From Oscillatoriophycideae cyanobacterium NC_groundwater_1537_Pr4_S-0.65um_50_18 (GTDB lineage Bacteria; Cyanobacteriota; Cyanobacteriia; Elainellales; Elainellaceae), in contig JACQYI010000022.1 in assembly GCA_016208305.1 (NCBI GenBank), positions 1-64,000 on the forward strand: DNA of 64,000 bases, given 5' to 3'. Both the position numbers and the translations under genes were made by a program. Each line of letters opens with the position of its first letter. The stretch's first letter is position 1. The notes beneath the pieces were generated by a model. That model was given only the letters and a program-made list of their open reading frames with translations. It searched no databases and was not told where the DNA came from. Positions 1 through 64,000 of this stretch are shown in pieces.

Positions 1-1197
1 ATGACCATAGCAATGGGGCGAGCGCAAGCCCAGAGAGGATGGTTTGACGTCCTCGACGACTGGCTGAAGCGCGACCGATTCGTCTTCGTAGGCTGGTCAG
101 GTCTTCTGCTGTTCCCTTGCGCCTTCTTGGCACTGGGCGGCTGGATGACCGGAACCACCTTTGTCTCTTCGTGGTACACCCACGGTATCGCTTCTTCTTA
201 CCTAGAGGGATGCAACTTCCTGACTGCTGCGGTGTCTACCCCGGCAAACTCTTTAGGTCACTCCCTGCTGTTCTTGTGGGGACCTGAAGCTCAATGGGAT
301 TTCACCCGCTGGTGCCAACTGGGCGGACTGTGGACATTTGTGGCACTGCATGGTGCTTTTGGCCTGATCGGCTTCATGCTGCGTCAGTTTGAGGTAGCGC
401 GTCTGGTGGGCATCCGACCCTACAATGCGTTGGCCTTCTCAGGTCCAATTGCCGTGTTTGTCTCGGTGTTCCTGATTTACCCCTTGGGTCAGTCGGGCTG
501 GTTTTTTGCTCCCAGCTTTGGGGTAGCAGCCATCTTCCGATTCATCCTGTTCATTCAAGGGTTTCACAACTTCACGCTCAATCCCTTTCACATGATGGGA
601 GTTGCAGGCATCCTGGGTGGCGCTCTGCTATGTGCCATTCACGGAGCAACGGTCGAAAACACCCTCTATGAAGATGGTGACAAGGCCAACACCTTCCGGG
701 CGTTCAACCCGACCCAGTCGGAGGAAACCTACTCGATGGTGACGGCTAACCGATTCTGGTCACAGATCTTCGGCATTGCCTTCTCTAACAAGCGGTGGCT
801 GCACTTCTTCATGCTGTTTGTCCCGGTGACGGGCTTGTGGATGGCGAGCATTGGAATTGTGGGCTTGGCGCTGAACCTGCGGGCTTACGACTTTGTGTCT
901 CAAGAGCTGCGTGCAGCAGAAGACCCTGAGTTTGAGACCTTCTACACCAAGAACATTTTGTTGAACGAGGGCATCCGCGCTTGGATGGCTCCTCAAGACC
1001 AGATTCACGAAAAATTTGTATTCCCCGAAGAAGCAGGGGCTGATTCTTTTACCTCACTTAGCAACCTTAGGCTGGGGCGTAGGCCCTGGCGGCGAAGTGA
1101 TCAACACTTTCCCCTACTTTGTAGTGGGCGTGCTTCATCTCATTTCATCTGCGGTCTTGGGCTTCGGTGGTATTTATCACGCGATTCGCGGCCCTGA
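1..1197 (+). CDS. psbD: Photosystem II D2 protein PsbD with an aberrant C-terminal tail
   Basis: Residues 1-344 read as a canonical D2 reaction-centre protein, starting [20 protein letters not shown], with five membrane segments and the histidines that bind chlorophyll and non-heme iron (for example [12 protein letters not shown] and [10 protein letters not shown]). D2 is normally 352 residues and ends FPEEVLPRGNAL. Here FPEE (341-344) is followed at once by DNA that belongs to psbC in another frame, so the predicted protein has lost its last eight residues and gained about 54 unrelated ones, ending at 1197. D2 inserts in the thylakoid with D1 and binds the pheophytin and quinone cofactors of photosystem II. 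In cyanobacteria psbD and psbC form an operon in which psbC starts inside the end of psbD, and that overlap is missing here. The identity is certain. Whether the tail is biological is doubtful. Confidence 0.93.
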
Positions 1198-2206
1198 AAC
1201 CCTAGAAGAATATTCGTCCTTCTTTGGCTACGACTGGAAAGACAAGAACCAAATGACTAACATCATCGGGTACCACCTGATTCTGTTAGGTGTTGGTGCT
1301 TTCCTGCTAGTCTTCAAGGCAATGTTCTTTGGCGGCGTCTATGACACTTGGGCACCAGGTGGTGGTGATGTTCGCGTCATCAACAACCCTACCCTCAATC
1401 CCGTTGTGATTTTTGGCTACTTGCTCAAGTCTCCTTTTGGTGGCGAAGGCTGGATTGTCAGTGTCAACAGCATGGAAGATATTATTGGCGGGCACATCTG
1501 GCTAGGCTTCATCTGCATTGCAGGTGGTGTTTGGCACATTTTGACCAAGCCTTTTGGTTGGGTGCGTCGGGCTTTTATTTGGTCTGGCGAAGCCTACCTG
1601 TCCTACAGCTTGGGTGCTCTGTCCATGATGGGCCTGATTGCCTCTTGCATGGTTTGGTACAACAACACTGCATACCCCAGTGAGTTTTACGGTCCTACGG
1701 GTCCTGAAGCCTCTCAGGCTCAAGCTCTGACCTTCTTGATTCGTGACCAGCGCTTGGGTGCAAACGTTGGTTCAGCCCAAGGGCCTACAGGTTTGGGTAA
1801 GTATCTGATGCGATCGCCCTCTGGCGAAATCATCTTTGGTGGTGAAACCATGCGCTTCTGGGATTTCCAAGGGCCTTGGTTAGAGCCGCTACGCGGTCCC
1901 AACGGTCTTGACTTGGACAAGATTAAGAACGACATTCAGCCTTGGCAGGCTCGTCGTGCAGCTGAGTACATGACCCATGCGCCTTTAGGTTCTTTGAACT
2001 CTGTAGGCGGTGTGGCAACTGAGATTAACTCGGTGAACTTTGTCTCTCCTCGAGCTTGGCTATCAACCTCTCACTTTGTCTTGGGCTTCTTCTTCTTGAT
2101 CGGTCACCTGTGGCATGCGGGTCGTGCTCGTGCTGCTGCGGCTGGCTTTGAGAAAGGAATCGATCGCGAGAGCGAACCCGTATTGGCAATGCCAGATCTC
2201 GACTAG
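1016..2206 (+). CDS. psbC: Photosystem II CP43 antenna protein PsbC, missing its N-terminal ~70 residues
   Basis: From about position 1035 the sequence encodes CP43 starting at [15 protein letters not shown] and running to the normal end [10 protein letters not shown]. It includes WAPGGGDVR and the large lumenal loop that helps bind the Mn cluster (YEST-type region [20 protein letters not shown]). A usual cyanobacterial CP43 is about 460 residues. The roughly 390 CP43 residues here imply loss of about 70, including the start codon, the first transmembrane helix and its chlorophyll-binding histidines. The only upstream start in frame is a TTG at 1016 inside psbD, giving six non-native residues. 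As written, the gene cannot make a normal CP43. Either the true sequence is longer and was lost in assembly, or this is a genuine deletion and another copy exists. A strong terminator follows at 2248. Confidence 0.9.
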
Positions 2207-2247
2207 ATCTAGAGTTGGATCGAGTTGAAGGGTTTTGATATTAGAGG

Positions 2248-2278
2248 GTTCCTGCATCTAGGTGCAGGAACTTTTTTA
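2248..2278 (+). terminator. Rho-independent terminator after psbC
   Basis: GTTCCTGCA and TGCAGGAAC form a stem at 2248-2271 around a short loop, followed directly by six T residues. It lies 42 bp after the psbC stop and would end the psbDC transcript. Confidence 0.85.
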
Positions 2279-2406
2279 TTGAGCTTTACTGAAAATTTTA
2301 TGGAACCAAGTTATACCTATAGCCATTACTCTTAGAACATTGTTGTGGGTGCGCTCTGTGCGTTCATAAAAACGTTTCTGCTTTAACACTGGTGAATCTA
2401 GCCGCG

Positions 2407-2517
2407 TATCACATCCGGCTAAATGTCGTAAGTATCAGTTCATCATTTTGGTGCATCACTTCGCGCTATACCAAAATGATATTGGGAAGTAGGTTGGGTA
2501 ATCAAACGGATGTGATA
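2407..2517. repeat. Nested inverted-repeat element downstream of psbC
   Basis: TATCACATCCG (2407-2417) is repeated inverted and without mismatch as CGGATGTGATA (2507-2517). Inside it, ATCATTTTGGT (2442-2452) pairs with ACCAAAATGAT (2470-2480). The 2279-2744 gap holds no convincing gene apart from this 111-bp structure, which could be a small non-autonomous element or a structured RNA. I see no target-site duplication. Confidence 0.55.
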
Positions 2518-2744
2518 TTATCCCCTCACATAGCCGACAGCTATGACTGTAGACACTTTGCGGATATTTTAGATCTATAGCGATGTGAGTAGAAGGTCTG
2601 GCTGTCAGAGACAAGAAATCCGTAAATTTTCTCCTGCCAAACGACAGAACTGCTTTTTATAATGAGCCATGTTCAGTAGATCACAAAGCTGAACAGATCT
2701 CCTAAGGCTTTTTGTGCCTTTACTTTTGCAACTTTAAATGGGCA

Positions 2745-3104
2745 ATGAATAATCTACCCGTCAAACCCTCTCATCCTATTTTTCAACCCACCCGTATCTT
2801 GAGCGTTTCTAGTTCTGCATCCTTGTTAGACTGGGTCAACCAGCGGCTAGAATCAGGCGATCGCATCCTCCTGATTGATTTTTGTCACGTCATGTTTATG
2901 GATAGCACAGGGCTAGGAGCCTTGGTAACAGCGCTCAAAGTTGCCCAGAAAGCGGAGGGCAAGCTTGTGCTTTGTAGCCTCTGGGGACAAGCGCGAATGC
3001 TCTTTAATATGGCAGGAATGGAATCAGTTTTTGAGATCTATGATGGGCCAGAAGACTTTGAAAACAGCTTATCTAGCCTCAATTCTGTTGGATCAGGAAA
3101 CTGA
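2745..3104 (+). CDS. STAS-domain protein, anti-sigma-factor antagonist type
   Basis: A 119-residue single-domain STAS protein. The hallmark is FMDSTGLGALVTALKVAQ, in which the serine of DSTGLG is the residue phosphorylated by the partner kinase in SpoIIAA-like antagonists. Around it are a beta strand (RILLIDF) and the later VLCSLWGQARMLFNMAG segment typical of the fold. I place the start at the ATG at 2745 (MNNLPVKPS) rather than 2712, because the extra eleven residues look non-native. No kinase or phosphatase partner is adjacent, so any partner-switching system it serves is encoded elsewhere. It is convergent with the gamma-glutamyltransferase gene. Confidence 0.82.
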   Translation: MNNLPVKPSHPIFQPTRILSVSSSASLLDWVNQRLESGDRILLIDFCHVMFMDSTGLGALVTALKVAQKAEGKLVLCSLWGQARMLFNMAGMESVFEIYDGPEDFENSLSSLNSVGSGN

Positions 3105-3151
3105 GTCATGCTGAGACAAAGCTGGCCTTGAGGAAAGATGCTGTATGCCGT

Positions 3152-4711
3152 CTAAACGACCCTTACTACACCCCCTCGACGGCGATCGCCTGCCCCATCT
3201 AGCACTCCAGTAGCGCTGCGCGTCACGGCATGAACGCCCCCAAAAAACATATTTTGCTGTGCCCATAGCTCTACCTGTCCGTCAAAGGGAAAGGTTGTGA
3301 GATCGGATGCTAGATGCTCCGATCCCGGTTCTGCGTTGAATACCCCCGACTCCCAATGGATGCGAGAGCTATTAACGGCATCTTCTACCGTCATGCCAAA
3401 ATCTATCCAATTTGAAACCACCTGCAAAATCGCGGTTCTGATTCGGTTTGAGCCGCCTGATCCCAAAACCACTTCGGGCTGGCGATCGCGCAAAATCATG
3501 CTGGGAGACATCATAGATGAGATCCTGACGTTTTCCTGCCACTGATGAAAGCCATTAGGGTGCAGGTCGGCTTCTCCCAACATATTGTTGGTCATAATGC
3601 CTGTACCCGGAATGATGTAGGAGGAGCCTTCGCCATTAGTCGTCGTTACGCTAGCAGCATTGCCCTCGCTATCAATAGCGCTGACATGGGTCGTGCTGCC
3701 CCACTTGTTGACTGCATTTGGCATTGCGCTGCTCAGCGCTTGTGCGTAGGATTCTAAATGTGTCGAGTGCAAAAATTTTGCGGCTACATCAGGCTGATAG
3801 AGGCGATCGTCGTAACCATCTTTGCGGGCTAGATTACTAAGCTGCATCACTTGTGCCAGCGATCGCACATGATCTGCCGAGCCAAACGGCAGTTGCACCA
3901 GATCGAGATTTTCTAGCAGCGCTAGAGCAAAAGCAATTAACGCCCCTCCAGAGCTAGGGGGAGGATTGGTTAATAAGGTATGACCTCGATATTGCGTAAT
4001 CAGCGGCTGACGCTCAATTACCTCATAGTGATTTAGGTCGGCTTGGGTGAGGTATCCCCCCTGCTCTTGGCAGTCTTGAGCCAACTGCCGCCCGATCTCG
4101 CCTCGATAAAACTCCTGGACTCCGTTTTGCGCCAAATAGTCGAGGGTATCTGCCAAATCTGGCATTTGTAGCGTCATCCCAGCAGTCAGCAAGGCTCCGT
4201 TTTGGGTAAAGACCTGCCGAGTAGCTGAGTTGGCCACCAGAATCGGGGTCAAAAGCTGAAAGCAGTACGCCTGGAACGGAGTGACCTCTACACCCGATCG
4301 CCCATAGTGAATTGCAGGCTCCATCACGACTTTCATCGGCAATTTGCCTAAGCGCTGATGAACGTGAAACAGTCCACCGATCGCCCCAGGTACCGCAATG
4401 GAACCCAGGCCAATGTGAAACTCCTGCGTCACGCTGCCAAAGTTGACCTCAACGGGGTAGAAATCAACCGATCCTAGGTTGCGCTTCTGGCAAGGCGTTT
4501 GAGTGAAGAAGTCGAACAAAATATTGTCATTCTGCTGTGTATGGGCCAGCAGAAAACCGCCTCCCGCTGGGGAGGTCAGCGTTGGCTCTACAACAAACGA
4601 AGCCATGACTGCCGCCACAACGGCATCAAAAACATTGCCGCCCAAGCGAAACATTTCAAGTCCGGCTTCTGCTGTTTTGGGATGACCAGCCGCGATCGCA
4701 CCTTGGGGCAT
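3152..4711 (-). CDS. ggt: Gamma-glutamyltransferase (glutathione hydrolase)
   Basis: A 519-residue Ntn-hydrolase that transfers or hydrolyses the gamma-glutamyl group of glutathione and related peptides. The N-terminal part has the family motif LGGNVFDAVVAA, and VEPTLTSPAGGGF is conserved. The small-subunit start lies near residue 340 in WGSTTHVSAID, where the threonine before HVSAID is the expected autocatalytic nucleophile. NGEGSSYIIPGTGIMTNNML and VLGSGGSNRI follow as expected. No clear signal peptide is visible, so the enzyme may be cytoplasmic, or the true start may lie slightly upstream. A purine-rich tandem repeat lies immediately upstream. The gene ends 47 bp from the convergent STAS gene. 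Confidence 0.92.
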   Translation of the reverse strand: MPQGAIAAGHPKTAEAGLEMFRLGGNVFDAVVAAVMASFVVEPTLTSPAGGGFLLAHTQQNDNILFDFFTQTPCQKRNLGSVDFYPVEVNFGSVTQEFHIGLGSIAVPGAIGGLFHVHQRLGKLPMKVVMEPAIHYGRSGVEVTPFQAYCFQLLTPILVANSATRQVFTQNGALLTAGMTLQMPDLADTLDYLAQNGVQEFYRGEIGRQLAQDCQEQGGYLTQADLNHYEVIERQPLITQYRGHTLLTNPPPSSGGALIAFALALLENLDLVQLPFGSADHVRSLAQVMQLSNLARKDGYDDRLYQPDVAAKFLHSTHLESYAQALSSAMPNAVNKWGSTTHVSAIDSEGNAASVTTTNGEGSSYIIPGTGIMTNNMLGEADLHPNGFHQWQENVRISSMMSPSMILRDRQPEVVLGSGGSNRIRTAILQVVSNWIDFGMTVEDAVNSSRIHWESGVFNAEPGSEHLASDLTTFPFDGQVELWAQQNMFFGGVHAVTRSATGVLDGAGDRRRGGVVRVV

Positions 4712-4714
4712 AGG

Positions 4715-4755
4715 GGGAGGGAAGGAGAGAGGGAGGGAAGGAGAGAGGAAGGGGG
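4715..4755. repeat. Purine-rich 16-bp tandem repeat upstream of ggt
   Basis: GGGAGGGAAGGAGAGA occurs at 4715-4730 and again at 4731-4746, followed by a partial third copy. It sits in the 93-bp gap between the divergent ggt and DUF1350 genes, where their promoters should be. On the ggt strand it is a pyrimidine tract. Confidence 0.75.
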
Positions 4756-4804
4756 ATCAGCGCTAAAGAGGTTCAACGTTTAGGATAAAGGGAAAGGGGT
4801 TTAG

Positions 4805-5677
4805 ATGGATGCAAGTATGGAGTGGCAGGAGATTTACGGTAATTGGGTCATGGTTCCGGCTCGACCGAAGGCCATTATCCACTTTTTGGGCGGAGCTTTT
4901 GTAGCCACGGCTCCACAAGTGACCTATCGCAGCTTACTAGAGCATTTTGCTCGCCAAGGTTATGTCATCGTGGCGACGCCGTTTGTCAATACGCTCGATC
5001 ATACCGCGATCGCTCAGCGGGTCTATCGGTTATCTAATCTGGCGCTAGCGCATCTGCAAGATGAGGTGTTGGAGACGCGATCGATGCCCATTTATGGTGT
5101 AGGACACAGCATGGGCTGTAAGCTGCATCTGCTCATGGGTAGCCTATTTGCCGTTGAGCGAGCCGGGAATATTCTGATCTCGTTTAATAACTATCCGGCA
5201 AAGCGATCGATTCCCCTGCTAGAGCAGGTTTCACAATTTTCTAGCTACACCGCACAATTTGCAGCGCAGTTTGCCTCACGGCTCGCAGCGCAGTTGGGCA
5301 GCTCTTCGCAATTTGCTATGCCTGCTTTTGATGTAGAGTTTACCCCTTCACCCGAAGAAACAAATGAGTTAATAGCCAAACAATACCAGGTGCGCCGTAA
5401 TCTGTTGGTCAAATTTACGCAAGACGACATTGACCAGACCCGCTCTCTCAGCGAAGCCTTGGACTATCGTTTCCCAGAGATGACGAGCATCAAGATTCTC
5501 AAGGGCACCCACATTACGCCGCTAGGACAAGATGTGAATTGGAAGGCAGGCGCTGAGTTTTCGCCGTTTGATGCGATCGGGCAGTTTATGAAGCAGGAAG
5601 TCTCGCGGGACATCACTCAGCTCAAGCAAACCATGCAGATGTGGCTAGAGCCACTACGAATGCAAGAACGGCGCTAG
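4805..5677 (+). CDS. DUF1350 family alpha/beta-hydrolase-like protein
   Basis: A 290-residue protein of the DUF1350 family, shared by cyanobacteria and plastids. PKAIIHFLGGAFVATAPQ and the nucleophile-elbow-like GVGHSMGCKLHLL (about residues 97-110) indicate an alpha/beta-hydrolase fold. The serine in GHSMG is the candidate nucleophile. The C-terminal half has LKGTHITPLGQD, in which the histidine could complete a triad. No substrate is known to me. A second ATG at 4817 (MEWQEIYGN) is an equally possible start. It ends four bases before the convergent response-regulator gene. Confidence 0.85.
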   Translation: MDASMEWQEIYGNWVMVPARPKAIIHFLGGAFVATAPQVTYRSLLEHFARQGYVIVATPFVNTLDHTAIAQRVYRLSNLALAHLQDEVLETRSMPIYGVGHSMGCKLHLLMGSLFAVERAGNILISFNNYPAKRSIPLLEQVSQFSSYTAQFAAQFASRLAAQLGSSSQFAMPAFDVEFTPSPEETNELIAKQYQVRRNLLVKFTQDDIDQTRSLSEALDYRFPEMTSIKILKGTHITPLGQDVNWKAGAEFSPFDAIGQFMKQEVSRDITQLKQTMQMWLEPLRMQERR

Positions 5678-5681
5678 GAGG

Positions 5682-6371
5682 CTACTTCGCTAAACCATGC
5701 TCTAGGGCATAGCGCACTAACTCAGTTCGGCTGTTGGTACCCGTTTTGCTAAACAAGCGACTCACGTATTTTTCGACGTTTCGCACGCTGGTTTCTAATC
5801 GACGCGCAATCTCTTTGTTCATCAGTCCTTCGGCCACCAGTTCTAAGACGCTCTGTTCACGCGGCGTAAAGTCGATTTTGATCAGAGAGGGTGTCTGGGC
5901 GATCGTCCCGCGCTGGGTCAGCATGGCGCGAATTTCGGCTATCTGTCTGGCCATATCGGCAATGTCAGGCACTTCGCCATCGGCAGCCTTAGCAGCGCTG
6001 CGCCGCTCTAGAAGATTAGAAACAATGGCCACCAACTCATCTGGATCAAACGGCTTCGAGAGATAGGCGTCACAGCCCGCGTTATAGCCTTGGATGCGAT
6101 CGGTTGTCATTCCCCGTGCTGTGAGAAACACTACAGGCAGGGACTGAAAGCGGGCATCCTCCCGCAGCTGTTTGAGAAACTGATAGCCATCGACCTGAGG
6201 CATCATGACATCTGAGATCACCAGATCGGGCGAAATGCGTTGCAGCAAATCCCAGCCTTCTTGAGCATTGCTTGCAACATGTACCGTAAAGCCATCGTCT
6301 TCTAGATAAGCCTGGACAGCTTGCCGCAAACCCGGTTCATCGTCCACTAACAACAACTGTCCCGTCGTCAT
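5682..6371 (-). CDS. NarL/LuxR-type response regulator (Rre1/Ycf29-like)
   Basis: A 229-residue two-domain regulator. The receiver domain (residues 1-120) has the acidic pair in LLVDDEPG, the phosphoacceptor aspartate in DLVISDVMMP and the conserved lysine in YLSKPFD. A linker leads to a C-terminal LuxR-type helix-turn-helix (about 165-225) with FTPREQSVLELVAEGLMNKEIA and VEKYVSRLFSKTGTNSRTEL. The overall sequence resembles the cyanobacterial Rre1/Ycf29 regulator, linked in Synechocystis to the kinase Hik34 and stress responses. I make that assignment from memory of the family, so it is tentative. No kinase gene is adjacent. The 278 bp upstream to the divergent VOC gene would hold both promoters. 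Confidence 0.9.
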   Translation of the reverse strand: MTTGQLLLVDDEPGLRQAVQAYLEDDGFTVHVASNAQEGWDLLQRISPDLVISDVMMPQVDGYQFLKQLREDARFQSLPVVFLTARGMTTDRIQGYNAGCDAYLSKPFDPDELVAIVSNLLERRSAAKAADGEVPDIADMARQIAEIRAMLTQRGTIAQTPSLIKIDFTPREQSVLELVAEGLMNKEIARRLETSVRNVEKYVSRLFSKTGTNSRTELVRYALEHGLAK

Positions 6372-6649
6372 GATTTACCTCTCCATCACTGTGGCAACAT
6401 GCAAATTACAAATCGACGATCGCCCAGAATCATTTTTTGAACAGCGCGCTTCAAAAAATTATCTCTAGAGAAACAACGTCGCAACTCATTACTTGAGGAT
6501 TTCTTAAACCCCTTGTAGAGTTTAGACGAGTCTGGGAAGACCTTGATAGACTAGAGGAAAGACAATAGGACATTGACAAATCCTTACAAATCCCCTAGGT
6601 TCATCAAACCTGCTGCTTTCATCCTACTCAAATCGTTCATATACCGTTC

Positions 6650-7243
6650 ATGGTTATTGCCGATCGCTTAACTTCCCTCATGCCTTCCCTCTTTGGCGCA
6701 TTTTTACCCTCCATACCGCTAGATGGCCTCATGTCTACGCAGGGCATTATGGTGCTGCTCTTGGTCGCCTATGCCGGGGCAATGTGGATGTTTTTGACCA
6801 GTGCCCCCAAGGTTTACACCATGATGGTGTCTGACCTAGAGCTAGCCCGTCAGTTTTATGAAGGTCTACTTGGCCTGCCCGTTGCGGATGTACCGCTCCA
6901 CTATTACTACAACTACGAACAGACCTTGGGAACGGCTGGGATCGATCCCCTATACGGCTCAACGGCTAGTTTGGGTCGTCCGGCTAATCAGAGCTACCAG
7001 ACGTCAGAGGGGCTATGGTACCAGCTCAAGAAAAATACTCAGCTCCATATCATCTCTGGCGCAAGCTTAGGGCAAAAGAGCCGCCAGCGTCACGTTTGTT
7101 TTGATCATGACTGTTTAGAGCAAGTGCTCATGCGCGTTCAGTCCTACGGGGTAAAGCACAAAATCCGGCGAGATAAGCCCCTCAACTTTTTGGTTAAAGA
7201 CTTAGATGGTCGAGTGATTGAGATGGCAGAAGTGGCCAACTAG
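6650..7243 (+). CDS. VOC/glyoxalase-fold protein with N-terminal membrane segment
   Basis: A 197-residue protein. Residues 28-48 (GIMVLLLVAYAGAMWMFLT) form one hydrophobic helix. After it comes a single vicinal-oxygen-chelate domain: VYTMMVSDLELARQFYEGLLGLPV starts the first beta-alpha-beta unit and HKIRRDKPLNFLVKDLDGRVIEMAE closes the second, with HVCFDHDCLEQ between them. Anchored glyoxalase-like proteins of this kind are seen in cyanobacteria without a known substrate. The metal-binding set of true glyoxalase I is not obviously complete, so I do not call it a glyoxalase. Confidence 0.78.
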   Translation: MVIADRLTSLMPSLFGAFLPSIPLDGLMSTQGIMVLLLVAYAGAMWMFLTSAPKVYTMMVSDLELARQFYEGLLGLPVADVPLHYYYNYEQTLGTAGIDPLYGSTASLGRPANQSYQTSEGLWYQLKKNTQLHIISGASLGQKSRQRHVCFDHDCLEQVLMRVQSYGVKHKIRRDKPLNFLVKDLDGRVIEMAEVAN

Positions 7244-7294
7244 TCTCGGCTATCCGCTTCTGAGTAATCCTAAAACTTTTGAAATCAGCAAATG

Positions 7295-7323
7295 GAGCAG
7301 ATCTTAGACCTGCTCTATTTTTT
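7295..7323 (+). terminator. Terminator of the VOC-protein gene
   Basis: GAGCAG (7295-7300) pairs with CTGCTC (7310-7315), followed by TATTTTTT. It lies about 50 bp after the VOC stop and overlaps the 3' end of the convergent hmx2-like gene. Confidence 0.7.
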
Positions 7324-7615
7324 CGGCTGTATCATCTTCGCCAGTTTCGCCATTGAGCAGCAGCCTAATGGCCATCACTACAAATCCTGCTGCCGCCGCC
7401 ATCTTCACCCAACGGACAGGCAAAAACTGTGAGAGGCTACCCCCCAGCATTACGCCCAAAAAGCTAGCCAGCAGCAGGGCAGCACAGGTTCCCAGAAACA
7501 CGGCTCTTAAAGACTTAGAGCTACCGCTCAGGGCGATCGCCGCCATCTGGCTTTTATCTCCCAATTCTGAGATAAAGACGGTAACGAAACTCAGCCCCAA
7601 CAGATGCCAATCCAT
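7304..7615 (-). CDS. TMEM165/GDT1-family half transporter, Hmx2-like manganese exporter subunit
   Basis: A 103-residue membrane protein with three predicted helices and one copy of the family signature E-x-GDK-(T/S), here ISELGDKSQMAAIAL. The UPF0016/GDT1 family exports Mn2+ (Mnx in Synechocystis), and a full carrier has two such modules in one chain. Here the modules are separate genes: this one lies 42 bp downstream of the other (7658-8107), on the same strand. That matches the hemi-exchangers Hmx1 and Hmx2 described in Anabaena, which must act together. The pair would remove excess Mn2+ from the cytoplasm. Confidence 0.85.
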   Translation of the reverse strand: MDWHLLGLSFVTVFISELGDKSQMAAIALSGSSKSLRAVFLGTCAALLLASFLGVMLGGSLSQFLPVRWVKMAAAAGFVVMAIRLLLNGETGEDDTAEKIEQV

Positions 7616-7657
7616 ATATTTACTCTCTTTAGAGATTAACTAGATCTTTAAATCGCC

Positions 7658-8107
7658 TTAACTCGTTATCACATCCCATATCAGCAGGGCTGCAATGACA
7701 AGTAGCATGACAGCCGCCGCTTTTTCTAGAGTTTTGGCAGAGACACGTTTGGCTAGCCAAGAACCCACTAGCACACCTAGAAGACTCGTCAAAATCAGAG
7801 CCGCTCCAGCCCCAGCGAACACCGTCCAAGGCGATTGAGATTCGGCACTCATCAGCAGAGTGGTTAGCTGAGTTTTGTCACCTAATTCTGCTAAAAAAAT
7901 GGTCAAGAAAGTTGAGGCAAAGACCTTAATTTCGGCTTGCCAGCGCTGCCAAAAAGATTGCAGAGACGTTTCCTCTGACGCTCCCTCTGTGAAGCGCAAT
8001 CCGTTGAGGTCGTCTGGATTACTGCTCACATCAGGCGTCTCTACGAACAGGCTTAGGGAAGAAGTCGTAGTATTTGAAGCGTCAGAAGTGGATTCCACGG
8101 TCAGCAT
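7658..8107 (-). CDS. TMEM165/GDT1-family half transporter, Hmx1-like manganese exporter subunit
   Basis: A 149-residue protein. The first 65 residues are polar and Ser/Thr/Asn-rich, probably an extramembrane tail. A single GDT1 module of three helices follows, with the signature LAELGDKTQLTTLLMSA near residue 82. It is the first gene of a two-gene unit with the Hmx2-like half, separated by 42 bp. Neither half alone has the two E-x-GDK motifs that line the cation path, so the functional Mn2+ carrier is presumably a heterodimer. The split organisation is seen in the sequence. The metal is inferred from the family. Confidence 0.85.
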   Translation of the reverse strand: MLTVESTSDASNTTTSSLSLFVETPDVSSNPDDLNGLRFTEGASEETSLQSFWQRWQAEIKVFASTFLTIFLAELGDKTQLTTLLMSAESQSPWTVFAGAGAALILTSLLGVLVGSWLAKRVSAKTLEKAAAVMLLVIAALLIWDVITS

Positions 8108-8207
8108 ATTGGAACAGTTGATATTTCATATTCTTTTCATTTTATGCTCAACTGCGGCCAGAGTGGTGAAATTGCCTGAGGTTTTTAGATGTTTTTTACA
8201 TCAGAGG

Positions 8208-8558
8208 CTAAATTCCCACCTCGCGATCGAAGCGCAACATTTCTAAGCTGCGATCGCCATACACCCCTTCTATTTGCTGCTGACAGCAATCAATTGCAAA
8301 GTCGTTCAAGTCCTCTAGCTCGATACCGTATAAGTCTTGAAACACCTCAGGCTCAACGCGGCAAAACCGAGGGCGATCGGCATAAATCTTGCACTCTCGC
8401 GTTAGAGAGTCAAAGTGAATGCACCAGCCCCCTTCGCCAACCAGGCTGAGATAGAGCTGAAGTTCTTCAGGGGTGAGATATTGATCGAGATCGGGGCGAT
8501 CGGTTGGGTCTAAGTTGCAGCATGCCCCACACTGCTTCACGCATTGCCAAGTTGCCAT
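8208..8558 (-). CDS. YkgJ-family cysteine cluster protein
   Basis: About 116 residues. CVKQCGACC near the N terminus, then CIHFD, ECKIYADRPRFCR and DCC, form the cysteine cluster of the YkgJ/UPF0153 family, thought to bind zinc or an Fe-S centre. The biochemical role is not established. I prefer the ATG at 8558 (MATWQCVKQCG) over the one eleven codons upstream, because homologues start close to the first cysteine motif. It is divergent from psb30, 208 bp away, and 100 bp upstream of the hmx1-like gene on the same strand. Confidence 0.8.
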   Translation of the reverse strand: MATWQCVKQCGACCNLDPTDRPDLDQYLTPEELQLYLSLVGEGGWCIHFDSLTRECKIYADRPRFCRVEPEVFQDLYGIELEDLNDFAIDCCQQQIEGVYGDRSLEMLRFDREVGI

Positions 8559-8766
8559 ATCCACCACTGTGTTAATTCCTCTCTTTCCCATACTCGACTA
8601 CTTACTCAAGCTTGCGATTGCAGAGGGAGCGTTTTTTTGTAACAAATTGTTGCTATTTCGATCAGTCTCATGAGAAGGGCAGAGCCTTTAGCCCTTAAAA
8701 TATGAGTCAGACATTGCTGGTTTACAGGCAATTAACTAGGGTTTCAGACAGTTTTTGGGAGGCTCA

Positions 8767-8907
8767 ATGGACTTTTTAACAGGTATTTTTGATGGGCTGG
8801 GTGGCATTAACTTTGAAGCGATCGCCCAGCTAACCATGCTGGCACTCATCGTTATTGCAGGGCCAGCAGTCATTTTTGTGCTGGCGCTTCGGGGCGGCGA
8901 CCTCTAG
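8767..8907 (+). CDS. psb30: Photosystem II protein Psb30 (Ycf12)
   Basis: A 46-residue single-helix protein. Its C-terminal part, [20 protein letters not shown] followed by ALRGGDL, is the typical Psb30/Ycf12 helix and stop-transfer tail. Psb30 sits at the periphery of the photosystem II core near PsbJ and cytochrome b559 and stabilises the complex. The ATG at 8767 has GGGAGG at 8757-8762 as a ribosome-binding site. This is about 13 residues longer at the N terminus than the shortest family members. A hairpin terminator follows at 8942. Confidence 0.9.
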
Positions 8908-8941
8908 ATAGATTTCTAGATATATAGAAAGGTGTGGACAG

Positions 8942-8987
8942 AGAACAGCGAGCCGATCCGTACTGCGATCGTCTGCTGTTCTTTTTT
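8942..8987 (+). terminator. Terminator after psb30
   Basis: AGAACAGC (8942-8949) pairs with GCTGTTCT (8975-8982), with a T run reaching 8987. The loop is long (25 nt) and may fold internally. It starts 35 bp after the psb30 stop. Confidence 0.65.
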
Positions 8988-9345
8988 GTGCAGCTTGTGC
9001 AGTTCTCGACCGGAACAATCCCCGCTTCAGATTTGCTGTGTGAGTTGCCCAGAAGGTTTACAGGTTATTCCTTCTAGACAATCAGCAACGGCTCTGACTC
9101 AGAATTCAAGGAATAACAGATATAAAATTTTCCTTAATAAATTAAGCTAGCCTGACTAAGGGTTTCTCTCGGGTTTTTACCTGAAACCTAGGCCTTTAGC
9201 GCCATCAATATCGATACAACATCCACAAAAAGCCTTGGAAAACCCTTCTAGAGCGATTCTTTTTTTTGTATCCGAGAAAACACCTAGAGATGTTTTCCGT
9301 GGGTAGATGTTAAGATTTCGGTGACTGTAGCGTCGAGGAACCGTC

Positions 9346-10338
9346 GTGATCCGCTCTGCCACTCTGGCTCTCCAGCCTTCTGTTTCCCCTGTTGCTGACA
9401 ATAGCCGCCTTCGGCTGTTTTCAGGGTCTGCTAACATCCCCCTGTCCCAAGAAGTTGGGCGATATTTGGGCATGGATTTAGGTCCTATGGTTCGCAAACG
9501 GTTTGCAGATGGCGAAATTTATATTCAGATTCAAGAATCGATTCGGGGCTGTGATGTCTATCTCATGCAGCCAACCTGCTGTCCCGTCAATGATCACTTG
9601 ATGGAATTGCTCATTATGGTCGATGCCTGTCGGCGGGCTTCGGCAAGGCAAATTACCGCAGTCATGCCCTATTATGGTTACGCTAGAGCCGATCGCAAAA
9701 CCGCAGGCCGAGAATCGATTACGGCCAAGCTGGTCGCCAACTTGATTACTCAGGCTGGGGCAAACCGCATCCTGGCGATGGATCTGCACTCAGCTCAAAT
9801 TCAGGGCTATTTTGACATTCCCTTCGATCATGTCTATGGGTCGCCCGTTGTACTGGACTATTTGCAGAACAAGCAGCTTGAGGATATTGTCGTTGTTTCC
9901 CCCGATGTGGGAGGCGTAGCGCGTGCCAGAGCCTTTGCCAAAAAGCTGGACGATGCGCCTTTGGCCATTATTGATAAACGCCGTCAGGCTCACAACGTCG
10001 CTGAAGTCATGAACGTGATTGGCGATGTCCGGGGCAAAACGGCGGTGCTGGTGGACGACATGATTGACACCGCTGGAACCATCTGCGAGGGGGCGCGACT
10101 GCTGCGTAAAGAAGGTGCTCGCCAAGTTTATGCCTGTGCGACCCATGCCGTATTTTCTCCTCCGGCGATCGAGCGTCTTTCTAGCGGTCTGTTTGAAGAG
10201 GTGATTGTCACCAACACCATTCCGATCGCAGAGGACAAGCGCTTTGCTCAGCTCACGATTCTTTCAGTTGCGAACCTGCTAGGTGAAACGATCTGGAGAA
10301 TTCATGAAGACAGCTCGGTCAGCAGCATGTTCCGATAG
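9346..10338 (+). CDS. prs: Ribose-phosphate pyrophosphokinase
   Basis: A 330-residue PRPP synthetase that makes 5-phosphoribosyl 1-diphosphate from ribose 5-phosphate and ATP, for nucleotide, His, Trp and NAD synthesis. Visible family features are RKRFADGEIYIQIQESIRG, YGYARADRKTAGRESITAKL (catalytic flexible loop), MDLHSAQIQGYFDIP and the PRPP-binding loop VLVDDMIDTAGT near residue 230. The first ~20 residues are an extension common in cyanobacteria. The start is GTG at 9346, supported by GAGGAA at 9335-9340. A terminator follows at 10361. Confidence 0.96.
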   Translation: MIRSATLALQPSVSPVADNSRLRLFSGSANIPLSQEVGRYLGMDLGPMVRKRFADGEIYIQIQESIRGCDVYLMQPTCCPVNDHLMELLIMVDACRRASARQITAVMPYYGYARADRKTAGRESITAKLVANLITQAGANRILAMDLHSAQIQGYFDIPFDHVYGSPVVLDYLQNKQLEDIVVVSPDVGGVARARAFAKKLDDAPLAIIDKRRQAHNVAEVMNVIGDVRGKTAVLVDDMIDTAGTICEGARLLRKEGARQVYACATHAVFSPPAIERLSSGLFEEVIVTNTIPIAEDKRFAQLTILSVANLLGETIWRIHEDSSVSSMFR

Positions 10339-10360
10339 AACTCCACTTTAAGCCGCAATG

Positions 10361-10404
10361 AAGCCCCAGAAACTCGCTACAGAGTAGTTTCTGGGGCTTT
10401 ATTT
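10361..10404 (+). terminator. Terminator after prs
   Basis: AAGCCCCAGAAACT (10361-10374) pairs with AGTTTCTGGGGCTT (10386-10399) without mismatch, followed by TATTT. It lies between the convergent prs and leuB genes and could act for both, though the U tract is better on the prs strand. Confidence 0.85.
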
Positions 10405-10427
10405 GTATCCCTCTTACCCTGCAGCTC

Positions 10428-11510
10428 TTACCCTAAAGCTTGAATCAGCGCTGCACCCATTTCCTTGCAGCCCACAGGTTTCATGCCAGGAGACATAATA
10501 TCACCCGTGCGGTAGCCTTCATCTAGCACCGTCATTACTGCTTGCTCTAGGCGATCGCTCGCTTCGGGTTCATCTAGTCCATAGCGCATCATCATGGCGG
10601 CACTGAGAACCTGTGCTAAGGGATTTGCCTTGTCCTGCCCAGCAATATCAGGTGCAGAGCCATGTACAGGCTCAAAGACGCCAGGGCCAGAGGAGCCAAG
10701 GCTGGCAGAAGGCAACATGCCGATACTACCCGTCAGCATGGCGGCAGCATCAGACAAGATATCGCCAAACAGATTGCCCGTCACGATCGTGTCAAATTGC
10801 TTTGGAGAACGTACCAACTGCATGGCGGCATTGTCCACATACAGATGCGATAGCTCTACGTCTGGATAGTCAGCGCTGAGTTGGGTGATGCGATCGCGCC
10901 AGAGCTGCGAGACTTCTAGCACATTGGCTTTGTCTACCGAGCAAAGCTTGCTACCGCGTTTGCGGGCTGCCTCAAAGGCAACTTTGCCAATGCGATCGAT
11001 TTCACTCTCGGAGTAAACCATCGTGTTCACGCCGCGTTTTTCGCCCGTCTCGCTGGTGAAAATGCCCTTGGGCTGCCCAAAGTAGATGCCACCCGTTAAC
11101 TCTCGCACCACCATAATATCTACGCCTTCTACGACCTCGCGCTTGAGCGTTGAGGCATCTACCAACTGCGGCAAGATTTTGGCAGGGCGCAGGTTGGCGA
11201 AGAGTCCCAATCCGGCACGCAAACCCAGCAGGCCCCGCTCCGGGCGAATGTTATTGGGTAACGTGTCCCATTTGTAGCCACCAATTGCCGCCAGCAAAAC
11301 GGCATCGCTATCTTTGCAAATCTCTAGCGTCTCGGCAGGCAGAGGGTCGCCTGTGGCATCGATTGCCGCTCCACCTATCAGCGCTTCTTTAAAGCTAAAT
11401 TGCAGATCGAGCTGCTCCCCGACGCGCTTCAGCACGGCTACCGTCACCTCCATAATTTCGGGGCCGATACCATCGCCAGGGAGAAGGGTTATGCGGTAGT
11501 GCTTTGTCAT
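10428..11510 (-). CDS. leuB: 3-isopropylmalate dehydrogenase
   Basis: A 360-residue NAD-dependent enzyme of leucine synthesis that oxidises and decarboxylates 3-isopropylmalate. The N terminus [14 protein letters not shown], the substrate-binding [21 protein letters not shown], the tyrosine-containing [11 protein letters not shown], the catalytic lysine in [10 protein letters not shown], the metal-binding aspartates near [10 protein letters not shown] and [12 protein letters not shown], and the cofactor loop [16 protein letters not shown] are all present. The length is normal. The gene stands alone; no other leucine gene is adjacent. The 5' leader (11511-11580) has no obvious attenuator. Confidence 0.97.
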
Positions 11511-11626
11511 GGATCGTAAAAGATGGATTGTAAAAGAAAGAAGAGTCGGGTGAGCGATTCAGTATTTTATCTCAAATGTGAATCTCAAAGTCGAGATCAA
11601 TCAGCCCCCCAGCAGTTCTCATCCTG

Positions 11627-11698
11627 AATTTCATATCGGGGAGTTCGCGCCCAAAGCTTGAAAGGAGCCAGCCTGCGGCTAACTCTTTTCAGGCTTTG
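11627..11698. repeat. Dispersed palindromic element, copy A
   Basis: AATTTCATATCGGGGAG (11627-11643) is followed by an imperfect hairpin with arms CAAAGC-TTGAAA and TTTTCAGGCTTTG (11652-11698). The same 17-bp head and the same kind of hairpin recur at 23041-23116. Both lie between genes. Confidence 0.75.
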
Positions 11699-11718
11699 AG
11701 GAGAAATAAGAATCGCGA

Positions 11719-12039
11719 TCAGCCACCGGGCAAGTTGGGGAATCCATCTTGCAACAAAAATTCAATTTGAGGCATTAGCGGGTCTTGCACTACGCCTACG
11801 CCAATAAATCCCCATCGTTGCAAGACAGACTTGAGCTGAGTGCCCGGAATGGACTCCACTGAAAACCGATGGGCAACTTCTCCACCGTGGGTGTTGAGAT
11901 AGCTGAGGGCATCGGCATGTTCTTTAAACATCAGCAGGTAGCCTGCATCAGGAGGCGCATCTCCTTTAGGTTTGGTACGCGCCACCAGGTACTGACCATC
12001 TGCTCTGGAACGAACGAGATAAAAGATTTGGGAAAGCAT
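11719..12039 (-). CDS. Conserved hypothetical protein, 106 residues
   Basis: A small soluble protein, IFYLVRSRADGQYLVARTKP at the N terminus and EFLLQDGFPNLPGG at the C terminus, with balanced composition and no membrane segment. I recognise no named domain. Its reading frame and codon use resemble its neighbours, and it is divergent from the HdrB-like gene with 143 bp between them. I propose no function. Confidence 0.65.
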   Translation of the reverse strand: MLSQIFYLVRSRADGQYLVARTKPKGDAPPDAGYLLMFKEHADALSYLNTHGGEVAHRFSVESIPGTQLKSVLQRWGFIGVGVVQDPLMPQIEFLLQDGFPNLPGG

Positions 12040-12181
12040 TAGATCGCAAACCGCTGGGAATTGTACTAGTAAATCTACCCTAAAATCTTCCTGCGACTCT
12101 TAAGGGAGTGTGATAAGACAGGCATTCGGCCAGCAAAGACCGCATGATAGAGAAGAGAGGACTACACAAGATACAAGATTC

Positions 12182-13078
12182 ATGACTTTAAAGTATGCCT
12201 ATTTCCCAGGTTGCGTAGCCCAGGGAGCCTGCCGAGAGTTGTATATGTCTACGCGATCGCTCACTCAAGCGCTAGGCATTGAGCTAATCGAGCTAAAGAA
12301 AGCCTCCTGTTGCGGTTCCGGCACCTTCAAAGAAGATTCTCAGCTCCTCGAAGATACGGTGAACGCCCGCAACATTGCCTTGGCTGAATCACTCAATCTG
12401 CCCTTGCTCACCCATTGCAGCACCTGTCAGGGCGTTATTGGGCATGTGGATGAGCGGCTCAAAGCAGCCCAGCAAGATGATCCCGCTTACCTCGCTCAAG
12501 TTAACGGTCTACTGAAGCAGGAAGGCTGTTCTCCCTACCAAGGCAGCACCGAAGTTAAGCATCTGCTATGGGCGCTAGTGGCAGATTTTGGCATCGAAGC
12601 GCTTCAGCAGCGCGTCACCCACAAGCTAGCCGGTTTGAAATGCGCCGCCTTTTATGGCTGCTATCTGCTGCGTGCTCAAGATCATCTGCCCTACGACGAT
12701 CCCTATAACCCGCAGTCTATGGAGCGCTTGTTTGAGGCCGTTGGGGCAACGCCTATCTATTATCGGGGGCGAACCCAGTGCTGCGGCTGGCCGTTGTCGA
12801 GCTATGCCACAACAGAATCTTTCAAGATGGCAGGCGGACATATCCAGGAGGCGATCGCCTCTGGAGCCGATTGTATTGTGACACCTTGTCCCCTTTGCCA
12901 TCTCAATCTCGATTCGCGTCAGCCGGAAGTTGAACGGGTTGTGGGGCAAGAGTTAGGGCTGCCTGTGCTGCACCTGCCGCAGCTGGTGGCGCTGGCGCTG
13001 GGAATCTCGCCCAAAGAGCTAGGACTCGATCGGCATGTGGTGTCAACTCAATCCGTCTTAGACAAGTTAGGGGTCTAG
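12182..13078 (+). CDS. HdrB-like cysteine-rich (CCG-domain) protein
   Basis: A 298-residue protein with two CCG cysteine domains, as in subunit B of heterodisulfide reductase and in the unusual succinate dehydrogenase subunit SdhE/SdhC. Domain 1 has YFPGC, SCCGSG and CSTCQG. Domain 2 has FYGCYLL, TQCCGWPL and CPLCHLN. Such domains bind a noncubane [4Fe-4S] cluster that breaks disulfides or links electron flow. The ATG at 12182 (MTLKYAYFPGC) fits homologues; an upstream ATG at 12110 would add 24 non-conserved residues. No HdrA, HdrC, flavoprotein or SDH partner lies next to it, so the electron donor is unknown. Confidence 0.85.
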   Translation: MTLKYAYFPGCVAQGACRELYMSTRSLTQALGIELIELKKASCCGSGTFKEDSQLLEDTVNARNIALAESLNLPLLTHCSTCQGVIGHVDERLKAAQQDDPAYLAQVNGLLKQEGCSPYQGSTEVKHLLWALVADFGIEALQQRVTHKLAGLKCAAFYGCYLLRAQDHLPYDDPYNPQSMERLFEAVGATPIYYRGRTQCCGWPLSSYATTESFKMAGGHIQEAIASGADCIVTPCPLCHLNLDSRQPEVERVVGQELGLPVLHLPQLVALALGISPKELGLDRHVVSTQSVLDKLGV

Positions 13079-13200
13079 ACATTCCGCTACAGGTAGAGAA
13101 AATTAGAAATTTCTACGCTATATCTGCCGCTTTTGTCTGTCAGAAGTGCTCCAAAGATCTATGATTAAAAGCACTTATTCTTTTTTTGGAGTAATGGGCT

Positions 13201-14829
13201 GTGGACGATCGGCAGATAGGACTGGCACGTCAGGGAGATGCAATCGCGATCGCCCAACTGATTCAAAGAGCGATTTTAAACCCGACCATTCAGGTGAGCA
13301 CATTACGACAAAGCGGCGATTTGCAGGTGCTGCTGGAATCCTCGCGCTTGCCCGATCGCCAGTTGGCTCGCATCGTGTACGCAACGCTGCTGGGCTTGGG
13401 TTCGCCTGCGATCCAATCTCTGCGGGTTTCTGGCAAGCAGGGAGAGCAAACCGTATGGACGCAGAAATTTTTGCTAAAAGATGTCCTGCCAAACGATGGA
13501 GGAGCAACGGCCAGCAATCCAGTGAAGCGCGATCGCGTCGCTTTGACGCCCCCCCTCACGGCGGCTCCTTCCCGTTTCCCCACTCTTCACCCCAAAACCT
13601 CCCAATTTCTGCTGCCGACTCTCCTCACCAGTTTTCTGGCTGGAGCTGGCTTGGGCTACCTGGCTCAGCGTCAAGCGCATAGCCAAATCCCGAAGGGTCA
13701 AGCCCAGGATCAGACCGAAGTTGCTGCACCCACGTCAGCCAGGATAGCGTTGACTCCTGATTTAGCTGCTCGCCAATCTCCAGTCAGCGCTGCGCCCGCT
13801 GCTCTGCCTGCTGCAACAGAGCCAGTTCAAAGTCCTGAGCCAGCCAGTCTAGCGAGTCTTATCATTTCTATCAAAGCCGTAGGAGACATCGTGCCGGGAA
13901 CCAATTACCCAGGCGATCGCCTGCCTGCTGATGGCGGACAGTGGCTATTTGATGGGGTCAAGCCCTACTTTGCAGGGGCAGATATTTTGTTTGGCAACTT
14001 TGAAAGCACGCTGACAGATTATCCCTACAGTGCTAAAGATATCAGTCAGGGTATGACCTTTGCCTTCCGCACGCCTCCTGCCTTTGCCAATGTCTTAAAA
14101 GATGTGGGCTTCAACGTCTTGAGCGTGGCAAACAATCACTCTTTTGACTTTTCCGATCAGGGCTTTGCTGACACGATCGCCCATATTGAACAGACCGGAA
14201 TGAAGGCAATCGGTCAGAAAGGGAAGATTTCCTATCTCACGGTCAAAGGCGTACCGATCGCCTTCATTGGCTTTAGCTATTTGCCCGATCACAACTGGAT
14301 GCTGGATTTAGATGAAGCCAGAGCCTTGGTGGATGAAGCCAAAAAACAGGCTCAGGTTGTTGTGATTTCAGTTCATGCCGGGGCGGAAGGGAGCGATGCG
14401 ATGAACACACCCGATCGCTCGGAGCAGTTTTTTGGCGAAGATCGCGGCAACTCCGTTCTGTTTGCCCATGCCATGATCGATCAAGGTGCAAGTCTGGTCT
14501 TGGGGCATGGACCGCATGTGCCGCGATCGCTAGAACTCTACAAGAGCCGACTGATTGCCTATTCTCTAGGTAACTTCATTGGCTATCGCACGCTGTCGAG
14601 TCAGGGGGTTTTAGGCAACTCTATGATTTTGCAAGCCGATTTGAATAGCGAGGGTCGGTTTGTCGGTGGCAAAGTGATTCCGGTGCTTCTAGATGCCAAC
14701 GGGGTTCCCTATGTGGATGACAGCTTCCGCAGCGTTAGCTTTGTACGGAATTTGATTGAAAGTGACTTCCCAGTCACACCGCTGCTAATTGACGATGCGG
14801 GAACCTTGATTATCAACGAGGCGAAGTAA
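13201..14829 (+). CDS. CapA-family (PGA_cap metallophosphatase-fold) membrane protein
   Basis: A 542-residue protein. Residues 1-100 are a small N-terminal domain (RQIGLARQGDAIAIAQLIQR, seen fused to several cyanobacterial proteins). One hydrophobic helix lies near 137-155 (LLPTLLTSFLAGAGLGYLAQ), then a Pro/Ala-rich linker. Residues 218-530 form a CapA domain, with VGDIVPGTNYP, FGNFESTLTD, VANNHSFDFSDQG, VVISVHAGAE and LGHGPHVPRSLELY, the metal-binding Asp/Asn/His positions of the calcineurin-like fold. CapA proteins act in poly-gamma-glutamate or envelope polymer metabolism, but no CapB/C partner is present, so the substrate is open. The start is GTG at 13201. Confidence 0.85.
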   Translation: MDDRQIGLARQGDAIAIAQLIQRAILNPTIQVSTLRQSGDLQVLLESSRLPDRQLARIVYATLLGLGSPAIQSLRVSGKQGEQTVWTQKFLLKDVLPNDGGATASNPVKRDRVALTPPLTAAPSRFPTLHPKTSQFLLPTLLTSFLAGAGLGYLAQRQAHSQIPKGQAQDQTEVAAPTSARIALTPDLAARQSPVSAAPAALPAATEPVQSPEPASLASLIISIKAVGDIVPGTNYPGDRLPADGGQWLFDGVKPYFAGADILFGNFESTLTDYPYSAKDISQGMTFAFRTPPAFANVLKDVGFNVLSVANNHSFDFSDQGFADTIAHIEQTGMKAIGQKGKISYLTVKGVPIAFIGFSYLPDHNWMLDLDEARALVDEAKKQAQVVVISVHAGAEGSDAMNTPDRSEQFFGEDRGNSVLFAHAMIDQGASLVLGHGPHVPRSLELYKSRLIAYSLGNFIGYRTLSSQGVLGNSMILQADLNSEGRFVGGKVIPVLLDANGVPYVDDSFRSVSFVRNLIESDFPVTPLLIDDAGTLIINEAK

Positions 14830-14871
14830 AAAAATAGGTTTCCTGGGCAATATCCAGGAAACCTATTTTTT
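14830..14871 (+). terminator. Strong, probably bidirectional terminator between the capA-like gene and dnaK
   Basis: Arms at 14830-14846 and 14854-14870 match without mismatch (core AGGTTTCCTGG), with an A run before and a T run after. It begins just after the capA-like stop and lies 67 bp from the convergent dnaK stop. Confidence 0.88.
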
Positions 14872-14937
14872 GAGTAGGGGTGAGGCGCACTGCGCCTCAC
14901 CTCTTAGTAGTTGTGAGCTAGTAGCGATCGCCTGAGA

Positions 14938-16836
14938 CTATTTGTCTTCAGAGAACTCAGCGTCAATGACATCGTCACCGCCATCCGGAGCCGGAGCGCC
15001 AGCTTCAGGGTCGCCCATGCCTTCGCTGCCAGGAGCGCCACCTTGATAGAGGCTACTGCCGATTGTGTACAGCACCTGCTGGAGTTCGGTCGTCAAGGAC
15101 TTGATCTTATCAAAGTCTTCTTGAGTGACGGCATCGCGCAGATTTTTCACAAGCTCATCGACTTTAGTCTTCTCTTCAGCAGGCACCTTGTCGCCCAAAT
15201 CAGTCATCTGCTTCTCGGCTTGGTAAGCCAAAGAGTCAGCCTGATTCTTCAGGTCGATGCGTTCACGACGCTCTTTGTCTGTCGAGGCGTTGTTTTCCGC
15301 ATCGCGCACCATTCTTTCCACTTCGTCGGAAGGCAGCGTCGAAGCACCTGTGATGCTAATTGACTGCTCTTTGCCAGTGCCCTTGTCTTTGGCGCGCACG
15401 TTCAAAATGCCGTTTGCGTCAATGTCAAAGGTGACTTCAATCTGAGGCACGCCACGGGGAGCTGGCGGAATACCATCCAGACGGAAGGTTCCCAAGCTCT
15501 TGTTGTCATTCGACATTTCCCGTTCGCCTTGCAGAATATGAATTTCTACATTGCTCTGGCCGTCTGCCGCCGTCGAGAAGACTTCTGATTTTTTGGTGGG
15601 GATCGTTGTGTTGCGAGGAATGATCTTAGTCATAACACCGCCCAAGGTTTCTACGCCCAAAGAGAGCGGAGTCACGTCAAGCAGCAGAATGTCTTTGACT
15701 TCACCCGCCAGTACGCCCGCCTGAATGGCCGCACCGACTGCAACAACCTCATCAGGGTTAACGGTTTGGTTAGGATCCCTACCGAGAATGCGCTTCACCA
15801 GCTCCTGCACAGCAGGAATCCGGGTAGAACCCCCCACCAAGACGACTTCGTCAATGTTGGTCTTGTCCTTTTTGGCATCGCGCATCGAATTTTCGACCGG
15901 AATGCGGCAGCGATCGATCAAATCAGAGCAAAGCTCCTCAAATTTGGCGCGTGTCAGCGTGGTATCAAGGTGCTTGGGGCCATCCTGCGTTGCGGTAATA
16001 AAGGGCAGGTTGATCTCAGCTTGAGTTACGCTAGATAGCTCAATCTTGGCTTTTTCGGCGGCTTCAGTGAGGCGCTGCAATGCCTGCTTATCTTTACGCA
16101 GGTCAATCCCTTCGGCACTGCGGAAGCCTTCGGCTAAGAAGTCAACGATCTTTTTGTCAAAGTCGTCACCGCCTAAGTGAGTGTCACCTGAAGTAGACAG
16201 CACTTCAAACACGCCATCGCCTACTTCTAGAATCGATACGTCGAACGTACCACCCCCCAAGTCAAAGACGAGAACCGTTTCGTTGCTCTTTTTGTCTAGA
16301 CCGTAGGCCAGAGAGGCAGCGGTAGGCTCGTTAATGATCCGCAGCACTTCCAAACCCGCAATCTTACCTGCGTCTTTGGTGGCTTGCCGCTGCGAGTCGT
16401 TAAAGTATGCCGGAACGGTAATCACCGCTTGGGTCACATCTTCACCGAGATACTTACTGGCATCTTCCTTGAGTTTCCGCAAGACCTGAGCCGAGATTTC
16501 TTCAGGGGAAAACTGTTTGCTTTGAGCGGGGCAGTCGATTTTGACATTGCCGCCCACATTCAGAACTTTATAAGCGACTTCGGTGGCTTCATTGGTAATC
16601 TCGTCAAAGCGCCGACCAATGAACCGCTTCACGGAGTAGAAGGTATTATCCGTGTTCATCACAGCCTGACGCTTGGCAATTTGACCCACCAAGCGATCGC
16701 CATTTTTGGCGTATGCCACTACAGAAGGCGTAGTGCGAAACCCTTCGGCGTTGGCGATAACGGTGGGCTTTCCTCCCTCCATAACTGCAACGCACGAGTT
16801 GGTCGTCCCTAAGTCGATTCCAACAACCTTTGCCAT
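14938..16836 (-). CDS. dnaK: Chaperone protein DnaK (Hsp70)
   Basis: A 632-residue Hsp70. The ATPase domain shows [55 protein letters not shown] and [14 protein letters not shown]. The substrate domain starts near [20 protein letters not shown], and the acidic C terminus ends [11 protein letters not shown], the type bound by co-chaperones. This C-terminal form and the high similarity to plastid Hsp70 suggest the essential DnaK2 class of cyanobacteria. No grpE or dnaJ lies next to it. No CIRCE element (TTAGCACTC inverted repeat) is visible in the 650-bp upstream gap. Confidence 0.97.
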
Positions 16837-17486
16837 AAAACGATTACTCCGGTTCTAACGTAGCTCTATGCTTTTTTACTAACTCGCCTTTGGTGGCTAG
16901 CCTTTGCCAACTAGCCTCGACTCACATGCTCTAGGACAGCGACAAATTCTCAACTTTCCATAAGGTATGAGAAAGACTTCCTAGTACCCCTGATCACCAA
17001 TATTGGTACAGCATTGAATGGCAGTACAGAATGATTGTACGAATGCAATATATGAATGCCGTGACAGTATGAACGGGCAGCAATTGCCGCACTACTTATA
17101 TACTGTGTACCTTTAGCCATCTGATGAAGGGGTGTTTACCGAACAAGAGATTGGACGGTTTGAAAATTTTAGATTCCAGCCCTTAGATTTTGAATTGAAG
17201 ACAGCAGAAAAAATTCTTATCTGGAGCCTCAAGCTTCAAGTTAAATCTAAGATCTCAATCTCCTAAACTAGTTCAATGCTCTCAGTTTAAGGATTTTAAC
17301 GATCGCCGGAATTGGGGTGAACCGTAAAGAATGGGGGTGTTTGCCGCCTGTAGAGGCGTAAAGCAGCGATTCACACCTCCCAAAAAGCATTTATGTCAGC
17401 TCATTCGATCGAAAATTGGAGTCTTGTGGGGCATGGAGCGCGTCACAAAACTCTAAAAAACTGGATTCCCAGTCTACCGAAGCTCT
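16837..17486. other. 650-bp intergenic region upstream of dnaK
   Basis: No supported gene is visible. It should hold the dnaK promoter, and it follows the DUF3084 gene, which ends at 17487 on the same strand. Around 16998-17045 the trinucleotide-like GTACAG/GTACA motif recurs three times at roughly 18-20 bp spacing (GGTACAGCATTG, AGTACAGAATG, TGTACGAATGC). It might be a regulator site, but no known heat-shock element matches. Confidence 0.4.
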
Positions 17487-18878
17487 CTACTGGGTACTAA
17501 ATAGGGTTTGTCCATTTTGCACTGCTCTTAAGTCAAAGCGAATTCCAGCGGTGTAGGCATCCTCGGCGGCGATCGCTTGAATATCAACAGACTGACCAAC
17601 CTGCTTGAGCTGATCCAAAAAGCTGTATAGGCGATCGCGATTGGCAATTTCAATGGTTTCGGGCAAAATTCCGGCCTGTCGCGCTCGAAATTGAGCCGCT
17701 GTAATCATTTGATTAATACGCATCTTGAGTTCATCTTCTGGCATCGTTTGAGGGGCGACAGTTGTGGCCGCAACCACCTCACCTTGGCGGTACACAAGCT
17801 GATTGGGAATGGCGCTAACGTTAACCTGCACACAGTCTTGCCCTGCCAGTACACAGGGTTCACCGACTACATAATTGCCGTCTGATAAAACCCGAATCAC
17901 ATAGACTTTGCCATCTTGAATCTGGTTGATGATCTGCTCAGCTTCAGCATTGGTGATTTGAATAATTTGATCCACAACATCGGTCGTATCGGGGCGAAGG
18001 CGTTGAGCCGCCCGGACATTGGCAGACTGTAAAAGTTGATTTAGCACTTCGCGGGCAGCCGCAGGTTCATTGACCCGAACGGCACCAGCCGCCAGGGTTT
18101 GATTGCGGAGAATGGCAACGTTGCCTTGCCGCAAGTCTTGATATTCTTGCTCTAACGACTGGTACTGGCGATCGAGGAGATCAATTTCTTGCTGAAGTGA
18201 ACTACGCTGCACCTCAAGCTGCCGCAGTTCACCCTCGCGTGCAGCAATGGCCCGATCGCGCTGGGCAATTTCTTGATCGCGTTGGGCAATCTGGCCTTTA
18301 ACCTCATCGCGCTGGCGGACTAGCTCTTGGCGATCGGTCTGAAGCGTTTGAATCTCAGTTTTGAGGATAGCCGCCTGCTGCGAGATGGAGCCTAGAAGGC
18401 TTTGGGCTTGTTGATAGTTGGACTGAATCTGCTGAAGCTGCGATTGGGTGCTGTTTAACTGCTCCTCAGTGCGAGCTTGTCTGTCGATCGCCGCCCGCAG
18501 CGATTGGTTGATCCGCTCTAATCGCCGTTGAGCCGCAGACTGCTGGCGGCGGGCATTTTGAAGCCGCTGCTCCGTTTTGCCCTGCTCCGATTTCGCCTGG
18601 GTTAGCGCATCCTGGGTCGATTCCAAGTCATTTTGAATCTTTTCAAGTTCAAACACGCCTGTGCGGAGCTGATCGCTGACCGCAAATAAGATGCCTAGCG
18701 TTGATGCCGAAATAATACCCCCTGTGAGAATCGTAATCAAAGTTGCCGTCTTACGGGGACGCAGATTAAACAACGTCAGCCGCGCTTTGCCCACTTTCGT
18801 ACCCAGGCGATCGCCCACCGTGGCGATTACCCCTCCCAGTATTAGCACCGCTACAATCAAGACCAGTCCTGTGGTCAT
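17487..18878 (-). CDS. DUF3084 coiled-coil membrane protein
   Basis: A 463-residue member of DUF3084, found mainly in cyanobacteria. It has an N-terminal helix (LVLIVAVLILGGVIATVGD), then VGKARLTLFNLRPRKTATLITILTGGIISASTLG with a second helix. A long coiled coil of about 180 residues rich in Gln, Glu and Arg (residues 75-260) follows, then a C-terminal globular domain with INAEAEQIINQIQ- and YVVGEPCVLAGQDCVQVNV-type segments. The architecture suggests an anchored periplasmic or cytoplasmic spacer protein. No activity is known to me. Confidence 0.85.
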   Translation of the reverse strand: MTTGLVLIVAVLILGGVIATVGDRLGTKVGKARLTLFNLRPRKTATLITILTGGIISASTLGILFAVSDQLRTGVFELEKIQNDLESTQDALTQAKSEQGKTEQRLQNARRQQSAAQRRLERINQSLRAAIDRQARTEEQLNSTQSQLQQIQSNYQQAQSLLGSISQQAAILKTEIQTLQTDRQELVRQRDEVKGQIAQRDQEIAQRDRAIAAREGELRQLEVQRSSLQQEIDLLDRQYQSLEQEYQDLRQGNVAILRNQTLAAGAVRVNEPAAAREVLNQLLQSANVRAAQRLRPDTTDVVDQIIQITNAEAEQIINQIQDGKVYVIRVLSDGNYVVGEPCVLAGQDCVQVNVSAIPNQLVYRQGEVVAATTVAPQTMPEDELKMRINQMITAAQFRARQAGILPETIEIANRDRLYSFLDQLKQVGQSVDIQAIAAEDAYTAGIRFDLRAVQNGQTLFSTQ

Positions 18879-20195
18879 CGCCTACACACCAAAGTTCAAG
18901 TCCAGCCTACTATCTATAGAATCAAATCACCTAGCTATTTAAAAACTGCTTTAGGCAGACCTTTTCTCTTACCTGCTTGGGCGGCAAAGAGAGATACCCT
19001 TATTCTTGTCTTCTTCCGTAGATTTAGCAGTGTTCCATCTTGCACCTTTCTGAATTAGCAAGTTTTAGCGGCATCTCGCACGCCGCACCTTAGAGCAAGA
19101 TATGAGCGGTCAATCCTTCCTATGGCTTAGGAAAACTAGGCTCTTGAGGGGCGAGATGCATCCCTCATCTTGAAATAAGCGATCGACTGAAGTTATCCAC
19201 TTTATAAGCGGTTTGTAAAGGACAAGGGCAGATTTCATAAAATCTAGGCTAAGTCTCAGTAATAGCTGGGTTGCCTCGAAGATAGCAATGATATTCTAGG
19301 GGCGAGCTTTCGAGGCAGAGTTAATCTACAGGTTCTGCACTCTGCAATTTAGCCCTCAGAGGTCAAGTCTCATGATTCAGCCAGAAAATTCAAATTCATT
19401 GCATCTGGCAGAAGCTCAACAACCTCTGCTAAAAGGTGCTCTTTTTACTGGCGCGCAGCAAGTACTTCAAATTATCTTTGCAGTTCGCATCCCAGGTGGC
19501 TTGACTCCACCCTGATTGTGATGCATTTCAGTCTTCTAGTAATCGACTTGTCTTCAGCATTAACCTCGTTTTCCACAGCCTCTTTCATGCAGAGCAGCCA
19601 GATAGCGAAACGTTAAAGCATAGGCAAGCAGTGTCAATGAACACCCTTACGTGAACTGATTTTTTAAGTTCATAGTGTTGTCTTAGAAATTGTGAATTCC
19701 ATAAGAGCAAAGATTTTTCTACAAAATCTTTCAGACTGATCTATTCATATTCCTAAGACAGATTCATTGCTAGACGGCTAACACAAGCTTTAGAAATCCG
19801 CTTTCTTGTTGGCTCACCAAAACTCAATTACGGCTTCAAAGCGTAGGCTTACCTCAACAAATTTCGAGAGGTCATCCGTCTGTCTTGACAGATTTGGATA
19901 GGTTGCAGTTTGAGTTTTGCTTAGATTCGCAAGAGCGGCCATCAGAATAGTTGGGCTTAAAGCATCAACACAAATATTGAGTTCCTAGATTCTTAGCTTA
20001 GGTACAGATTGTTTCCATCTTAAACTTGCTGAAGTTGGCAATACAGCTTTGAAGGCCAGCGCTGAAATTGTAGCTTTACTCTAGATTTTGAGTAGGGTAC
20101 ATAGGGTTGATTTCACTCGCTTAATTTTACGTTGTCTGACTCTCTCAAAGACTGCTGCTTCAACTTCAGAATTCCTGAAAATTGGAGTCTATTCT
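18879..20195. other. 1.3-kb gene-poor, relic-like region
   Basis: This is the longest gap in the window. It contains a possible stem (TGCCTCGAA at 19272-19280 with TTCGAGGCA at 19309-19317), a short ORF resembling the N terminus of a flippase (separate entry), and on the minus strand at 19560-19640 a run translating to SLTLLAYALTFRYLAAL that looks like the tail of a degraded transposase. AAAGATTTT/AAAATCTTT forms a hairpin at 19709-19731. The remainder is AT-rich with no gene that I can support. It may hold the promoter of the acyltransferase gene. Confidence 0.45.
19372..19515 (+). pseudogene. Truncated N terminus of a probable polysaccharide flippase
   Basis: ATG to TGA encodes 47 residues. 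The core LLKGALFTGAQQVLQIIFAV resembles the start of the first helix of MATE/Wzx-type polysaccharide exporters. The frame then stops after RIPGGLTPP, with no continuation in other frames that I can recognise. A polysaccharide exporter would fit beside the acyltransferase at 20196, so this is probably a decayed neighbour. It could also be an unrelated short peptide. Confidence 0.35.
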
Positions 20196-21395
20196 ATGCC
20201 TGAAGTGCGATCGCCTTTGATTCTTTTACAGCTTTTAGATTTCTGCAAAGGAGTAGCCATCATTCTGATCGTCTTTGTTCACTTCCAAGGCGGATGGGGC
20301 TGGCAGGGCGTTCATCCCTTTATTGTATTAAGTGGATTTGGCCTCGCTTATTCTTGTGCTATTCGCTCTCAAAAAAATGATTGGAAAGCTTGGTATATCA
20401 AGCGAATTCGCAAGGTTTTACCCACGTACTGGCTAACTTGTCTGCTGGGCTATTTCTTGATGGTGGGTGTTTACCTATCGCATGGTGAAACCTTGCTCAA
20501 TGCTCTATCTCTGCCCAAGCAGCAGCTATTTTTTGACCTGCTCCTGCTCGGTAACTTCCATAACCGCACGATTATTACCCTGCCTAACTTCTCTCTATGG
20601 TTTATCCCTTTTATCATCAGCATTTATCTCGTTTTTCCGCTGCTCTATCAGCTTATGGCTCATGCCAAGAGCCGAAAGAAGCTGCTCACCGTCTTGCTTA
20701 GAATCATTGGGCTAGAGTTTGTTTATCGAGCTGTAGTGATTTGGTTTCTAGATGGTTCTCCCATTGGCTATCGCAACTTTGAGGGAGCATTTCTTGACCT
20801 GGGTGTCCCTTTTAATCACTTGCCAGATACAACGCTCTTTTTCTTCCAAGGTGAGGCTCCCTTTGGCTTTTTCCCGGCTCGAATAGGAGAATTTGCATTA
20901 GGAATGGCGATCGCGATTGTGTTAGTTAAAAATCCCCGAATTCAAAGACATCTTTTGAGCCTGTGGGCAAGCTTAGCTGGAATTTTTATTTGGGTGAGTG
21001 GCAATGCCCTGCTCTATTCTGGCTTTCTAGGATGGGTATTTGCTGATTTTTGGATTGCCTTAGGTCTAACGCTATATTTGGTTAACTTGGCGGTTTGGAT
21101 ACAAAAAAAACTTCCTAGCCTTTTTAGCTGGATTAGCTACCTTGGCGTTTGGTCATACTACATCTTTCTGACTCATTTCTTGTTTATCTATCTGCTGTTT
21201 TACTATTTACCTGACCGCACTGGATTCGATCTCTTGCAAATCCATAGTGCCTGGAAGCTCGCTCTTATAAATTTAGGCTTCTTTGTTTTCATTGTTCTAG
21301 GAACTGCTGCCAGTAGTCATCTTTTGAAGTGGTTCGATCGCTCCAAATTTGCAGACTGGACGATCAAATATACCGTCGCCAAAGTATTGAAATAG
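20196..21395 (+). CDS. Acyltransferase-3 family membrane protein
   Basis: A 399-residue integral membrane protein with about ten helices. It has the family N-terminal pattern LLDFCKGVAIILIVFVHFQG (catalytic-type histidine) and later HPFIVLSGFGLAYS and WYIKRIRKVLPTYW. Acyltransferase-3 proteins O-acylate sugars of exopolysaccharide, LPS or peptidoglycan. I choose the ATG at 20196 (MPEVRSPLILLQ) with GGAG at 20184-20187, rather than the TTG at 20088, whose extra 36 residues look non-native. It is followed after 10 bp by the SulP gene. Confidence 0.85.
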   Translation: MPEVRSPLILLQLLDFCKGVAIILIVFVHFQGGWGWQGVHPFIVLSGFGLAYSCAIRSQKNDWKAWYIKRIRKVLPTYWLTCLLGYFLMVGVYLSHGETLLNALSLPKQQLFFDLLLLGNFHNRTIITLPNFSLWFIPFIISIYLVFPLLYQLMAHAKSRKKLLTVLLRIIGLEFVYRAVVIWFLDGSPIGYRNFEGAFLDLGVPFNHLPDTTLFFFQGEAPFGFFPARIGEFALGMAIAIVLVKNPRIQRHLLSLWASLAGIFIWVSGNALLYSGFLGWVFADFWIALGLTLYLVNLAVWIQKKLPSLFSWISYLGVWSYYIFLTHFLFIYLLFYYLPDRTGFDLLQIHSAWKLALINLGFFVFIVLGTAASSHLLKWFDRSKFADWTIKYTVAKVLK

Positions 21396-21405
21396 TGAGA
21401 AACGA

Positions 21406-22947
21406 ATGTTTTTTCAAAGCCAGCGCAACACCATGACCCCAGCCAAGCCCCTTCGCAGATTGCGATCGCATTTTTCAAAAAAACCGCAAGACTTAAACAT
21501 ACAGACCGAAGTTTTAGCTGGCATCACCGTTTCTTTAGCCCTAATTCCTGAATCTCTAGCGTTTGCTGCTATTGCCGGGGTCAGCCCGATGGTGGCACTC
21601 TACACCTCCTTTTGCATGGCTGTGGTGACGGCGATCGCCGGGGGGCGTCCGGCCATGATCTCAGCCGCGACCGGATCAATGGCGCTGCTGATGACGGCTC
21701 TAGTCGCCAAGCATGGCGTTGAGTATTTATTTGCTGCGACCGTTCTGACAGGCGTGATTCAAGTTTTGATTAGCATCTTTAAGCTGGGGCGCTTCTTTCA
21801 TTTCATTCCAGCTTCTGTGATTGCTGGATTTGTCAATGCTTTGGGCATCCTGATTTTTCTGGCGCAGATGCAGCAGTTTGCGGGGGAGCCGTGGCAGATG
21901 TATGTCATGGTTGCAGTAACGCTGGCGATCGTTTATTTATTTCCAAAAGTTTCTAAAGCTGTTCCAGCCCCCCTCGTGGCAATTGTGGCGATGACAGTGG
22001 TGGCGATCGCCATCAACTTACCGATTCGCCGGGTGGGGGATATTGGAGAAATTACCCGCAGCCTACCGGGATTTCATTTGCCAGCCGTGAGCTTTTCATT
22101 AGAAACCCTGGCTATTATCTTGCCCTACTCTATGACTTTAGCCATTGTCGGCTTGCTAGAGTCTCTATTGACGGCAACCCTCGTAGATGAGCTAACCGAT
22201 AGCCGCAGCTCTAAGAATCGAGAAATTTGGGGTCAGGGCATTGCCAACCTGGTGACGGGCTTGATCGGCGGCATGGCGGGCTGCGGCATGGTGGGGCAGT
22301 CGATTATCAACGTGCGATCGGGTGGTCGCACGCGGCTGTCTACGGCCGTTTCAGGCGCATTTCTGCTGTTTTCTATCTTTGTACTCAAGGATTGGGTGCA
22401 GCAAATTCCGATGGCTGCCCTTGTGGGCGTCATGATAATGATTGCGTTTGAAACGTTCGACTGGAAATCGTTGCAGACGCTACGCAAAACGCCTTTTCCG
22501 GAGCTAATCGTGATGCCGATTACGGTTGCAGTCGTCATTTGGACACATGACTTGGCCAAAGGCGTTTTGGTTGGGGTCGTGGTCAGCGTTTTGCTGTTTA
22601 GCTGGCAAGCCGCGCAGATTAGAGCCGTTTCGACTCAGCAGAATGGACGCAAAGTGTATCAACTTTCAGGGCAGCTATTTTCTGGCTCTGCCAGCCATTT
22701 CCTAGAGCTATTTGACTACCGCCATGATCCCGATCGCGTCATTTTAGACTTCAGTGCGGCCCACCTGTGGGATCGGGCAGCAGCTGATGCGATCGCCAAG
22801 GCGGTGCAAAAGTATCGAGCCGTCAACAAGCGGACTATCCTGATTGGATTCGATCGAGAGAGCTATGCGATCGCCAAAGAATATGGTTTGGTGAAATCCG
22901 CAGGGGTCTATGGTTCAGAGAATAAAACACCAGAGTCAGTCCTCTAA
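21406..22947 (+). CDS. SulP-family inorganic anion permease with STAS domain
   Basis: A 513-residue permease. The membrane part starts near residue 30 (EVLAGITVSLALIPESLAFA, the SulP signature) and includes GGRPAMISAATGSMALL and NLVTGLIGGMAGCGMVGQSI. The cytoplasmic STAS domain occupies about 420-500 (VYQLSGQLFSGSASHFLELF and VILDFSAAHLWDRAAADAI). Family members carry sulfate, bicarbonate (BicA) or other anions. The sequence does not decide which. It may be co-transcribed with the acyltransferase 10 bp upstream, although the functions are unrelated. A long perfect hairpin downstream at 23072 ends the unit. Confidence 0.9.
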   Translation: MFFQSQRNTMTPAKPLRRLRSHFSKKPQDLNIQTEVLAGITVSLALIPESLAFAAIAGVSPMVALYTSFCMAVVTAIAGGRPAMISAATGSMALLMTALVAKHGVEYLFAATVLTGVIQVLISIFKLGRFFHFIPASVIAGFVNALGILIFLAQMQQFAGEPWQMYVMVAVTLAIVYLFPKVSKAVPAPLVAIVAMTVVAIAINLPIRRVGDIGEITRSLPGFHLPAVSFSLETLAIILPYSMTLAIVGLLESLLTATLVDELTDSRSSKNREIWGQGIANLVTGLIGGMAGCGMVGQSIINVRSGGRTRLSTAVSGAFLLFSIFVLKDWVQQIPMAALVGVMIMIAFETFDWKSLQTLRKTPFPELIVMPITVAVVIWTHDLAKGVLVGVVVSVLLFSWQAAQIRAVSTQQNGRKVYQLSGQLFSGSASHFLELFDYRHDPDRVILDFSAAHLWDRAAADAIAKAVQKYRAVNKRTILIGFDRESYAIAKEYGLVKSAGVYGSENKTPESVL

Positions 22948-23040
22948 TTCTTTACGACCATTTTTGTGTGCTGCTCCACACACCCACAAAAATGTTTTTC
23001 TGAAAACCTTGATTGGATTTAGGCGCGCAGCACCCTGTCA

Positions 23041-23116
23041 AATTTCATATCGGGGAGCTAGCTCCCCAAATAAAGCCTGAAAAAAGCACGCCGTAGGCGT
23101 GCTTTTTTCAGGCTTT
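23041..23116. repeat. Dispersed palindromic element, copy B (with strong hairpin)
   Basis: It shares the head AATTTCATATCGGGGAG (23041-23057) with the element at 11627. It then forms a mismatch-free 21-bp stem, arms 23072-23092 and 23096-23116, loop GTA. The arm begins AAAGCCTGAAAAAAGC and the return arm carries a T run. It lies between the convergent SulP and arsH genes and probably terminates both. Confidence 0.85.
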
Positions 23117-23145
23117 AGGCAAAGATTTTAGGTTGCGTTTGGGTT

Positions 23146-23793
23146 CTACTCAACAGCACGACAGGCAACCTCAGCCACCCGCTTTGCCGCCGCCTCTTTG
23201 CGTTCGCTGTAGCGATCGGTTAAATAGTCCACCTGCTCTCGCAGCAGCAGCGTAAACTTGTAAAGTTCTTCCATCACATCGACCAGGCGATCGCGGTAGG
23301 CTGAGTCTTTCATCGTGCCATCGTCGTTAAATTCCTGATAGGCTTTGGCAATCGACGACTGATTAGGAATGGTAAACATCCGCATCCAGCGTCCCAAAAT
23401 TCGCAGGGTGTTGACGGCATTAAACGACTGAGAGCCGCCGCTGACCTGCATGACCGCTAGTGTTCTGCCCTGGGTGGGTCTGACTGCGCCCATACTGAGC
23501 GGAATCCAATCAATCTGATTTTTTAAGATACCTGTGATGGTGCCATGCATCTCTGGACTCGACCAGACCTGCCCTTCTGACCAAAGACTCAGCGATCGCA
23601 ATTCCTGTACCTTGGGGTGAGTATCGGGCACGCTGCCATAGATGGGCAGCTCACGCGGGTCAAAAAATCGCACCTCTGCCCCAAATTCCTGAATGATCCG
23701 GGCAGCTTCTTCGGCAGCAAGACGGCTATAGGAGCGATCGCGCAAAGAACCATACAAAAACAAAATTCTGGGCGGATGGTCAAACGAAGTCAT
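23146..23793 (-). CDS. arsH: NADPH-dependent FMN reductase ArsH
   Basis: A 215-residue flavoprotein of the ArsH type. [20 protein letters not shown] is the FMN phosphate loop. [20 protein letters not shown] and [20 protein letters not shown] are ArsH-specific segments. Family members are NADPH:FMN or quinone reductases, and some oxidise trivalent organoarsenicals. It is the last gene of the arsenic locus on the minus strand. The leader directly before the ATG is a 15-bp tandem repeat that leaves no recognisable Shine-Dalgarno sequence. Confidence 0.93.
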
Positions 23794-23838
23794 GGGGCAG
23801 GGTGGCTTGGGGCAGGGTGGCTTGAGACAGGGTAGCTT
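23794..23838. repeat. 15-bp tandem repeat forming the arsH leader
   Basis: GGGGCAGGGTGGCTT occurs at 23794-23808 and 23809-23823, and a third diverged copy (GAGACAGGGTAGCTT) at 23824-23838. On the arsH strand it is C-rich and abuts the start codon. Confidence 0.85.
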
Positions 23839-23974
23839 GGGTAAGTGAGAAAAAAGTCAGGGAGAAAAAACGCCAGTTTAAAATCTGTTGCGTTGTCAAA
23901 GGGTTAAGCCCATGTTCAGAAAACCGACTGCGATAGTAACGGCCTGTACACAGATAAGTAGAAACGTCGTTCTA

Positions 23975-24457
23975 TCACAGGTTCGCCAAGTCTTGCAAAA
24001 AAGAGGTTTGGGATTCTCGCAGCTCAATGTCAGGATTGGCGCTATGAATGAGATACATTGCCTCCTGATACGATAAGCCACTGCTAATCAAGTAAGCCGC
24101 CAGCATGGTTCCGGTTCGGCGTTTGCCATTGGAGCAATGAACCGCAACCGCGTGGCCTAGCTTATTCTGACTGTCCACAAAATTATGTAATGCCTGAATC
24201 TGCTCTCGGTTGGGGGCTGTGCCGCCTTGAGTGGCTAACCAGAGGTAAGGAATCTTTGCCTGCTGATACAACTCTAGATTAGAAGGATCATCTAACACTG
24301 AAACGATCGCCCCTACGCCCGCAGCTTGTAGTGCAGTCAATTCCTCGGCGCTAGGCTTACGCACTCCTGCCAGCTTGCTAAGAATGACCCACCAGAGAGA
24401 TTTGGCGATCGGTTGAACCTCTTGTTCCATGAGTTTGAACCCGGTTTTCCATCCCAT
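23975..24457 (-). CDS. Dual-specificity/tyrosine phosphatase-like protein in the arsenic locus
   Basis: About 160 residues. The P-loop VHCSNGKRRTGTM (Cys near residue 107) fits HCxxGxxRT of cysteine-dependent phosphatases. Upstream, VSVLDDPSNLELYQQAKIPYLWLAT provides a candidate general acid. The sequence VRKPSAEELTALQAAGVGAIVS resembles the dual-specificity class, not the low-molecular-weight phosphatase fold of classical ArsC. It occupies the place of arsC, after acr3 and before arsH. I use the ATG at 24457, 20 bp after the acr3 stop; an earlier in-frame start at 24523 would overlap acr3. It could be an arsenate reductase of a different fold, or a phosphatase co-opted by the locus. Confidence 0.82.
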   Translation of the reverse strand: MGWKTGFKLMEQEVQPIAKSLWWVILSKLAGVRKPSAEELTALQAAGVGAIVSVLDDPSNLELYQQAKIPYLWLATQGGTAPNREQIQALHNFVDSQNKLGHAVAVHCSNGKRRTGTMLAAYLISSGLSYQEAMYLIHSANPDIELRESQTSFLQDLANL

Positions 24458-24476
24458 AACTTGACTCAGCGCATCT

Positions 24477-25529
24477 CTATCGGCTGGTCGCAAAATAATG
24501 CTTTTGAAACCAGAAGGCAACATTCACGAGACCAATCAGCACAGGCACCTCTACCAGCGGGCCAACAACGGCAGCAAAGGCCGCACCCGAATGGATGCCA
24601 AAGACCGCAATGGCAACAGCGATCGCCAGTTCAAAATTATTCCCTGCGGCTGTAAATGCCACGCTGGCGGCTCTGGAATAGTCTGTTTTAATTCGCCATG
24701 CCATGTAGAAGCTGACAAAAAACATGACGACGAAGTAGAGGATCAGGGGCACAGCAATCCGCACTACGTCAAAAGGAATCTGCACAATCAGATTTCCTTT
24801 AAGACTGAACATCATGACGATCGTAAACAGCAAAGCAATCAGGGTGATGGGGCTAATTTTCGGCACAAATTGTTCGTGGTACCAGCGCTTGCCTTTCGCC
24901 CTCACCAAAAAGAACCGAGTCAGAAACCCAGCCAAAAAAGGAATACCCAAATAAATCAGCACACTCTGAGCAATCTCGGCAATGCTGACATTAACCACGC
25001 TGCCCTTTAACCCAAAGAGTGGCGGCAAGACGCTAATAAAGAACCAGGCATAGGGACTGTAGAAAATGACCTGAAAAATGCTGTTGAAGGCCACCAGTCC
25101 GGCTGTGTATTCTGTGTTGCCCCGCGCTAGGTCACTCCAGACCACTACCATTGCAATACAGCGAGCCAATCCAATTAGAATTAGACCGACCATGTACTCT
25201 GGATAATCGCGCAAGAAAGTAATGGCGAGTAGAAACATGAGTGCAGGCCCAATGACCCAGTTTTGCACCAGCGAAATACCGAGAATTTTGCCATTGTGAA
25301 AGACATCGCCCAACTCCTCATACCGCACTTTGGCCAGCGGCGGATACATCATTAAGATTAAGCCGATCGCAATTGGAATATTGGTCGTCCCGACCTGAAA
25401 CTGATTGATTACAGCCTCAATTCCGGGAAGAAAATAGCCGAGCGCCACCCCCATTACCATAGCTAGGAAGATCCAAAGAGTGAGAAAGCGATCGAGAAAT
25501 GAAAGGCGTTTTGACGCTTGAGACTGCAT
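24477..25529 (-). CDS. acr3: Acr3-family arsenite efflux permease
   Basis: A 350-residue permease with ten predicted helices of the ACR3/BASS superfamily. [25 protein letters not shown] starts the first helix. [20 protein letters not shown] holds the conserved cysteine of helix IV needed for arsenite transport, and [20 protein letters not shown] carries the conserved helix IX motif. It exports As(III), the product of arsenate reduction. Its ATG directly follows the stop of arsJ (TAG then ATG with no gap), indicating translational coupling. The symbol arsB is also used for cyanobacterial homologues. Confidence 0.95.
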
Positions 25530-26789
25530 CTAATCTCCCTCTCCTGCTTTCCAGACGATCGCTTTTTGGGGTTGTGGGTCAGGCAGCTTCAGTGAGATCA
25601 GCCCTGCTGCCAGCACAAAAAGAGTAGAAACCCACAGGCAACCCACCAGGTTAAAGAGCTGAAACACCAGACCCGAAAGCACAGTGCCGATTAAGCGGCC
25701 TCCAGAGTTCGCCATGTAGTAAAAGCCGACATTAAGCGCCACTTTGTCATCATCGGTGTAGGCCAGCACCAAGTAAGAATGAACGGCAGAGTTAAAGGCA
25801 AAGACTATTCCAAAAATCGCTAGACCTACAACAATCACCCCATCAGCCGGAAGCCCTAGCTGAAGCGCGATCGCAATTCCGGCAGGTACTGCAATTAAGG
25901 CAAACGTCCAAAACTGGATGGTGTTAGCGTTGGGTGGTTCACCGTTGCTAAATCGCTTCAGCAGCGCAGGAGCCAAGAACTGAACCAAGCCGTAGCCAAT
26001 CACCCAACAGGCCATAAAGCCACCCACTTGGTAAAACGACCAGCCCAACGGCCCACGCAAAAATACAGGCAACCCCACCACAAACCAAACATCTCTAGAG
26101 CCAAACAAAAAGAACCGGGCTGCCGAAAGAATGTTAATTTCTGGACTCTTAGAAAAGAGTTGGGTAAAGCCCACTTTCTTCTTGATTTTGCCCATGCCGT
26201 GGGGTAACAGGAATCCAGTCAACAAAACCAGAACTAACCCTGATGCCATCATCAGCAGAGCATTTTCAAAGCCAAATGCGGCGAGCAGTGCGGCTCCCAA
26301 AAAGAAGCCAACCCCCTTTAAAGCATTCTTCGACCCTGTTAGCACGGCCACCCATTTGAACAGCGATGACTGCGCCTCCTGCGGCACCACCAGGCGAATG
26401 GCGCTTTTAGAACTCATCTTGGTCAGATCTTTGGCAATGCCTGAGAAAGCCTGAGCCGTCATCACGTAGGCGATCGCCATTCCCTGTGACCAAGCCGGAT
26501 CGAGCAGCGCCAGCATTCCCAGTCCGACAATCTGTAGCGCAATCCCTGCGTAAAGGGTGACTTTTAGCCCAAACTGAGAGCCAATCCAGCCGCCTAGAAA
26601 GTTGGTGATCACACCAAAGATTTCGTAGAAGAGAAACAGAAAAGCGATTTGCAGCGGCGTATAGCCAATGTTGTAGAAGTACAGCAACACCAGCATCCGC
26701 AGCGCACCATCGGTGAGGGTGAAGCCCCAATAGGCGATCGTGACCAAAATGTAGTTGCGGAGATTGGCTTTGGAGGCAGTAGAGGTCAT
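25530..26789 (-). CDS. arsJ: Organoarsenical efflux MFS permease ArsJ
   Basis: A 419-residue major facilitator with about 11-12 helices. YILVTIAYWGFTLTDGALRMLV near the N terminus, AFSGIAKDLTKMSSKSAIR and FWTFALIAVPAG are typical of ArsJ. ArsJ exports 1-arseno-3-phosphoglycerate, which the adjacent GAPDH makes from glyceraldehyde 3-phosphate and arsenate; the product then breaks down outside. The neighbouring GAPDH gene upstream is the main support for the call. I take the ATG at 26789 (MTSTASKANLRNY), because the longer frame reads 56 residues through a low-complexity repeat. It is coupled to acr3 with no gap. Confidence 0.93.
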   Translation of the reverse strand: MTSTASKANLRNYILVTIAYWGFTLTDGALRMLVLLYFYNIGYTPLQIAFLFLFYEIFGVITNFLGGWIGSQFGLKVTLYAGIALQIVGLGMLALLDPAWSQGMAIAYVMTAQAFSGIAKDLTKMSSKSAIRLVVPQEAQSSLFKWVAVLTGSKNALKGVGFFLGAALLAAFGFENALLMMASGLVLVLLTGFLLPHGMGKIKKKVGFTQLFSKSPEINILSAARFFLFGSRDVWFVVGLPVFLRGPLGWSFYQVGGFMACWVIGYGLVQFLAPALLKRFSNGEPPNANTIQFWTFALIAVPAGIAIALQLGLPADGVIVVGLAIFGIVFAFNSAVHSYLVLAYTDDDKVALNVGFYYMANSGGRLIGTVLSGLVFQLFNLVGCLWVSTLFVLAAGLISLKLPDPQPQKAIVWKAGEGD

Positions 26790-26885
26790 GAGTGGAGAGG
26801 GGATGACGGGGGAGGGGTGGTTAGGATGACGGGGAAGGGATGGATAGGATGACGGGAAGGGGGTTCTTATCCCATCACCCCGCAT
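26790..26885. repeat. G-rich degenerate tandem repeat between gapdh and arsJ
   Basis: GGATGACGGG recurs at about 26802, 26823 and 26846 in a G/A-rich 96-bp spacer, a period of about 21-24 bp. It resembles the purine repeat before ggt in composition but not in unit. On the operon strand it is a C/T-rich leader for arsJ. Confidence 0.7.
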
Positions 26886-26890
26886 CCCAT

Positions 26891-27910
26891 CTACCCCTTC
26901 GGCAGACTCAAAGCCACTTTTCTGGCCAACTCCACCATGCGGTTGGCGTAGCCCCATTCATTGTCATACCAGGCAAAGATTTTCACCTGTGTTTCATCCA
27001 CAACCATCGTGGAAAGGGCATCAATGATGGAGGAGCGAGGATCGTCTTTGTAATCGATCGACACCAAAGGGCGTTCTTCATACCCCAGAATGCCCTTAAG
27101 CGGCTCCTGTTCAGAAGCTGTTTTGAGTAAGTGATTGACTTCCTCAACGGTAGTGGGTCGTGCCACCTCAAAGACGCAATCGGTCAGAGAGGCGTTGAGC
27201 AGAGGTACCCGAACAGCTAGACCATTTAGCTTGCCGTTGAGTTCGGGATAGATAAGACCGATCGCCGTTGCCGAGCCTGTTGTAGTTGGAATCAGCGACA
27301 GGCTGGTGGCTCTGGCGCGCCGCAGGTCTTTGTGAGGCGCATCCACAATCGTCTGCGTATTGGTGTTGTCGTGAATCGTCGTCACAACGCCATGCCGTAT
27401 GCCCAACCCCTCATGAATCACCTTAACTACAGGCGCAAGACAGTTAGTCGTGCAAGAAGCAGCCGTGAGCAAGTGGTGTCGATCGGGTTGGTAGAGGGCA
27501 TCATTTACGCCCATGACAATGTTCAACGCGCCCTCTTTTACCGGAGCCGCAACAATCACCTTCTGCACGCCTCGCTTGAAATAGGGATTAAGCGTTGCGG
27601 TAGTTCTAAACTGACCAGAAGCTTCTAGCACCAAATCTACGCCCAGATCTTCCCAAGGAACCTCTCCCGGCGTAGCATATTCGCTAAAGCTGAGGGCTTT
27701 GTCATCAATTACCACACGCTCCTCTTGGGCTGCCACTTCGGGTGTCCAGCGTCCGTGAACAGAATCGAATTTCAGCAGATGGGCGGCTGTGACGGCTCCC
27801 CCTTTAGTTTCGTTGATGTGAATAAACTCCAACTCAGGCCATCCCCAAGCCACCCGCAGTGCTAACCGCCCAATTCGCCCAAACCCATTAATACCGACCC
27901 TTATACCCAT
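26891..27910 (-). CDS. Glyceraldehyde-3-phosphate dehydrogenase of the arsenic locus
   Basis: A 339-residue GAPDH with the NAD-binding [15 protein letters not shown], the catalytic cysteine in [13 protein letters not shown] near residue 153, [21 protein letters not shown] and the C-terminal [19 protein letters not shown]. It lies immediately before arsJ. In characterised systems such a GAPDH uses arsenate in place of phosphate to form 1-arseno-3-phosphoglycerate for export by ArsJ. It is therefore probably a dedicated paralogue, not the Calvin-cycle or glycolytic enzyme. I use the ATG at 27910 ([11 protein letters not shown]); a longer frame to 28048 adds 46 residues without family support. 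Confidence 0.93.
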
Positions 27911-28117
27911 CGTTGATCTATCCCTACAAGTCTTAAAAAATGAATCTTTGCGCCTGGGCAGTCTACTCAATATATCAAATAAACTTGATTTAACAATCGC
28001 CTTCCCTTGTCCAGGCTTTCCGTAGAGCCTATTTTTAGGATTTAGCAAATCAATAAAAGTCGAACCGAGAAGCGATCGCTCTATCTCATCTCACAGACTA
28101 ATCTCATCCCACAGATT

Positions 28118-29188
28118 TTAGAAGGTTTGCTCTTTCTGAAGCACCTCTCGAATCGTCAGATAGGGTTGAGGCTTGCCCTCATAGGCTGTCCCCACTTCGC
28201 CTTTATAGAGATGCACTTCGCCAATGTCGTAGGCTTCTTGAGGCAAAGGAACATAGCCCACCTCCGCTGCAATGCGCTTGGCGTTTTTCATGTAGAACTG
28301 CACAAAGTCTCTTAAGGCCGTTTTCTGCTGCGAAGCTTGCACATTGACATAGATAAACAGCGGACGAGACAACGGTTGATAAGTAGCACTCTCTACCGTT
28401 TGGGGTGAAGGTAATACGGCTCCCTTTCCCCTACCATCGTCGATAGGTACTGCTTTGAGTCGGTTTCGATTTTGCTCATAGTAGGCAAGACCAAAAAAGC
28501 CTAAAGCCGCAGGGTCGCTCTCAACGCCTTCTACCAAAACATTGTCATCTTCACTGCCTGTGTAGTCTGTCCGAGTTTCTGCGCCCTCTGTAATCACTTC
28601 AGCAAAGTAATCATAGGTGCCAGAGTCTGTCCCGGCTCCGTAGAGTGTGAGGGGACGATTGGGGAAGGAAGCACGCACCTGTTGCCAAGTTTTGACTTTG
28701 CCTTGGGCAGCCGGTTCCCAAATTTTCTTCAGCTCTTCGACCGTTAACTCCTTAACCCAGTCGTTTTGCGGATTGACAACGATCGTCAGCGCGTCAAAGG
28801 CGATCGGCAGTTCGAGATAGCGAACACCCGCTTGCCGACAGGCAGCAATTTCCTCAGTCGAAATTGGGCGAGAGGCGTTGCTAATATCGGTTTCACCCGC
28901 ACAGAATTTTCTAAATCCGCCTGTTGTCCCAGAAAACTCAACGGCGATCGCTGTGTTGGGGTTAGCCTGCTGAAATTCTGTGGCAACGGCAGTGCTAATC
29001 GGATAAACCGTACTTGAACCATCAACTTTAATCGTTGTGGCTGTGCCCGATGCTTCACTATCTGTAGCGGCTGTTGAAGCTAAAGGATTGAGCGTTGGAG
29101 CGGGGGTGCTGCAAGATGCTAAAACCACCAAAACAGTTGTCATCAGAGAGAAAGGTAGCCCTAACCTGACCTGCATTGAAACAGTCAT
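28118..29188 (-). CDS. PstS/SphX-type phosphate-binding lipoprotein at the head of the arsenic locus
   Basis: A 356-residue periplasmic binding protein. The signal ends in a lipobox, VVLASCSTP, so it should be a lipoprotein. The mature part has [47 protein letters not shown] and the phosphate-contacting [12 protein letters not shown], typical of PstS/SphX. No pstCAB genes follow. Instead the arsenic genes lie downstream on the same strand (207 bp to GAPDH). It may sequester phosphate or discriminate it from arsenate under arsenate stress. AAGGAG precedes the ATG. Confidence 0.9.
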
Positions 29189-29244
29189 AAATCTCCTTAT
29201 AGATGAAGGTCTAACCTGTAAAGCTAGAGAAGAGAACCTTCACT

Positions 29245-29266
29245 TGTATCTAAAAATAGAGATACA
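29245..29266. promoter_or_regulatory. Candidate operator upstream of the pstS-like gene
   Basis: TGTATCT (29245-29251) is repeated inverted as AGATACA (29260-29266), 57 bp before the start codon. The position suits a repressor site for the arsenic locus, but no regulator gene is adjacent and I cannot match it to a known ArsR or Pho box. Confidence 0.3.
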
Positions 29267-29438
29267 TCAACTAAAGTTGATTGGTCAAGTCAAGAAGAAC
29301 ACAAGTCCAGAAAACTTTGACGATCGCTAGTAATGGCTATAGTTACAAGTATGAGGACAGGGATATCTTGTAGGCGCGGAGTGCGTCCACAAAATGTCCT
29401 AAGGGTAATGGCTACGGAGTGCTTAAAACAAGGGTTCT

Positions 29439-29479
29439 CAAAAACAAAACCCCGTAAGCGGTTTAATGCTTACAGGGTT
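29439..29479 (-). terminator. Terminator of the tRNA-Glu transcript
   Basis: On the minus strand AACCCTGTAAGC (29479-29468) pairs with GCTTACGGGGTT (29459-29448) with one wobble, then TTGTTTTTG follows. It starts 23 nt after the tRNA 3' end. Confidence 0.8.
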
Positions 29480-29502
29480 GATGTTTAACTATTAACTTTC
29501 TA

Positions 29503-29575
29503 TACCCCCAGGGGAATTCGAATCCCCGTCGCCTCCGTGAAAGGGAGGTGTCCTAGGCCTCTAGACGATGGGGGC
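29503..29575 (-). tRNA. trnE: tRNA-Glu (anticodon UUC)
   Basis: 73 nt on the minus strand. The acceptor is GCCCCCA with TGGGGGTA at the 3' end, where the last A is the discriminator. The anticodon arm is CCTCC-CTTTCAC-GGAGG with anticodon TTC, and the T arm GGGGATTCGAATTCCCC is intact. CCA is not encoded. In cyanobacteria this tRNA also supplies glutamate for 5-aminolevulinate and chlorophyll synthesis. It begins 19 nt after the stop of the PIN-domain gene on the same strand, so it may be cut from a longer transcript. Confidence 0.97.
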
Positions 29576-29594
29576 AGGTTCCTTTTCACTTTTA

Positions 29595-30386
29595 CTAGGT
29601 TAGCGAAAGAAAATGCTTCTTGTCAACTGCTGTCGAAAATTCTCTAGGAACCGAAGTTTGAGGCAGATACTTTTTCAGATCAGCGCTGTTGAAAAGGAAC
29701 CAGATCAAATAGGCTGCGATCGCCAGCCCCGCAGCTGCCAAAAGCAGCGACAGCGCATCAGGTAACCAGTCAGGGACTGAGACAGAATTGCGAGCGATCG
29801 TAGTCTTAGACTGAGGTGCAACCCGAGTTGGGGTAGTGCGTTGATAGGTGGTTGGGCCAGCAGGCGTAGGCGGCATGCCATAGGCTGTGCGAAACTGCTG
29901 AAACTTTTGGCTGACGGCAATAGGCCGCTGCCCCGTTCGGCTCCATTGCAGCAAAGATTCTCCTGTAATGCCGCATAGGTTAACTACCGGAATTTCGTAG
30001 AGCCGTTGCAGTAGCGCCCGATCTTTTGAAACCAGCACAACGAGGCTGTTGGGGAAATCTTGAGACAGGGCAAAGGCACAACGCCCAACCGCCAACGAAA
30101 CCCTAGAGCGGCGCGTCAACGCTTGCCCAGAGCCTACCTTTAGATTGGGATGATGGCCATTGGCATCTGTAATTTGCCAGCCGCTAGAAGCATAAAAACG
30201 GTTAAACGCTTTGGCGATTCGCTCCAAGTCTGGATCGGGCGATCGATCAAACATCAGCCGCATTTCTTCATAGACAACTTGAGGAATATAACAGCTTCCA
30301 ACCCGCGAAAACTCTCGCCATTCACTAGGAGAAGCCACCGATAGCGCACTAATATCAAACACTAAAATGACCGGGGGAACTGCCAT
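29595..30386 (-). CDS. PIN-domain protein with a C-terminal membrane anchor
   Basis: A 263-residue protein. Residues 5-140 look like a PIN nuclease-fold domain: ILVFDISALS supplies a first acidic residue, PQVVYEEMRLMF a glutamate, and VVLVSKDRALLQRLYEIPVVNL the later acidic position. A Thr/Pro-rich linker follows, then one strong helix near 212-232 (LPDALSLLLAAAGLAIAAYLIW). Membrane-anchored PIN proteins of this kind occur in cyanobacteria with unknown targets. It has no small antitoxin beside it. It ends just before tRNA-Glu. Confidence 0.75.
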   Translation of the reverse strand: MAVPPVILVFDISALSVASPSEWREFSRVGSCYIPQVVYEEMRLMFDRSPDPDLERIAKAFNRFYASSGWQITDANGHHPNLKVGSGQALTRRSRVSLAVGRCAFALSQDFPNSLVVLVSKDRALLQRLYEIPVVNLCGITGESLLQWSRTGQRPIAVSQKFQQFRTAYGMPPTPAGPTTYQRTTPTRVAPQSKTTIARNSVSVPDWLPDALSLLLAAAGLAIAAYLIWFLFNSADLKKYLPQTSVPREFSTAVDKKHFLSLT

Positions 30387-30420
30387 GGTAGATTTAACCT
30401 CCGAAATTGACCTCCAAAAT

Positions 30421-31917
30421 TTAGCCTCCGATGCCCAGACGACCCGCCAAACTAGGGGGCATGGGCAGTAGCGTCACCACCATAAATAACAAAATCAGCA
30501 AGCCCAGGATGGCGCGAATATCGCTTGGCTCAGTTAGTTCATTCAGGGCAGGCCGCTCTAAATCTCGCTGAAGAAACAGAATGGCGATCGCCCAATAGAG
30601 CGCTAGCGGATTCACCAAAGCCGCCAGACCCAGTAAAATCAGCGTGCCGACGGTTGTGCGAGCAGCCACCTTGCGGCCATAGATAGACTGCATGATGCGA
30701 CCACCATCTAGCTGTCCGGCAGGCAGCAAATTGATTGCCGTAATCACCAAGCCCAACCAGCCGATCACCACAAACGGATGCACATCTACAATAGGCTGCA
30801 AGAGAGCCTTGCCCAGGGCAATTTTGGCGATCGCTCCCACTAGAAGCGATCCCTGGAAAAACTCTGAAGGTAGCTGAAAATAGCTGCCCTGGTGAGACAA
30901 AAACAAACCCACAAACAGCATTCCCAGGGACGTTAAACCCCCCAGAGCCGGCCCAGCAAAAGCAATGTCAAACAGCGCAGTGCGGCTGGGTAGCAAAGAG
31001 GCGAAACGGGTGATCGCCCCAAAAGAGCCAATTTGCAACACGGGTAGGAAAAAGGGCGGACTGAGCCGAGCCTGATGGCGCTTTGCCAGCACCCAATGCC
31101 CAATCTCATGGGCGGCTAGGGTTAGCAAAATACCTATGCCGATGGGCAATACTTCCTGCAACCGGGCAGGAGCCGTAAACAGATCAAACCCCAGCATAAT
31201 GCCTGCGGTTTCTAAGCAGGTCGCGATCGTGGCTAACCCTAGCCCAACGGCCAACAAAATCTGTGTCAGAGTAGCGGGTTTGGGATCGCTGCTGCTGGGC
31301 AAAACAACCACTACAGGCTTATCTTCCATGCCCTCTACTAGAAATAGGCGATAGCGATCGTCCAAGTGCTGCTTAAGCTGGGCAGAGAGGCGATCGTATG
31401 TGAGCTGTGGGTCTCCCCGTAGATTGCCCTTAAAAATGGCTCCCTCATTGTAGGGAATCGCTTCAACAGCAAAAAAAGTGTCAATACCAAAAATGTTGCG
31501 GATGGCTTGAAGGTCAGCCGCCGGAATACTGGGAACCCCTTCTTTGGGTGGCTCTGACTGAGGCCCTTCGGTCGTGTGAGGTAATGTAGCTTGAGGTGAT
31601 GCAGACTCAGCCTCTGCTTTCGCCACCTCTGGTTTTGATAAATCTGATTTTGATAAGTCTGGCTTACTGCCTACTAGGTCACGCAGCCATCTGCCTAAGG
31701 CGATGTAGATCAGGGTAGACCCCACCAGCAAAGACAGTATGCCCGCCAAACTGATCGGGATGCCGATCGCTGATGAACCAAAAAATAACAGCCAGGGCAG
31801 CATCAGTGCTACCGATTGTAGCCAACCCAAAACTCCAGGCTTACCCAAGGGTATGGCGCGGTAGAGTCCCCATCCCAATATTGCCAATGCCACGAGCAAA
31901 ATCACAGCGGTAATCAT
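30421..31917 (-). CDS. Site-2 protease family metalloprotease, EGY-like
   Basis: A 498-residue M50 protease with about eight helices. The zinc motif HEIGH is in LAAHEIGHWVLAKRHQ (near residue 272), and the third ligand lies in NLLPAGQLDGGRIM (near 403). GAIFKGNLRGDPQLTYDRL carries the GNLR motif of the plant chloroplast EGY1/2 proteases and their cyanobacterial homologues, which lies before the catalytic core. The N terminus has two helices and a charged linker with Lys/Ser repeats (KPDLSKSDLSKPEV). Such enzymes cleave within the membrane and are linked in plants to thylakoid development. The ATG at 31917 (MITAVILLVALA) is preferred over 31950. Confidence 0.9.
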   Translation of the reverse strand: MITAVILLVALAILGWGLYRAIPLGKPGVLGWLQSVALMLPWLLFFGSSAIGIPISLAGILSLLVGSTLIYIALGRWLRDLVGSKPDLSKSDLSKPEVAKAEAESASPQATLPHTTEGPQSEPPKEGVPSIPAADLQAIRNIFGIDTFFAVEAIPYNEGAIFKGNLRGDPQLTYDRLSAQLKQHLDDRYRLFLVEGMEDKPVVVVLPSSSDPKPATLTQILLAVGLGLATIATCLETAGIMLGFDLFTAPARLQEVLPIGIGILLTLAAHEIGHWVLAKRHQARLSPPFFLPVLQIGSFGAITRFASLLPSRTALFDIAFAGPALGGLTSLGMLFVGLFLSHQGSYFQLPSEFFQGSLLVGAIAKIALGKALLQPIVDVHPFVVIGWLGLVITAINLLPAGQLDGGRIMQSIYGRKVAARTTVGTLILLGLAALVNPLALYWAIAILFLQRDLERPALNELTEPSDIRAILGLLILLFMVVTLLPMPPSLAGRLGIGG

Positions 31918-32222
31918 TGAATCAAGTCTCTGTATTGCTCCACAGAGCACGGATAGTCAGTATGGCTAAGTCTGAGGGTGATTTTTGAGAAAAGCCCGAT
32001 CCGCACCTGCTTCCTCGCGATCATCCTTGAGATTACCTATGCCAGATTACCTCTAAGCATACCAAGAGACTTCGGAAGCAGCGGTTTTGACCTCTAAATT
32101 GCAATTTAAATGGCGATCTGCTGCCTGTCGCGCAACCGTTGACCGCAAAGGAGCGGATTCTGAGCCAGATTCTGCTGGGGTGCCTAACTGAGGTATTTAG
32201 CTGAGGTCTCTAACTGTAGCGA
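31918..32222. other. 305-bp intergenic region upstream of the protease gene
   Basis: No gene is supported. CTAACTG and CTGAGGT each recur twice in 32189-32219, giving a short direct-repeat cluster just past the MFS gene stop. The rest should hold the protease promoter. Confidence 0.35.
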
Positions 32223-33428
32223 TCAAGATCCGCTCTCTGTTTGGGGCACATGCGGGGTTGAAACCCATACACAAAGCGCAGCCAACAGAAACGCGATCGC
32301 CCCTAGCAATCCATCCGTCGCGCCTGAGAGCCGCTCTGGTTGAGGTACAAACAGCCCAAACAAACCAGTTGCTGCTCCCATACCGCCAAAGTATAGACCT
32401 ACCCCCAAGCCAGCCCGTTCTGCCGGAACCAAAGACAGGGCAAACGGCACACCGCCAACAAAAACAAAATTGAGCGAGAGCAAAAGAATAATGGCTGCCC
32501 CGATCAAAATGCCGCGATCGGGAAAGGCTGCCAGCAGTCCGGCCAATGCGGCAGTGGTTAACAGCCCTGCCCCCAGCGTCCGCCGATTGCCCAGACGCGT
32601 CGCCAGCCAGCCAGCCGGAATAGCCACAACGACAAGCCCAATTGCGATCGCTCCCATACCCATGCCCCCATCGGCAAACAAAGTCTGAAATCCTTTACCA
32701 AAGCTGCTCATGACACAGCGGATGCCCCAGCCTGCACAAAGCCCCACCAGCGCGATCGCCCCCAAAGCCCGCAGCCTCATCACCGATGAATCTAACGGCT
32801 GTGCTGCTGGAGCTGTGGGCGGCGTGCTTATCCGTAGAGCCGCAGCGGCACCCAATAGCGCAATGGAGGCGATCGTGAAGGGAGCGATCGCGCCCCAACT
32901 CAAAATGGCCTGATTCACCCACGGTTTTGCAGTGCCCAGCAGTCCGGCGGCAAGGCTCAGCACGCTTGTGGCTAAAGGCATGTCTTGCAGCGCAGCATAT
33001 CGTCTTAAGAGCGACAACGCCGGACTGCGGAAAAGCGTCATGGCGATCGCCCAGGCAATGATGGCTGCGATGGCTACGCCCTGTATGCCTGTTTTGCCCA
33101 AAATTGCCGATATAGGAATGAGAATAAACAGCGCCGACGAAAGCACAACGCCGATGGAAATAAATGGAAAGCGGGTTCCCATCCAGGTTTGCGATCGATC
33201 CGATAATCCGCCCATGAGTGGTTCCATGATGACGGCGATCGCACTTTCTATGACCAGAAGGCTCAATCCCATCTGGGGCGGCAAGCCAAGCTGAGTCAAG
33301 AGCTGCGGCAGATATAGACTGTAGACCAACCACATCAGCGCGATCACACTCTGAAGTGCGGTGAGTCCCAAGACCTGTTTCCATAGGATATGGGGTGGGG
33401 CGATCGGCTGAGATAAAGCAGAACTCAT
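32223..33428 (-). CDS. Major facilitator superfamily transporter
   Basis: A 401-residue permease with 11-12 helices. LTALQSVIALMWLVYSLYLPQLLTQLG is the first segment, and GGLSDRSQTWMGTRFPFISIG is the conserved loop 2-3 motif (GxxxDR) of MFS and SLC45-like carriers. No substrate can be told from the sequence. It stands alone on the minus strand, followed by the toxin-antitoxin island upstream of it. Confidence 0.85.
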   Translation of the reverse strand: MSSALSQPIAPPHILWKQVLGLTALQSVIALMWLVYSLYLPQLLTQLGLPPQMGLSLLVIESAIAVIMEPLMGGLSDRSQTWMGTRFPFISIGVVLSSALFILIPISAILGKTGIQGVAIAAIIAWAIAMTLFRSPALSLLRRYAALQDMPLATSVLSLAAGLLGTAKPWVNQAILSWGAIAPFTIASIALLGAAAALRISTPPTAPAAQPLDSSVMRLRALGAIALVGLCAGWGIRCVMSSFGKGFQTLFADGGMGMGAIAIGLVVVAIPAGWLATRLGNRRTLGAGLLTTAALAGLLAAFPDRGILIGAAIILLLSLNFVFVGGVPFALSLVPAERAGLGVGLYFGGMGAATGLFGLFVPQPERLSGATDGLLGAIAFLLAALCVWVSTPHVPQTESGS

Positions 33429-33583
33429 GGCAGGCGAATATCTAATTCGGGGTCAGTTTAGCGTTCCCGACTGCCCCAGCAGTGTAGCAGGGTGATAGAG
33501 CCTGATTGAGAGAACTTTTCAAAACTTTTTTAGGTTGAACCAGGTGAAACTCTTCTGCCATGAATTCGGACTCTGGCAAAGGC

Positions 33584-33672
33584 GATCGCGCCTAGCCTGT
33601 CACGATCGCCTCAGTTGCTCTAGCATTCAAGTAGCTGTCATTGGAAAGGCGAATACCTCAACCTGAATCGAT
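33584..33672. repeat. Toxin-antitoxin island repeat, copy 1
   Basis: The core CGCCTAGCCTGTCACGATCG and its continuation to GCTCTAGCATTC are shared with copies at 34218 and 34802. Beyond the core, copies 1 and 3 stay alike for a further 45 bp. This copy includes the 3' end of the RelE-like gene at 33658. Confidence 0.88.
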
Positions 33673-33978
33673 GTCATTCTCCTTAGAGAAAAGCCTCAGA
33701 GATCTGTAGATGTTGCCTCTGAAATCGATATCATGCACTTGCAGCCGATCAGCTTCTGCGTCGATTCGGAAAACGATGCGGGCTTTACCGACGCGCATTC
33801 TAAGAAACCCTTTCCATTCTCCTTTCAGGCTCTTGATATCCAACTCATTGAAAGGAATTATCCCTTCTGTTTCGATCGCCTCTAGGAGAGCCGCTAATTT
33901 CTCACGGAGTTTTTCGGCTTCTTTGGCTGAAAGCTTCCCCAGAAATTTGACAGCTTCTTTACTGAGGAAGAGTTCCAT
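33658..33978 (-). CDS. RelE/ParE-type toxin
   Basis: A 106-residue protein. LFLSKEAVKFLGKLSAKEAEKL, LKGEWKGFLRMRVGKARIVFRID and VHDIDFRGNIYRSL follow the beta-alpha-alpha-beta pattern of RelE/ParE toxins, with the basic residues expected for ribosome-bound mRNA cleavage or gyrase binding. It overlaps its antitoxin gene by 20 bp. Its stop codon lies inside repeat copy 1, where the DNA also reads in another frame as the tail of the YgiT-like gene (see findings). Confidence 0.85.
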   Translation of the reverse strand: MELFLSKEAVKFLGKLSAKEAEKLREKLAALLEAIETEGIIPFNELDIKSLKGEWKGFLRMRVGKARIVFRIDAEADRLQVHDIDFRGNIYRSLRLFSKENDIDSG

Positions 33979-34171
33979 GTTTGACCCAATCAGTCAGGTT
34001 GACAAACTCAGCTTCGGCATGAGCGGTGGGCACACCGAGTTTTTCCTGAATCTCCTGCATTTCTTTGTCGCTAACGGCAGGAATTAAAACCTGACAAAGG
34101 TTCAAGCGTTCTTCTCGGAGAACTTCTCGGATACTTTCTTTGACGAGTTGCTTCAGTTCAAAGGCTTCCAT
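33959..34171 (-). CDS. Antitoxin of the RelE/ParE-type pair
   Basis: A 70-residue acidic protein, MEAFELKQLVKESIREVLREERL at the N terminus and AEAEFVNLTDWVKHGTLP at the end. It is the first gene of the pair. Its size, the predicted helices and the 20-bp overlap with the toxin fit a type II antitoxin. I recognise no named DNA-binding family. Confidence 0.75.
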   Translation of the reverse strand: MEAFELKQLVKESIREVLREERLNLCQVLIPAVSDKEMQEIQEKLGVPTAHAEAEFVNLTDWVKHGTLPQ

Positions 34172-34217
34172 AGTAGTTCCTTATCTATCTTCGAGGGCTT
34201 CTACTTATTCTCAGTCT

Positions 34218-34261
34218 ATCGCCCCTAGCCTGTCACGATCGCCTCAGTCGCTCTAGCATTC
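34218..34261. repeat. Toxin-antitoxin island repeat, copy 2
   Basis: This 44-bp copy of the core lies between the HicA stop and the first module. It differs from copy 1 at three or four positions and does not continue past GCATTC. Confidence 0.88.
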
Positions 34262-34285
34262 CCTATTGCAACTGACCAGCAGTTG

Positions 34286-34525
34286 CTAAAACAAGCGCTC
34301 GACTAATTGGTCACGAGTCAGGTTGAAATGCTGGGCAACGTCTTTTAAAATTGAATTGAGCGTACCCACTTTGATGGGGCTGTGATTTGGAATCGTAACG
34401 TGATGTTCGCCGTTCTGCTGTGTTGTCAGGCGAATGTGGCTTCCGGTTTGGCGATCGATCTGATATCCCAATGATTTGAACGCCTGTGCCAACAGTTCAC
34501 CCGACAAGTCTCGCGGCAGTTTCAT
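34286..34525 (-). CDS. hicA: HicA-type mRNA interferase toxin
   Basis: A 79-residue protein. LAQAFKSLGYQIDRQTGSHIRLT carries the GSH motif with the catalytic histidine of HicA, and HHVTIPNHSPIKVGTLNSILKDV the conserved second half. HicA has a dsRNA-binding fold and cleaves mRNA. Its ATG overlaps the stop of the HicB-like gene by four bases (ATGA), indicating coupling. Confidence 0.92.
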   Translation of the reverse strand: MKLPRDLSGELLAQAFKSLGYQIDRQTGSHIRLTTQQNGEHHVTIPNHSPIKVGTLNSILKDVAQHFNLTRDQLVERLF

Positions 34526-34731
34526 GAGGCAATCACTTCATCATGCACTACATGAAGGCGAATCAGCTTGGGGCGGGTTTCCTCATCAGAAAAGTGGCAG
34601 TGAACCGCGTCTCGGACGAATCCTTTGAGTTCTTCCAGGCTATCTGCTTGGGTAAAGATAGATTCTCCGATCGCCCTGGCGGTATAGCCACCGTCGGGAT
34701 CATCTTCAACTAAGAAAATAATTTCAGTCAT
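34522..34731 (-). CDS. HicB-like antitoxin (DUF1902 type)
   Basis: A 69-residue protein. IIFLVEDDPDGGYTARAIGESIFTQADSLEEL matches the partial RNase-H-like fold of short HicB antitoxins, without a C-terminal DNA-binding domain. It precedes hicA with a four-base overlap. The pair should be autoregulated, but no operator is evident in the 70 bp upstream. Confidence 0.85.
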   Translation of the reverse strand: MTEIIFLVEDDPDGGYTARAIGESIFTQADSLEELKGFVRDAVHCHFSDEETRPKLIRLHVVHDEVIAS

Positions 34732-34801
34732 CGGCTCATCCTGATCTTTGAGGGTTCATTTCAGTTATACCCGCGATCGCCCCTCAGCTTTGAGCCAAGA
34801 C

Positions 34802-34889
34802 GATCGCCCCTAGCCTGTCACGATTGCCTCAGCTGCTCTAGCATTCAAGTGGCTGTCATTGAAAGGCGAATACCTCGACCTGAATCGAT
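34802..34889. repeat. Toxin-antitoxin island repeat, copy 3
   Basis: This is the long form, collinear with copy 1 over about 88 bp and differing at about six positions. Its last part codes for the C terminus of the YgiT-like protein (34856-34889). Confidence 0.88.
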
Positions 34890-35119
34890 CGCATAGAGGA
34901 ATGTGGTTCATGGAGGAGCTGACGAATTTTCTCTGTGGTTTCTCGGCTGAAGGTTGGCTCACCACAGCGATCGCAGACTTTTGCGGGAATGTTTTCTACC
35001 AGGACGGGTTTACCGTTGATTTGAAACACTTCGTCTACTCGCTCTGGATGAGGCTGAGCCACAGACATGACATTGAAACATGGCGATCGGATGGGGTCGG
35101 AGTTTTTGAGCTGCATCAT
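34856..35119 (-). CDS. YgiT-type zinc-finger protein
   Basis: An 87-residue protein. VDEVFQINGKPVLVENIPAKVCDRCGEPTFSRETTEKI is the second half of the YgiT/MqsA zinc-finger domain, with the CxxC pair in CDRCGE. The first CxxC pair that normally starts the domain is missing; only one cysteine (SPCFN) precedes it. It starts nine bases after the DUF2442 stop, so the two are one unit. In other genomes YgiT proteins act as antitoxins or accompany small toxins. Confidence 0.8.
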   Translation of the reverse strand: MMQLKNSDPIRSPCFNVMSVAQPHPERVDEVFQINGKPVLVENIPAKVCDRCGEPTFSRETTEKIRQLLHEPHSSMRSIQVEVFAFQ

Positions 35120-35127
35120 GTCTACGG

Positions 35128-35394
35128 CTATCCAGCTTGTTGGGTGGCTTGCCAGTTTGTATCTGCTTGGCTCTCCAGGTATAGAGTATCGGCGCTGAAG
35201 TCTTGCTCGTGAAGCCATTGCACGCCGCCGAAGAAGGGCTTGACTCGATTGAAGTAGTGAATATCTTTGAGTTCTACAAATATGCCTCGCTCTAGATATG
35301 GCGCGACATCAAAGCGTTTAACTTCGCCGTTGCTGAAGAATAGCCGTAGGGTGAAGTTTACGAGTGGCTCAACTTTGGTGACTTTAGGTGACAT
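35128..35394 (-). CDS. DUF2442 protein
   Basis: An 88-residue protein. NFTLRLFFSNGEVKRFDVAPYLERGIFVELKD and FFGGVQWLHEQDFSADTLYLES match DUF2442, a family often found beside DUF4160 in toxin-antitoxin-like pairs. Here it pairs with a YgiT-like zinc finger. Which of the two is toxic cannot be told from sequence. Confidence 0.82.
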   Translation of the reverse strand: MSPKVTKVEPLVNFTLRLFFSNGEVKRFDVAPYLERGIFVELKDIHYFNRVKPFFGGVQWLHEQDFSADTLYLESQADTNWQATQQAG

Positions 35395-35421
35395 CTTTGT
35401 GATCCTCTCCAGCGTCAGGGG

Positions 35422-35763
35422 TCAATCTTGAAGAATCGCCGCTTTGATGTCTTCTGCAGTGACATCGGTTTGATCAAGCTTTGAGTAGATCAGCAGCAGC
35501 AAGACAGAGTTAGGCGATTCAACCTGGTAGATGAGTCGGTAGCCTGCACTTTTTCCTTTCTGAATAGCGCTATTTTTAACGCGAACTTTCAGAACTGTAA
35601 AACCTGTTCCGGGAATTTGGTCACCCACAAAGTTGCCGACTTGCAGTTGCTCAAATACAGGCTGAAGATCGGCTCGGATCTGGCGATATTTTTTTGCAAG
35701 ATTTCGCAAACGGCGTTGAAATTCGGGTGCGGCTCGTACCTGCACAGGCAGATCACTCGACAT
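35422..35763 (-). CDS. RelE-family toxin
   Basis: A 113-residue protein with the RelE fold: VRAAPEFQRRLRNLAKKYRQI, FTVLKVRVKNSAIQKGKSAGYRLIYQV and LLLLIYSKLDQTDVTAEDI. The Arg/Lys/Tyr residues of the third and fourth strands are the usual active region. Its start overlaps the antitoxin stop by 11 bp. Confidence 0.88.
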   Translation of the reverse strand: MSSDLPVQVRAAPEFQRRLRNLAKKYRQIRADLQPVFEQLQVGNFVGDQIPGTGFTVLKVRVKNSAIQKGKSAGYRLIYQVESPNSVLLLLIYSKLDQTDVTAEDIKAAILQD

Positions 35764-35989
35764 CGATGTCGTTCCAGAGTTCTGAGAGGGGAATGGTTTG
35801 TCCGGCTCGTGCCTCTTTCCAGGCTTGGCGCAAGCCGCTCAGGACGCTTTCTTGAGATTCATCGTCTTCATCCATGTCTGGAATCAGCACAATCACTTCG
35901 ACCCGACTGTCTTTAGCCAGAAGCAGGGGATCATCCAAGGAAAGTTGTCCTTGCGCATCAATGGTTGCCATTGCCTTGATTGCTTTCAT
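35753..35989 (-). CDS. Antitoxin of the RelE pair
   Basis: A 78-residue acidic protein. MATIDAQGQLSLDDPLLLAKDSRVEVIVLI looks like the swapped-hairpin start of an AbrB/MazE-like or Phd-like antitoxin. The acidic IPDMDEDDESQ linker and the SELWNDIDVE tail would bind the toxin. An internal ATG at residue 7 is another possible start. It follows the NB-ARC gene by 56 bp on the same strand. Confidence 0.78.
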   Translation of the reverse strand: MKAIKAMATIDAQGQLSLDDPLLLAKDSRVEVIVLIPDMDEDDESQESVLSGLRQAWKEARAGQTIPLSELWNDIDVE

Positions 35990-36240
35990 TATGCCTCAAC
36001 AGGGGTCTGCGAATGGTTTTCCACAGCGTTGGTTGTCACTTCAGTTTATCTTTCCTTTCCGGTTTCTTCTTGAAGTTGCTCTAGCACATCCTGTGTTGTT
36101 GGGTGAGCGGACAACTGCGCGGTTTGCCCTGCCTGAATCACCTGCCTCAGAAACTCAATGAAATTACTCCAAACGGTTTGGAAGCTGGGATGAGTGTCGC
36201 CCAGTCGATGATAAAAAATTACCACTGCCCGAAGATACAA

Positions 36241-36618
36241 TGGCTCGGCATCACTGTAGCGTCCGGTGGTTCTGTACAACTCTGCCAAATTGTTGAGGCT
36301 GAGGGCTGTGTCGGGATGGTCGGCTCCTAACTGCTGTTCTCTAATTTGCAGCGATCGCACATACAATGGCTCGGCATCACTGTAGCGTCCGGTGGATTGG
36401 TACAGCGCTGCCAAATTGTTGAGGCTGAGGGCTGTGTCGGGATGGTCGGCTCCTAACTGTTGCTCTCTGATTTGCAGCGACCGTACATACAATGGCTCGG
36501 CATCACTGTAGCGTCCGGTGGATTCGTACAGCGCTGCCAAATTGTTGAGGCTGGTTGCCACAGCGGGATGGTTTTTGCCTAGACGGGTTTCGGCGGTTGC
36601 TCGGCATTGTTCCAACCA
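36241..36618. repeat. Three 126-bp tandem repeats coding for TPR units
   Basis: Units begin at 36241, 36367 and 36493 and share long identical blocks such as TGGCTCGGCATCACTGTAGC. Each encodes one 42-residue TPR. Units one and two are the most similar, which points to recent duplication or conversion. Confidence 0.85.
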
Positions 36619-37094
36619 CGGTTGCGCCTGGGCATAGGCCGCCTGTCCTTGATAAAACCAGGCAATTCGAGTGTAGGGCGTAATCAAGTCATCGTCTGTG
36701 AGGCAGTCGGTGAGGGCGGTTGCCACTTCTTCTAGATGGAGAATGAGAGGCGTGAATTGGGCAATTAGATCTAGCGTTGGGGTTTGGGGAATTTGTCTTG
36801 CCTCTGCCACCATCACCCGACACAGAGTTTGCTGCATCGCGGCTTCGGCTGGCATTTGCTGCCGCTTTGCCGCAAAGAATTCTCGCAAGAGCTGATGCAG
36901 TTGGTATATGCCTGCCTCCGAGCGTTGCAGCAGATGCAGCCCCAGCAAGTCCTGATCTCGCACATCCTCCAGATCTTCGGCATCCCACTCCGGCAAACAG
37001 GCTTCCACCAGCGTCCAAGCGATCGGTGCGAGGGCAAACAAACTCAGCCATGCGGCTAGCTCTTTTGCCGACGGCTTCAGCTCTTGCCAACTCA

Positions 37095-37186
37095 ACTCAA
37101 ACGCCGCCGCTACCCCCAGCGATGCCGTCATGCCGGGTTCACTCAAACGCCGCCGCTACCCCCAGCGATGCCGTCATGCCGGGTTC
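37095..37186. repeat. Exact 46-bp tandem duplication in the NB-ARC gene
   Basis: Positions 37095-37140 and 37141-37186 are identical (start ACTCAAACGCCGCCGC, end GCCGGGTTC). Both encode EPGMTASLGVAAAFE on the minus strand. As 46 is not a multiple of three, the second copy shifts the frame and creates a stop at 37139. Confidence 0.95.
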
Positions 37187-37924
37187 GGCTTGCAGCAGCC
37201 CTTTTGCCGCCAGCCGCTGTTCTGCCAATCGTCGGTACAGTTCTGCCAGTGAGAGATCCGGCTTGCGATACAGATACCGCGCCAATAGCTCCAACCCCAA
37301 CGGCAAGCCGCCCACCCACCCACACAATGCCTTTGCGTCAGCTAACTGCGCGTCAATCCGTCCATCCTTAACGATCGCCCTCAGCAAATCTAGCGCCGCT
37401 GCCTCACGCAATACCTCCAGCCGCAACTGCCGCACCGATGCCCCCAGATCCACCCGCGTGGTGAACAAAACCTGGAAGCGATCGCCCCTCGGCGGCAGGT
37501 AGGGCTGAACTTCGGCATAGTTGGTTACGTCATCCCAGATCAGCAGCGCCTTGCCCTCGCGCCAGTGGCTCCAGCAATAGGCAACCTGCTGCGGCAAATC
37601 CAGCTCAGTCGGCAGCGATAAGTCTAAGTGAACTCTGGCAAAGCCGACAATTTGAGTGCCGATGTCTTCCCGCGATCGCAGCCAGCACAAGCCCCCCGGA
37701 TATTGGTCTTGCGCCAGTGCGCTATAGGCATACTGCAACGCCAATTCGGTCTTGCCGATGCCACCCATGCCCTGAATTGCCGTAATTGCCAGCAGGTTAG
37801 ATTCCTGGAGGCGATCGTGCAGCTTTTGTAGGTCGGCTTCTCGCCCGACAAATTCAGTGGCTCCGGTGTAGGGCAAATTGTGGGGCGTACCTAACTCTGT
37901 CGGTGCCATTCCCGACGACTCCAG

Positions 37925-38386
37925 TCAATCAGACTTGGGCGCAGCACCAAAATGAAACGTCGGATTTCCCTGAACTTGAATCACAGGCTGATTCGGATCA
38001 TTCACCTGCAACCCCTGCGCTTGCCCGGTGACATACTGCACATTCCGCGCCTGAATATCATTGTTCGTTACTTCCAAATGAATCTCTGCCGCCAACTTCT
38101 GCGCTTCCTGCTTCAGTGCCAGATCAGATTCCAAAACCTTGTGCAGATAGTTCGTTAACTGTTTTTGAGCTTCCGTCGAACCCGCCGCCGCCTGTTGCAA
38201 CAATTGATCGGTGCTTGGTTTGCCCCGCAAGCATTTCTCCCACACTAATTTGCCCAACTGCTGCACCTTATCCGGCAACATCTCCACTGCCTTTTCGCCT
38301 AACTTAGACCCCACGCCCTCATAAAACTTATCTAAGATTGCCTTAGCGATCGGCGTAGCCAGCAGTAGCGTAATTTGGTCAATCAT
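37925..38386 (-). CDS. Small helical partner of the NB-ARC ATPase, with an amyloid-like tail
   Basis: A 153-residue protein with no family name that I know. The N terminus (IDQITLLLATPIAKAILDKF) is an amphipathic or hydrophobic helix, followed by helices with Lys/Glu patterns. The last 45 residues are Asn/Gln/Gly/Val-rich (VTNNDIQARNVQYVTG, then LQVNDPNQPVIQVQGN). Small proteins of this form commonly precede NB-ARC genes in cyanobacteria. A tail of this kind recalls amyloid-signalling motifs used by bacterial NLR partners, but this is inference. I use the ATG at 38386; a GTG at 38437 would add 17 residues. It lies 15 bp upstream of the ATPase gene. Confidence 0.75.
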   Translation of the reverse strand: MIDQITLLLATPIAKAILDKFYEGVGSKLGEKAVEMLPDKVQQLGKLVWEKCLRGKPSTDQLLQQAAAGSTEAQKQLTNYLHKVLESDLALKQEAQKLAAEIHLEVTNNDIQARNVQYVTGQAQGLQVNDPNQPVIQVQGNPTFHFGAAPKSD

Positions 38387-38478
38387 GGTGAAAAACGCAG
38401 ATATCGACTGGTTTAAATTTACTTCAGCCGCTTCCACTTGTCGCTGATTTGTTGACCATTAGGCGATCGCAACGTCGA

Positions 38479-38759
38479 AAACGCTAGCTTTCCCACTTTC
38501 ATCAAGAGCTGTCACGCTTTGAACTCGAAGCGTCACGCTTTGAACACGAAACGCCGCACTTCTGATTCAAATGATGCCGTTCAGAACGCGAAACATCTCA
38601 CTTTTTACTCAAACAATGCAGCTCAGAACTCGGAACGTCACACTTTTTACCCGAACGATGCCGTTCAGAACGCGAAACGTTTCACTTGAAACCAAAACAC
38701 TGCTGTTTCAAACCAAAACATTGCTATTTCAAACCAAAACACTGCTGTTTCAAGTGACA
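38479..38759. repeat. Degenerate 21-bp-period tandem array upstream of the NLR-like operon
   Basis: About thirteen units with a 21-bp period. Typical phases begin CAGAACGCGAAACGT, CAGAACTCGGAACGTC or TCAAACCAAAACACTGC, and the last three units (38695-38753) are nearly identical. On the plus strand it is open and reads as heptads such as MPFRTRN, VTLFTRT and LLFQTKT. I do not take this as a gene, because the start is arbitrary and the reading frame ends in non-repeat sequence. A second array with the same period lies at 60814-61024. Confidence 0.8.
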
Positions 38760-38859
38760 TTGATGGAGGAGGCGATCGCAATTTTTGTTTTTGAGGGGCG
38801 ATCGCTGATAGTTTTGGCTTCCCCCTTTTTGTCGAAAACTGCAACAGCCCCCATTGCGC

Positions 38860-39108
38860 TTACTCCAGCCGAATATATTTTGTCACCACACTTATCCATT
38901 TGCCCGTCATCGGCTCTGGCTGCAAATCGCTCCATTCATCGGCATTGGCAACCGCCTTGAGATGCAGTGTGTGAATCATCGTAATCACGCCCGTGCGCGA
39001 ACCCACCACAATCAGTCGCACCGATTCACGGTCGCCTCTGGAATACTGAAACTCGCTAGGGGGCAAGCTGTTGGAGTCTGGGCGATCGGATAGAAAATCT
39101 TCAGTCAT
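38860..39108 (-). CDS. Small conserved cyanobacterial protein divergent from an XRE regulator
   Basis: An 82-residue protein. SVRLIVVGSRTGVITMIHTLHLKAVANADEWSDLQPEP is similar to short conserved cyanobacterial proteins of unknown role that I recall only by pattern. It has no membrane segment. It is divergent from the XRE gene, and two matching operator-like sites lie in the shared upstream region, so the two are probably co-regulated. Confidence 0.7.
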   Translation of the reverse strand: MTEDFLSDRPDSNSLPPSEFQYSRGDRESVRLIVVGSRTGVITMIHTLHLKAVANADEWSDLQPEPMTGKWISVVTKYIRLE

Positions 39109-39133
39109 AAAATCACCTCATCCAGATAAAATA

Positions 39134-39190
39134 ATGTCGTCATATGTGAGACATGATTATCATAGCGCAATGTATCCATAAGTGAGACAT
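39134..39190. promoter_or_regulatory. Two operator-like imperfect palindromes between divergent genes
   Basis: Both 21-bp sites read ATGT, three free bases, CATA, one free base, GTGAGACAT. They lie at 39134-39154 and 39170-39190, with centres 36 bp apart. The shared pattern and its place between the XRE gene (39226) and the divergent small gene (39108) suggest autoregulation by the XRE protein. Confidence 0.6.
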
Positions 39191-39225
39191 TTACTGACTG
39201 ATCATCCTCTGACACGATCGGGGGC

Positions 39226-39477
39226 ATGGGAAACGCAAGTCAATCACTTAGACAAGTTTTAGAAACCTATGGAATCAGCCAGAATAAGCTAGCTGTCACA
39301 ATGGGCATTAGCCGAGCTAACGTCGGTCGCTGGTTTCATGGGCTAGATCCGAGTGCCGAAAATATTGCTGAAATTACTAAGGCTTTGAAACAAATCAACC
39401 CTGAAGCGGCGCGGGAATTTGTTCAGCTTTATTTAGGCAACCTGCTGGAAGACCCAGAGAAATTAGAGGATGAGTAG
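39226..39477 (+). CDS. XRE-family helix-turn-helix regulator
   Basis: An 83-residue protein. LRQVLETYGISQNKLAVTMGISRANVGRWFHGLDPSAENIAEITKALKQI is a complete XRE/Cro helix-turn-helix. The C-terminal acidic tail (EFVQLYLGNLLEDPEKLEDE) may serve dimerisation or partner binding. The likely target is its own upstream region, where two matching palindromes are visible. It faces away from the NLR-like operon and the 82-residue gene. Confidence 0.88.
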   Translation: MGNASQSLRQVLETYGISQNKLAVTMGISRANVGRWFHGLDPSAENIAEITKALKQINPEAAREFVQLYLGNLLEDPEKLEDE

Positions 39478-39580
39478 AGCGATCGCCAAGAGTAGTCATA
39501 TTCTCCAGAGCGCATCTCATCCCGTAAATAACTGTTAGAGCTTGGGAATCCTTTAGACGAAGCGATCGATTAGTCCAAAG

Positions 39581-39952
39581 ATGGATGATTTTGGTGGAAA
39601 TGGACTTGTTAGACTCTACTTCGGAATAGGTTTGATCCTGTTTAGCACAGTCGGAGTTTTTGTAGGTATGGTAGCTGCTACGATTTCACCGATCGTGATT
39701 GAGCGATTGAGCCGATCTAGCTATGACTCTGATGCCCTTCAAGTTTTCCCCTGGACATTGAGTGGATGTTTTATTGGATTCTCGATAGCCCTATTACCAG
39801 CGCTTAGCTTAATTCATTGCATTGATAGTTCCCAAACCTGTATTTTTTCAATTCCATTTGAGTTAGCTGATTTAGCAGTTCGACTCATTGCAATAGTGCC
39901 TTCTTTGAGTGCAATTATTGCAGGTGCAGTGTACTGGCAAAAATACCAATAA
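39581..39952 (+). CDS. Hypothetical membrane protein
   Basis: A 123-residue protein with three hydrophobic segments: LYFGIGLILFSTVGVFVGMVAA, LSGCFIGFSIALLPALSLI and LADLAVRLIAIVPSLSAIIAGAVYW. I recognise no family. The start (MDDFGGNG) lacks a strong ribosome-binding site. The codon use is more AT-rich than its neighbours. Confidence 0.55.
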   Translation: MDDFGGNGLVRLYFGIGLILFSTVGVFVGMVAATISPIVIERLSRSSYDSDALQVFPWTLSGCFIGFSIALLPALSLIHCIDSSQTCIFSIPFELADLAVRLIAIVPSLSAIIAGAVYWQKYQ

Positions 39953-40123
39953 CGGTAAATATCATCATTCGGCGATTGCGATCGCCATCATTCATCGCGT
40001 GCGCTATTGTAGTTTTGACAGCCCTCTTTCTCACGGCATAGCAGCGTTGGCGGATACACCGTAGGAAGCGTAGTGCTGTTCGTTGTCACCATTCCGATCG
40101 CTTGATTTCAAAGGAGACGCAGC

Positions 40124-40516
40124 ATGGATCAATTCACTGGCGGTTGTCTGTGCGGCAACGTCCGAATTGTAGCAACGGGACTTCCATACCGGGTTGGCCT
40201 TTGTCACTGCCTCGACTGCCGCAAGCATCATGGGGCACTTTTCCACGCTTCTGCAATCTTCCCTCAAGATGCAGTCGCGATCGAGGGCGAAACACGCGAT
40301 TACAGCGGGCGGTTTTTCTGTCCTCGCTGCGGCTCGTCCGTTTTCGCACGCACCGCAGACGAAATCGAAGTGAACCTTGGCTCACTGGATGCCCCTGACC
40401 AACTCATGCCAACCTACGAAAGCTGGATCATCCGTCGCGAGTCCTGGTTGCCACCGTTTCCGCTCACAAGACGATACGATCGCGATCGTGACGCTACAGG
40501 TCGCTTTGAGGAGTAG
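40124..40516 (+). CDS. GFA-family (CENP-V/GFA domain) protein
   Basis: A 130-residue zinc protein. GGCLCGNVRI, CHCLDCRKHHGALFHASAIFP and FFCPRCGSSVF supply the conserved cysteines of the glutathione-dependent formaldehyde-activating enzyme/CENP-V fold. Activity on S-hydroxymethylglutathione is doubtful for the family in general, so I name only the fold. AGGAG lies about ten bases before the ATG at 40124. Confidence 0.9.
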   Translation: MDQFTGGCLCGNVRIVATGLPYRVGLCHCLDCRKHHGALFHASAIFPQDAVAIEGETRDYSGRFFCPRCGSSVFARTADEIEVNLGSLDAPDQLMPTYESWIIRRESWLPPFPLTRRYDRDRDATGRFEE

Positions 40517-40648
40517 ACCGCACAACAAAATTTCTACAGGGAGAAATTTGAAGATGGCTCACTGACTTTCAAGATGAAATTGCCTTAAGATTATCGGTGA
40601 GAAAATTGGGCTGAGTCTTTCAGTGAAAATTGAGGTCGATTTAGAGCC

Positions 40649-41053
40649 ATGCGCGTATATCTAACCCATTGCTCCAAAGAAAAGGAGCCTAATCTTCAAG
40701 GAACTGATATTGCAGTTACCCCTGATCAGCTTTACATAGATTCTGAGATTCAGAAATTTATGGAGAGATGTCAACAAAAGAATGTAAGTTGGGCTATTTT
40801 ATCCGATCTCTACGGAGTCTATCTATCAAGTGAGTGTCGTATCTGGTATGAAAAGCATCCTGATACAGTTACACCCCAAGAGGAAGAGATTGTCATTCAA
40901 GATTTCAATCGCAAGTTAGATTCATATGATGAGATCTTCTTTTTTGTCAGACCGGAATCTTTCCATCCTTTCTACGAGAGGGTTTTGAAAAAAACGGTGC
41001 TTGCAGATAAAGTCAAGATTTTCGAGGATGTTGAGTGGATTGAGGAAACTTGA
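40649..41053 (+). CDS. DUF6884-like conserved protein
   Basis: A 134-residue protein. MRVYLTHCSKEKEPNLQGTDIAVTPDQLYIDSEIQKFM, NVSWAILSDLYGVYLSSECRIWYEKHPDTVTPQEE and SYDEIFFFVRPESFHPFYERVLKK resemble the small DUF6884 proteins related to YaaA and tRNA-modification folds. The conserved H-C-S and S-D-x-Y-G positions suggest an active site. No function is proposed. Confidence 0.7.
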   Translation: MRVYLTHCSKEKEPNLQGTDIAVTPDQLYIDSEIQKFMERCQQKNVSWAILSDLYGVYLSSECRIWYEKHPDTVTPQEEEIVIQDFNRKLDSYDEIFFFVRPESFHPFYERVLKKTVLADKVKIFEDVEWIEET

Positions 41054-41100
41054 AGAGAAGTAAGTTGTGCTAAATACTGGTTGACTGACAGTTCGTTTCT

Positions 41101-41200
41101 GTAGGTTGGGTTGTTGCTTGCTTCTGCGTAGCCGTACACCGTGAAACCCAACGATAGCAAGATTTCGTTGGGTGACGCTGACGCAAACCCAAACCGACGC
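41101..41200. repeat. GGTTGGGTT/AACCCAAC dispersed-repeat remnant
   Basis: TAGGTTGGGTT (41102-41112), GTGAAACCCAACG (41141-41153), CGTTGGGTGACGC (41166-41178) and AAACCCAAACC (41185-41195) form a set of inverted copies. This pattern is common between genes in cyanobacteria. It lies between the DUF6884-like gene and the orphan antitoxin. Confidence 0.6.
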
Positions 41201-41344
41201 AAGAATAAGGGTTTTAGGAGTTTTGTCAGTCAATCAGGTGCTAGATAATAACCTAGCGAGAGCGGACTCTGAACACGAACACAACCTCTACAGATCATCA
41301 GTAAGCGATAATTTGTATTACGCCTTCTATGTTAGGTATCAGAT

Positions 41345-41563
41345 ATGACTGAGCTACTTGAACGGGCGATCGCTCGATTGAAAGCCTTTCCTTCTAGTGA
41401 GCAAGATGCGATCGCAAAAATGATCCTACAAGAAATTGAAGATGAGCGTCGCTGGAATGAGTCATTTACTCGTTCCCCAGATCTGTTGGCTAAGCTTGCA
41501 GCCGAGGCAATGGCTGAGTACCATGCAGGCAAAACGCAAGAGTTAGATCCAGAAACCTTGTGA
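41345..41563 (+). CDS. Antitoxin-like protein, partner truncated
   Basis: A 72-residue protein. LLERAIARLKAFPSSEQDAIAKMILQEIEDERRWNESF resembles short cyanobacterial antitoxins that pair with RelE-like toxins. Its stop overlaps the GTG of a truncated toxin frame (GTGA at 41560-41563), the usual coupling of such pairs. Confidence 0.75.
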   Translation: MTELLERAIARLKAFPSSEQDAIAKMILQEIEDERRWNESFTRSPDLLAKLAAEAMAEYHAGKTQELDPETL

Positions 41564-41688
41564 AATCTCGTACAACCACTCAATTTTGTAAAATGTTTGC
41601 TGATCTACCAGAGCAATTGCTGAGTGTGAGAAGTAATTGGCGGCAGGTGAGCGGAGCGTTAACCTGTTTGAGCTTTCGGCAAAAATGA
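41560..41688 (+). pseudogene. Truncated RelE-like toxin
   Basis: GTG at 41560 opens a 42-residue frame, KSRTTTQFCKMFADLPEQLL, which matches the start of RelE-like toxins that begin KSRTTxxF. After residue 25 it turns into unrelated sequence (WRQVSGALTCL) and stops. The toxin core and active residues are absent, so the pair is no longer a functional toxin-antitoxin system. Confidence 0.65.
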
Positions 41689-41700
41689 TGTTCAATCACC

Positions 41701-42690
41701 CTACATCTCATTTCCATCATCGTTAGTAGTAGCCTTCAAATTCGCTTGGGCATTACGTCTAAACATATTTGGCTTGATACGGCGCAAAGCTGAAGCCGGA
41801 AAGCGCTGCTCCCATTCCGTATCAGAGAGTGTAGCGATCGCCTCCAGCTTGGGGGCAACGTTCCAGGGATAGGGCTGAAACTCAGCCACATCTGTCTCTT
41901 GAGCAAAGCGCTGATTCCAGGGGCAAACATCCTGGCAAATGTCACAGCCTGCCACCCAACCTTGCAGATTGGCAGCGATCGGCTCAGGTAAGGTTTCGGC
42001 TCGGTTCTCGATCGTATGGTAGGCAATGCAGCGATTGGCATCCACCACAAAAGGTTGGACGATCGCTTCAGTGGGGCAAGCCTCTAGGCAGCGGGTGCAG
42101 GTGCCGCAGTGAGGCAGGTGGGGACGATCTGGCTCAAGTTGCAGGTTGGTCAGCACCTCGCCCAAAAACACCCAGGAGCCATATTCTCGCGTGATCAAAT
42201 TGCTGTTTTTGGCAATCCAGCCTAACCCAGCCCGCTCCGCCCAGACTTTATCTTGAATGGGAGCCGTATCTGAGCAATAGCGGGTGGCGATCGCCTCGTC
42301 CTGTGCTTCTAGCCAGGTTGCCAAAGCCTTCAGCTTTTTGTGCATGACCCGATGGTAGTCTTTGCCCCAGCCATAGCGGGCAATTTTGGCATATTGAGGC
42401 TCAGTGGGGCGATCGTCAGGCGCATAGTAGTTGAGGGCAACGCAAATGACTGACTGCACGCTAGGCAGCAAAAGGTGCAGATCTTGTCGCTTGGGGTTTG
42501 CCATCCAGGCCATGTCTGCCTGATAGCCTTGCGCTAGCCAGCGTTGCAAAGCCTCTTGCTCTCTGGCTTGTGGCTCAGCGATCGCAATGCCAACTTTATG
42601 AAACCCTAGTTCTAGCGCCTTTTGTTTGATGCGATCGCGATCTACTGGGCTGCGATCTACTGGGCTGCTATCTACTGGGCTACTGTCCAT
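41701..42690 (-). CDS. queG: Epoxyqueuosine reductase
   Basis: A 329-residue enzyme that reduces epoxyqueuosine to queuosine in tRNA, using cobalamin and two [4Fe-4S] clusters. The ferredoxin-like motifs are [15 protein letters not shown] and [12 protein letters not shown], and [15 protein letters not shown] belongs to the B12-binding core. The N terminus begins with four SPVD-type repeats (a 15-bp tandem repeat, DNA CTATCTACTGGGCTG-like), which is unusual for the family. Translation could instead start later. The gene stands alone. Confidence 0.94.
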
Positions 42691-42726
42691 TCGGGTTTAC
42701 ACAGAAAACAAACGGAGATTGCACCA

Positions 42727-45700
42727 CTACCTTGCCACGTATCCTGACGCATTGGGATTGTAATTGGCAAACATCGAGCCATTGGAGCTATAAAGCTCGA
42801 TCGGCACCTGAGCAGTTTTGCCAATATCGGCCAGGTTTCGTAGCAGTTCGTTCACCTGCGTCGTCACCTCAGCCCGAGCACGGGCATCTCCTTGAGTTTG
42901 AGCGCGGGTAATTACATTTTCCACCGCCTGATCATATTGTGGTGTCACCTGAATCCGAATTGCGGTCGGCGATAGCGTGTAGGTGCAAACTTTGGACATT
43001 CCGGCCTGTGACTTCAAATTCGCTTCTAGGTTGGCTCCCAACTCTGTGCCGAGACAGGCGCGATCGAGATCAGGCTTGACACGCTGCATTGCACTCGTCC
43101 GATCCAGATTGGTTTCGGCTTGGGTAAGCGCCGCTTGATATTCGCTGACGAGGGGCTGTGCCTGACTATAGTAGGTGGTGCCTTGAGAAATTTGCTGGAT
43201 ATTGGTGAAAGCACTGCGCCATGCTGCAACCGCTTGAGTCCATTGGTTTTGCCGTTCCCAGTTCCTGGCCTGCTCTGCCAACTTTACGGCTTCCTGATAA
43301 GAGCCTGTAGAAGCCTGCTCTTGGTTGCGGCGGTTATCGGCCTCTGCCATTTTAGACTGGTAGAGGCTAATGAACTGGGCAGCTTCAGCATGAGCCATTG
43401 TGCCTTGAGGCACCTGTTGCAACAAATTAATGGCCGCTTCCCAGGTCAGATAAACCTGTTGCCAGCTTTCGGGGGTTGTGGCGAGATTTGCTCGGTTTTC
43501 TGCCACCTCGGCAGTTTTGCGTGCGGTCGTCACTTTGTCTTGGGCACCTTGCTCAACCAAGACACGGCGATCGGTTGTGTCGAGATTAACTTTATACTCC
43601 GCCAGCTTTTTTTGCGCTAAAGACAAAACAGGGCTGTCAGGAGGCACTTTCTCCAGCAGGGCGATCGCCTCTCGCCAGTCCCACTGGATTTGTCGCCACT
43701 TCGGTAGCGGATGAGGTGGATTTTGGCTCTTTTGAGCAGCTGCATTTCCTTGCTTTAAGGCTTTGACAACTTGCCCAAGCATCTTTGATTTGTTTTCGTA
43801 GGTTGCCTGGAGGGCTTGTGCCGCCTGATGCTGGCCTGACCAAGAGGGAATGGTTCCGAGAAGATAGTTAGCTTCGGTAAGTTGGTCGTAGGCTTCAACA
43901 ACGGCTAGGGCAGAATCGGTAGTGGCGATCGTCTGGGTGGCCTGCTGGTCGAGCTGTTGTGCTTTTTGTATGGGTTCACACACTGACCCCAGCACGCAAG
44001 GACGGCTAAGTACATAAGCGCCTGTAACCAGGCCAAACAATCCGACAGCGCCCCCTAACATCAGCGTTGACAGGGTGAAGCCTGTTCTAGATCGGGGAGG
44101 CTGGGAATCTCCAGGGACTGCGTTAGATGTGGCCGGACTTGAGGCTTGCGCTCCAGGCAATTCACCTTCTAAAGGCTTGAGGGTCGGAGTTGAGATTTCA
44201 GACTGAGGCTCCACCTTTTCGGGTGTCGGAGTAGCTAGAGCAGAAATATTGGGGGCGATCGCTTCAGACGGAACGGGTTCGGGTTCTGCAATTTCAGACG
44301 GCTGGATAAGCGCCATACTGTCGTCGCGATCGACTTGAATACCCTCTACATCTGACAATTCTGAGAGACTCTGAAGATCGGATACCTCCTCCGAAGGGGA
44401 AGGGTAGTCAGTAACTTCATCGTGAGGCTCAAGAACGCTGGCAGTTTCAGCTGCACCGATTTCAGCGATAAGGATTTCAGGTTCAGAAATCTGAGCTTTA
44501 GGCTCTCCTGTTTCAAGCTCAGAGATTTCTATTGCAGGTTCAGCACTTTCATAAATCTCAGGCTCAACCTCATAAATTTCAGGCTCAAAAACTTCAGGAG
44601 CGATCGCTTCAGGTTCTTCAATCTCAGGTTCAACCTCAGAGGCTTCTGGCTCAAAAATTTCTGGAGCGATCGCTTCAGGTTCTTCAATTTCAGGGACTTC
44701 TGGCTCAGAAATCTCAGGAACTTCTGGCTCAAAAACTTGTGGGGCGATCGCTTCTGGTTTAGAAATTTCAGGGACTTCTGGCTCAAAAACTTGTGGAGCG
44801 ATCGCTTCTGGCTCAGAAATCTCAGGTTCAAAATTAGAGACTTCTGGCTCAAAAACTTGTGGAGCGATCGCTTCTGGCTCAGAAATTTCAGGGACTTCTG
44901 GCTCAAAAACTTGTGGGGCGATCGCTTCTAGTTCTTCAATTTCAGGGACTTCTGGCTCAGAAATTTCAGGAGCGATCGCTTCTGGCTCAGAGATCTCAGG
45001 AACTTCTGGCTCAGAAATTTCAGGAGCGATCGCTTTTGGCTCAGAACTCTCAGGTTCAGAAATCTCTGGCTCAATCTCAGGGACTTCTGGCTCAAAAACT
45101 TGTGGAGCGATCGCTTCCGGCTCCGAAATCTCAAGTTCAAAATTAGAGACTTCTGGCTCAAAAATTTCTGGAGCGATCGCTTCCGGCTCAGAAATTTCAG
45201 GCTCAGGGACTTCTGGCTCAACCTCAGAAATTTCAGGCTCAGAAATTTCTGGGGCGATCGCTTCTGGCTCAGAGATCTCAAGAACTTCTGGCTCAAAAAC
45301 TTGTGGAGCAATCGCTTCAGGTTCTTCAATTTCAGGGACTTCTGGCTCAAAAACTTGTGGAGCGATCGATTCCGGCTCCGAAATCTCAGGTTCAACCTCA
45401 GAGGCTTCTAGTTCTTCAATTTCAGGGACTTCTGTCTCAGAACTCTCAGGAGCGATCGCTCCTGGCTCAGAACTCTCAGGTGCAGGCTCAAAAATTTCAG
45501 GAGCAGCTACCTCAGGAGCAACCTGTTCAGGGATAATAATCGTTTCTTCTAGAGCGATCGGATCATAAATTTCAGCTTTGAGCACTTCAGCCCACCCTTC
45601 AGGCAATGTCTCTAGCTGCGGCAGCTCATCCTCAGCGATCGTAGTTTCTTCTGTCACAAGAGCTTCAGAAATAGGAGCTTCTGGCTCAAAGGCGACAGCT

Positions 45701-46404
45701 TCCTCAGGGTCAGGAGTGACATCGCTGAAATCAGCTTCGGCAACTGGCTCAGGTTGGGTGGCAATCTCTCCAGAAATATCCTCTTCAGAAATGCCTTCTC
45801 CAGAAATGCCCTCAGCGATCGGCTCTGCTTCTAGAGGTTCGACGCTTGCCGCAGCTTGCTCCTCGACGAACTCTGGTGCTTCAGTGACTTCAGGCTCAGC
45901 GACTGGCGCGGCAGCAATGGGATGCGGCGACAAGATGACTGGCACAGGCGGCGGTAGAGCCGCTGGACGCACAGAGGGTCTGACGACGGAGGGTTCGACG
46001 GGTTTCGCCACAGGTGCCGACGGCTCTAGCGTAAACGCCTGAGATTGGTAAGGCTCCTGATAGCCTACGATTCGCAGGTAAGCCCTCACAGGCAAAAATT
46101 GGGTCTGGCCTGTTGCGTACTGAACCAGACCTGAACGAAATAGGTCAGGGGCAACTTCGGTCAGCAATCGCTTAATTTCTGCAAAAGTCTGCTCTGGATC
46201 TGGCTCGATGTGCAGCAGATGCTCTACTAAGATCAGCACAATTTCTTGCCTAATCCCACACCGAACCTGAAGCTGTAGTAAAGGCGAGCGTTTCAGCAGC
46301 GCCTCTTGAAGACGCTGCCCTAAGGCTTCTAACTCACCCTGAAACTTTGCAGTATTCATTGAACCCAATTGCTGATTCTCATCCGACAAGCGTTTCCTAA
46401 ACAT
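42727..46404 (-). CDS. 1225-residue single-pass protein with Glu/Pro repeats
   Basis: An unrecognised protein. Residues 1-120 form a conserved-looking domain (FQGELEALGQRLQEALLKRS, LVEHLLHIEPDPEQTF). Residues 285-615 are built from repeats of SEPEAIAPQVFEPEVPEI (18 residues, 54 bp), very acidic and Pro-rich. One helix lies near 775-800 (STLMLGGAVGLFGLVTGAYV). After that come coiled-coil segments and a C-terminal domain (residues 1115-1225). The repeat DNA carries about twelve HIP1 octamers, each coding EAIAP. The architecture suggests a protein with a long stiff acidic spacer on one side of a membrane. An alternative ATG at 46359 would drop 15 residues. Confidence 0.75.
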   Translation of the reverse strand: MFRKRLSDENQQLGSMNTAKFQGELEALGQRLQEALLKRSPLLQLQVRCGIRQEIVLILVEHLLHIEPDPEQTFAEIKRLLTEVAPDLFRSGLVQYATGQTQFLPVRAYLRIVGYQEPYQSQAFTLEPSAPVAKPVEPSVVRPSVRPAALPPPVPVILSPHPIAAAPVAEPEVTEAPEFVEEQAAASVEPLEAEPIAEGISGEGISEEDISGEIATQPEPVAEADFSDVTPDPEEAVAFEPEAPISEALVTEETTIAEDELPQLETLPEGWAEVLKAEIYDPIALEETIIIPEQVAPEVAAPEIFEPAPESSEPGAIAPESSETEVPEIEELEASEVEPEISEPESIAPQVFEPEVPEIEEPEAIAPQVFEPEVLEISEPEAIAPEISEPEISEVEPEVPEPEISEPEAIAPEIFEPEVSNFELEISEPEAIAPQVFEPEVPEIEPEISEPESSEPKAIAPEISEPEVPEISEPEAIAPEISEPEVPEIEELEAIAPQVFEPEVPEISEPEAIAPQVFEPEVSNFEPEISEPEAIAPQVFEPEVPEISKPEAIAPQVFEPEVPEISEPEVPEIEEPEAIAPEIFEPEASEVEPEIEEPEAIAPEVFEPEIYEVEPEIYESAEPAIEISELETGEPKAQISEPEILIAEIGAAETASVLEPHDEVTDYPSPSEEVSDLQSLSELSDVEGIQVDRDDSMALIQPSEIAEPEPVPSEAIAPNISALATPTPEKVEPQSEISTPTLKPLEGELPGAQASSPATSNAVPGDSQPPRSRTGFTLSTLMLGGAVGLFGLVTGAYVLSRPCVLGSVCEPIQKAQQLDQQATQTIATTDSALAVVEAYDQLTEANYLLGTIPSWSGQHQAAQALQATYENKSKMLGQVVKALKQGNAAAQKSQNPPHPLPKWRQIQWDWREAIALLEKVPPDSPVLSLAQKKLAEYKVNLDTTDRRVLVEQGAQDKVTTARKTAEVAENRANLATTPESWQQVYLTWEAAINLLQQVPQGTMAHAEAAQFISLYQSKMAEADNRRNQEQASTGSYQEAVKLAEQARNWERQNQWTQAVAAWRSAFTNIQQISQGTTYYSQAQPLVSEYQAALTQAETNLDRTSAMQRVKPDLDRACLGTELGANLEANLKSQAGMSKVCTYTLSPTAIRIQVTPQYDQAVENVITRAQTQGDARARAEVTTQVNELLRNLADIGKTAQVPIELYSSNGSMFANYNPNASGYVAR
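44570..45530. repeat. HIP1-bearing coding repeats
   Basis: This is the DNA of the Glu/Pro repeat region. Units such as GGGACTTCTGGCTCAAAAAC followed by TTGTGGAGCGATCGCTTC recur with lengths near 54 bp, and about twelve carry an intact GCGATCGC. The plus strand is also open in places, which produces spurious frames. Confidence 0.85.
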
Positions 46405-46729
46405 ACGGTTGGGATAGGGCTATATCCGGTAAGTGCATCATCCGGCCTTGCTCAATTGGGGAATAAATTTTTGTGAGAGAGACACCCTCTCGCGAAATTC
46501 ATTCTTAACCTCAGCAGCATCCATAATCCAATGAGTTAGATCACGCATGAACCAATCTTATCCAGTATGGCTTGACTAGGGGGCGGTCGTCATACAGCAA
46601 GGGCGATCGCTTACAGCTCTTAACCCTATTCCCTGTCTATGTCAAGACTTGCGATCGCCTTCTCAGCCGCTACAATGGGGATCAAGTTCTACTGCGGCGT
46701 TGGTGACTGCCAATAATGTTTTATGATCT
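46405..46729. other. 325-bp intergenic region upstream of 6S RNA
   Basis: No gene is seen. It should hold the 6S RNA promoter and, on the other strand, the promoter of the large repeat protein. Several HIP1 octamers or near-octamers are present. Confidence 0.4.
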
Positions 46730-46886
46730 TGCTTTGTCTATAAGGGAACCCAATTGACTCCAGTGGCAGTATACCGAGCTTGTACTCGGAAACTTTAAAC
46801 TGGGGCAGAGGTGCCCACCTGGATTCGTCCAGGTCAAAAACTGAGGTAAGACGGCGCTGCGGGGAACCCCTAGAACAAGCTTTTTT
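46730..46886 (+). ncRNA. ssaA: 6S RNA
   Basis: The closing stem pairs GCTTTGTCTA (46731-46740) with TAGAACAAGC (46871-46880). Inside lie ATACCGAGCTTGTACTCGGAAAC, TTTAAACTGGGGC and a hairpin CACCTGGATTCGTCCAGGTC, in the same order as the open-promoter mimic of E. coli 6S RNA. The following GCGGGGAACCCC also fits. Cyanobacterial 6S RNA binds RNA polymerase and changes sigma-factor use. Two T runs follow, one directly (46881-46886) and one after a second hairpin. The exact ends are estimates. Confidence 0.8.
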
Positions 46887-46913
46887 CCCTTGTCTGGTGA
46901 CAGGGGAATTTTT
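46887..46913 (+). terminator. Second terminator downstream of 6S RNA
   Basis: CCCTTGTC pairs with GACAGGGG around TGGT, followed by AATTTTT. It faces the convergent lipase gene. Confidence 0.75.
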
Positions 46914-46936
46914 GTGCATCGAGATAGATCCAGAGG

Positions 46937-47884
46937 CTACGAGAAATCGATCGCTGCTTGATAAGTCTCGATCGCGTGATTGAGAGCCATGTTTCCCTGC
47001 TGCTTTAGATAGGTGTGGGCTTGCCCCACAGGCTGGTAGACCAAATCAGATGGCAAAGCCGGAATGCAATCTGCCAGATTGACAAAGCGATAGGTGTAAG
47101 GCAGCAAAGCATCATAGAACTTGGCAAAGGTGCGATCGCCAAATTGAGGCACCCCAAAGCTGTAGATATGAATTTTGTCTCGCAACTGAGGAGCGCTCAG
47201 GGCAATTTCGGCTGCTGCGACATGGGCGAGTGCGCCACCCAAGCTATAGCCCGTCACATAGCAGGGCAGCTCTAGATCAAATTGCTGAACGGCCGTCTGA
47301 ATTTGGGGTTGCAACTGAGTATGGAGCTGTTTGACCCAGCTATGAATCTGGCCTTGATCAGGCTGAAGCGGATCAAAAGCCTCAAGAGGAGCTGTAGCAT
47401 ATTGCAGCCATTCAGCATCCGATTGAGTCGCTTGTAGTGCCATGATATTGTGCTGTGGCGATCGCAAGGCCAAACCAAAATTTTGCCGTTTTCCAGAGAT
47501 GGCCGCTCGGTCTGCCACCCGAACCGCTACACCATGAAATTGAGGCTGATAAAGAGAAGCTTGTGCCTGGAATGAGGCAATTTGCCAGTGGCGATCGAAG
47601 ATTTCATGAGCTTGTGAATTCGCCGCTGCATTTGACCAGATCTGAGATGGAGTCGGGGTTAAGGCGCAGCAGTAAAGCAGCAGCTTAGCAAGTTCTGGAT
47701 CGGGTAAGTTTTTTAGGCTCAGAGCCGCCAAATCTGAGGGAGAAGCCTGATGCACCTGAGCGCTTTGCGATGGCTCATCGGTTGCGGTTTCTGCCCCACC
47801 TGGTTTTACCCAGCTCAATTGCGTTGCGGTTGCGGCTCCTGCGGCTAGGGTCGCTCTGAAGAGATGCCGACGGTTTAACTTCAT
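46937..47884 (-). CDS. Class 3 lipase-type alpha/beta-hydrolase
   Basis: A 315-residue protein. The N terminus MKLNRRHLFRATLAAGAATA looks like a twin-arginine-type signal, so it may be exported. The lipase-3 core has FHGVAVRVADRA, the nucleophile elbow in VTGYSLGGALAHVAAAEIA, YSFGVPQFGDRTFAKFY and FVNLADCIPALPS (Asp), with a late His in LNHAIETY. It would cleave acyl esters; the substrate is open. The ATG at 47884 is preferred over 47929, because it gives a clean signal. Confidence 0.88.
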   Translation of the reverse strand: MKLNRRHLFRATLAAGAATATQLSWVKPGGAETATDEPSQSAQVHQASPSDLAALSLKNLPDPELAKLLLYCCALTPTPSQIWSNAAANSQAHEIFDRHWQIASFQAQASLYQPQFHGVAVRVADRAAISGKRQNFGLALRSPQHNIMALQATQSDAEWLQYATAPLEAFDPLQPDQGQIHSWVKQLHTQLQPQIQTAVQQFDLELPCYVTGYSLGGALAHVAAAEIALSAPQLRDKIHIYSFGVPQFGDRTFAKFYDALLPYTYRFVNLADCIPALPSDLVYQPVGQAHTYLKQQGNMALNHAIETYQAAIDFS

Positions 47885-47929
47885 GGGGCTATATTCAATC
47901 GATCTCTCTGGCGATCCTAACGAGATCAA

Positions 47930-48529
47930 CTGTCTTCAGCCAGTGAGTAGAATACATTTATCATGAAGATTTTGTGAGAATTTACGGTATCTTCCAGAAT
48001 TCTCAAGATTTAGGATTTGAAGGGATTATCTGCGACAGCTTTCGCGATCGCATTTTCTTCTTTTGGCTTAAATTGATCATCCAATTCTAGAGTCAAAACC
48101 TTGTTCTTTAATATTCTCCTAAGGTTTCACGGTACAAAATCATATTATTCCAAAACCCATTGCGCTTAGAGGTGTTCTACGGTGTAATTTTCTACCCATC
48201 TGTTCTCTTTTTTTCTGCCTGTGCCGAAACCTTATTCTATTGACTTATCATAGAGCGTATCTCAATAAAAAGTTCTATATAGTCTCTTTGGCAGTCTCAA
48301 AATTTTACTAAAATATCCTTTTTTAGTTCTCAAGTCTTGCTGATATCGAATCATTCAAGATGACTCTGCATTAAAAATATTTCGGATTTCAAAATTTTTT
48401 GCTGCTATCTGAATCAAATCGAAGCCTCATTCGAGATTTTTACACCTGCCTTTTATACTTCTTTTTTCGCACCGAACGCTTCAGTCATGCTTAGATCAAA
48501 GTAAGAGATTAGATACAGTGGAGATCATC
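47930..48529. other. 600-bp AT-rich intergenic region
   Basis: No coding sequence is supported. The stretch is distinctly AT-rich compared with its flanks and contains several short A/T palindromes. It probably contains the divergent promoters of the lipase and SDR genes. I see no repeat or RNA gene. Confidence 0.4.
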
Positions 48530-49204
48530 ATGCCGGACACAGCCTACATTTTTTTGGCGGGAGCCAGCCGAGGCGTAGGGCGAGAAATTGCGCATTGCCT
48601 GATGGCTCAGTCGCTAAAGGTCAAGGCACTCGTGCGATCGACCACGGCTCAAGCTGAGCTAGAAGCCTTGGGATTGACCGTAGCTCTAGGTGACGCGCTA
48701 GATACAGAAGCTGTAGAGCGAGCCATGCTGGCCGATCCGATTTCTGCCGTTATCAGCACAATCGGCGGCTTGAGAGCCGATGGGCAGCGGGTCGATTTTT
48801 TAGGCAACAAAGCCTTAATTGATGCCGCCGTCAAAGCAAAGGCGCAAAAATTTGTACTCGTCTCATCCATTGGCAGTGGCAACACGGCAGGCGCACTCTC
48901 GCCTCAGGTGCTAGAGGTCTTGCATGATGCGTTGGTGGCTAAAGAGCAAGCCGAACAGCACTTGATCGCCAGCGGCTTAACCTATACGATTGTGCGTCCG
49001 GGCGGGCTAAAGTCTGAACCTGCAACCGGAAATGCCGTGCTGACCCCTGACCCCACGATCGCTGGCTCGATCAACCGGGCAGATGTGGCTACGCTGGTCT
49101 GTCAATGTCTCTTGTCTGACAAGGCCAACAATCAAACGCTGTCAGCTGTCGATCGCCAGAAGGTCTATGTCCAAAAAGAATTCGAGATTTTAGACTTGAG
49201 CTAG
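48530..49204 (+). CDS. Atypical short-chain dehydrogenase (NmrA/Ycf39-like)
   Basis: A 224-residue protein with the NAD(P)-binding GASRGVGREIAHCLM near the N terminus, GDALDTEAVERAM, VISTIGGLRADG, KFVLVSSIGSG and TYTIVRPGGLKSEP. This is the atypical-SDR class that includes Ycf39 and NmrA, with no full catalytic Tyr-x3-Lys. It may be a redox-linked chaperone or reductase. The ATG at 48530 gives the expected start (MPDTAYIFLAGASRG). Confidence 0.88.
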   Translation: MPDTAYIFLAGASRGVGREIAHCLMAQSLKVKALVRSTTAQAELEALGLTVALGDALDTEAVERAMLADPISAVISTIGGLRADGQRVDFLGNKALIDAAVKAKAQKFVLVSSIGSGNTAGALSPQVLEVLHDALVAKEQAEQHLIASGLTYTIVRPGGLKSEPATGNAVLTPDPTIAGSINRADVATLVCQCLLSDKANNQTLSAVDRQKVYVQKEFEILDLS

Positions 49205-49247
49205 GCTTTTAGGCTTTGCATTCTAGAAAAAATATACCTCTTGTGTA

Positions 49248-49278
49248 AATTGTGGCGCAGCTCCGTTGCGCCACAATT
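49248..49278. terminator. Perfect hairpin after the SDR gene
   Basis: AATTGTGGCGCA (49248-49259) pairs with TGCGCCACAATT (49267-49278). No T run follows, so it may be a structured 3' end rather than a classical terminator. Confidence 0.5.
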
Positions 49279-49346
49279 CATGCCTTCAAAAAATCATTCA
49301 TGCTAGAGATTTAGTCTAAAATCTAGCCGTAGAAATCGATCAAGTT

Positions 49347-50501
49347 GTGGAAGTCAATCAGGGTATTTCATTTATCCCAGATCTTGAGTCGGGGCACGAG
49401 GTTGATCCAAAAGTGCAAGGCCAAAAAATGCAAGCTTTACGCCAAGCTCTGCTGAATTGGTACGGGCTTTCGGGTCGGACATTGCCCTGGCGACAGACGC
49501 AAGATCCTTACGCGATTTGGGTGTCTGAAATTATGCTTCAGCAAACCCAAGTCAAGACAGTGATTCCTTATTACGATCGCTGGCTACAAGCCTTTCCCAC
49601 GATCGCAGCCCTTGCCGATGCCGACCAACAGCAGGTGCTAAAGCTATGGCAAGGACTGGGCTACTATGCTCGCGCCCGCAATCTCCATCGAGCTGCTCAG
49701 GTGATTGTAGAAGAATTTAACGGGGAGTTCCCTGCCGACCTGTCTAGCGCTCTGTCTCTACCCGGCATCGGACGCACCACGGCAGGTGGCATCTTGAGTG
49801 CGGCATTCCATCAGCCCTTGCCCATTTTGGATGGCAATGTCAAGCGGGTTTTGGCTCGGCTGACGGCGCTGGCGGTGCCCCCCAACAAGGCGCTAAACTC
49901 GCTCTGGCAGATCTCAACCGATCTACTAGATACTCAAAATCCTCGCGACTTTAATCAGGCGCTAATGGATCTAGGGGCAACCGTTTGTACGCCCAAAAAT
50001 CCGAGTTGCTTACTCTGCCCCTGGCAGCCTTACTGTCGTGCTTTTCAGCTTAATCAACAAACCCAAATTCCTATGACTGAAACCCGATCGCCCCTGCCCC
50101 ACAAGCAAATTGGCGTTGCCGTAATTTGGAATGAGCAAGGAAATATCTTGATCGATCGCCGTCCTCAATCAGGCTTGTTGGGTGGCTTATGGGAGTTTCC
50201 AGGCGGCAAAATTGAGCCAGGTGAAACGGTGGAAGATTGCATCAAGCGAGAAATTCGAGAGGAGCTAGGCATTGAAGTTACGGTGGGCGATCGTCTAATG
50301 ACAATAGACCATGCCTACACCCATTTTCGGGTAACGCTCAACGTCCATCACTGTCGCCACCTCAGCGGCGAACCCCAGCCTATCGAATGTGATGAAGTGC
50401 GCTGGGTAACGTTGGCAGAACTGGAGCAATTTCCTTTTCCCGCCGCTAATGTGCAAATTATTCAGGCGCTACAAAACGGCAGCAGTTTGCCAGTGGTTTA
50501 G
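49347..50501 (+). CDS. mutY: Adenine DNA glycosylase MutY fused to an intact Nudix domain
   Basis: A 384-residue protein. The glycosylase part (residues 30-250) has WYGLSGRTLPWRQTQDPYAIWVSEIMLQQTQV (catalytic Glu), LPGIGRTTAGGILSAAF and the [4Fe-4S] loop CTPKNPSCLLCPWQPYC. The C-terminal part, IGVAVIWNEQGNILIDRRP onwards, is a MutT-like domain that recognises 8-oxoG. It contains a full Nudix box, GGKIEPGETVEDCIKREIRE followed by ELGI, whereas most MutY C-terminal domains have lost it. It may hydrolyse 8-oxo-dGTP as well as remove A opposite 8-oxoG. The start is GTG at 49347; an ATG at 49428 would lose a variable leader. Confidence 0.94.
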   Translation: MEVNQGISFIPDLESGHEVDPKVQGQKMQALRQALLNWYGLSGRTLPWRQTQDPYAIWVSEIMLQQTQVKTVIPYYDRWLQAFPTIAALADADQQQVLKLWQGLGYYARARNLHRAAQVIVEEFNGEFPADLSSALSLPGIGRTTAGGILSAAFHQPLPILDGNVKRVLARLTALAVPPNKALNSLWQISTDLLDTQNPRDFNQALMDLGATVCTPKNPSCLLCPWQPYCRAFQLNQQTQIPMTETRSPLPHKQIGVAVIWNEQGNILIDRRPQSGLLGGLWEFPGGKIEPGETVEDCIKREIREELGIEVTVGDRLMTIDHAYTHFRVTLNVHHCRHLSGEPQPIECDEVRWVTLAELEQFPFPAANVQIIQALQNGSSLPVV

Positions 50502-50611
50502 TTAGACCCTGGCTTGAATTTTTTAAATGGAAGAAATTAACATAGCTGTATTCACAGCGGGTTGAACCTGGGTACGGTTATAGGATCTAATTGAGAGCAA
50601 TAAGGTTTCTC

Positions 50612-51067
50612 ATGCACATTAAAATAGATGACCTCAGAGGTTCCGAGATCTATGAGCTGTTGCAGGAACATCTCCGGAATATGGCGCTCTACTCGCCACC
50701 TGAAAGCATACATGCTCTGGATATTGAGGCATTACGGCAACCGGAAATTACCTTTTGGACAGCCTGGGAAAAGGATGAGCTACTGGGCTGTGGCGCACTC
50801 AAGCAACTAGACTCTCAGCATGGCGAAATTAAATCTATGCGTACCGCTTCGCCCCATCTCAGAAAAGGCGTTGCAGCCTATCTTCTCAATCACATCCTTC
50901 AAGAAGCAAAGCGTCGCTCTTACAAAAGATTAAGTCTAGAAACGGGATCAGGCATAGCCTTCAAACCCGCTCATCAGCTTTACACCAAGTTTGGCTTTAC
51001 ATATTGTGAGCCGTTCGCAGATTATGTTGAAGATCCCTATAGCGCGTTTATGGCCAGAGAGATTTGA
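50612..51067 (+). CDS. GNAT-family N-acetyltransferase
   Basis: A 151-residue acetyltransferase: LLGCGALKQLDSQHGEIKSMRTASPHLRKGVAAYLLNHILQEAKRRS holds the acetyl-CoA-binding R-x-x-G-x-A-like motif. TFGFTYCEPFADY-type sequence closes the fold. The acceptor is unknown. The ATG at 50612 (MHIKIDDL) is preferred to the TTG at 50591. Confidence 0.88.
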   Translation: MHIKIDDLRGSEIYELLQEHLRNMALYSPPESIHALDIEALRQPEITFWTAWEKDELLGCGALKQLDSQHGEIKSMRTASPHLRKGVAAYLLNHILQEAKRRSYKRLSLETGSGIAFKPAHQLYTKFGFTYCEPFADYVEDPYSAFMAREI

Positions 51068-51134
51068 CCTTTTGAATTGCCTATAGAAAAAGCGATCGCA
51101 TCAGCAAATCTCAAGGTTTTGAATAAGGAAGAGA

Positions 51135-51770
51135 ATGCTCGGAACCCACAATTTATCCACCTTTTTACTGTCTAGCTCCTTACTCTGGATCACGCCTGGC
51201 ACAGATACTTTGTATATCCTGGCTCGGAGTGTTTCTCAAGGCCGTCGGGCTGGCCTGATCTCGGCACTGGGGATCAGTAGTGGAATTTTAGTTCATACAG
51301 TTTTTGCTGCCTTTGGGCTGTCTGCCCTGTTAGCAACTTCTGCCTGGGCGTTTACAGCCATCAAAGTATCTGGAGCCACCTACCTGATCTATTTGGGTCT
51401 TCAAGCTTGGTTAAGCCCATCTCACCCTCTGTCTATCCCAGAAGTTGGCTCTATGAGTAGCTGGCAGATTTATCGTCAAGGCATAGTGACTAATGTTCTC
51501 AACCCTAAGGTTGCAATCTTCTTTCTCGCCTTCTTACCCCAGTTTGTCGATCCCACAGCAGGTTTGGGTGCCTTACCTTTTCTCCTGCTGGGCATTCTGT
51601 TTGTGACAGGTGGAACAGCCTGGTGCTTGGTGCTGGCTGGATTTGCAGCCACAGCAACCGCCACAGTTCGCGGCAATCAAAAAATTTCAGGCTGGTTGAC
51701 ACGCCTAACAGGAACTGCATACATTGGCATGGGCTTAAACCTGCTCAGAAGCAAGTCTCAGCCCATGTAA
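51135..51770 (+). CDS. LysE/RhtB-family exporter
   Basis: A 211-residue membrane protein with six helices. LLSSSLLWITPGTDTLYILARSVSQGRRAGLISALGISSG is the family signature, ending in GTAYIGMGLNLL. Members export amino acids or homoserine lactones. It may share a transcript with the GNAT gene, 67 bp upstream. Confidence 0.9.
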   Translation: MLGTHNLSTFLLSSSLLWITPGTDTLYILARSVSQGRRAGLISALGISSGILVHTVFAAFGLSALLATSAWAFTAIKVSGATYLIYLGLQAWLSPSHPLSIPEVGSMSSWQIYRQGIVTNVLNPKVAIFFLAFLPQFVDPTAGLGALPFLLLGILFVTGGTAWCLVLAGFAATATATVRGNQKISGWLTRLTGTAYIGMGLNLLRSKSQPM

Positions 51771-51845
51771 GTCTTAGCCCATGTGAGTCTTGACCCATGC
51801 CATGAGATTTCCGGGAAGAGGCTCCTAATGCAAAGCCTTAGCTCT

Positions 51846-51892
51846 ACCCACTCACTCACTCACCCACTCAACCACCCACTTACCCAATCACC
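51846..51892. repeat. CCCACTCA-type low-complexity repeat
   Basis: Degenerate CCCACTCACT and CACCCACTCA units run across the end of the small MshEN-like gene and its 3' flank. Confidence 0.6.
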
Positions 51893-52089
51893 CAATAGCC
51901 CCGATCGCGCCAATATTGCTCTTTAAGAGCATTAGCTAGGTCTTCAGATGAAATGAGCGATCGCTCCACCAAAAGCTCGCCGATGCGTTTGGAGCTGTGG
52001 GGTTGATGCTCAAGAATGGGCTGCAACTGGTCTTGAGAAATGAGCTTGTGCTGAGACAACACCTCGCCCAATTTTAGGTGTTTTAACAT
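51880..52089 (-). CDS. Small protein resembling the MshEN/GspE N-terminal domain
   Basis: A 69-residue protein. LKLGEVLSQHKLISQDQLQPILEHQPHSSKRIGELLVERSLISSEDLANAL matches the helical pattern of type II secretion ATPase N-terminal domains (a repeat of LGExLxxxxxIxxxxL), which also bind c-di-GMP when longer. It stands alone, downstream of dnaA on the same strand. The protein seems complete but too short for an ATPase. Confidence 0.7.
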   Translation of the reverse strand: MLKHLKLGEVLSQHKLISQDQLQPILEHQPHSSKRIGELLVERSLISSEDLANALKEQYWRDRGYWVIG

Positions 52090-52295
52090 GACTCTACTCC
52101 GGTAGATCGCTTATTCCAGCTTAAGCCAATCCTCAAAGAAGCGCTTCACCCTCCTGGGCTAGTTCGATTGACCTATGCTTACTGACCTATTCCTTAGCAA
52201 ATCGCAGAAGTCTGCTCACTTTCTCAACAGCTAATTTTCAGAGACATTTCACGCCTTTGAAAAGCAACGCCAAGCTTTTATTCTTCTGAGCAGGA

Positions 52296-53684
52296 CTATT
52301 TGCGGGCAGGTTTTTGTGCTTGGCTAGAGAAATGAATGCGATCGCTCAACTGTCTGAGATTGCGTGCTAAATCAGGATCGGTATTTTTGAGCTGAGCGAT
52401 TTTCTCACAGCTATATAACACCGTGGTGTGATCCTTGCCGCCAAAGACTTCGCCCACCTTGGGCAAGCTGAGGTTGGTATGCTGCCGCATCAAAAACATG
52501 CCAATCTGGCGGGCAACGCTGATTTCGCGACGGCGAGAGCTGCCCTTCAGATCTTCGATCGGAATTTCAAACATCTCTGAGACGGCTGTGATGATCTCTT
52601 CGGGCGAAGCCTCCACGCGATCGTTGGGCGGATTCAGCACCGGGGCAATGTTTTCTACCGTCATCGGCAGACCCGAAATCGAGGTATAGGCAACAGCTCT
52701 AATCAGCGCTCCCTCTAGCTCTCGAATGTTGGACGTATAGGTAGAGGCAATATACTCAATCACATTGCGCGGCAGGCGAATATTGTCATATTCCGCCTTC
52801 TTTTGCAGAATAGCCATGCGGGTTTCTAGGTCAGGAGCCTGAATATCGGCAATTAGCCCCATCGAGAACCGAGAGCAGAGGCGCTCCTGCAAGCGTGGAA
52901 TTTGACTAGGGGGGCGATCGGACGCAATCACCACCTGTTTGCCCGCTTCATGGAGGGTATTGAACGTATGGAAAAACTCTTCCTGCGTGTACTCTTTGCC
53001 CTCAATGAACTGAATATCATCGACCAGCAGGACATCCACCGCCCGGTAATGCTCCCGGAAGCTCTGCATACTGTCTTTGCGGATGGCGGCAATCAGGTCG
53101 TTGGTAAATTTCTCAGTCGAGACATAAAAGATTTTTGCATCCGGATTGATCTCTAGTCGGTAATGCCCGATCGATTGCATTAGGTGGGTTTTTCCCAAAC
53201 CTACGCCACCGCAGAGAAATAGGGGGTTAAACTCCCGACCGGGCGATTCTGCCACCGCTAGAGAGGCCGCATGCGCCATCCGGTTGTTGGAGCCGACGAC
53301 AAAGCGGGAAAACACAGACTTCGGGTTCAGATCAGAATGGCGAACGCGCTGGGTGGTTTCTGCGGGCCGAGTTTCCATAGGCAAAGGCATGAGCGCATCA
53401 GAGGCTTCCAATGGCGAACTGTCGGCTGTGCTTCCGGGCTTGACGGCAATGTGAATTTCGACAGGGTAGCCCAAGATTTCTTGCACCACATCCGCGATCG
53501 CTTTCACATAGTATTTTTGCAGCCAGTTACGGGCAAACGGGTTGGGCGTGCAGATCATTAAGCAGGTCTGGTCGAGCCGCTCAGCCGTGGCAGGTTTAAT
53601 CCAGGTTTCAAAAGTCGGGCGGCTAAGCTGGAGCTGTAGCCGCTCCAATACCTGATTCCAAAACCCCTCTAAACTCGTTTCCAC
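52296..53684 (-). CDS. dnaA: Chromosomal replication initiator DnaA
   Basis: A 462-residue AAA+ initiator. Domain I is at the N terminus ([21 protein letters not shown]). The AAA+ core has Walker [16 protein letters not shown], Walker [32 protein letters not shown], and domain IV ends with [18 protein letters not shown] (DnaA-box recognition). The start is GTG at 53684. I see no cluster of DnaA boxes nearby, and in cyanobacteria the origin often lies next to dnaN instead. Confidence 0.97.
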
Positions 53685-53845
53685 CGCTTACCTCGATCTT
53701 GAATGCCGTGAGTATAGACGAAACTTCGCCCCGTCCACACAAAAAATTTCGGTAATATTCTGAGCTATTTTTCGACTGACCGTTTTTGGGTTGGGCTATT
53801 TTTGACAGGCAGCCTGTGCCCGTTGCCGAAAAAACTAGCCCCAGC

Positions 53846-54724
53846 TCAATCCACCCGCTCTAGCTGCCACAAAATCTGATTGCCTTCTCGACGGACACGC
53901 GACACAATCCAATTTCGCCACACCCAGTTGTCGCCTCGGCTGGTGACGGCGCTAGCGTTTACATCCATCAAATCGGCCAGCTCAGAGCTGGTGATCAAAT
54001 AGCCTTTGGCTGCGATCTCGTCTGCCATATGCAGAGTTTCGACCATGTTCCGCAGCTGAAAAACTCTTACCTCACGCGGCAAGTCTGAATCTAAAGTCTC
54101 GGAATTAGGCAGACTGGAAGGATTAACCATAGCCGATTCGGGTTCAGCGTCGGGAGCGACTATTTCTTGAGGAAATTCAATTGTTTGAGTGGATTGTATC
54201 TCTTTCGATACAGAGATGTTAGTGGTAGTGGACGCAATTTCAACAGTTTGTTGCAATTTGGGCGCTCTGCCCAGGGAAAAGGCGCGAGCAATCTCATCGC
54301 AGCGATCGTTGCCCACATCGCCTGAGTGCCCTTTGACATAGCGCCAATCGAGCTTGACTTGGCGGCTGGCCTGCTGGTTGAGCTGATCTAACACTTCCCA
54401 TAGCTCTTGATTCAGCACAGGCTTCCCTGTAGAAGTTTTCCAGCCTTTCTGCTTCCAGCCTTTGATCCATTTGGTAATGCCGTTCTTGACATATTCGCTG
54501 TCGGTGTAGAGACCAAGCGGTTCAGATTGTTCGGTCTTGACGAGATAGTCGAGAGCTGCGATCGCCGCCTGAATTTCCATGCGGTTGTTGGTGGTTTGGC
54601 GATCGGCTCCCCCCATTTCATACACTGAACCATCGGCAAAATATACGACTGTGCCCCATCCGCCAGGCCCCGGATTGCCTGAGCAGGCTCCGTCGGTGTA
54701 AATGCTTTTGATCAATTTGCCCAT
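53846..54724 (-). CDS. rnhA: Ribonuclease HI with a C-terminal extension
   Basis: A 292-residue protein. Residues 1-150 form RNase HI with the four acidic residues in YTDGACSGNPGPGGWG, NNRMEIQAAI, LYTDSEYV and NDRCDEIAR. The extra 140 residues hold a variable linker and a conserved C-terminal domain (YLITSSELADLMDVNASAVTSRGDNWVWRNW), which looks like a winged-helix nucleic-acid-binding unit. It removes RNA in RNA:DNA hybrids. It lies upstream of dnaA on the same strand. Confidence 0.94.
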   Translation of the reverse strand: MGKLIKSIYTDGACSGNPGPGGWGTVVYFADGSVYEMGGADRQTTNNRMEIQAAIAALDYLVKTEQSEPLGLYTDSEYVKNGITKWIKGWKQKGWKTSTGKPVLNQELWEVLDQLNQQASRQVKLDWRYVKGHSGDVGNDRCDEIARAFSLGRAPKLQQTVEIASTTTNISVSKEIQSTQTIEFPQEIVAPDAEPESAMVNPSSLPNSETLDSDLPREVRVFQLRNMVETLHMADEIAAKGYLITSSELADLMDVNASAVTSRGDNWVWRNWIVSRVRREGNQILWQLERVD

Positions 54725-54811
54725 AAAAACAGTAGTATAGCCGTACTTAATCCCGCTCTAGCATACGCCAGGCAGCCCCGATCGTACAGCATCTTTTAAA
54801 AAGTAGCGGTG

Positions 54812-54853
54812 CTCAAACCTCCTGGCTCAAACCTCCTGGCTTAAACCTCTTGC
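54812..54853. repeat. 14-bp tandem repeat across the ackA stop
   Basis: CTCAAACCTCCTGG occurs twice in tandem and is followed by a diverged third copy CTTAAACCTCTTGC that contains the ackA stop codon. Confidence 0.75.
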
Positions 54854-56052
54854 AGGATTTCCCAGCATTCTTGGGCGATCGCCCAATCTTCCTGGGTGTG
54901 AATCACCAGCACTTCTACCGTCGAATCTTCCGTAGAAATCACCTGATTGCGTGGGCGACTGCTATTTTTCTCAAGATCTAGCTTTAACCCCATGTAGGCA
55001 AAATTCTCGCAGGCTCTGGCTCGAATGTCGGCGGCGTTCTCGCCTACCCCTGCCGTAAACACCAGCGCATCTATGCCGTTAAGAATGGCAACTATGCTGC
55101 CCATCAGGGCATGCAGCCGATGGATGTAGATCTCCAATGCCAGTTTGGCGCGCGGGTTGCCCTGTTCTGCGGCTTGAGTCACTAACCGCATGTCGTTCGA
55201 GACGCCAGAAACCCCCAGCAGCCCCGAAGCCTGATTCAATTCCTGATCGAGCTGCTCAGCGGTGTAGCCTTCTTCTCGCAGCATATAGAGCAAAATGCTG
55301 GGATCGATAGAGCCAGAGCGGCTGCCCATCATCAGTCCATCAAGAGGCGTAAAGCCCATTGTGGTGTGAACGCTACGACCACCTTGAATTGCAGCTAGCG
55401 AGCAGCCATTGCCCAAATGACAAGTGACAATTTTTAAGTCCTTCAGATCTTTGCCCAAAATCTGCGCCGTTTTTTGAGCACAGTAGCGGTGGCTCGTGCC
55501 GTGGAAGCCATACCGCCGGATGCCCCGCTCTGACCAGGCATAGGGAATGGGATATATAGCAGCAGAGTCGGGGATGCGGGCATGAAAGGCCGTATCGAAA
55601 ACTGCCACCTGGGGCACATCACCCAAAATGGCCTCAATTGCTTGGATGCCCTCCAGGTTAACCGGATTGTGGGCAGGAGCCAGGTCAGACAGCCGATCGA
55701 TCGCCGCTTTTACCTCCGCCGTGACCCTGACGCTGTCATGGTAGTCTTGCCCGCCATGCACCACCCGATGCCCCACCACCTGAATGGCAGATGGATCAGC
55801 AATGACCTGCGTTGCACCACTCCACAGCATGTTCAGTATCTGCTCCATAACGGGCGATCGCGATTCATAAGCAATGGACTGCTTCAGCTCTTGCCCGTTT
55901 GCCTTTACCTTCACTTCGGCCACGGTCGGTGCCCAGTCAATCTGCGCTTCCCAGAGAGGGTCAGGCGGCTGTTGCGGGAGGCGATCGTCTGGGACATCAT
56001 AAAGGCAGCTTTTTTGACTGCTCGACCCAGCATTCAGCACCAAAATTTTCAT
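54841..56052 (-). CDS. ackA: Acetate kinase
   Basis: A 403-residue kinase that interconverts acetate and acetyl phosphate. LNAGSSSQKSCLYDVP binds the phosphates, GHRVVHGGQDY carries the active-site His region, PVFDTAFHARIP-like VAVFDTAFHARIP and CHLGNGCSLAAI follow, and DIRARACENFAYMGLKLD ends the ASKHA fold. No phosphotransacetylase gene is adjacent. Confidence 0.96.
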   Translation of the reverse strand: MKILVLNAGSSSQKSCLYDVPDDRLPQQPPDPLWEAQIDWAPTVAEVKVKANGQELKQSIAYESRSPVMEQILNMLWSGATQVIADPSAIQVVGHRVVHGGQDYHDSVRVTAEVKAAIDRLSDLAPAHNPVNLEGIQAIEAILGDVPQVAVFDTAFHARIPDSAAIYPIPYAWSERGIRRYGFHGTSHRYCAQKTAQILGKDLKDLKIVTCHLGNGCSLAAIQGGRSVHTTMGFTPLDGLMMGSRSGSIDPSILLYMLREEGYTAEQLDQELNQASGLLGVSGVSNDMRLVTQAAEQGNPRAKLALEIYIHRLHALMGSIVAILNGIDALVFTAGVGENAADIRARACENFAYMGLKLDLEKNSSRPRNQVISTEDSTVEVLVIHTQEDWAIAQECWEILQEV

Positions 56053-56148
56053 GGCTGTTCAATTTAGCGAAAGGGGTAGCGTTTTTCAGTGTGCCGGAAA
56101 CGGCTGAGATATGAAAGTTCGTAACACTGCAAATGGCAAATCTGAACT

Positions 56149-57126
56149 TTAGACCGGAGCAAGCGCTACTACAAAAGCGGCTAAGGTTGCCCAAACCTGC
56201 TCTACCAGATCAGGATGATCGGCATCAAACCAGACGATCGTGGGATCGGCTCTAAACCAAGTGCGCTGCTGCTTGGCAAACTGGCGCGTATGCAGGGCGA
56301 TCAAAGCTTCTGCCTCTGAGCGTGAAATTGCTCCGGCTAGATATTGCTTGATCTCTTGATAGCCCAAAGTATTCAGCAGCGGCAGCTCTGCCCCATATTT
56401 TTCACACAGCGCCTCAACTTCTTCCACAAAGCCGATCGCCATCATTTGCGCCGTTCGCTGTTGAATGCGCTGCCCCAACGCCTCGACATCGACACAATCT
56501 AGCCCAATTTGCAGAATTGGATAGGCGGGAGGCGTTTCTCCTTGCTGGGCTGAGATCGGTTGACCTGTTACATAAAACACTTCTAAAGCACGCAGCGTGC
56601 GAACGGAATCGTTGGGGTGAATTTTTTTTGCCGACACTGGATCAATTTGTGCCAGGAAGGCATAACATTGAGCCTGACCCAAAGTCTGGAGCTGCGATCG
56701 CAGGTCTGGCTGGGGTGCAACTCTGGGAATTCGTAACCCTCGGACGATCGATCGGATGTAGAGTCCGGTGCCGCCGACCAGGAGGGGTGTGGAATGGGGA
56801 GAAGACGGGGTGTGAAATGCTGTAATTAGCGCCTGAGCCTGCTGCTGATAGTGGGCGAGGGTGAGGGTTTCGGTGGGGTCACAGAGATCCAGAAGGTAAT
56901 GGGGAATGCGCTGCTGATCGGCGATCGAGGGTTTGGCTGTACCAATGTCAAACTCGCGGTAGACCTGTCGAGAGTCGGCGCTCAAAATAGCTCCACTGAG
57001 GCGTTCTGCCAGCGCCAAAGCTAGACTCGACTTTCCGGTTGCAGTCGCCCCACAAATCACAATGAGCATGGGGCGAGGCGCAAGTAGTATATTTGTATTA
57101 ATAGAATTCACGGGTGCATCTAACAT
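56149..57126 (-). CDS. miaA: tRNA dimethylallyltransferase
   Basis: A 325-residue enzyme that adds a dimethylallyl group to A37 of tRNAs reading UNN codons. The P-loop is GATATGKSSLALALAERL, then ILSADSRQVYREFDIGTAKPS, LVGGTGLYIRSIVRGL and TRQFAKQQRTWFR. The first 19 residues look non-conserved, so the true start may be the ATG at 57069 (MLIVICGATATGK). It is divergent from gyrB. Confidence 0.94.
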   Translation of the reverse strand: MLDAPVNSINTNILLAPRPMLIVICGATATGKSSLALALAERLSGAILSADSRQVYREFDIGTAKPSIADQQRIPHYLLDLCDPTETLTLAHYQQQAQALITAFHTPSSPHSTPLLVGGTGLYIRSIVRGLRIPRVAPQPDLRSQLQTLGQAQCYAFLAQIDPVSAKKIHPNDSVRTLRALEVFYVTGQPISAQQGETPPAYPILQIGLDCVDVEALGQRIQQRTAQMMAIGFVEEVEALCEKYGAELPLLNTLGYQEIKQYLAGAISRSEAEALIALHTRQFAKQQRTWFRADPTIVWFDADHPDLVEQVWATLAAFVVALAPV

Positions 57127-57350
57127 TTAAATTCATAGGTTTCTCAGCTGTGCAGACTGTTAAGCGCCACAGGCGCGAGAACATCTCCATATATCAAGTC
57201 TTGTTAACATAAGCCTTGATCCATCCCCTTACAGAACCTCGCCTCAGACCGCCTTAGAAGCGCCCCAAACAGTTTTCTGCTATAATTTTGATATATTTTG
57301 ATGTTTTGAAGTTTACAGACGGCTTCAAACCACATATAGGAGCGCTTTAA

Positions 57351-59288
<1,938 letters not shown>

Positions 59289-59342
59289 GAATGAGGCACT
59301 GATTTCAGCCTGGAATGAAGTGCGAATGAAGGGAGATCAGCG

Positions 59343-59912
59343 ATGCTGCCGACGAAAGCCAAACTGTGGACAGTAGACGACTATCACCGCATGGTTGAAA
59401 CCGGAGTTTTGACGGGGAGCGATCGCGTTGAGCTATTAGAAGGGCAAGTTATCGAAATGAATCCGCAGCTGCCACCCCATGCGGCAACGACTCAACGCGC
59501 CTTTCGCTACCTCGATCGACTGCTGGAAACCGTTGCTTATGTGCGGATGCAGTTGCCTGTGACGCTGAAACCTAAATCAGAACCCGAACCCGATATTGCG
59601 GTGGTTCGCATTGATGCCAATGAGTATGGCGATCGCCATCCCACGCCGGACGACATCTTTCTGATTATCGAGGTAGCGGATTCTACATTGCTGGGCGATC
59701 GTCAGCAAAAAAGCTTAGTCTATGCCAAAGCCGGAATTGCGGATTACTGGATTTTGGATGTGAATGCGAAACAGGTTTATGTGTTTCGGGAACCGACTTT
59801 AGAGGGCTATCAGCAAGAAGCGATCGTTGCTGCAAACACGCTGTTTGCTTTAGCTGCATTTCCTGACATCACGATTCCGCTCAATCAACTCTTTCTCCAA
59901 AATGTTCTCTAA
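59343..59912 (+). CDS. Uma2-family (DUF820) endonuclease-fold protein
   Basis: A 189-residue protein of the Uma2 family, very numerous in cyanobacteria. YHRMVETGVLTGSDRVELLEGQVIEM, PEPDIAVVR and LIIEVADSTLLGDRQQKSLVYAKAGIADYWIL contain the PD-(D/E)xK-like positions. The biological role is unclear. GGGAG precedes the ATG. Confidence 0.92.
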   Translation: MLPTKAKLWTVDDYHRMVETGVLTGSDRVELLEGQVIEMNPQLPPHAATTQRAFRYLDRLLETVAYVRMQLPVTLKPKSEPEPDIAVVRIDANEYGDRHPTPDDIFLIIEVADSTLLGDRQQKSLVYAKAGIADYWILDVNAKQVYVFREPTLEGYQQEAIVAANTLFALAAFPDITIPLNQLFLQNVL

Positions 59913-59941
59913 TCAAGCGATCGCTTTTCTAAACTCGATGC

Positions 59942-60436
59942 TCAATTTCCTTCACGGGCTAATTTCAGCACAGCCGCGTGAGTAGACTGAGCAATCCGGA
60001 AGTTGAGTGCATGAAGTTGGTCAAGAATAGGAGCGATCGATTCTATAAGCCCTATCTGTTTTGCCTTTAAAAGCACACCTAATGTACCTGCCACTGTGAG
60101 GTTGAGTTGACGAGCATATTTTCTAGCGAGGGCATCGTCCAGAATAACCAAAGCATTGGGCATCGTAAGGGCTAAACTCAATACTTCGCGTTCACCTCTG
60201 CCAAGATTAGGAAGATCGGGCACCAGCATTGATTCAGCGACCTGATGCAAAGTAATCCAAGAAAGAGAATCTGAATCCGGAAGAGAAACACCTTGCGATC
60301 GACCTTGAGCCAGTTCATCTGCAACGGCTTGGGGCATGATGATTTGCCCATATAAGGCTGGCAGCAGATTGAGAAGATTGGTTTGGTAAAGGTATTGAAT
60401 GGGAGAGGTGTCAGTAATGACTTCAGGCATTGGCAA
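59942..60436 (-). CDS. DUF3368 PIN-like toxin
   Basis: A 164-residue PIN-like protein. MPEVITDTSPIQYLYQTNLLNLLPALYGQIIMP, LGRGEREVLSLAL and NALVILDDALARKYARQL supply the Asp/Glu/Asp set. DUF3368 genes pair with UPF0175 antitoxins. The start overlaps the antitoxin gene by 14 bp. Confidence 0.9.
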   Translation of the reverse strand: MPMPEVITDTSPIQYLYQTNLLNLLPALYGQIIMPQAVADELAQGRSQGVSLPDSDSLSWITLHQVAESMLVPDLPNLGRGEREVLSLALTMPNALVILDDALARKYARQLNLTVAGTLGVLLKAKQIGLIESIAPILDQLHALNFRIAQSTHAAVLKLAREGN

Positions 60437-60674
60437 GATCCTCTGCCAGTTCTGCCTCCGTCAGGTGAAAGGTATCAACACCATAGTCAGCCAACCTGGA
60501 CAAGAAGATGGTGCGTGGGATGCCTGCCAGGTTTGCAGCCGCACCGGAAGATAACCGACCGAGTTCATAGAGTTTGACAGCCGCAATCAGGAGCATCTCG
60601 CGACTAAGGTTTTCGGGAGCAACTTGAAGGGCTTCAACAGTTTCTTCTGAAATCGATAGAGTGATCGTATACAT
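60423..60674 (-). CDS. UPF0175 antitoxin
   Basis: An 83-residue protein. TITLSISEETVEALQVAPENLSREMLLIAAVKLYELGRLSSGAAANLAGI matches UPF0175, which contains a ribbon-helix-helix-like or HTH unit. I use the ATG at 60674; the frame remains open upstream to 60986 only because it enters a tandem array. It precedes and overlaps the DUF3368 toxin. Confidence 0.9.
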   Translation of the reverse strand: MYTITLSISEETVEALQVAPENLSREMLLIAAVKLYELGRLSSGAAANLAGIPRTIFLSRLADYGVDTFHLTEAELAEDLANA

Positions 60675-61420
60675 GGATGGTGCCCTTACAAACTCCCTTT
60701 GCACCCTAGCATAGCGCTGTGGCTGCCTGGAGAATTCATATCGTTCGTCCAAGTTTGAACCGCAAGAGCAGTGGTGTGCGATCGCCCCATTGAACTGAAA
60801 AGCGATCGCCCGATGAAGGTCGGCGTTCCAAGTTCTGTTCACGAAGTGTTGCGTAGCAAAGTCAAAGTTTCGTGTTCTGATGTTGGAGAATGGCGATCGC
60901 CCCTCAAAGTTCCGAGCATTGAAGTCGGTATTCCCAATTCTGAAGCCCATGTTTCGAGTTCTGAGGTCGGAGAATGGCGATCGCATCTCGAAGTTCCAGG
61001 CTTTGAGGGTGGAGGGTGGCGATCGCCCTTCTCTCCAAAAGCGATCGCCTCTTCTTCCTCAATTGATCCAACTGCATATCAGCCTTTACAATTTCATTCA
61101 ACAAGTCATGAAAACTCTAACAAAGCACTTGATGGATAGATTTCTGGCATGGAGGGACGATCGCAGTGGTCGAGCGCAATTGGTAAAAGTTCAGCCTGAA
61201 CCAAATGCTCAATTTGGCTACGACTTTGTGCCAATTCCTTAATGGGTAGGTCTATTAGGAAGCCTGAGAAGACATTTGCCCTGCTGAGGCGATCGCCCCT
61301 TTCCACCAACATCCCCTCCAATTCACCAGCAGAATCCTCTAACAGCGGCACTGTTTCCTCACCCGTCCATAGGCTCGTTCAAAAATTTTCACTTAGGCCG
61401 CAAACAGCAATGCCGTCGCT
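60675..61420. other. 746-bp gap holding the second tandem array
   Basis: Besides the 21-bp-period array (60814-61024), this stretch has several HIP1 octamers and no supported gene. Short frames on both strands here read through HIP1 sites and look spurious. Confidence 0.45.
60814..61024. repeat. Degenerate 21-bp-period tandem array upstream of a toxin-antitoxin pair
   Basis: Ten units of 21 bp start at 60814, 60835, 60856 and so on up to 61003. Several units share CTGAGGTCGGAGAATGGCGA-like or CGAAGTTCC-like cores. On the minus strand the heptads include LRTRNMG, FNARNFE and IRTRNFD, echoing the RTRN heptads of the array at 38479. Confidence 0.75.
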
Positions 61421-64000
61421 TTATGAAAATTGCCAGCGCTGCCGCTCGGCCACAAAGGCAGTCTCTACTCTTTGGTACTCTATTTCTATTTGCCTCACCT
61501 GCTCTGCCTCATTGCTCTCTACCTCATTGGTCAAAGTATCTGCTTCTCGCAGCGCATCATCGAGCTGTCTACAAAGATGCGTGAGTCCGGGTGCGCCCAG
61601 CGTTGCACTGCTTGCCTTGAGTGAATGAGCAGCTCGCCGCAACTGCTCAATATTGGCCTGAGCGATCGCCTCTCGCATAGCGTTGATGAGTTTGGGAGTT
61701 TCTTCGAGATAACAGTCAATTAAGTCAACCCAGTCATCTGGGCGATCGGCACCTGCCATCTCACGGGCTGCTTGCAAGGCGTCTGGAGCCAGAATTGCAG
61801 GTGACATAGTGGCGATCTGCGAATGGGATAGAGCTGATAGTGCGTTCATAGGTTTCGTGCTGCCAAGGGTATAAGGCTCAAAGTTGTTGATGGCTAAATG
61901 AGGTAGCGGGCAACTCTGTCTGGAGGTCAGCGGCTGACACTTCTTGAGAGCTTGCATTAACTCATGCAGCCGAATAGGTTTAGCAATATAGTCATCCATG
62001 CCTGCTTCTAGGCAACGCTGGCGATCGCCCTGCATCGCATTGGCTGTCATTGCCACAATGTAAGGGCGAATAGGCCGCTGGCAAATCCGTCTAGTAGCCG
62101 TAAGTCCATCCATTTCAGGCATTTGCACATCCATCAGTACCACATCGTAAGATTGGTGCTGTAAAGCCGCCAAAACCTCTAGCCCATTGCCCGCGACATC
62201 AGCCCGGTATCCTAAACGCTGCAAAATCAAGAGCGCCATTTTTTGATTCACTGGGTGATCTTCTGCCAGCAAAATCTTTAGGGGATGTTGTTCTCCTAGC
62301 CGCGTGGCCTTAGCTACGGTCTCAGGTCGCTGCACAAGAGCAGCCTGGCCTCTTAAAGCCTGAACAAAGACCTGAGCAATTTGAGTATGCTTTAGGGGCT
62401 TACTTAGGTAGGCAGCGATCTGGAGACCCTTTAAACCAAGGCTAGCTTCAGATTTACCGATCGAGGTGAGAAGAATGATAGGCGTATTTTGGCAGTTGGG
62501 CTGTTTGCCAATCTCTAGCGCCAAGGCCGGACTGTCTGGCCGTTGCATATCGAGCACTACAAGATTGAACCTTTGCTGCTGAAGTATTTGTAGCGCTTCT
62601 TGCCCAGACTCAGCTACTTGAGGCAGCATTCCCAAAAACTGCGATTGCAGCATCAAAATTTTGGCGTGAGTCGAATTGTTCTCTACAATTAATAGCCGCT
62701 TGTCTTGCAGTTGCGCTTTCCAGACGGGAGGTGGCTCTGGGGCTGGGGCAGCCGTCACCACAATCGAAAAGTAAAATGTTGAACCTTTCCCTATTTCGCT
62801 ATCGACCCAGATGCGTCCGCCCATGAGTTCGCTGAGACGTTGGCTAATCACCAAACCTAGCCCCGTGCCGCCATAGTTGCGGGTAATGGAAGAATCGATC
62901 TGAGTGAACGGGCGAAAAAGGCGATCGAGGCGATCTGGCAGAATACCAATCCCGGTGTCTTTGACAGCAAAGCGTAGCGCATAGAGCGGCACAAGTTGTT
63001 CTAGCCCTTCATCTGTTTTACTGATCTTTCCCTCTTGTAGCGGGCGGACTGTTACAGAAACAGTAACTTCACCCTTAAGGGTGAATTTGACAGCATTGCT
63101 GAGGAGGTTAACCAGAATTTGACGGAGGCGTGTAATGTCTCCTCCATAGATGTCAGGCGTTTGGGGATCGATAAGATAGGCTAAATCTAGCCCTTTTGCG
63201 GTGGCTTTAGATACCACTAGATCCAGTGATTCTTCAATACAGGTGCGTAAGCTAAAAGGCTGTTGCTCTAGCTCTAGCTTGCCCGACTCAATTTTTGAGA
63301 AGTCAAGAATATCGTTAATAATCGTCAGCAGCGCATCACCACTGGTGCGGATGGTTTCAACAAAGCCGGTTTGCTCTGGGTCGAGGGGCGTATCTAGCAG
63401 TAAATCCGTCATGCCGATGACGGCATTCATGGGCGTGCGAATCTCATGGCTCATCATGGCTAAAAATTCACTCTTAGCCCGGTTTGCGGCTTCAGCCGTA
63501 CGCCGCTCTTTCTCTAAAATAAAATTTTGAGTGGTGAGCTGCTCTCGCTGTTGAATTTCCTGATCGAGTAGGCGAGCTTGCGCCAAGGCAATGCCTACCT
63601 GATCGGCAACGGCTTCTAGCAGCTCAATTTCGTCTTCTGTCCATTGCCGAAAGCGATCGCACTGGTGCAGACCCAAAATGCCGTTGGGCTGATGCTGGTA
63701 AGAGGTGCGAATCGCCAACATGGACTTCAAACCGATCTGGTCACAGATCAACGACACAGGAGCCAGCAGAGGATCAGTGTACACATCAGCCGAGGCAATG
63801 GCGCGATCCTGTGCCAAAATGGCTCTGCTGTGGGGATTATTGGAGATCGGTATTTCCCAATCCAGCATCGAGCAATAGCCCGATTCCAAATACTCTGCTA
63901 CACAGGGAATTTGAGGAAAAGCGGCATCTAGCTTGCGGCCTGAGATCAGCACCTCTGCTTCACTCCCAATATAGGTGTGCAGCAGACAGCGATTGACTCC
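61421..64000 (-). CDS. Hybrid sensor histidine kinase, 5' end beyond the window
   Basis: The frame stays open to base 64000, so the N terminus is missing. The visible 859 residues comprise a GAF domain, HisKA ([20 protein letters not shown]), HATPase ([29 protein letters not shown]), two receiver domains and an HPt domain ([19 protein letters not shown]). The first receiver has [10 protein letters not shown] where an acidic pair is expected, although VLDMQ keeps the central Asp; the second is complete ([21 protein letters not shown]). It would sense a signal through GAF and pass phosphate through a multistep relay. Confidence 0.93.

Follow-up and report, generated by a model that had tools for sequence, protein, structure and literature searches.

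How unlike toxin–antitoxin (TA) pairs come to stand side by side with the same short sequence between them is the question raised by a locus of the groundwater cyanobacterium NC_groundwater_1537_Pr4_S-0.65um_50_18 (assembly GCA_016208305.1). "The window" below means the whole stretch analysed, positions 1 to 64,000 of contig JACQYI010000022.1. The first-pass annotation had described four small gene pairs lying head to tail in 2.4 kb, which the open reading frame (ORF) list and the family profiles bear out: four two-gene modules, A to D, all on the minus strand, occupy positions 33658–35989 (Table 1).

The Modules and the Core in the Window

HicA, the YgiT finger, RelN, and DUF2442 exceed the family cut-offs, and both module A genes and the module D toxin fall below them; the HicB label in module B and the pairing within module C are taken from position. 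On the basis of these recognised toxin or antitoxin families, we class the window modules as putative type II TA modules. Homologues of the module A toxin are present in loci L114 and L121. The ORF of the module C YgiT-like protein is open to 35218, and its start is placed near 35068 by comparison with a relative (L124 4279–4509). PADLOC, run on eight proteins, returned one weak TPR match and nothing else.

Table 1. Features of the array and of the gene at its head (window coordinates).
Feature	Position	Strand	Remarks
Core copy 1 (44 bp)	33585–33628		3' of module A
Core copy 2 (44 bp)	34218–34261		3' of module B
Core copy 3 (44 bp)	34803–34846		3' of module C
Scar with the ~11 terminal codons of a YgiT gene that was lost	33628–33677	-	Behind module A toxin; translation TSIQVEVFAFP
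Module A toxin, ParE/YafQ-like	33658–33978	-	PF05016 (21.5 bits) and TIGR00053, both below cut-off
Module A antitoxin, RelB-like	33959–34171	-	PF25734, below cut-off
Module B toxin, HicA	34286–34525	-	PF07927, E = 1.4e-14, above cut-off
Module B partner, HicB position	34522–34731	-	Position alone; no family match
Module C YgiT/MqsA-like zinc finger	34856–35068	-	TIGR03831, above cut-off
Module C DUF2442 protein	35128–35394	-	PF10387, above cut-off
Module D toxin, RelE/ParE	35422–35763	-	Family matches below cut-offs
Module D antitoxin, RelN	35753–35989	-	NF050107, above cut-off
TPR half of NB-ARC/TPR head gene	36046–37146	-	Own tail at 36070–36153
NB-ARC half of head gene	37139–37909	-	Split from TPR half at a 46-bp tandem duplication (37082–37173)

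The 44-bp core that had been reported after the last gene of three modules was found there, with coordinates shifted by at most one base. Module D has no core, and none lies between D and C. A 23-bp core pattern, allowing up to three mismatches, matched three times in the window and not once in 100 shuffles, so the copies are not due to chance. Within the genome, only the three window copies reached E < 0.01, the next match being 24 bp long (E = 0.015). When sought in this genome and its relatives, the core was seen only in such arrays, namely in 3 of the order's 36 genomes, which belong to a single genus. A degenerate core pattern matched two contigs in genome_contigs, a collection that may not include the genome itself, and nothing in viral_contigs. 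A dispersed repeat or MITE was ruled out, the genome holding three copies, all in the array, as was a hairpin as a conserved feature, since copies 2 and 3 do not form it; a match in G241, which sits inside another gene, was judged to be chance.

Two of the copies had also been said to share a further 45 bp. This is true of copies 1 and 3 (~33628–33677 and ~34846–34894), and the common sequence comes from a YgiT gene, of which it forms the 3' end: behind copy 1, the translation is TSIQVEVFAFP, to be compared with the YgiT terminus RSIQVEVFAFQ. The YgiT end at copy 3 is native to module C, where the likeness to L124 starts at 34860. The remnant at copy 1 is a deletion scar of a lost module, and it ends at the core.

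The Origin of the Core and the Tails

The gene at the head of the array encodes an NB-ARC/TPR protein. It is the orthologue of a gene that, in genome G005, is one intact 596-aa frame (93.4% over 1067 bp). The likeness between the two stops after CTAGAGCAACT, and the last codons of the window gene differ. Of the 44 bp of the core, 24 match, at 96%, the end of the coding sequence of the head gene in G005; the other ~20 bp showed no match to the sequence behind that gene. Some repeats in G005 and G006, two of the three genus mates, extend into the last ~20 codons of the head gene, with a G006 copy reading TAQLSDHPTTQAVLEQLRRS followed by a stop. These matches indicate that the window core derives in part from the 3' end of the NB-ARC/TPR gene, a link that runs via G005 and G006, the window cores being too short for the tail profile.

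A 32-residue tail query revealed repeated short tail copies in other genera. In related genera of this group of filamentous cyanobacteria, longer copied stretches of the NB-ARC/TPR gene's 3' end, here called tails, make up the spacers, and their 5' limits vary from ~15 to 90 codons. When five NB-ARC/TPR proteins were compared with 15 array stretches, the best matches per 150-bp bin were mostly to the last 15–50 residues; the remaining ones were TPR pieces (in L114, L117, and L142), and no NB-ARC piece was among them. The same comparison gave no match in the window, L137, L139, L141, or L145. Both in the window and in G016, the spacers differ from the resident gene's own end and are therefore not simply copied from it. 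More than one NB-ARC/TPR gene of the head type occurs in several genomes, and in G011 one DDE transposase interrupts the head gene itself.

Arrays in Related Genera and Elsewhere

The array of G016 (L114) comprises eight modules and seven tails, six of them orphan and one the head gene's own. After the NB-ARC/TPR gene come PIN, RelB-like/ParE, VapBC, HTH-PIN, YafQ, MazEF, YoeB (an inverted pair), and RelB/ParE, with only a short tail end at the YafQ–MazEF junction. The YoeB, PemK, YafQ, and PIN toxins have family matches and two ParE-type toxins lie near or below the cut-off; the HTH gene was recognised by inspection, and position supplied the names of several antitoxins. In G011 (L116), where the modules are a YafQ-type pair, HicBA, YafQ, VapBC, and MazEF, every junction has a tail. 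No orphan tail accompanies the three modules of G008. A wider sample of the phylum contained the tail motif in 13 of 386 genomes, with a closely spaced pair of tails listed only in G067.

The surroundings of the arrays were compared as well. For the left flank of the window, G007 gave a partial match and G005 and G006 gave none; the left flank of the G005 array lies on another contig of the window's genome, where no array was seen, and the gene neighbouring the G006 array has no array beside it in the compared stretches of G000, G005, and G007. No phage record was similar to the window array. Among plasmid records, the window array matched five cyanobacterial ones over 3–15% of its length, by single TA genes or pairs, and the G016 array matched 225, 203 of them from Enterococcus, with ~2% coverage each among the matches listed; no plasmid record covers 80% of the G016 array.

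Association of the Tails with TA Pairs

The 36 genomes contain 69 tail rows, 41 of which have an open frame shorter than 149 aa. An automatic neighbour call placed 24 of these 41 short-frame tails next to a pair with a TA-family member. The first-pass annotation had proposed asking whether the repeat borders other small-gene pairs, and it is the longer spacers of the same origin that adjoin TA or TA-like pairs: 34 of 41 do so, 19 of 41 on both sides, where TA labels were spread from representatives through similarity clusters, 10 of the 34 positives depend on DUF, XisHI, or unnamed pairs, and position decided several of the antitoxin labels. The seven without a TA-type neighbour are in G024, G007, G014 (three), G009:C66, and G022. 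A strict recount, in which the cluster representative had to exceed the TA cut-off, gave 17/41 within 150 bp, 24/41 within 400 bp, and 25/41 within 600 bp. Among the 41, at least seven are possibly the ends of cut or broken head genes (G018, G021:4189, G007, G013:6652, G011:1538, G014:357749, and G009:57910), and their removal leaves 29 of 34 adjoining a TA or TA-like pair. As for a single family, 7 of 119 HicA matches in the 36 genomes lie within 2 kb of a tail row, as against 0.105 expected from rounded genome sizes.

Footprints of Shuffling, Replacement, and Loss

G016 and G011 have blocks in common, MazEF (78.8%), YafQ (78.7%), and VapBC (74.8%), which match from tail to tail in a different order, and RelE and HicBA have opposite orders in G005 and G006. 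Over 28 blocks, 67 of 111 block ends fall within 30 bp of a tail, compared with a circular-shift mean of 25.1 and maximum of 49 (0 of 2000 shifts reached 67), in a test for which the tail list was set by hand, with the window cores and two short L114 ends among its entries, and in which block ends are not independent of one another and also coincide with gene ends.

Replacement is seen in a genus mate. The window and G005 have NB-ARC/TPR and HicBA anchors that are ~93% alike with unrelated modules between them, and between these anchors window 34838–36073 and L039 8815–10434 have only core or tail copies in common. The arrays of G009 and G013 likewise possess a common flanking gene (82.7%) and HicBA-type sequence, and the modules between them differ. 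The search for modules missing between copies yielded this replacement and, in the window, the module-loss scar ending at the core. The earlier idea that pairs are gained or lost like cassettes by recombination between the repeats is supported by these footprints, read from one genome per species.

The tails themselves carry a further trace. Among 37 tails from seven genomes, mean identity is 0.694 within genomes (94 pairs) and 0.566 between them (572 pairs), and none of 5000 permutations, which ignore shared ancestry, was as extreme. Where different genomes have the same module, the tails behind it are somewhat alike, with a mean identity of 0.625 (12 pairs, range 0.51–0.80), which means that some tails move along with their modules; behind MazEF, where the block is 79% alike, the tails are only 51% alike. 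Taken with the excess of identity within genomes, this likeness suggests that tails are partly homogenised in each genome and partly carried along with modules.

How the Array Might Work

The explanation that we favour, at a probability of about 60%, is that the locus is an integrase-free array of TA cassettes in which the tails serve as recombination substrates for gain, loss, and shuffling. Each cassette would consist of a two-gene TA or TA-like pair together with a copy of a tail from an NB-ARC/TPR (STAND-type) gene of the head kind. RecA-type homologous recombination between tails of ~60–110 bp (in the window, between 44-bp cores) would then excise, insert, swap, and homogenise cassettes, and a circle of module plus tail, once excised, could be reinserted at any tail. 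No recombinase was found among the array proteins scanned, a subset of the array ORFs, and no integrase lies near the window array. Homologous recombination fits better than a fixed crossover because of the bias towards tail ends and the varying 5' limits, a matter of fit rather than of proof.

A different route would be site-specific: at the NB-ARC/TPR gene's 3' end, an integrase that has escaped notice would insert small elements, each of which restores the gene end, and the tails would be the att sites of the elements so accreted. Insertion at the 3' end of a gene with restoration of the end is a known habit of integrases, and the likeness between the window and G005 head genes stops exactly after a short stretch that, in nearly the same form, closes the core copies. 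This route is nevertheless unlikely, given the scanned subset of proteins devoid of recombinases, the location of one DDE transposase (G011) within the head gene itself, and tails whose 5' limits range from ~15 to 90 codons, unlike the products of a fixed crossover. Or the tails might be what is left of duplications, whole units of NB-ARC/TPR gene plus module having been copied or moved and the gene copies having decayed to their ends. TPR sequence kept in some spacers (L114 8009–8275, L117 3277–3336, and L142) would fit, as would the multiple NB-ARC/TPR genes of several genomes; yet the best matches per bin in the 15 stretches include no NB-ARC remnant, and plain tandem duplication does not explain why adjoining modules belong to different families, all of which makes decayed copies a rather improbable source.

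In an integron, the spacers would be attC sites and the substrate of an integron integrase. The spacers resemble a gene 3' end, and a crude finder, of sensitivity not established, detected no paired R''/R' boxes (motifs RYYYAAC and GTTRRRY) in six arrays. The integrase model scored above its cut-off in 18 of the 36 genomes of the order and in none of 14 control genomes, but the window's genome has integrase fragments only, on contigs C41 and C62, away from the array. Thus, even with TA cassettes being common in integrons, according to the available part of one account (PMC8618304), an integron is very hard to credit here. Hardly more can be said for a regulatory repeat, that is, a terminator or promoter present in each copy as each TA operon needs one. 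A DNA hairpin forms at copy 1 (z −2.83) and TATAAC occurs in the flank of copy 3, upstream of module B; copies 2 and 3 lack that hairpin, there is no terminator-like site at any core, and two other HicA places in the same genome are without a core copy.

A further reading concerns function: the locus would be a device by which a bacterial NLR-like receptor swaps its effectors. The NB-ARC/TPR head gene would be expressed together with the TA-type pair that directly follows it, and recombination between tails would bring in a different TA effector from those stored downstream, much as cdiA acquires orphan modules. In eight genomes, an NB-ARC/TPR gene is followed on its own strand, after 37–138 bp, by the first TA-type or paired gene, with pairs that are not the same (G000, G005, G008, G009:C85, G010:C115, G016, G021, and G022); NB-ARC/TPR genes at G000:130253, G009:C66, G010:C30, G010:C223, G027, and G031 have no adjoining TA-type gene. 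We consider such a device a speculative and doubtful proposition.

Relation to Known Systems

The cassette array that we favour would seem to work most like the orphan-module arrays of CDI/Rhs systems, a likeness in working and not in membership. According to the part of PMC3150448 available, orphan modules lie downstream of a large gene, many have a stretch homologous to that gene, and one model put forward is that modules are exchanged by recombination within this common stretch. Here, too, modules stand behind a large head gene and carry a stretch homologous to it, which precedes the modules in related genera and in G005 and G006 and amounts in the window to 24 bp only. Compared with that portion of the source, the differences are that the shared stretch consists of the head gene's terminal codons, that the modules are self-contained TA pairs, and that the head gene encodes NB-ARC plus TPR rather than CdiA or Rhs with a toxin C-terminus. 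Chromosomal integron arrays, as far as the available part of PMC8618304 describes them, also line up small genes, TA pairs among them, and behind each stands a site that is similar within the genome; unlike them, the present arrays showed no attC boxes to the crude finder, have no integrase nearby, and have a spacer that resembles a gene end.

Makarova et al. (2009; PMC2701414) described, in the part available, TA islands (TAS islands) in which unlike TA pairs are crowded together, judged tandem duplication to be insufficient, and offered possible causes without a mechanism. The close spacing of unlike pairs is found here too (four modules in 2.4 kb in the window, eight in G016), and by this crowding, without the paper's own statistic, we regard the window array as a TA island; a shared spacer or substrate, which is not described in the available part of that paper, is present in our arrays. 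The literature searched, within its best-ranked matches and with subscription papers mostly outside its scope, held no description of such an array. As a physical substrate, the tails could account for one type of TA island and, if the cassette reading is true, the arrays would constitute a cassette system that operates without a dedicated recombinase and that links a STAND immune-type gene with a pool of TA pairs.

Integrity of the array head gene

The NB-ARC/TPR gene heading the toxin-antitoxin array is a single 596-aa frame in the genus mate G005, whereas in the window it is split, with a 46-bp tandem duplication at the frame change. The split gene could be a pseudogene or a reversible switch. 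Short imperfect repeats lie upstream of the 170-aa gene preceding it, and G005 has similar ones. In G011, of another genus, the head gene is interrupted by a DDE_3 transposase gene, which we take to be of IS630 type.

Features of the head gene, its surroundings and related arrays
Feature	Sequence	Coordinates	Strand
TPR half of head gene	window	36046-37146	minus
NB-ARC half	window	37139-37909	minus
46-bp tandem duplication	window	37082-37173	
Short imperfect repeats	window	38500-38760	
DDE_3 transposase gene	L115 (G011)	2398-3438	
Segment matching G005 array contig	window	25008-29306	
PIN-like two-gene pair	window	59942-60986	
Long glutamate- and proline-rich repeats within 1225-aa protein	window	44000-45400	
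Core copy, inverted loop	L039 (G005)	8157-8209	
DUF6883 deficit	L039 (G005)	8854-9132	

Neighbourhood and array variants

For one window segment and the stretch L083, the match to the array contig of G005 is inverted, indicating a rearranged neighbourhood. Elsewhere in the window, a 1225-aa protein carries long repeats rich in glutamate and proline, and a two-gene pair lacking the 44-bp core resembles a PIN-type toxin with its antitoxin.

In the G005 array stretch, one core copy has the loop between its two palindrome arms inverted relative to other copies. There too, DUF4926 stands without a partner because about 290 bp of DUF6883, present in the genus mate G006, are missing.

Integron integrases

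Half of the order sample (18 of 36 genomes) scored above the cut-off of the integron integrase model, and our crude finder detected one attC-like site (in L149) across the nine fetched integrase loci (L146-L154). These enzymes are possibly solo integrases.
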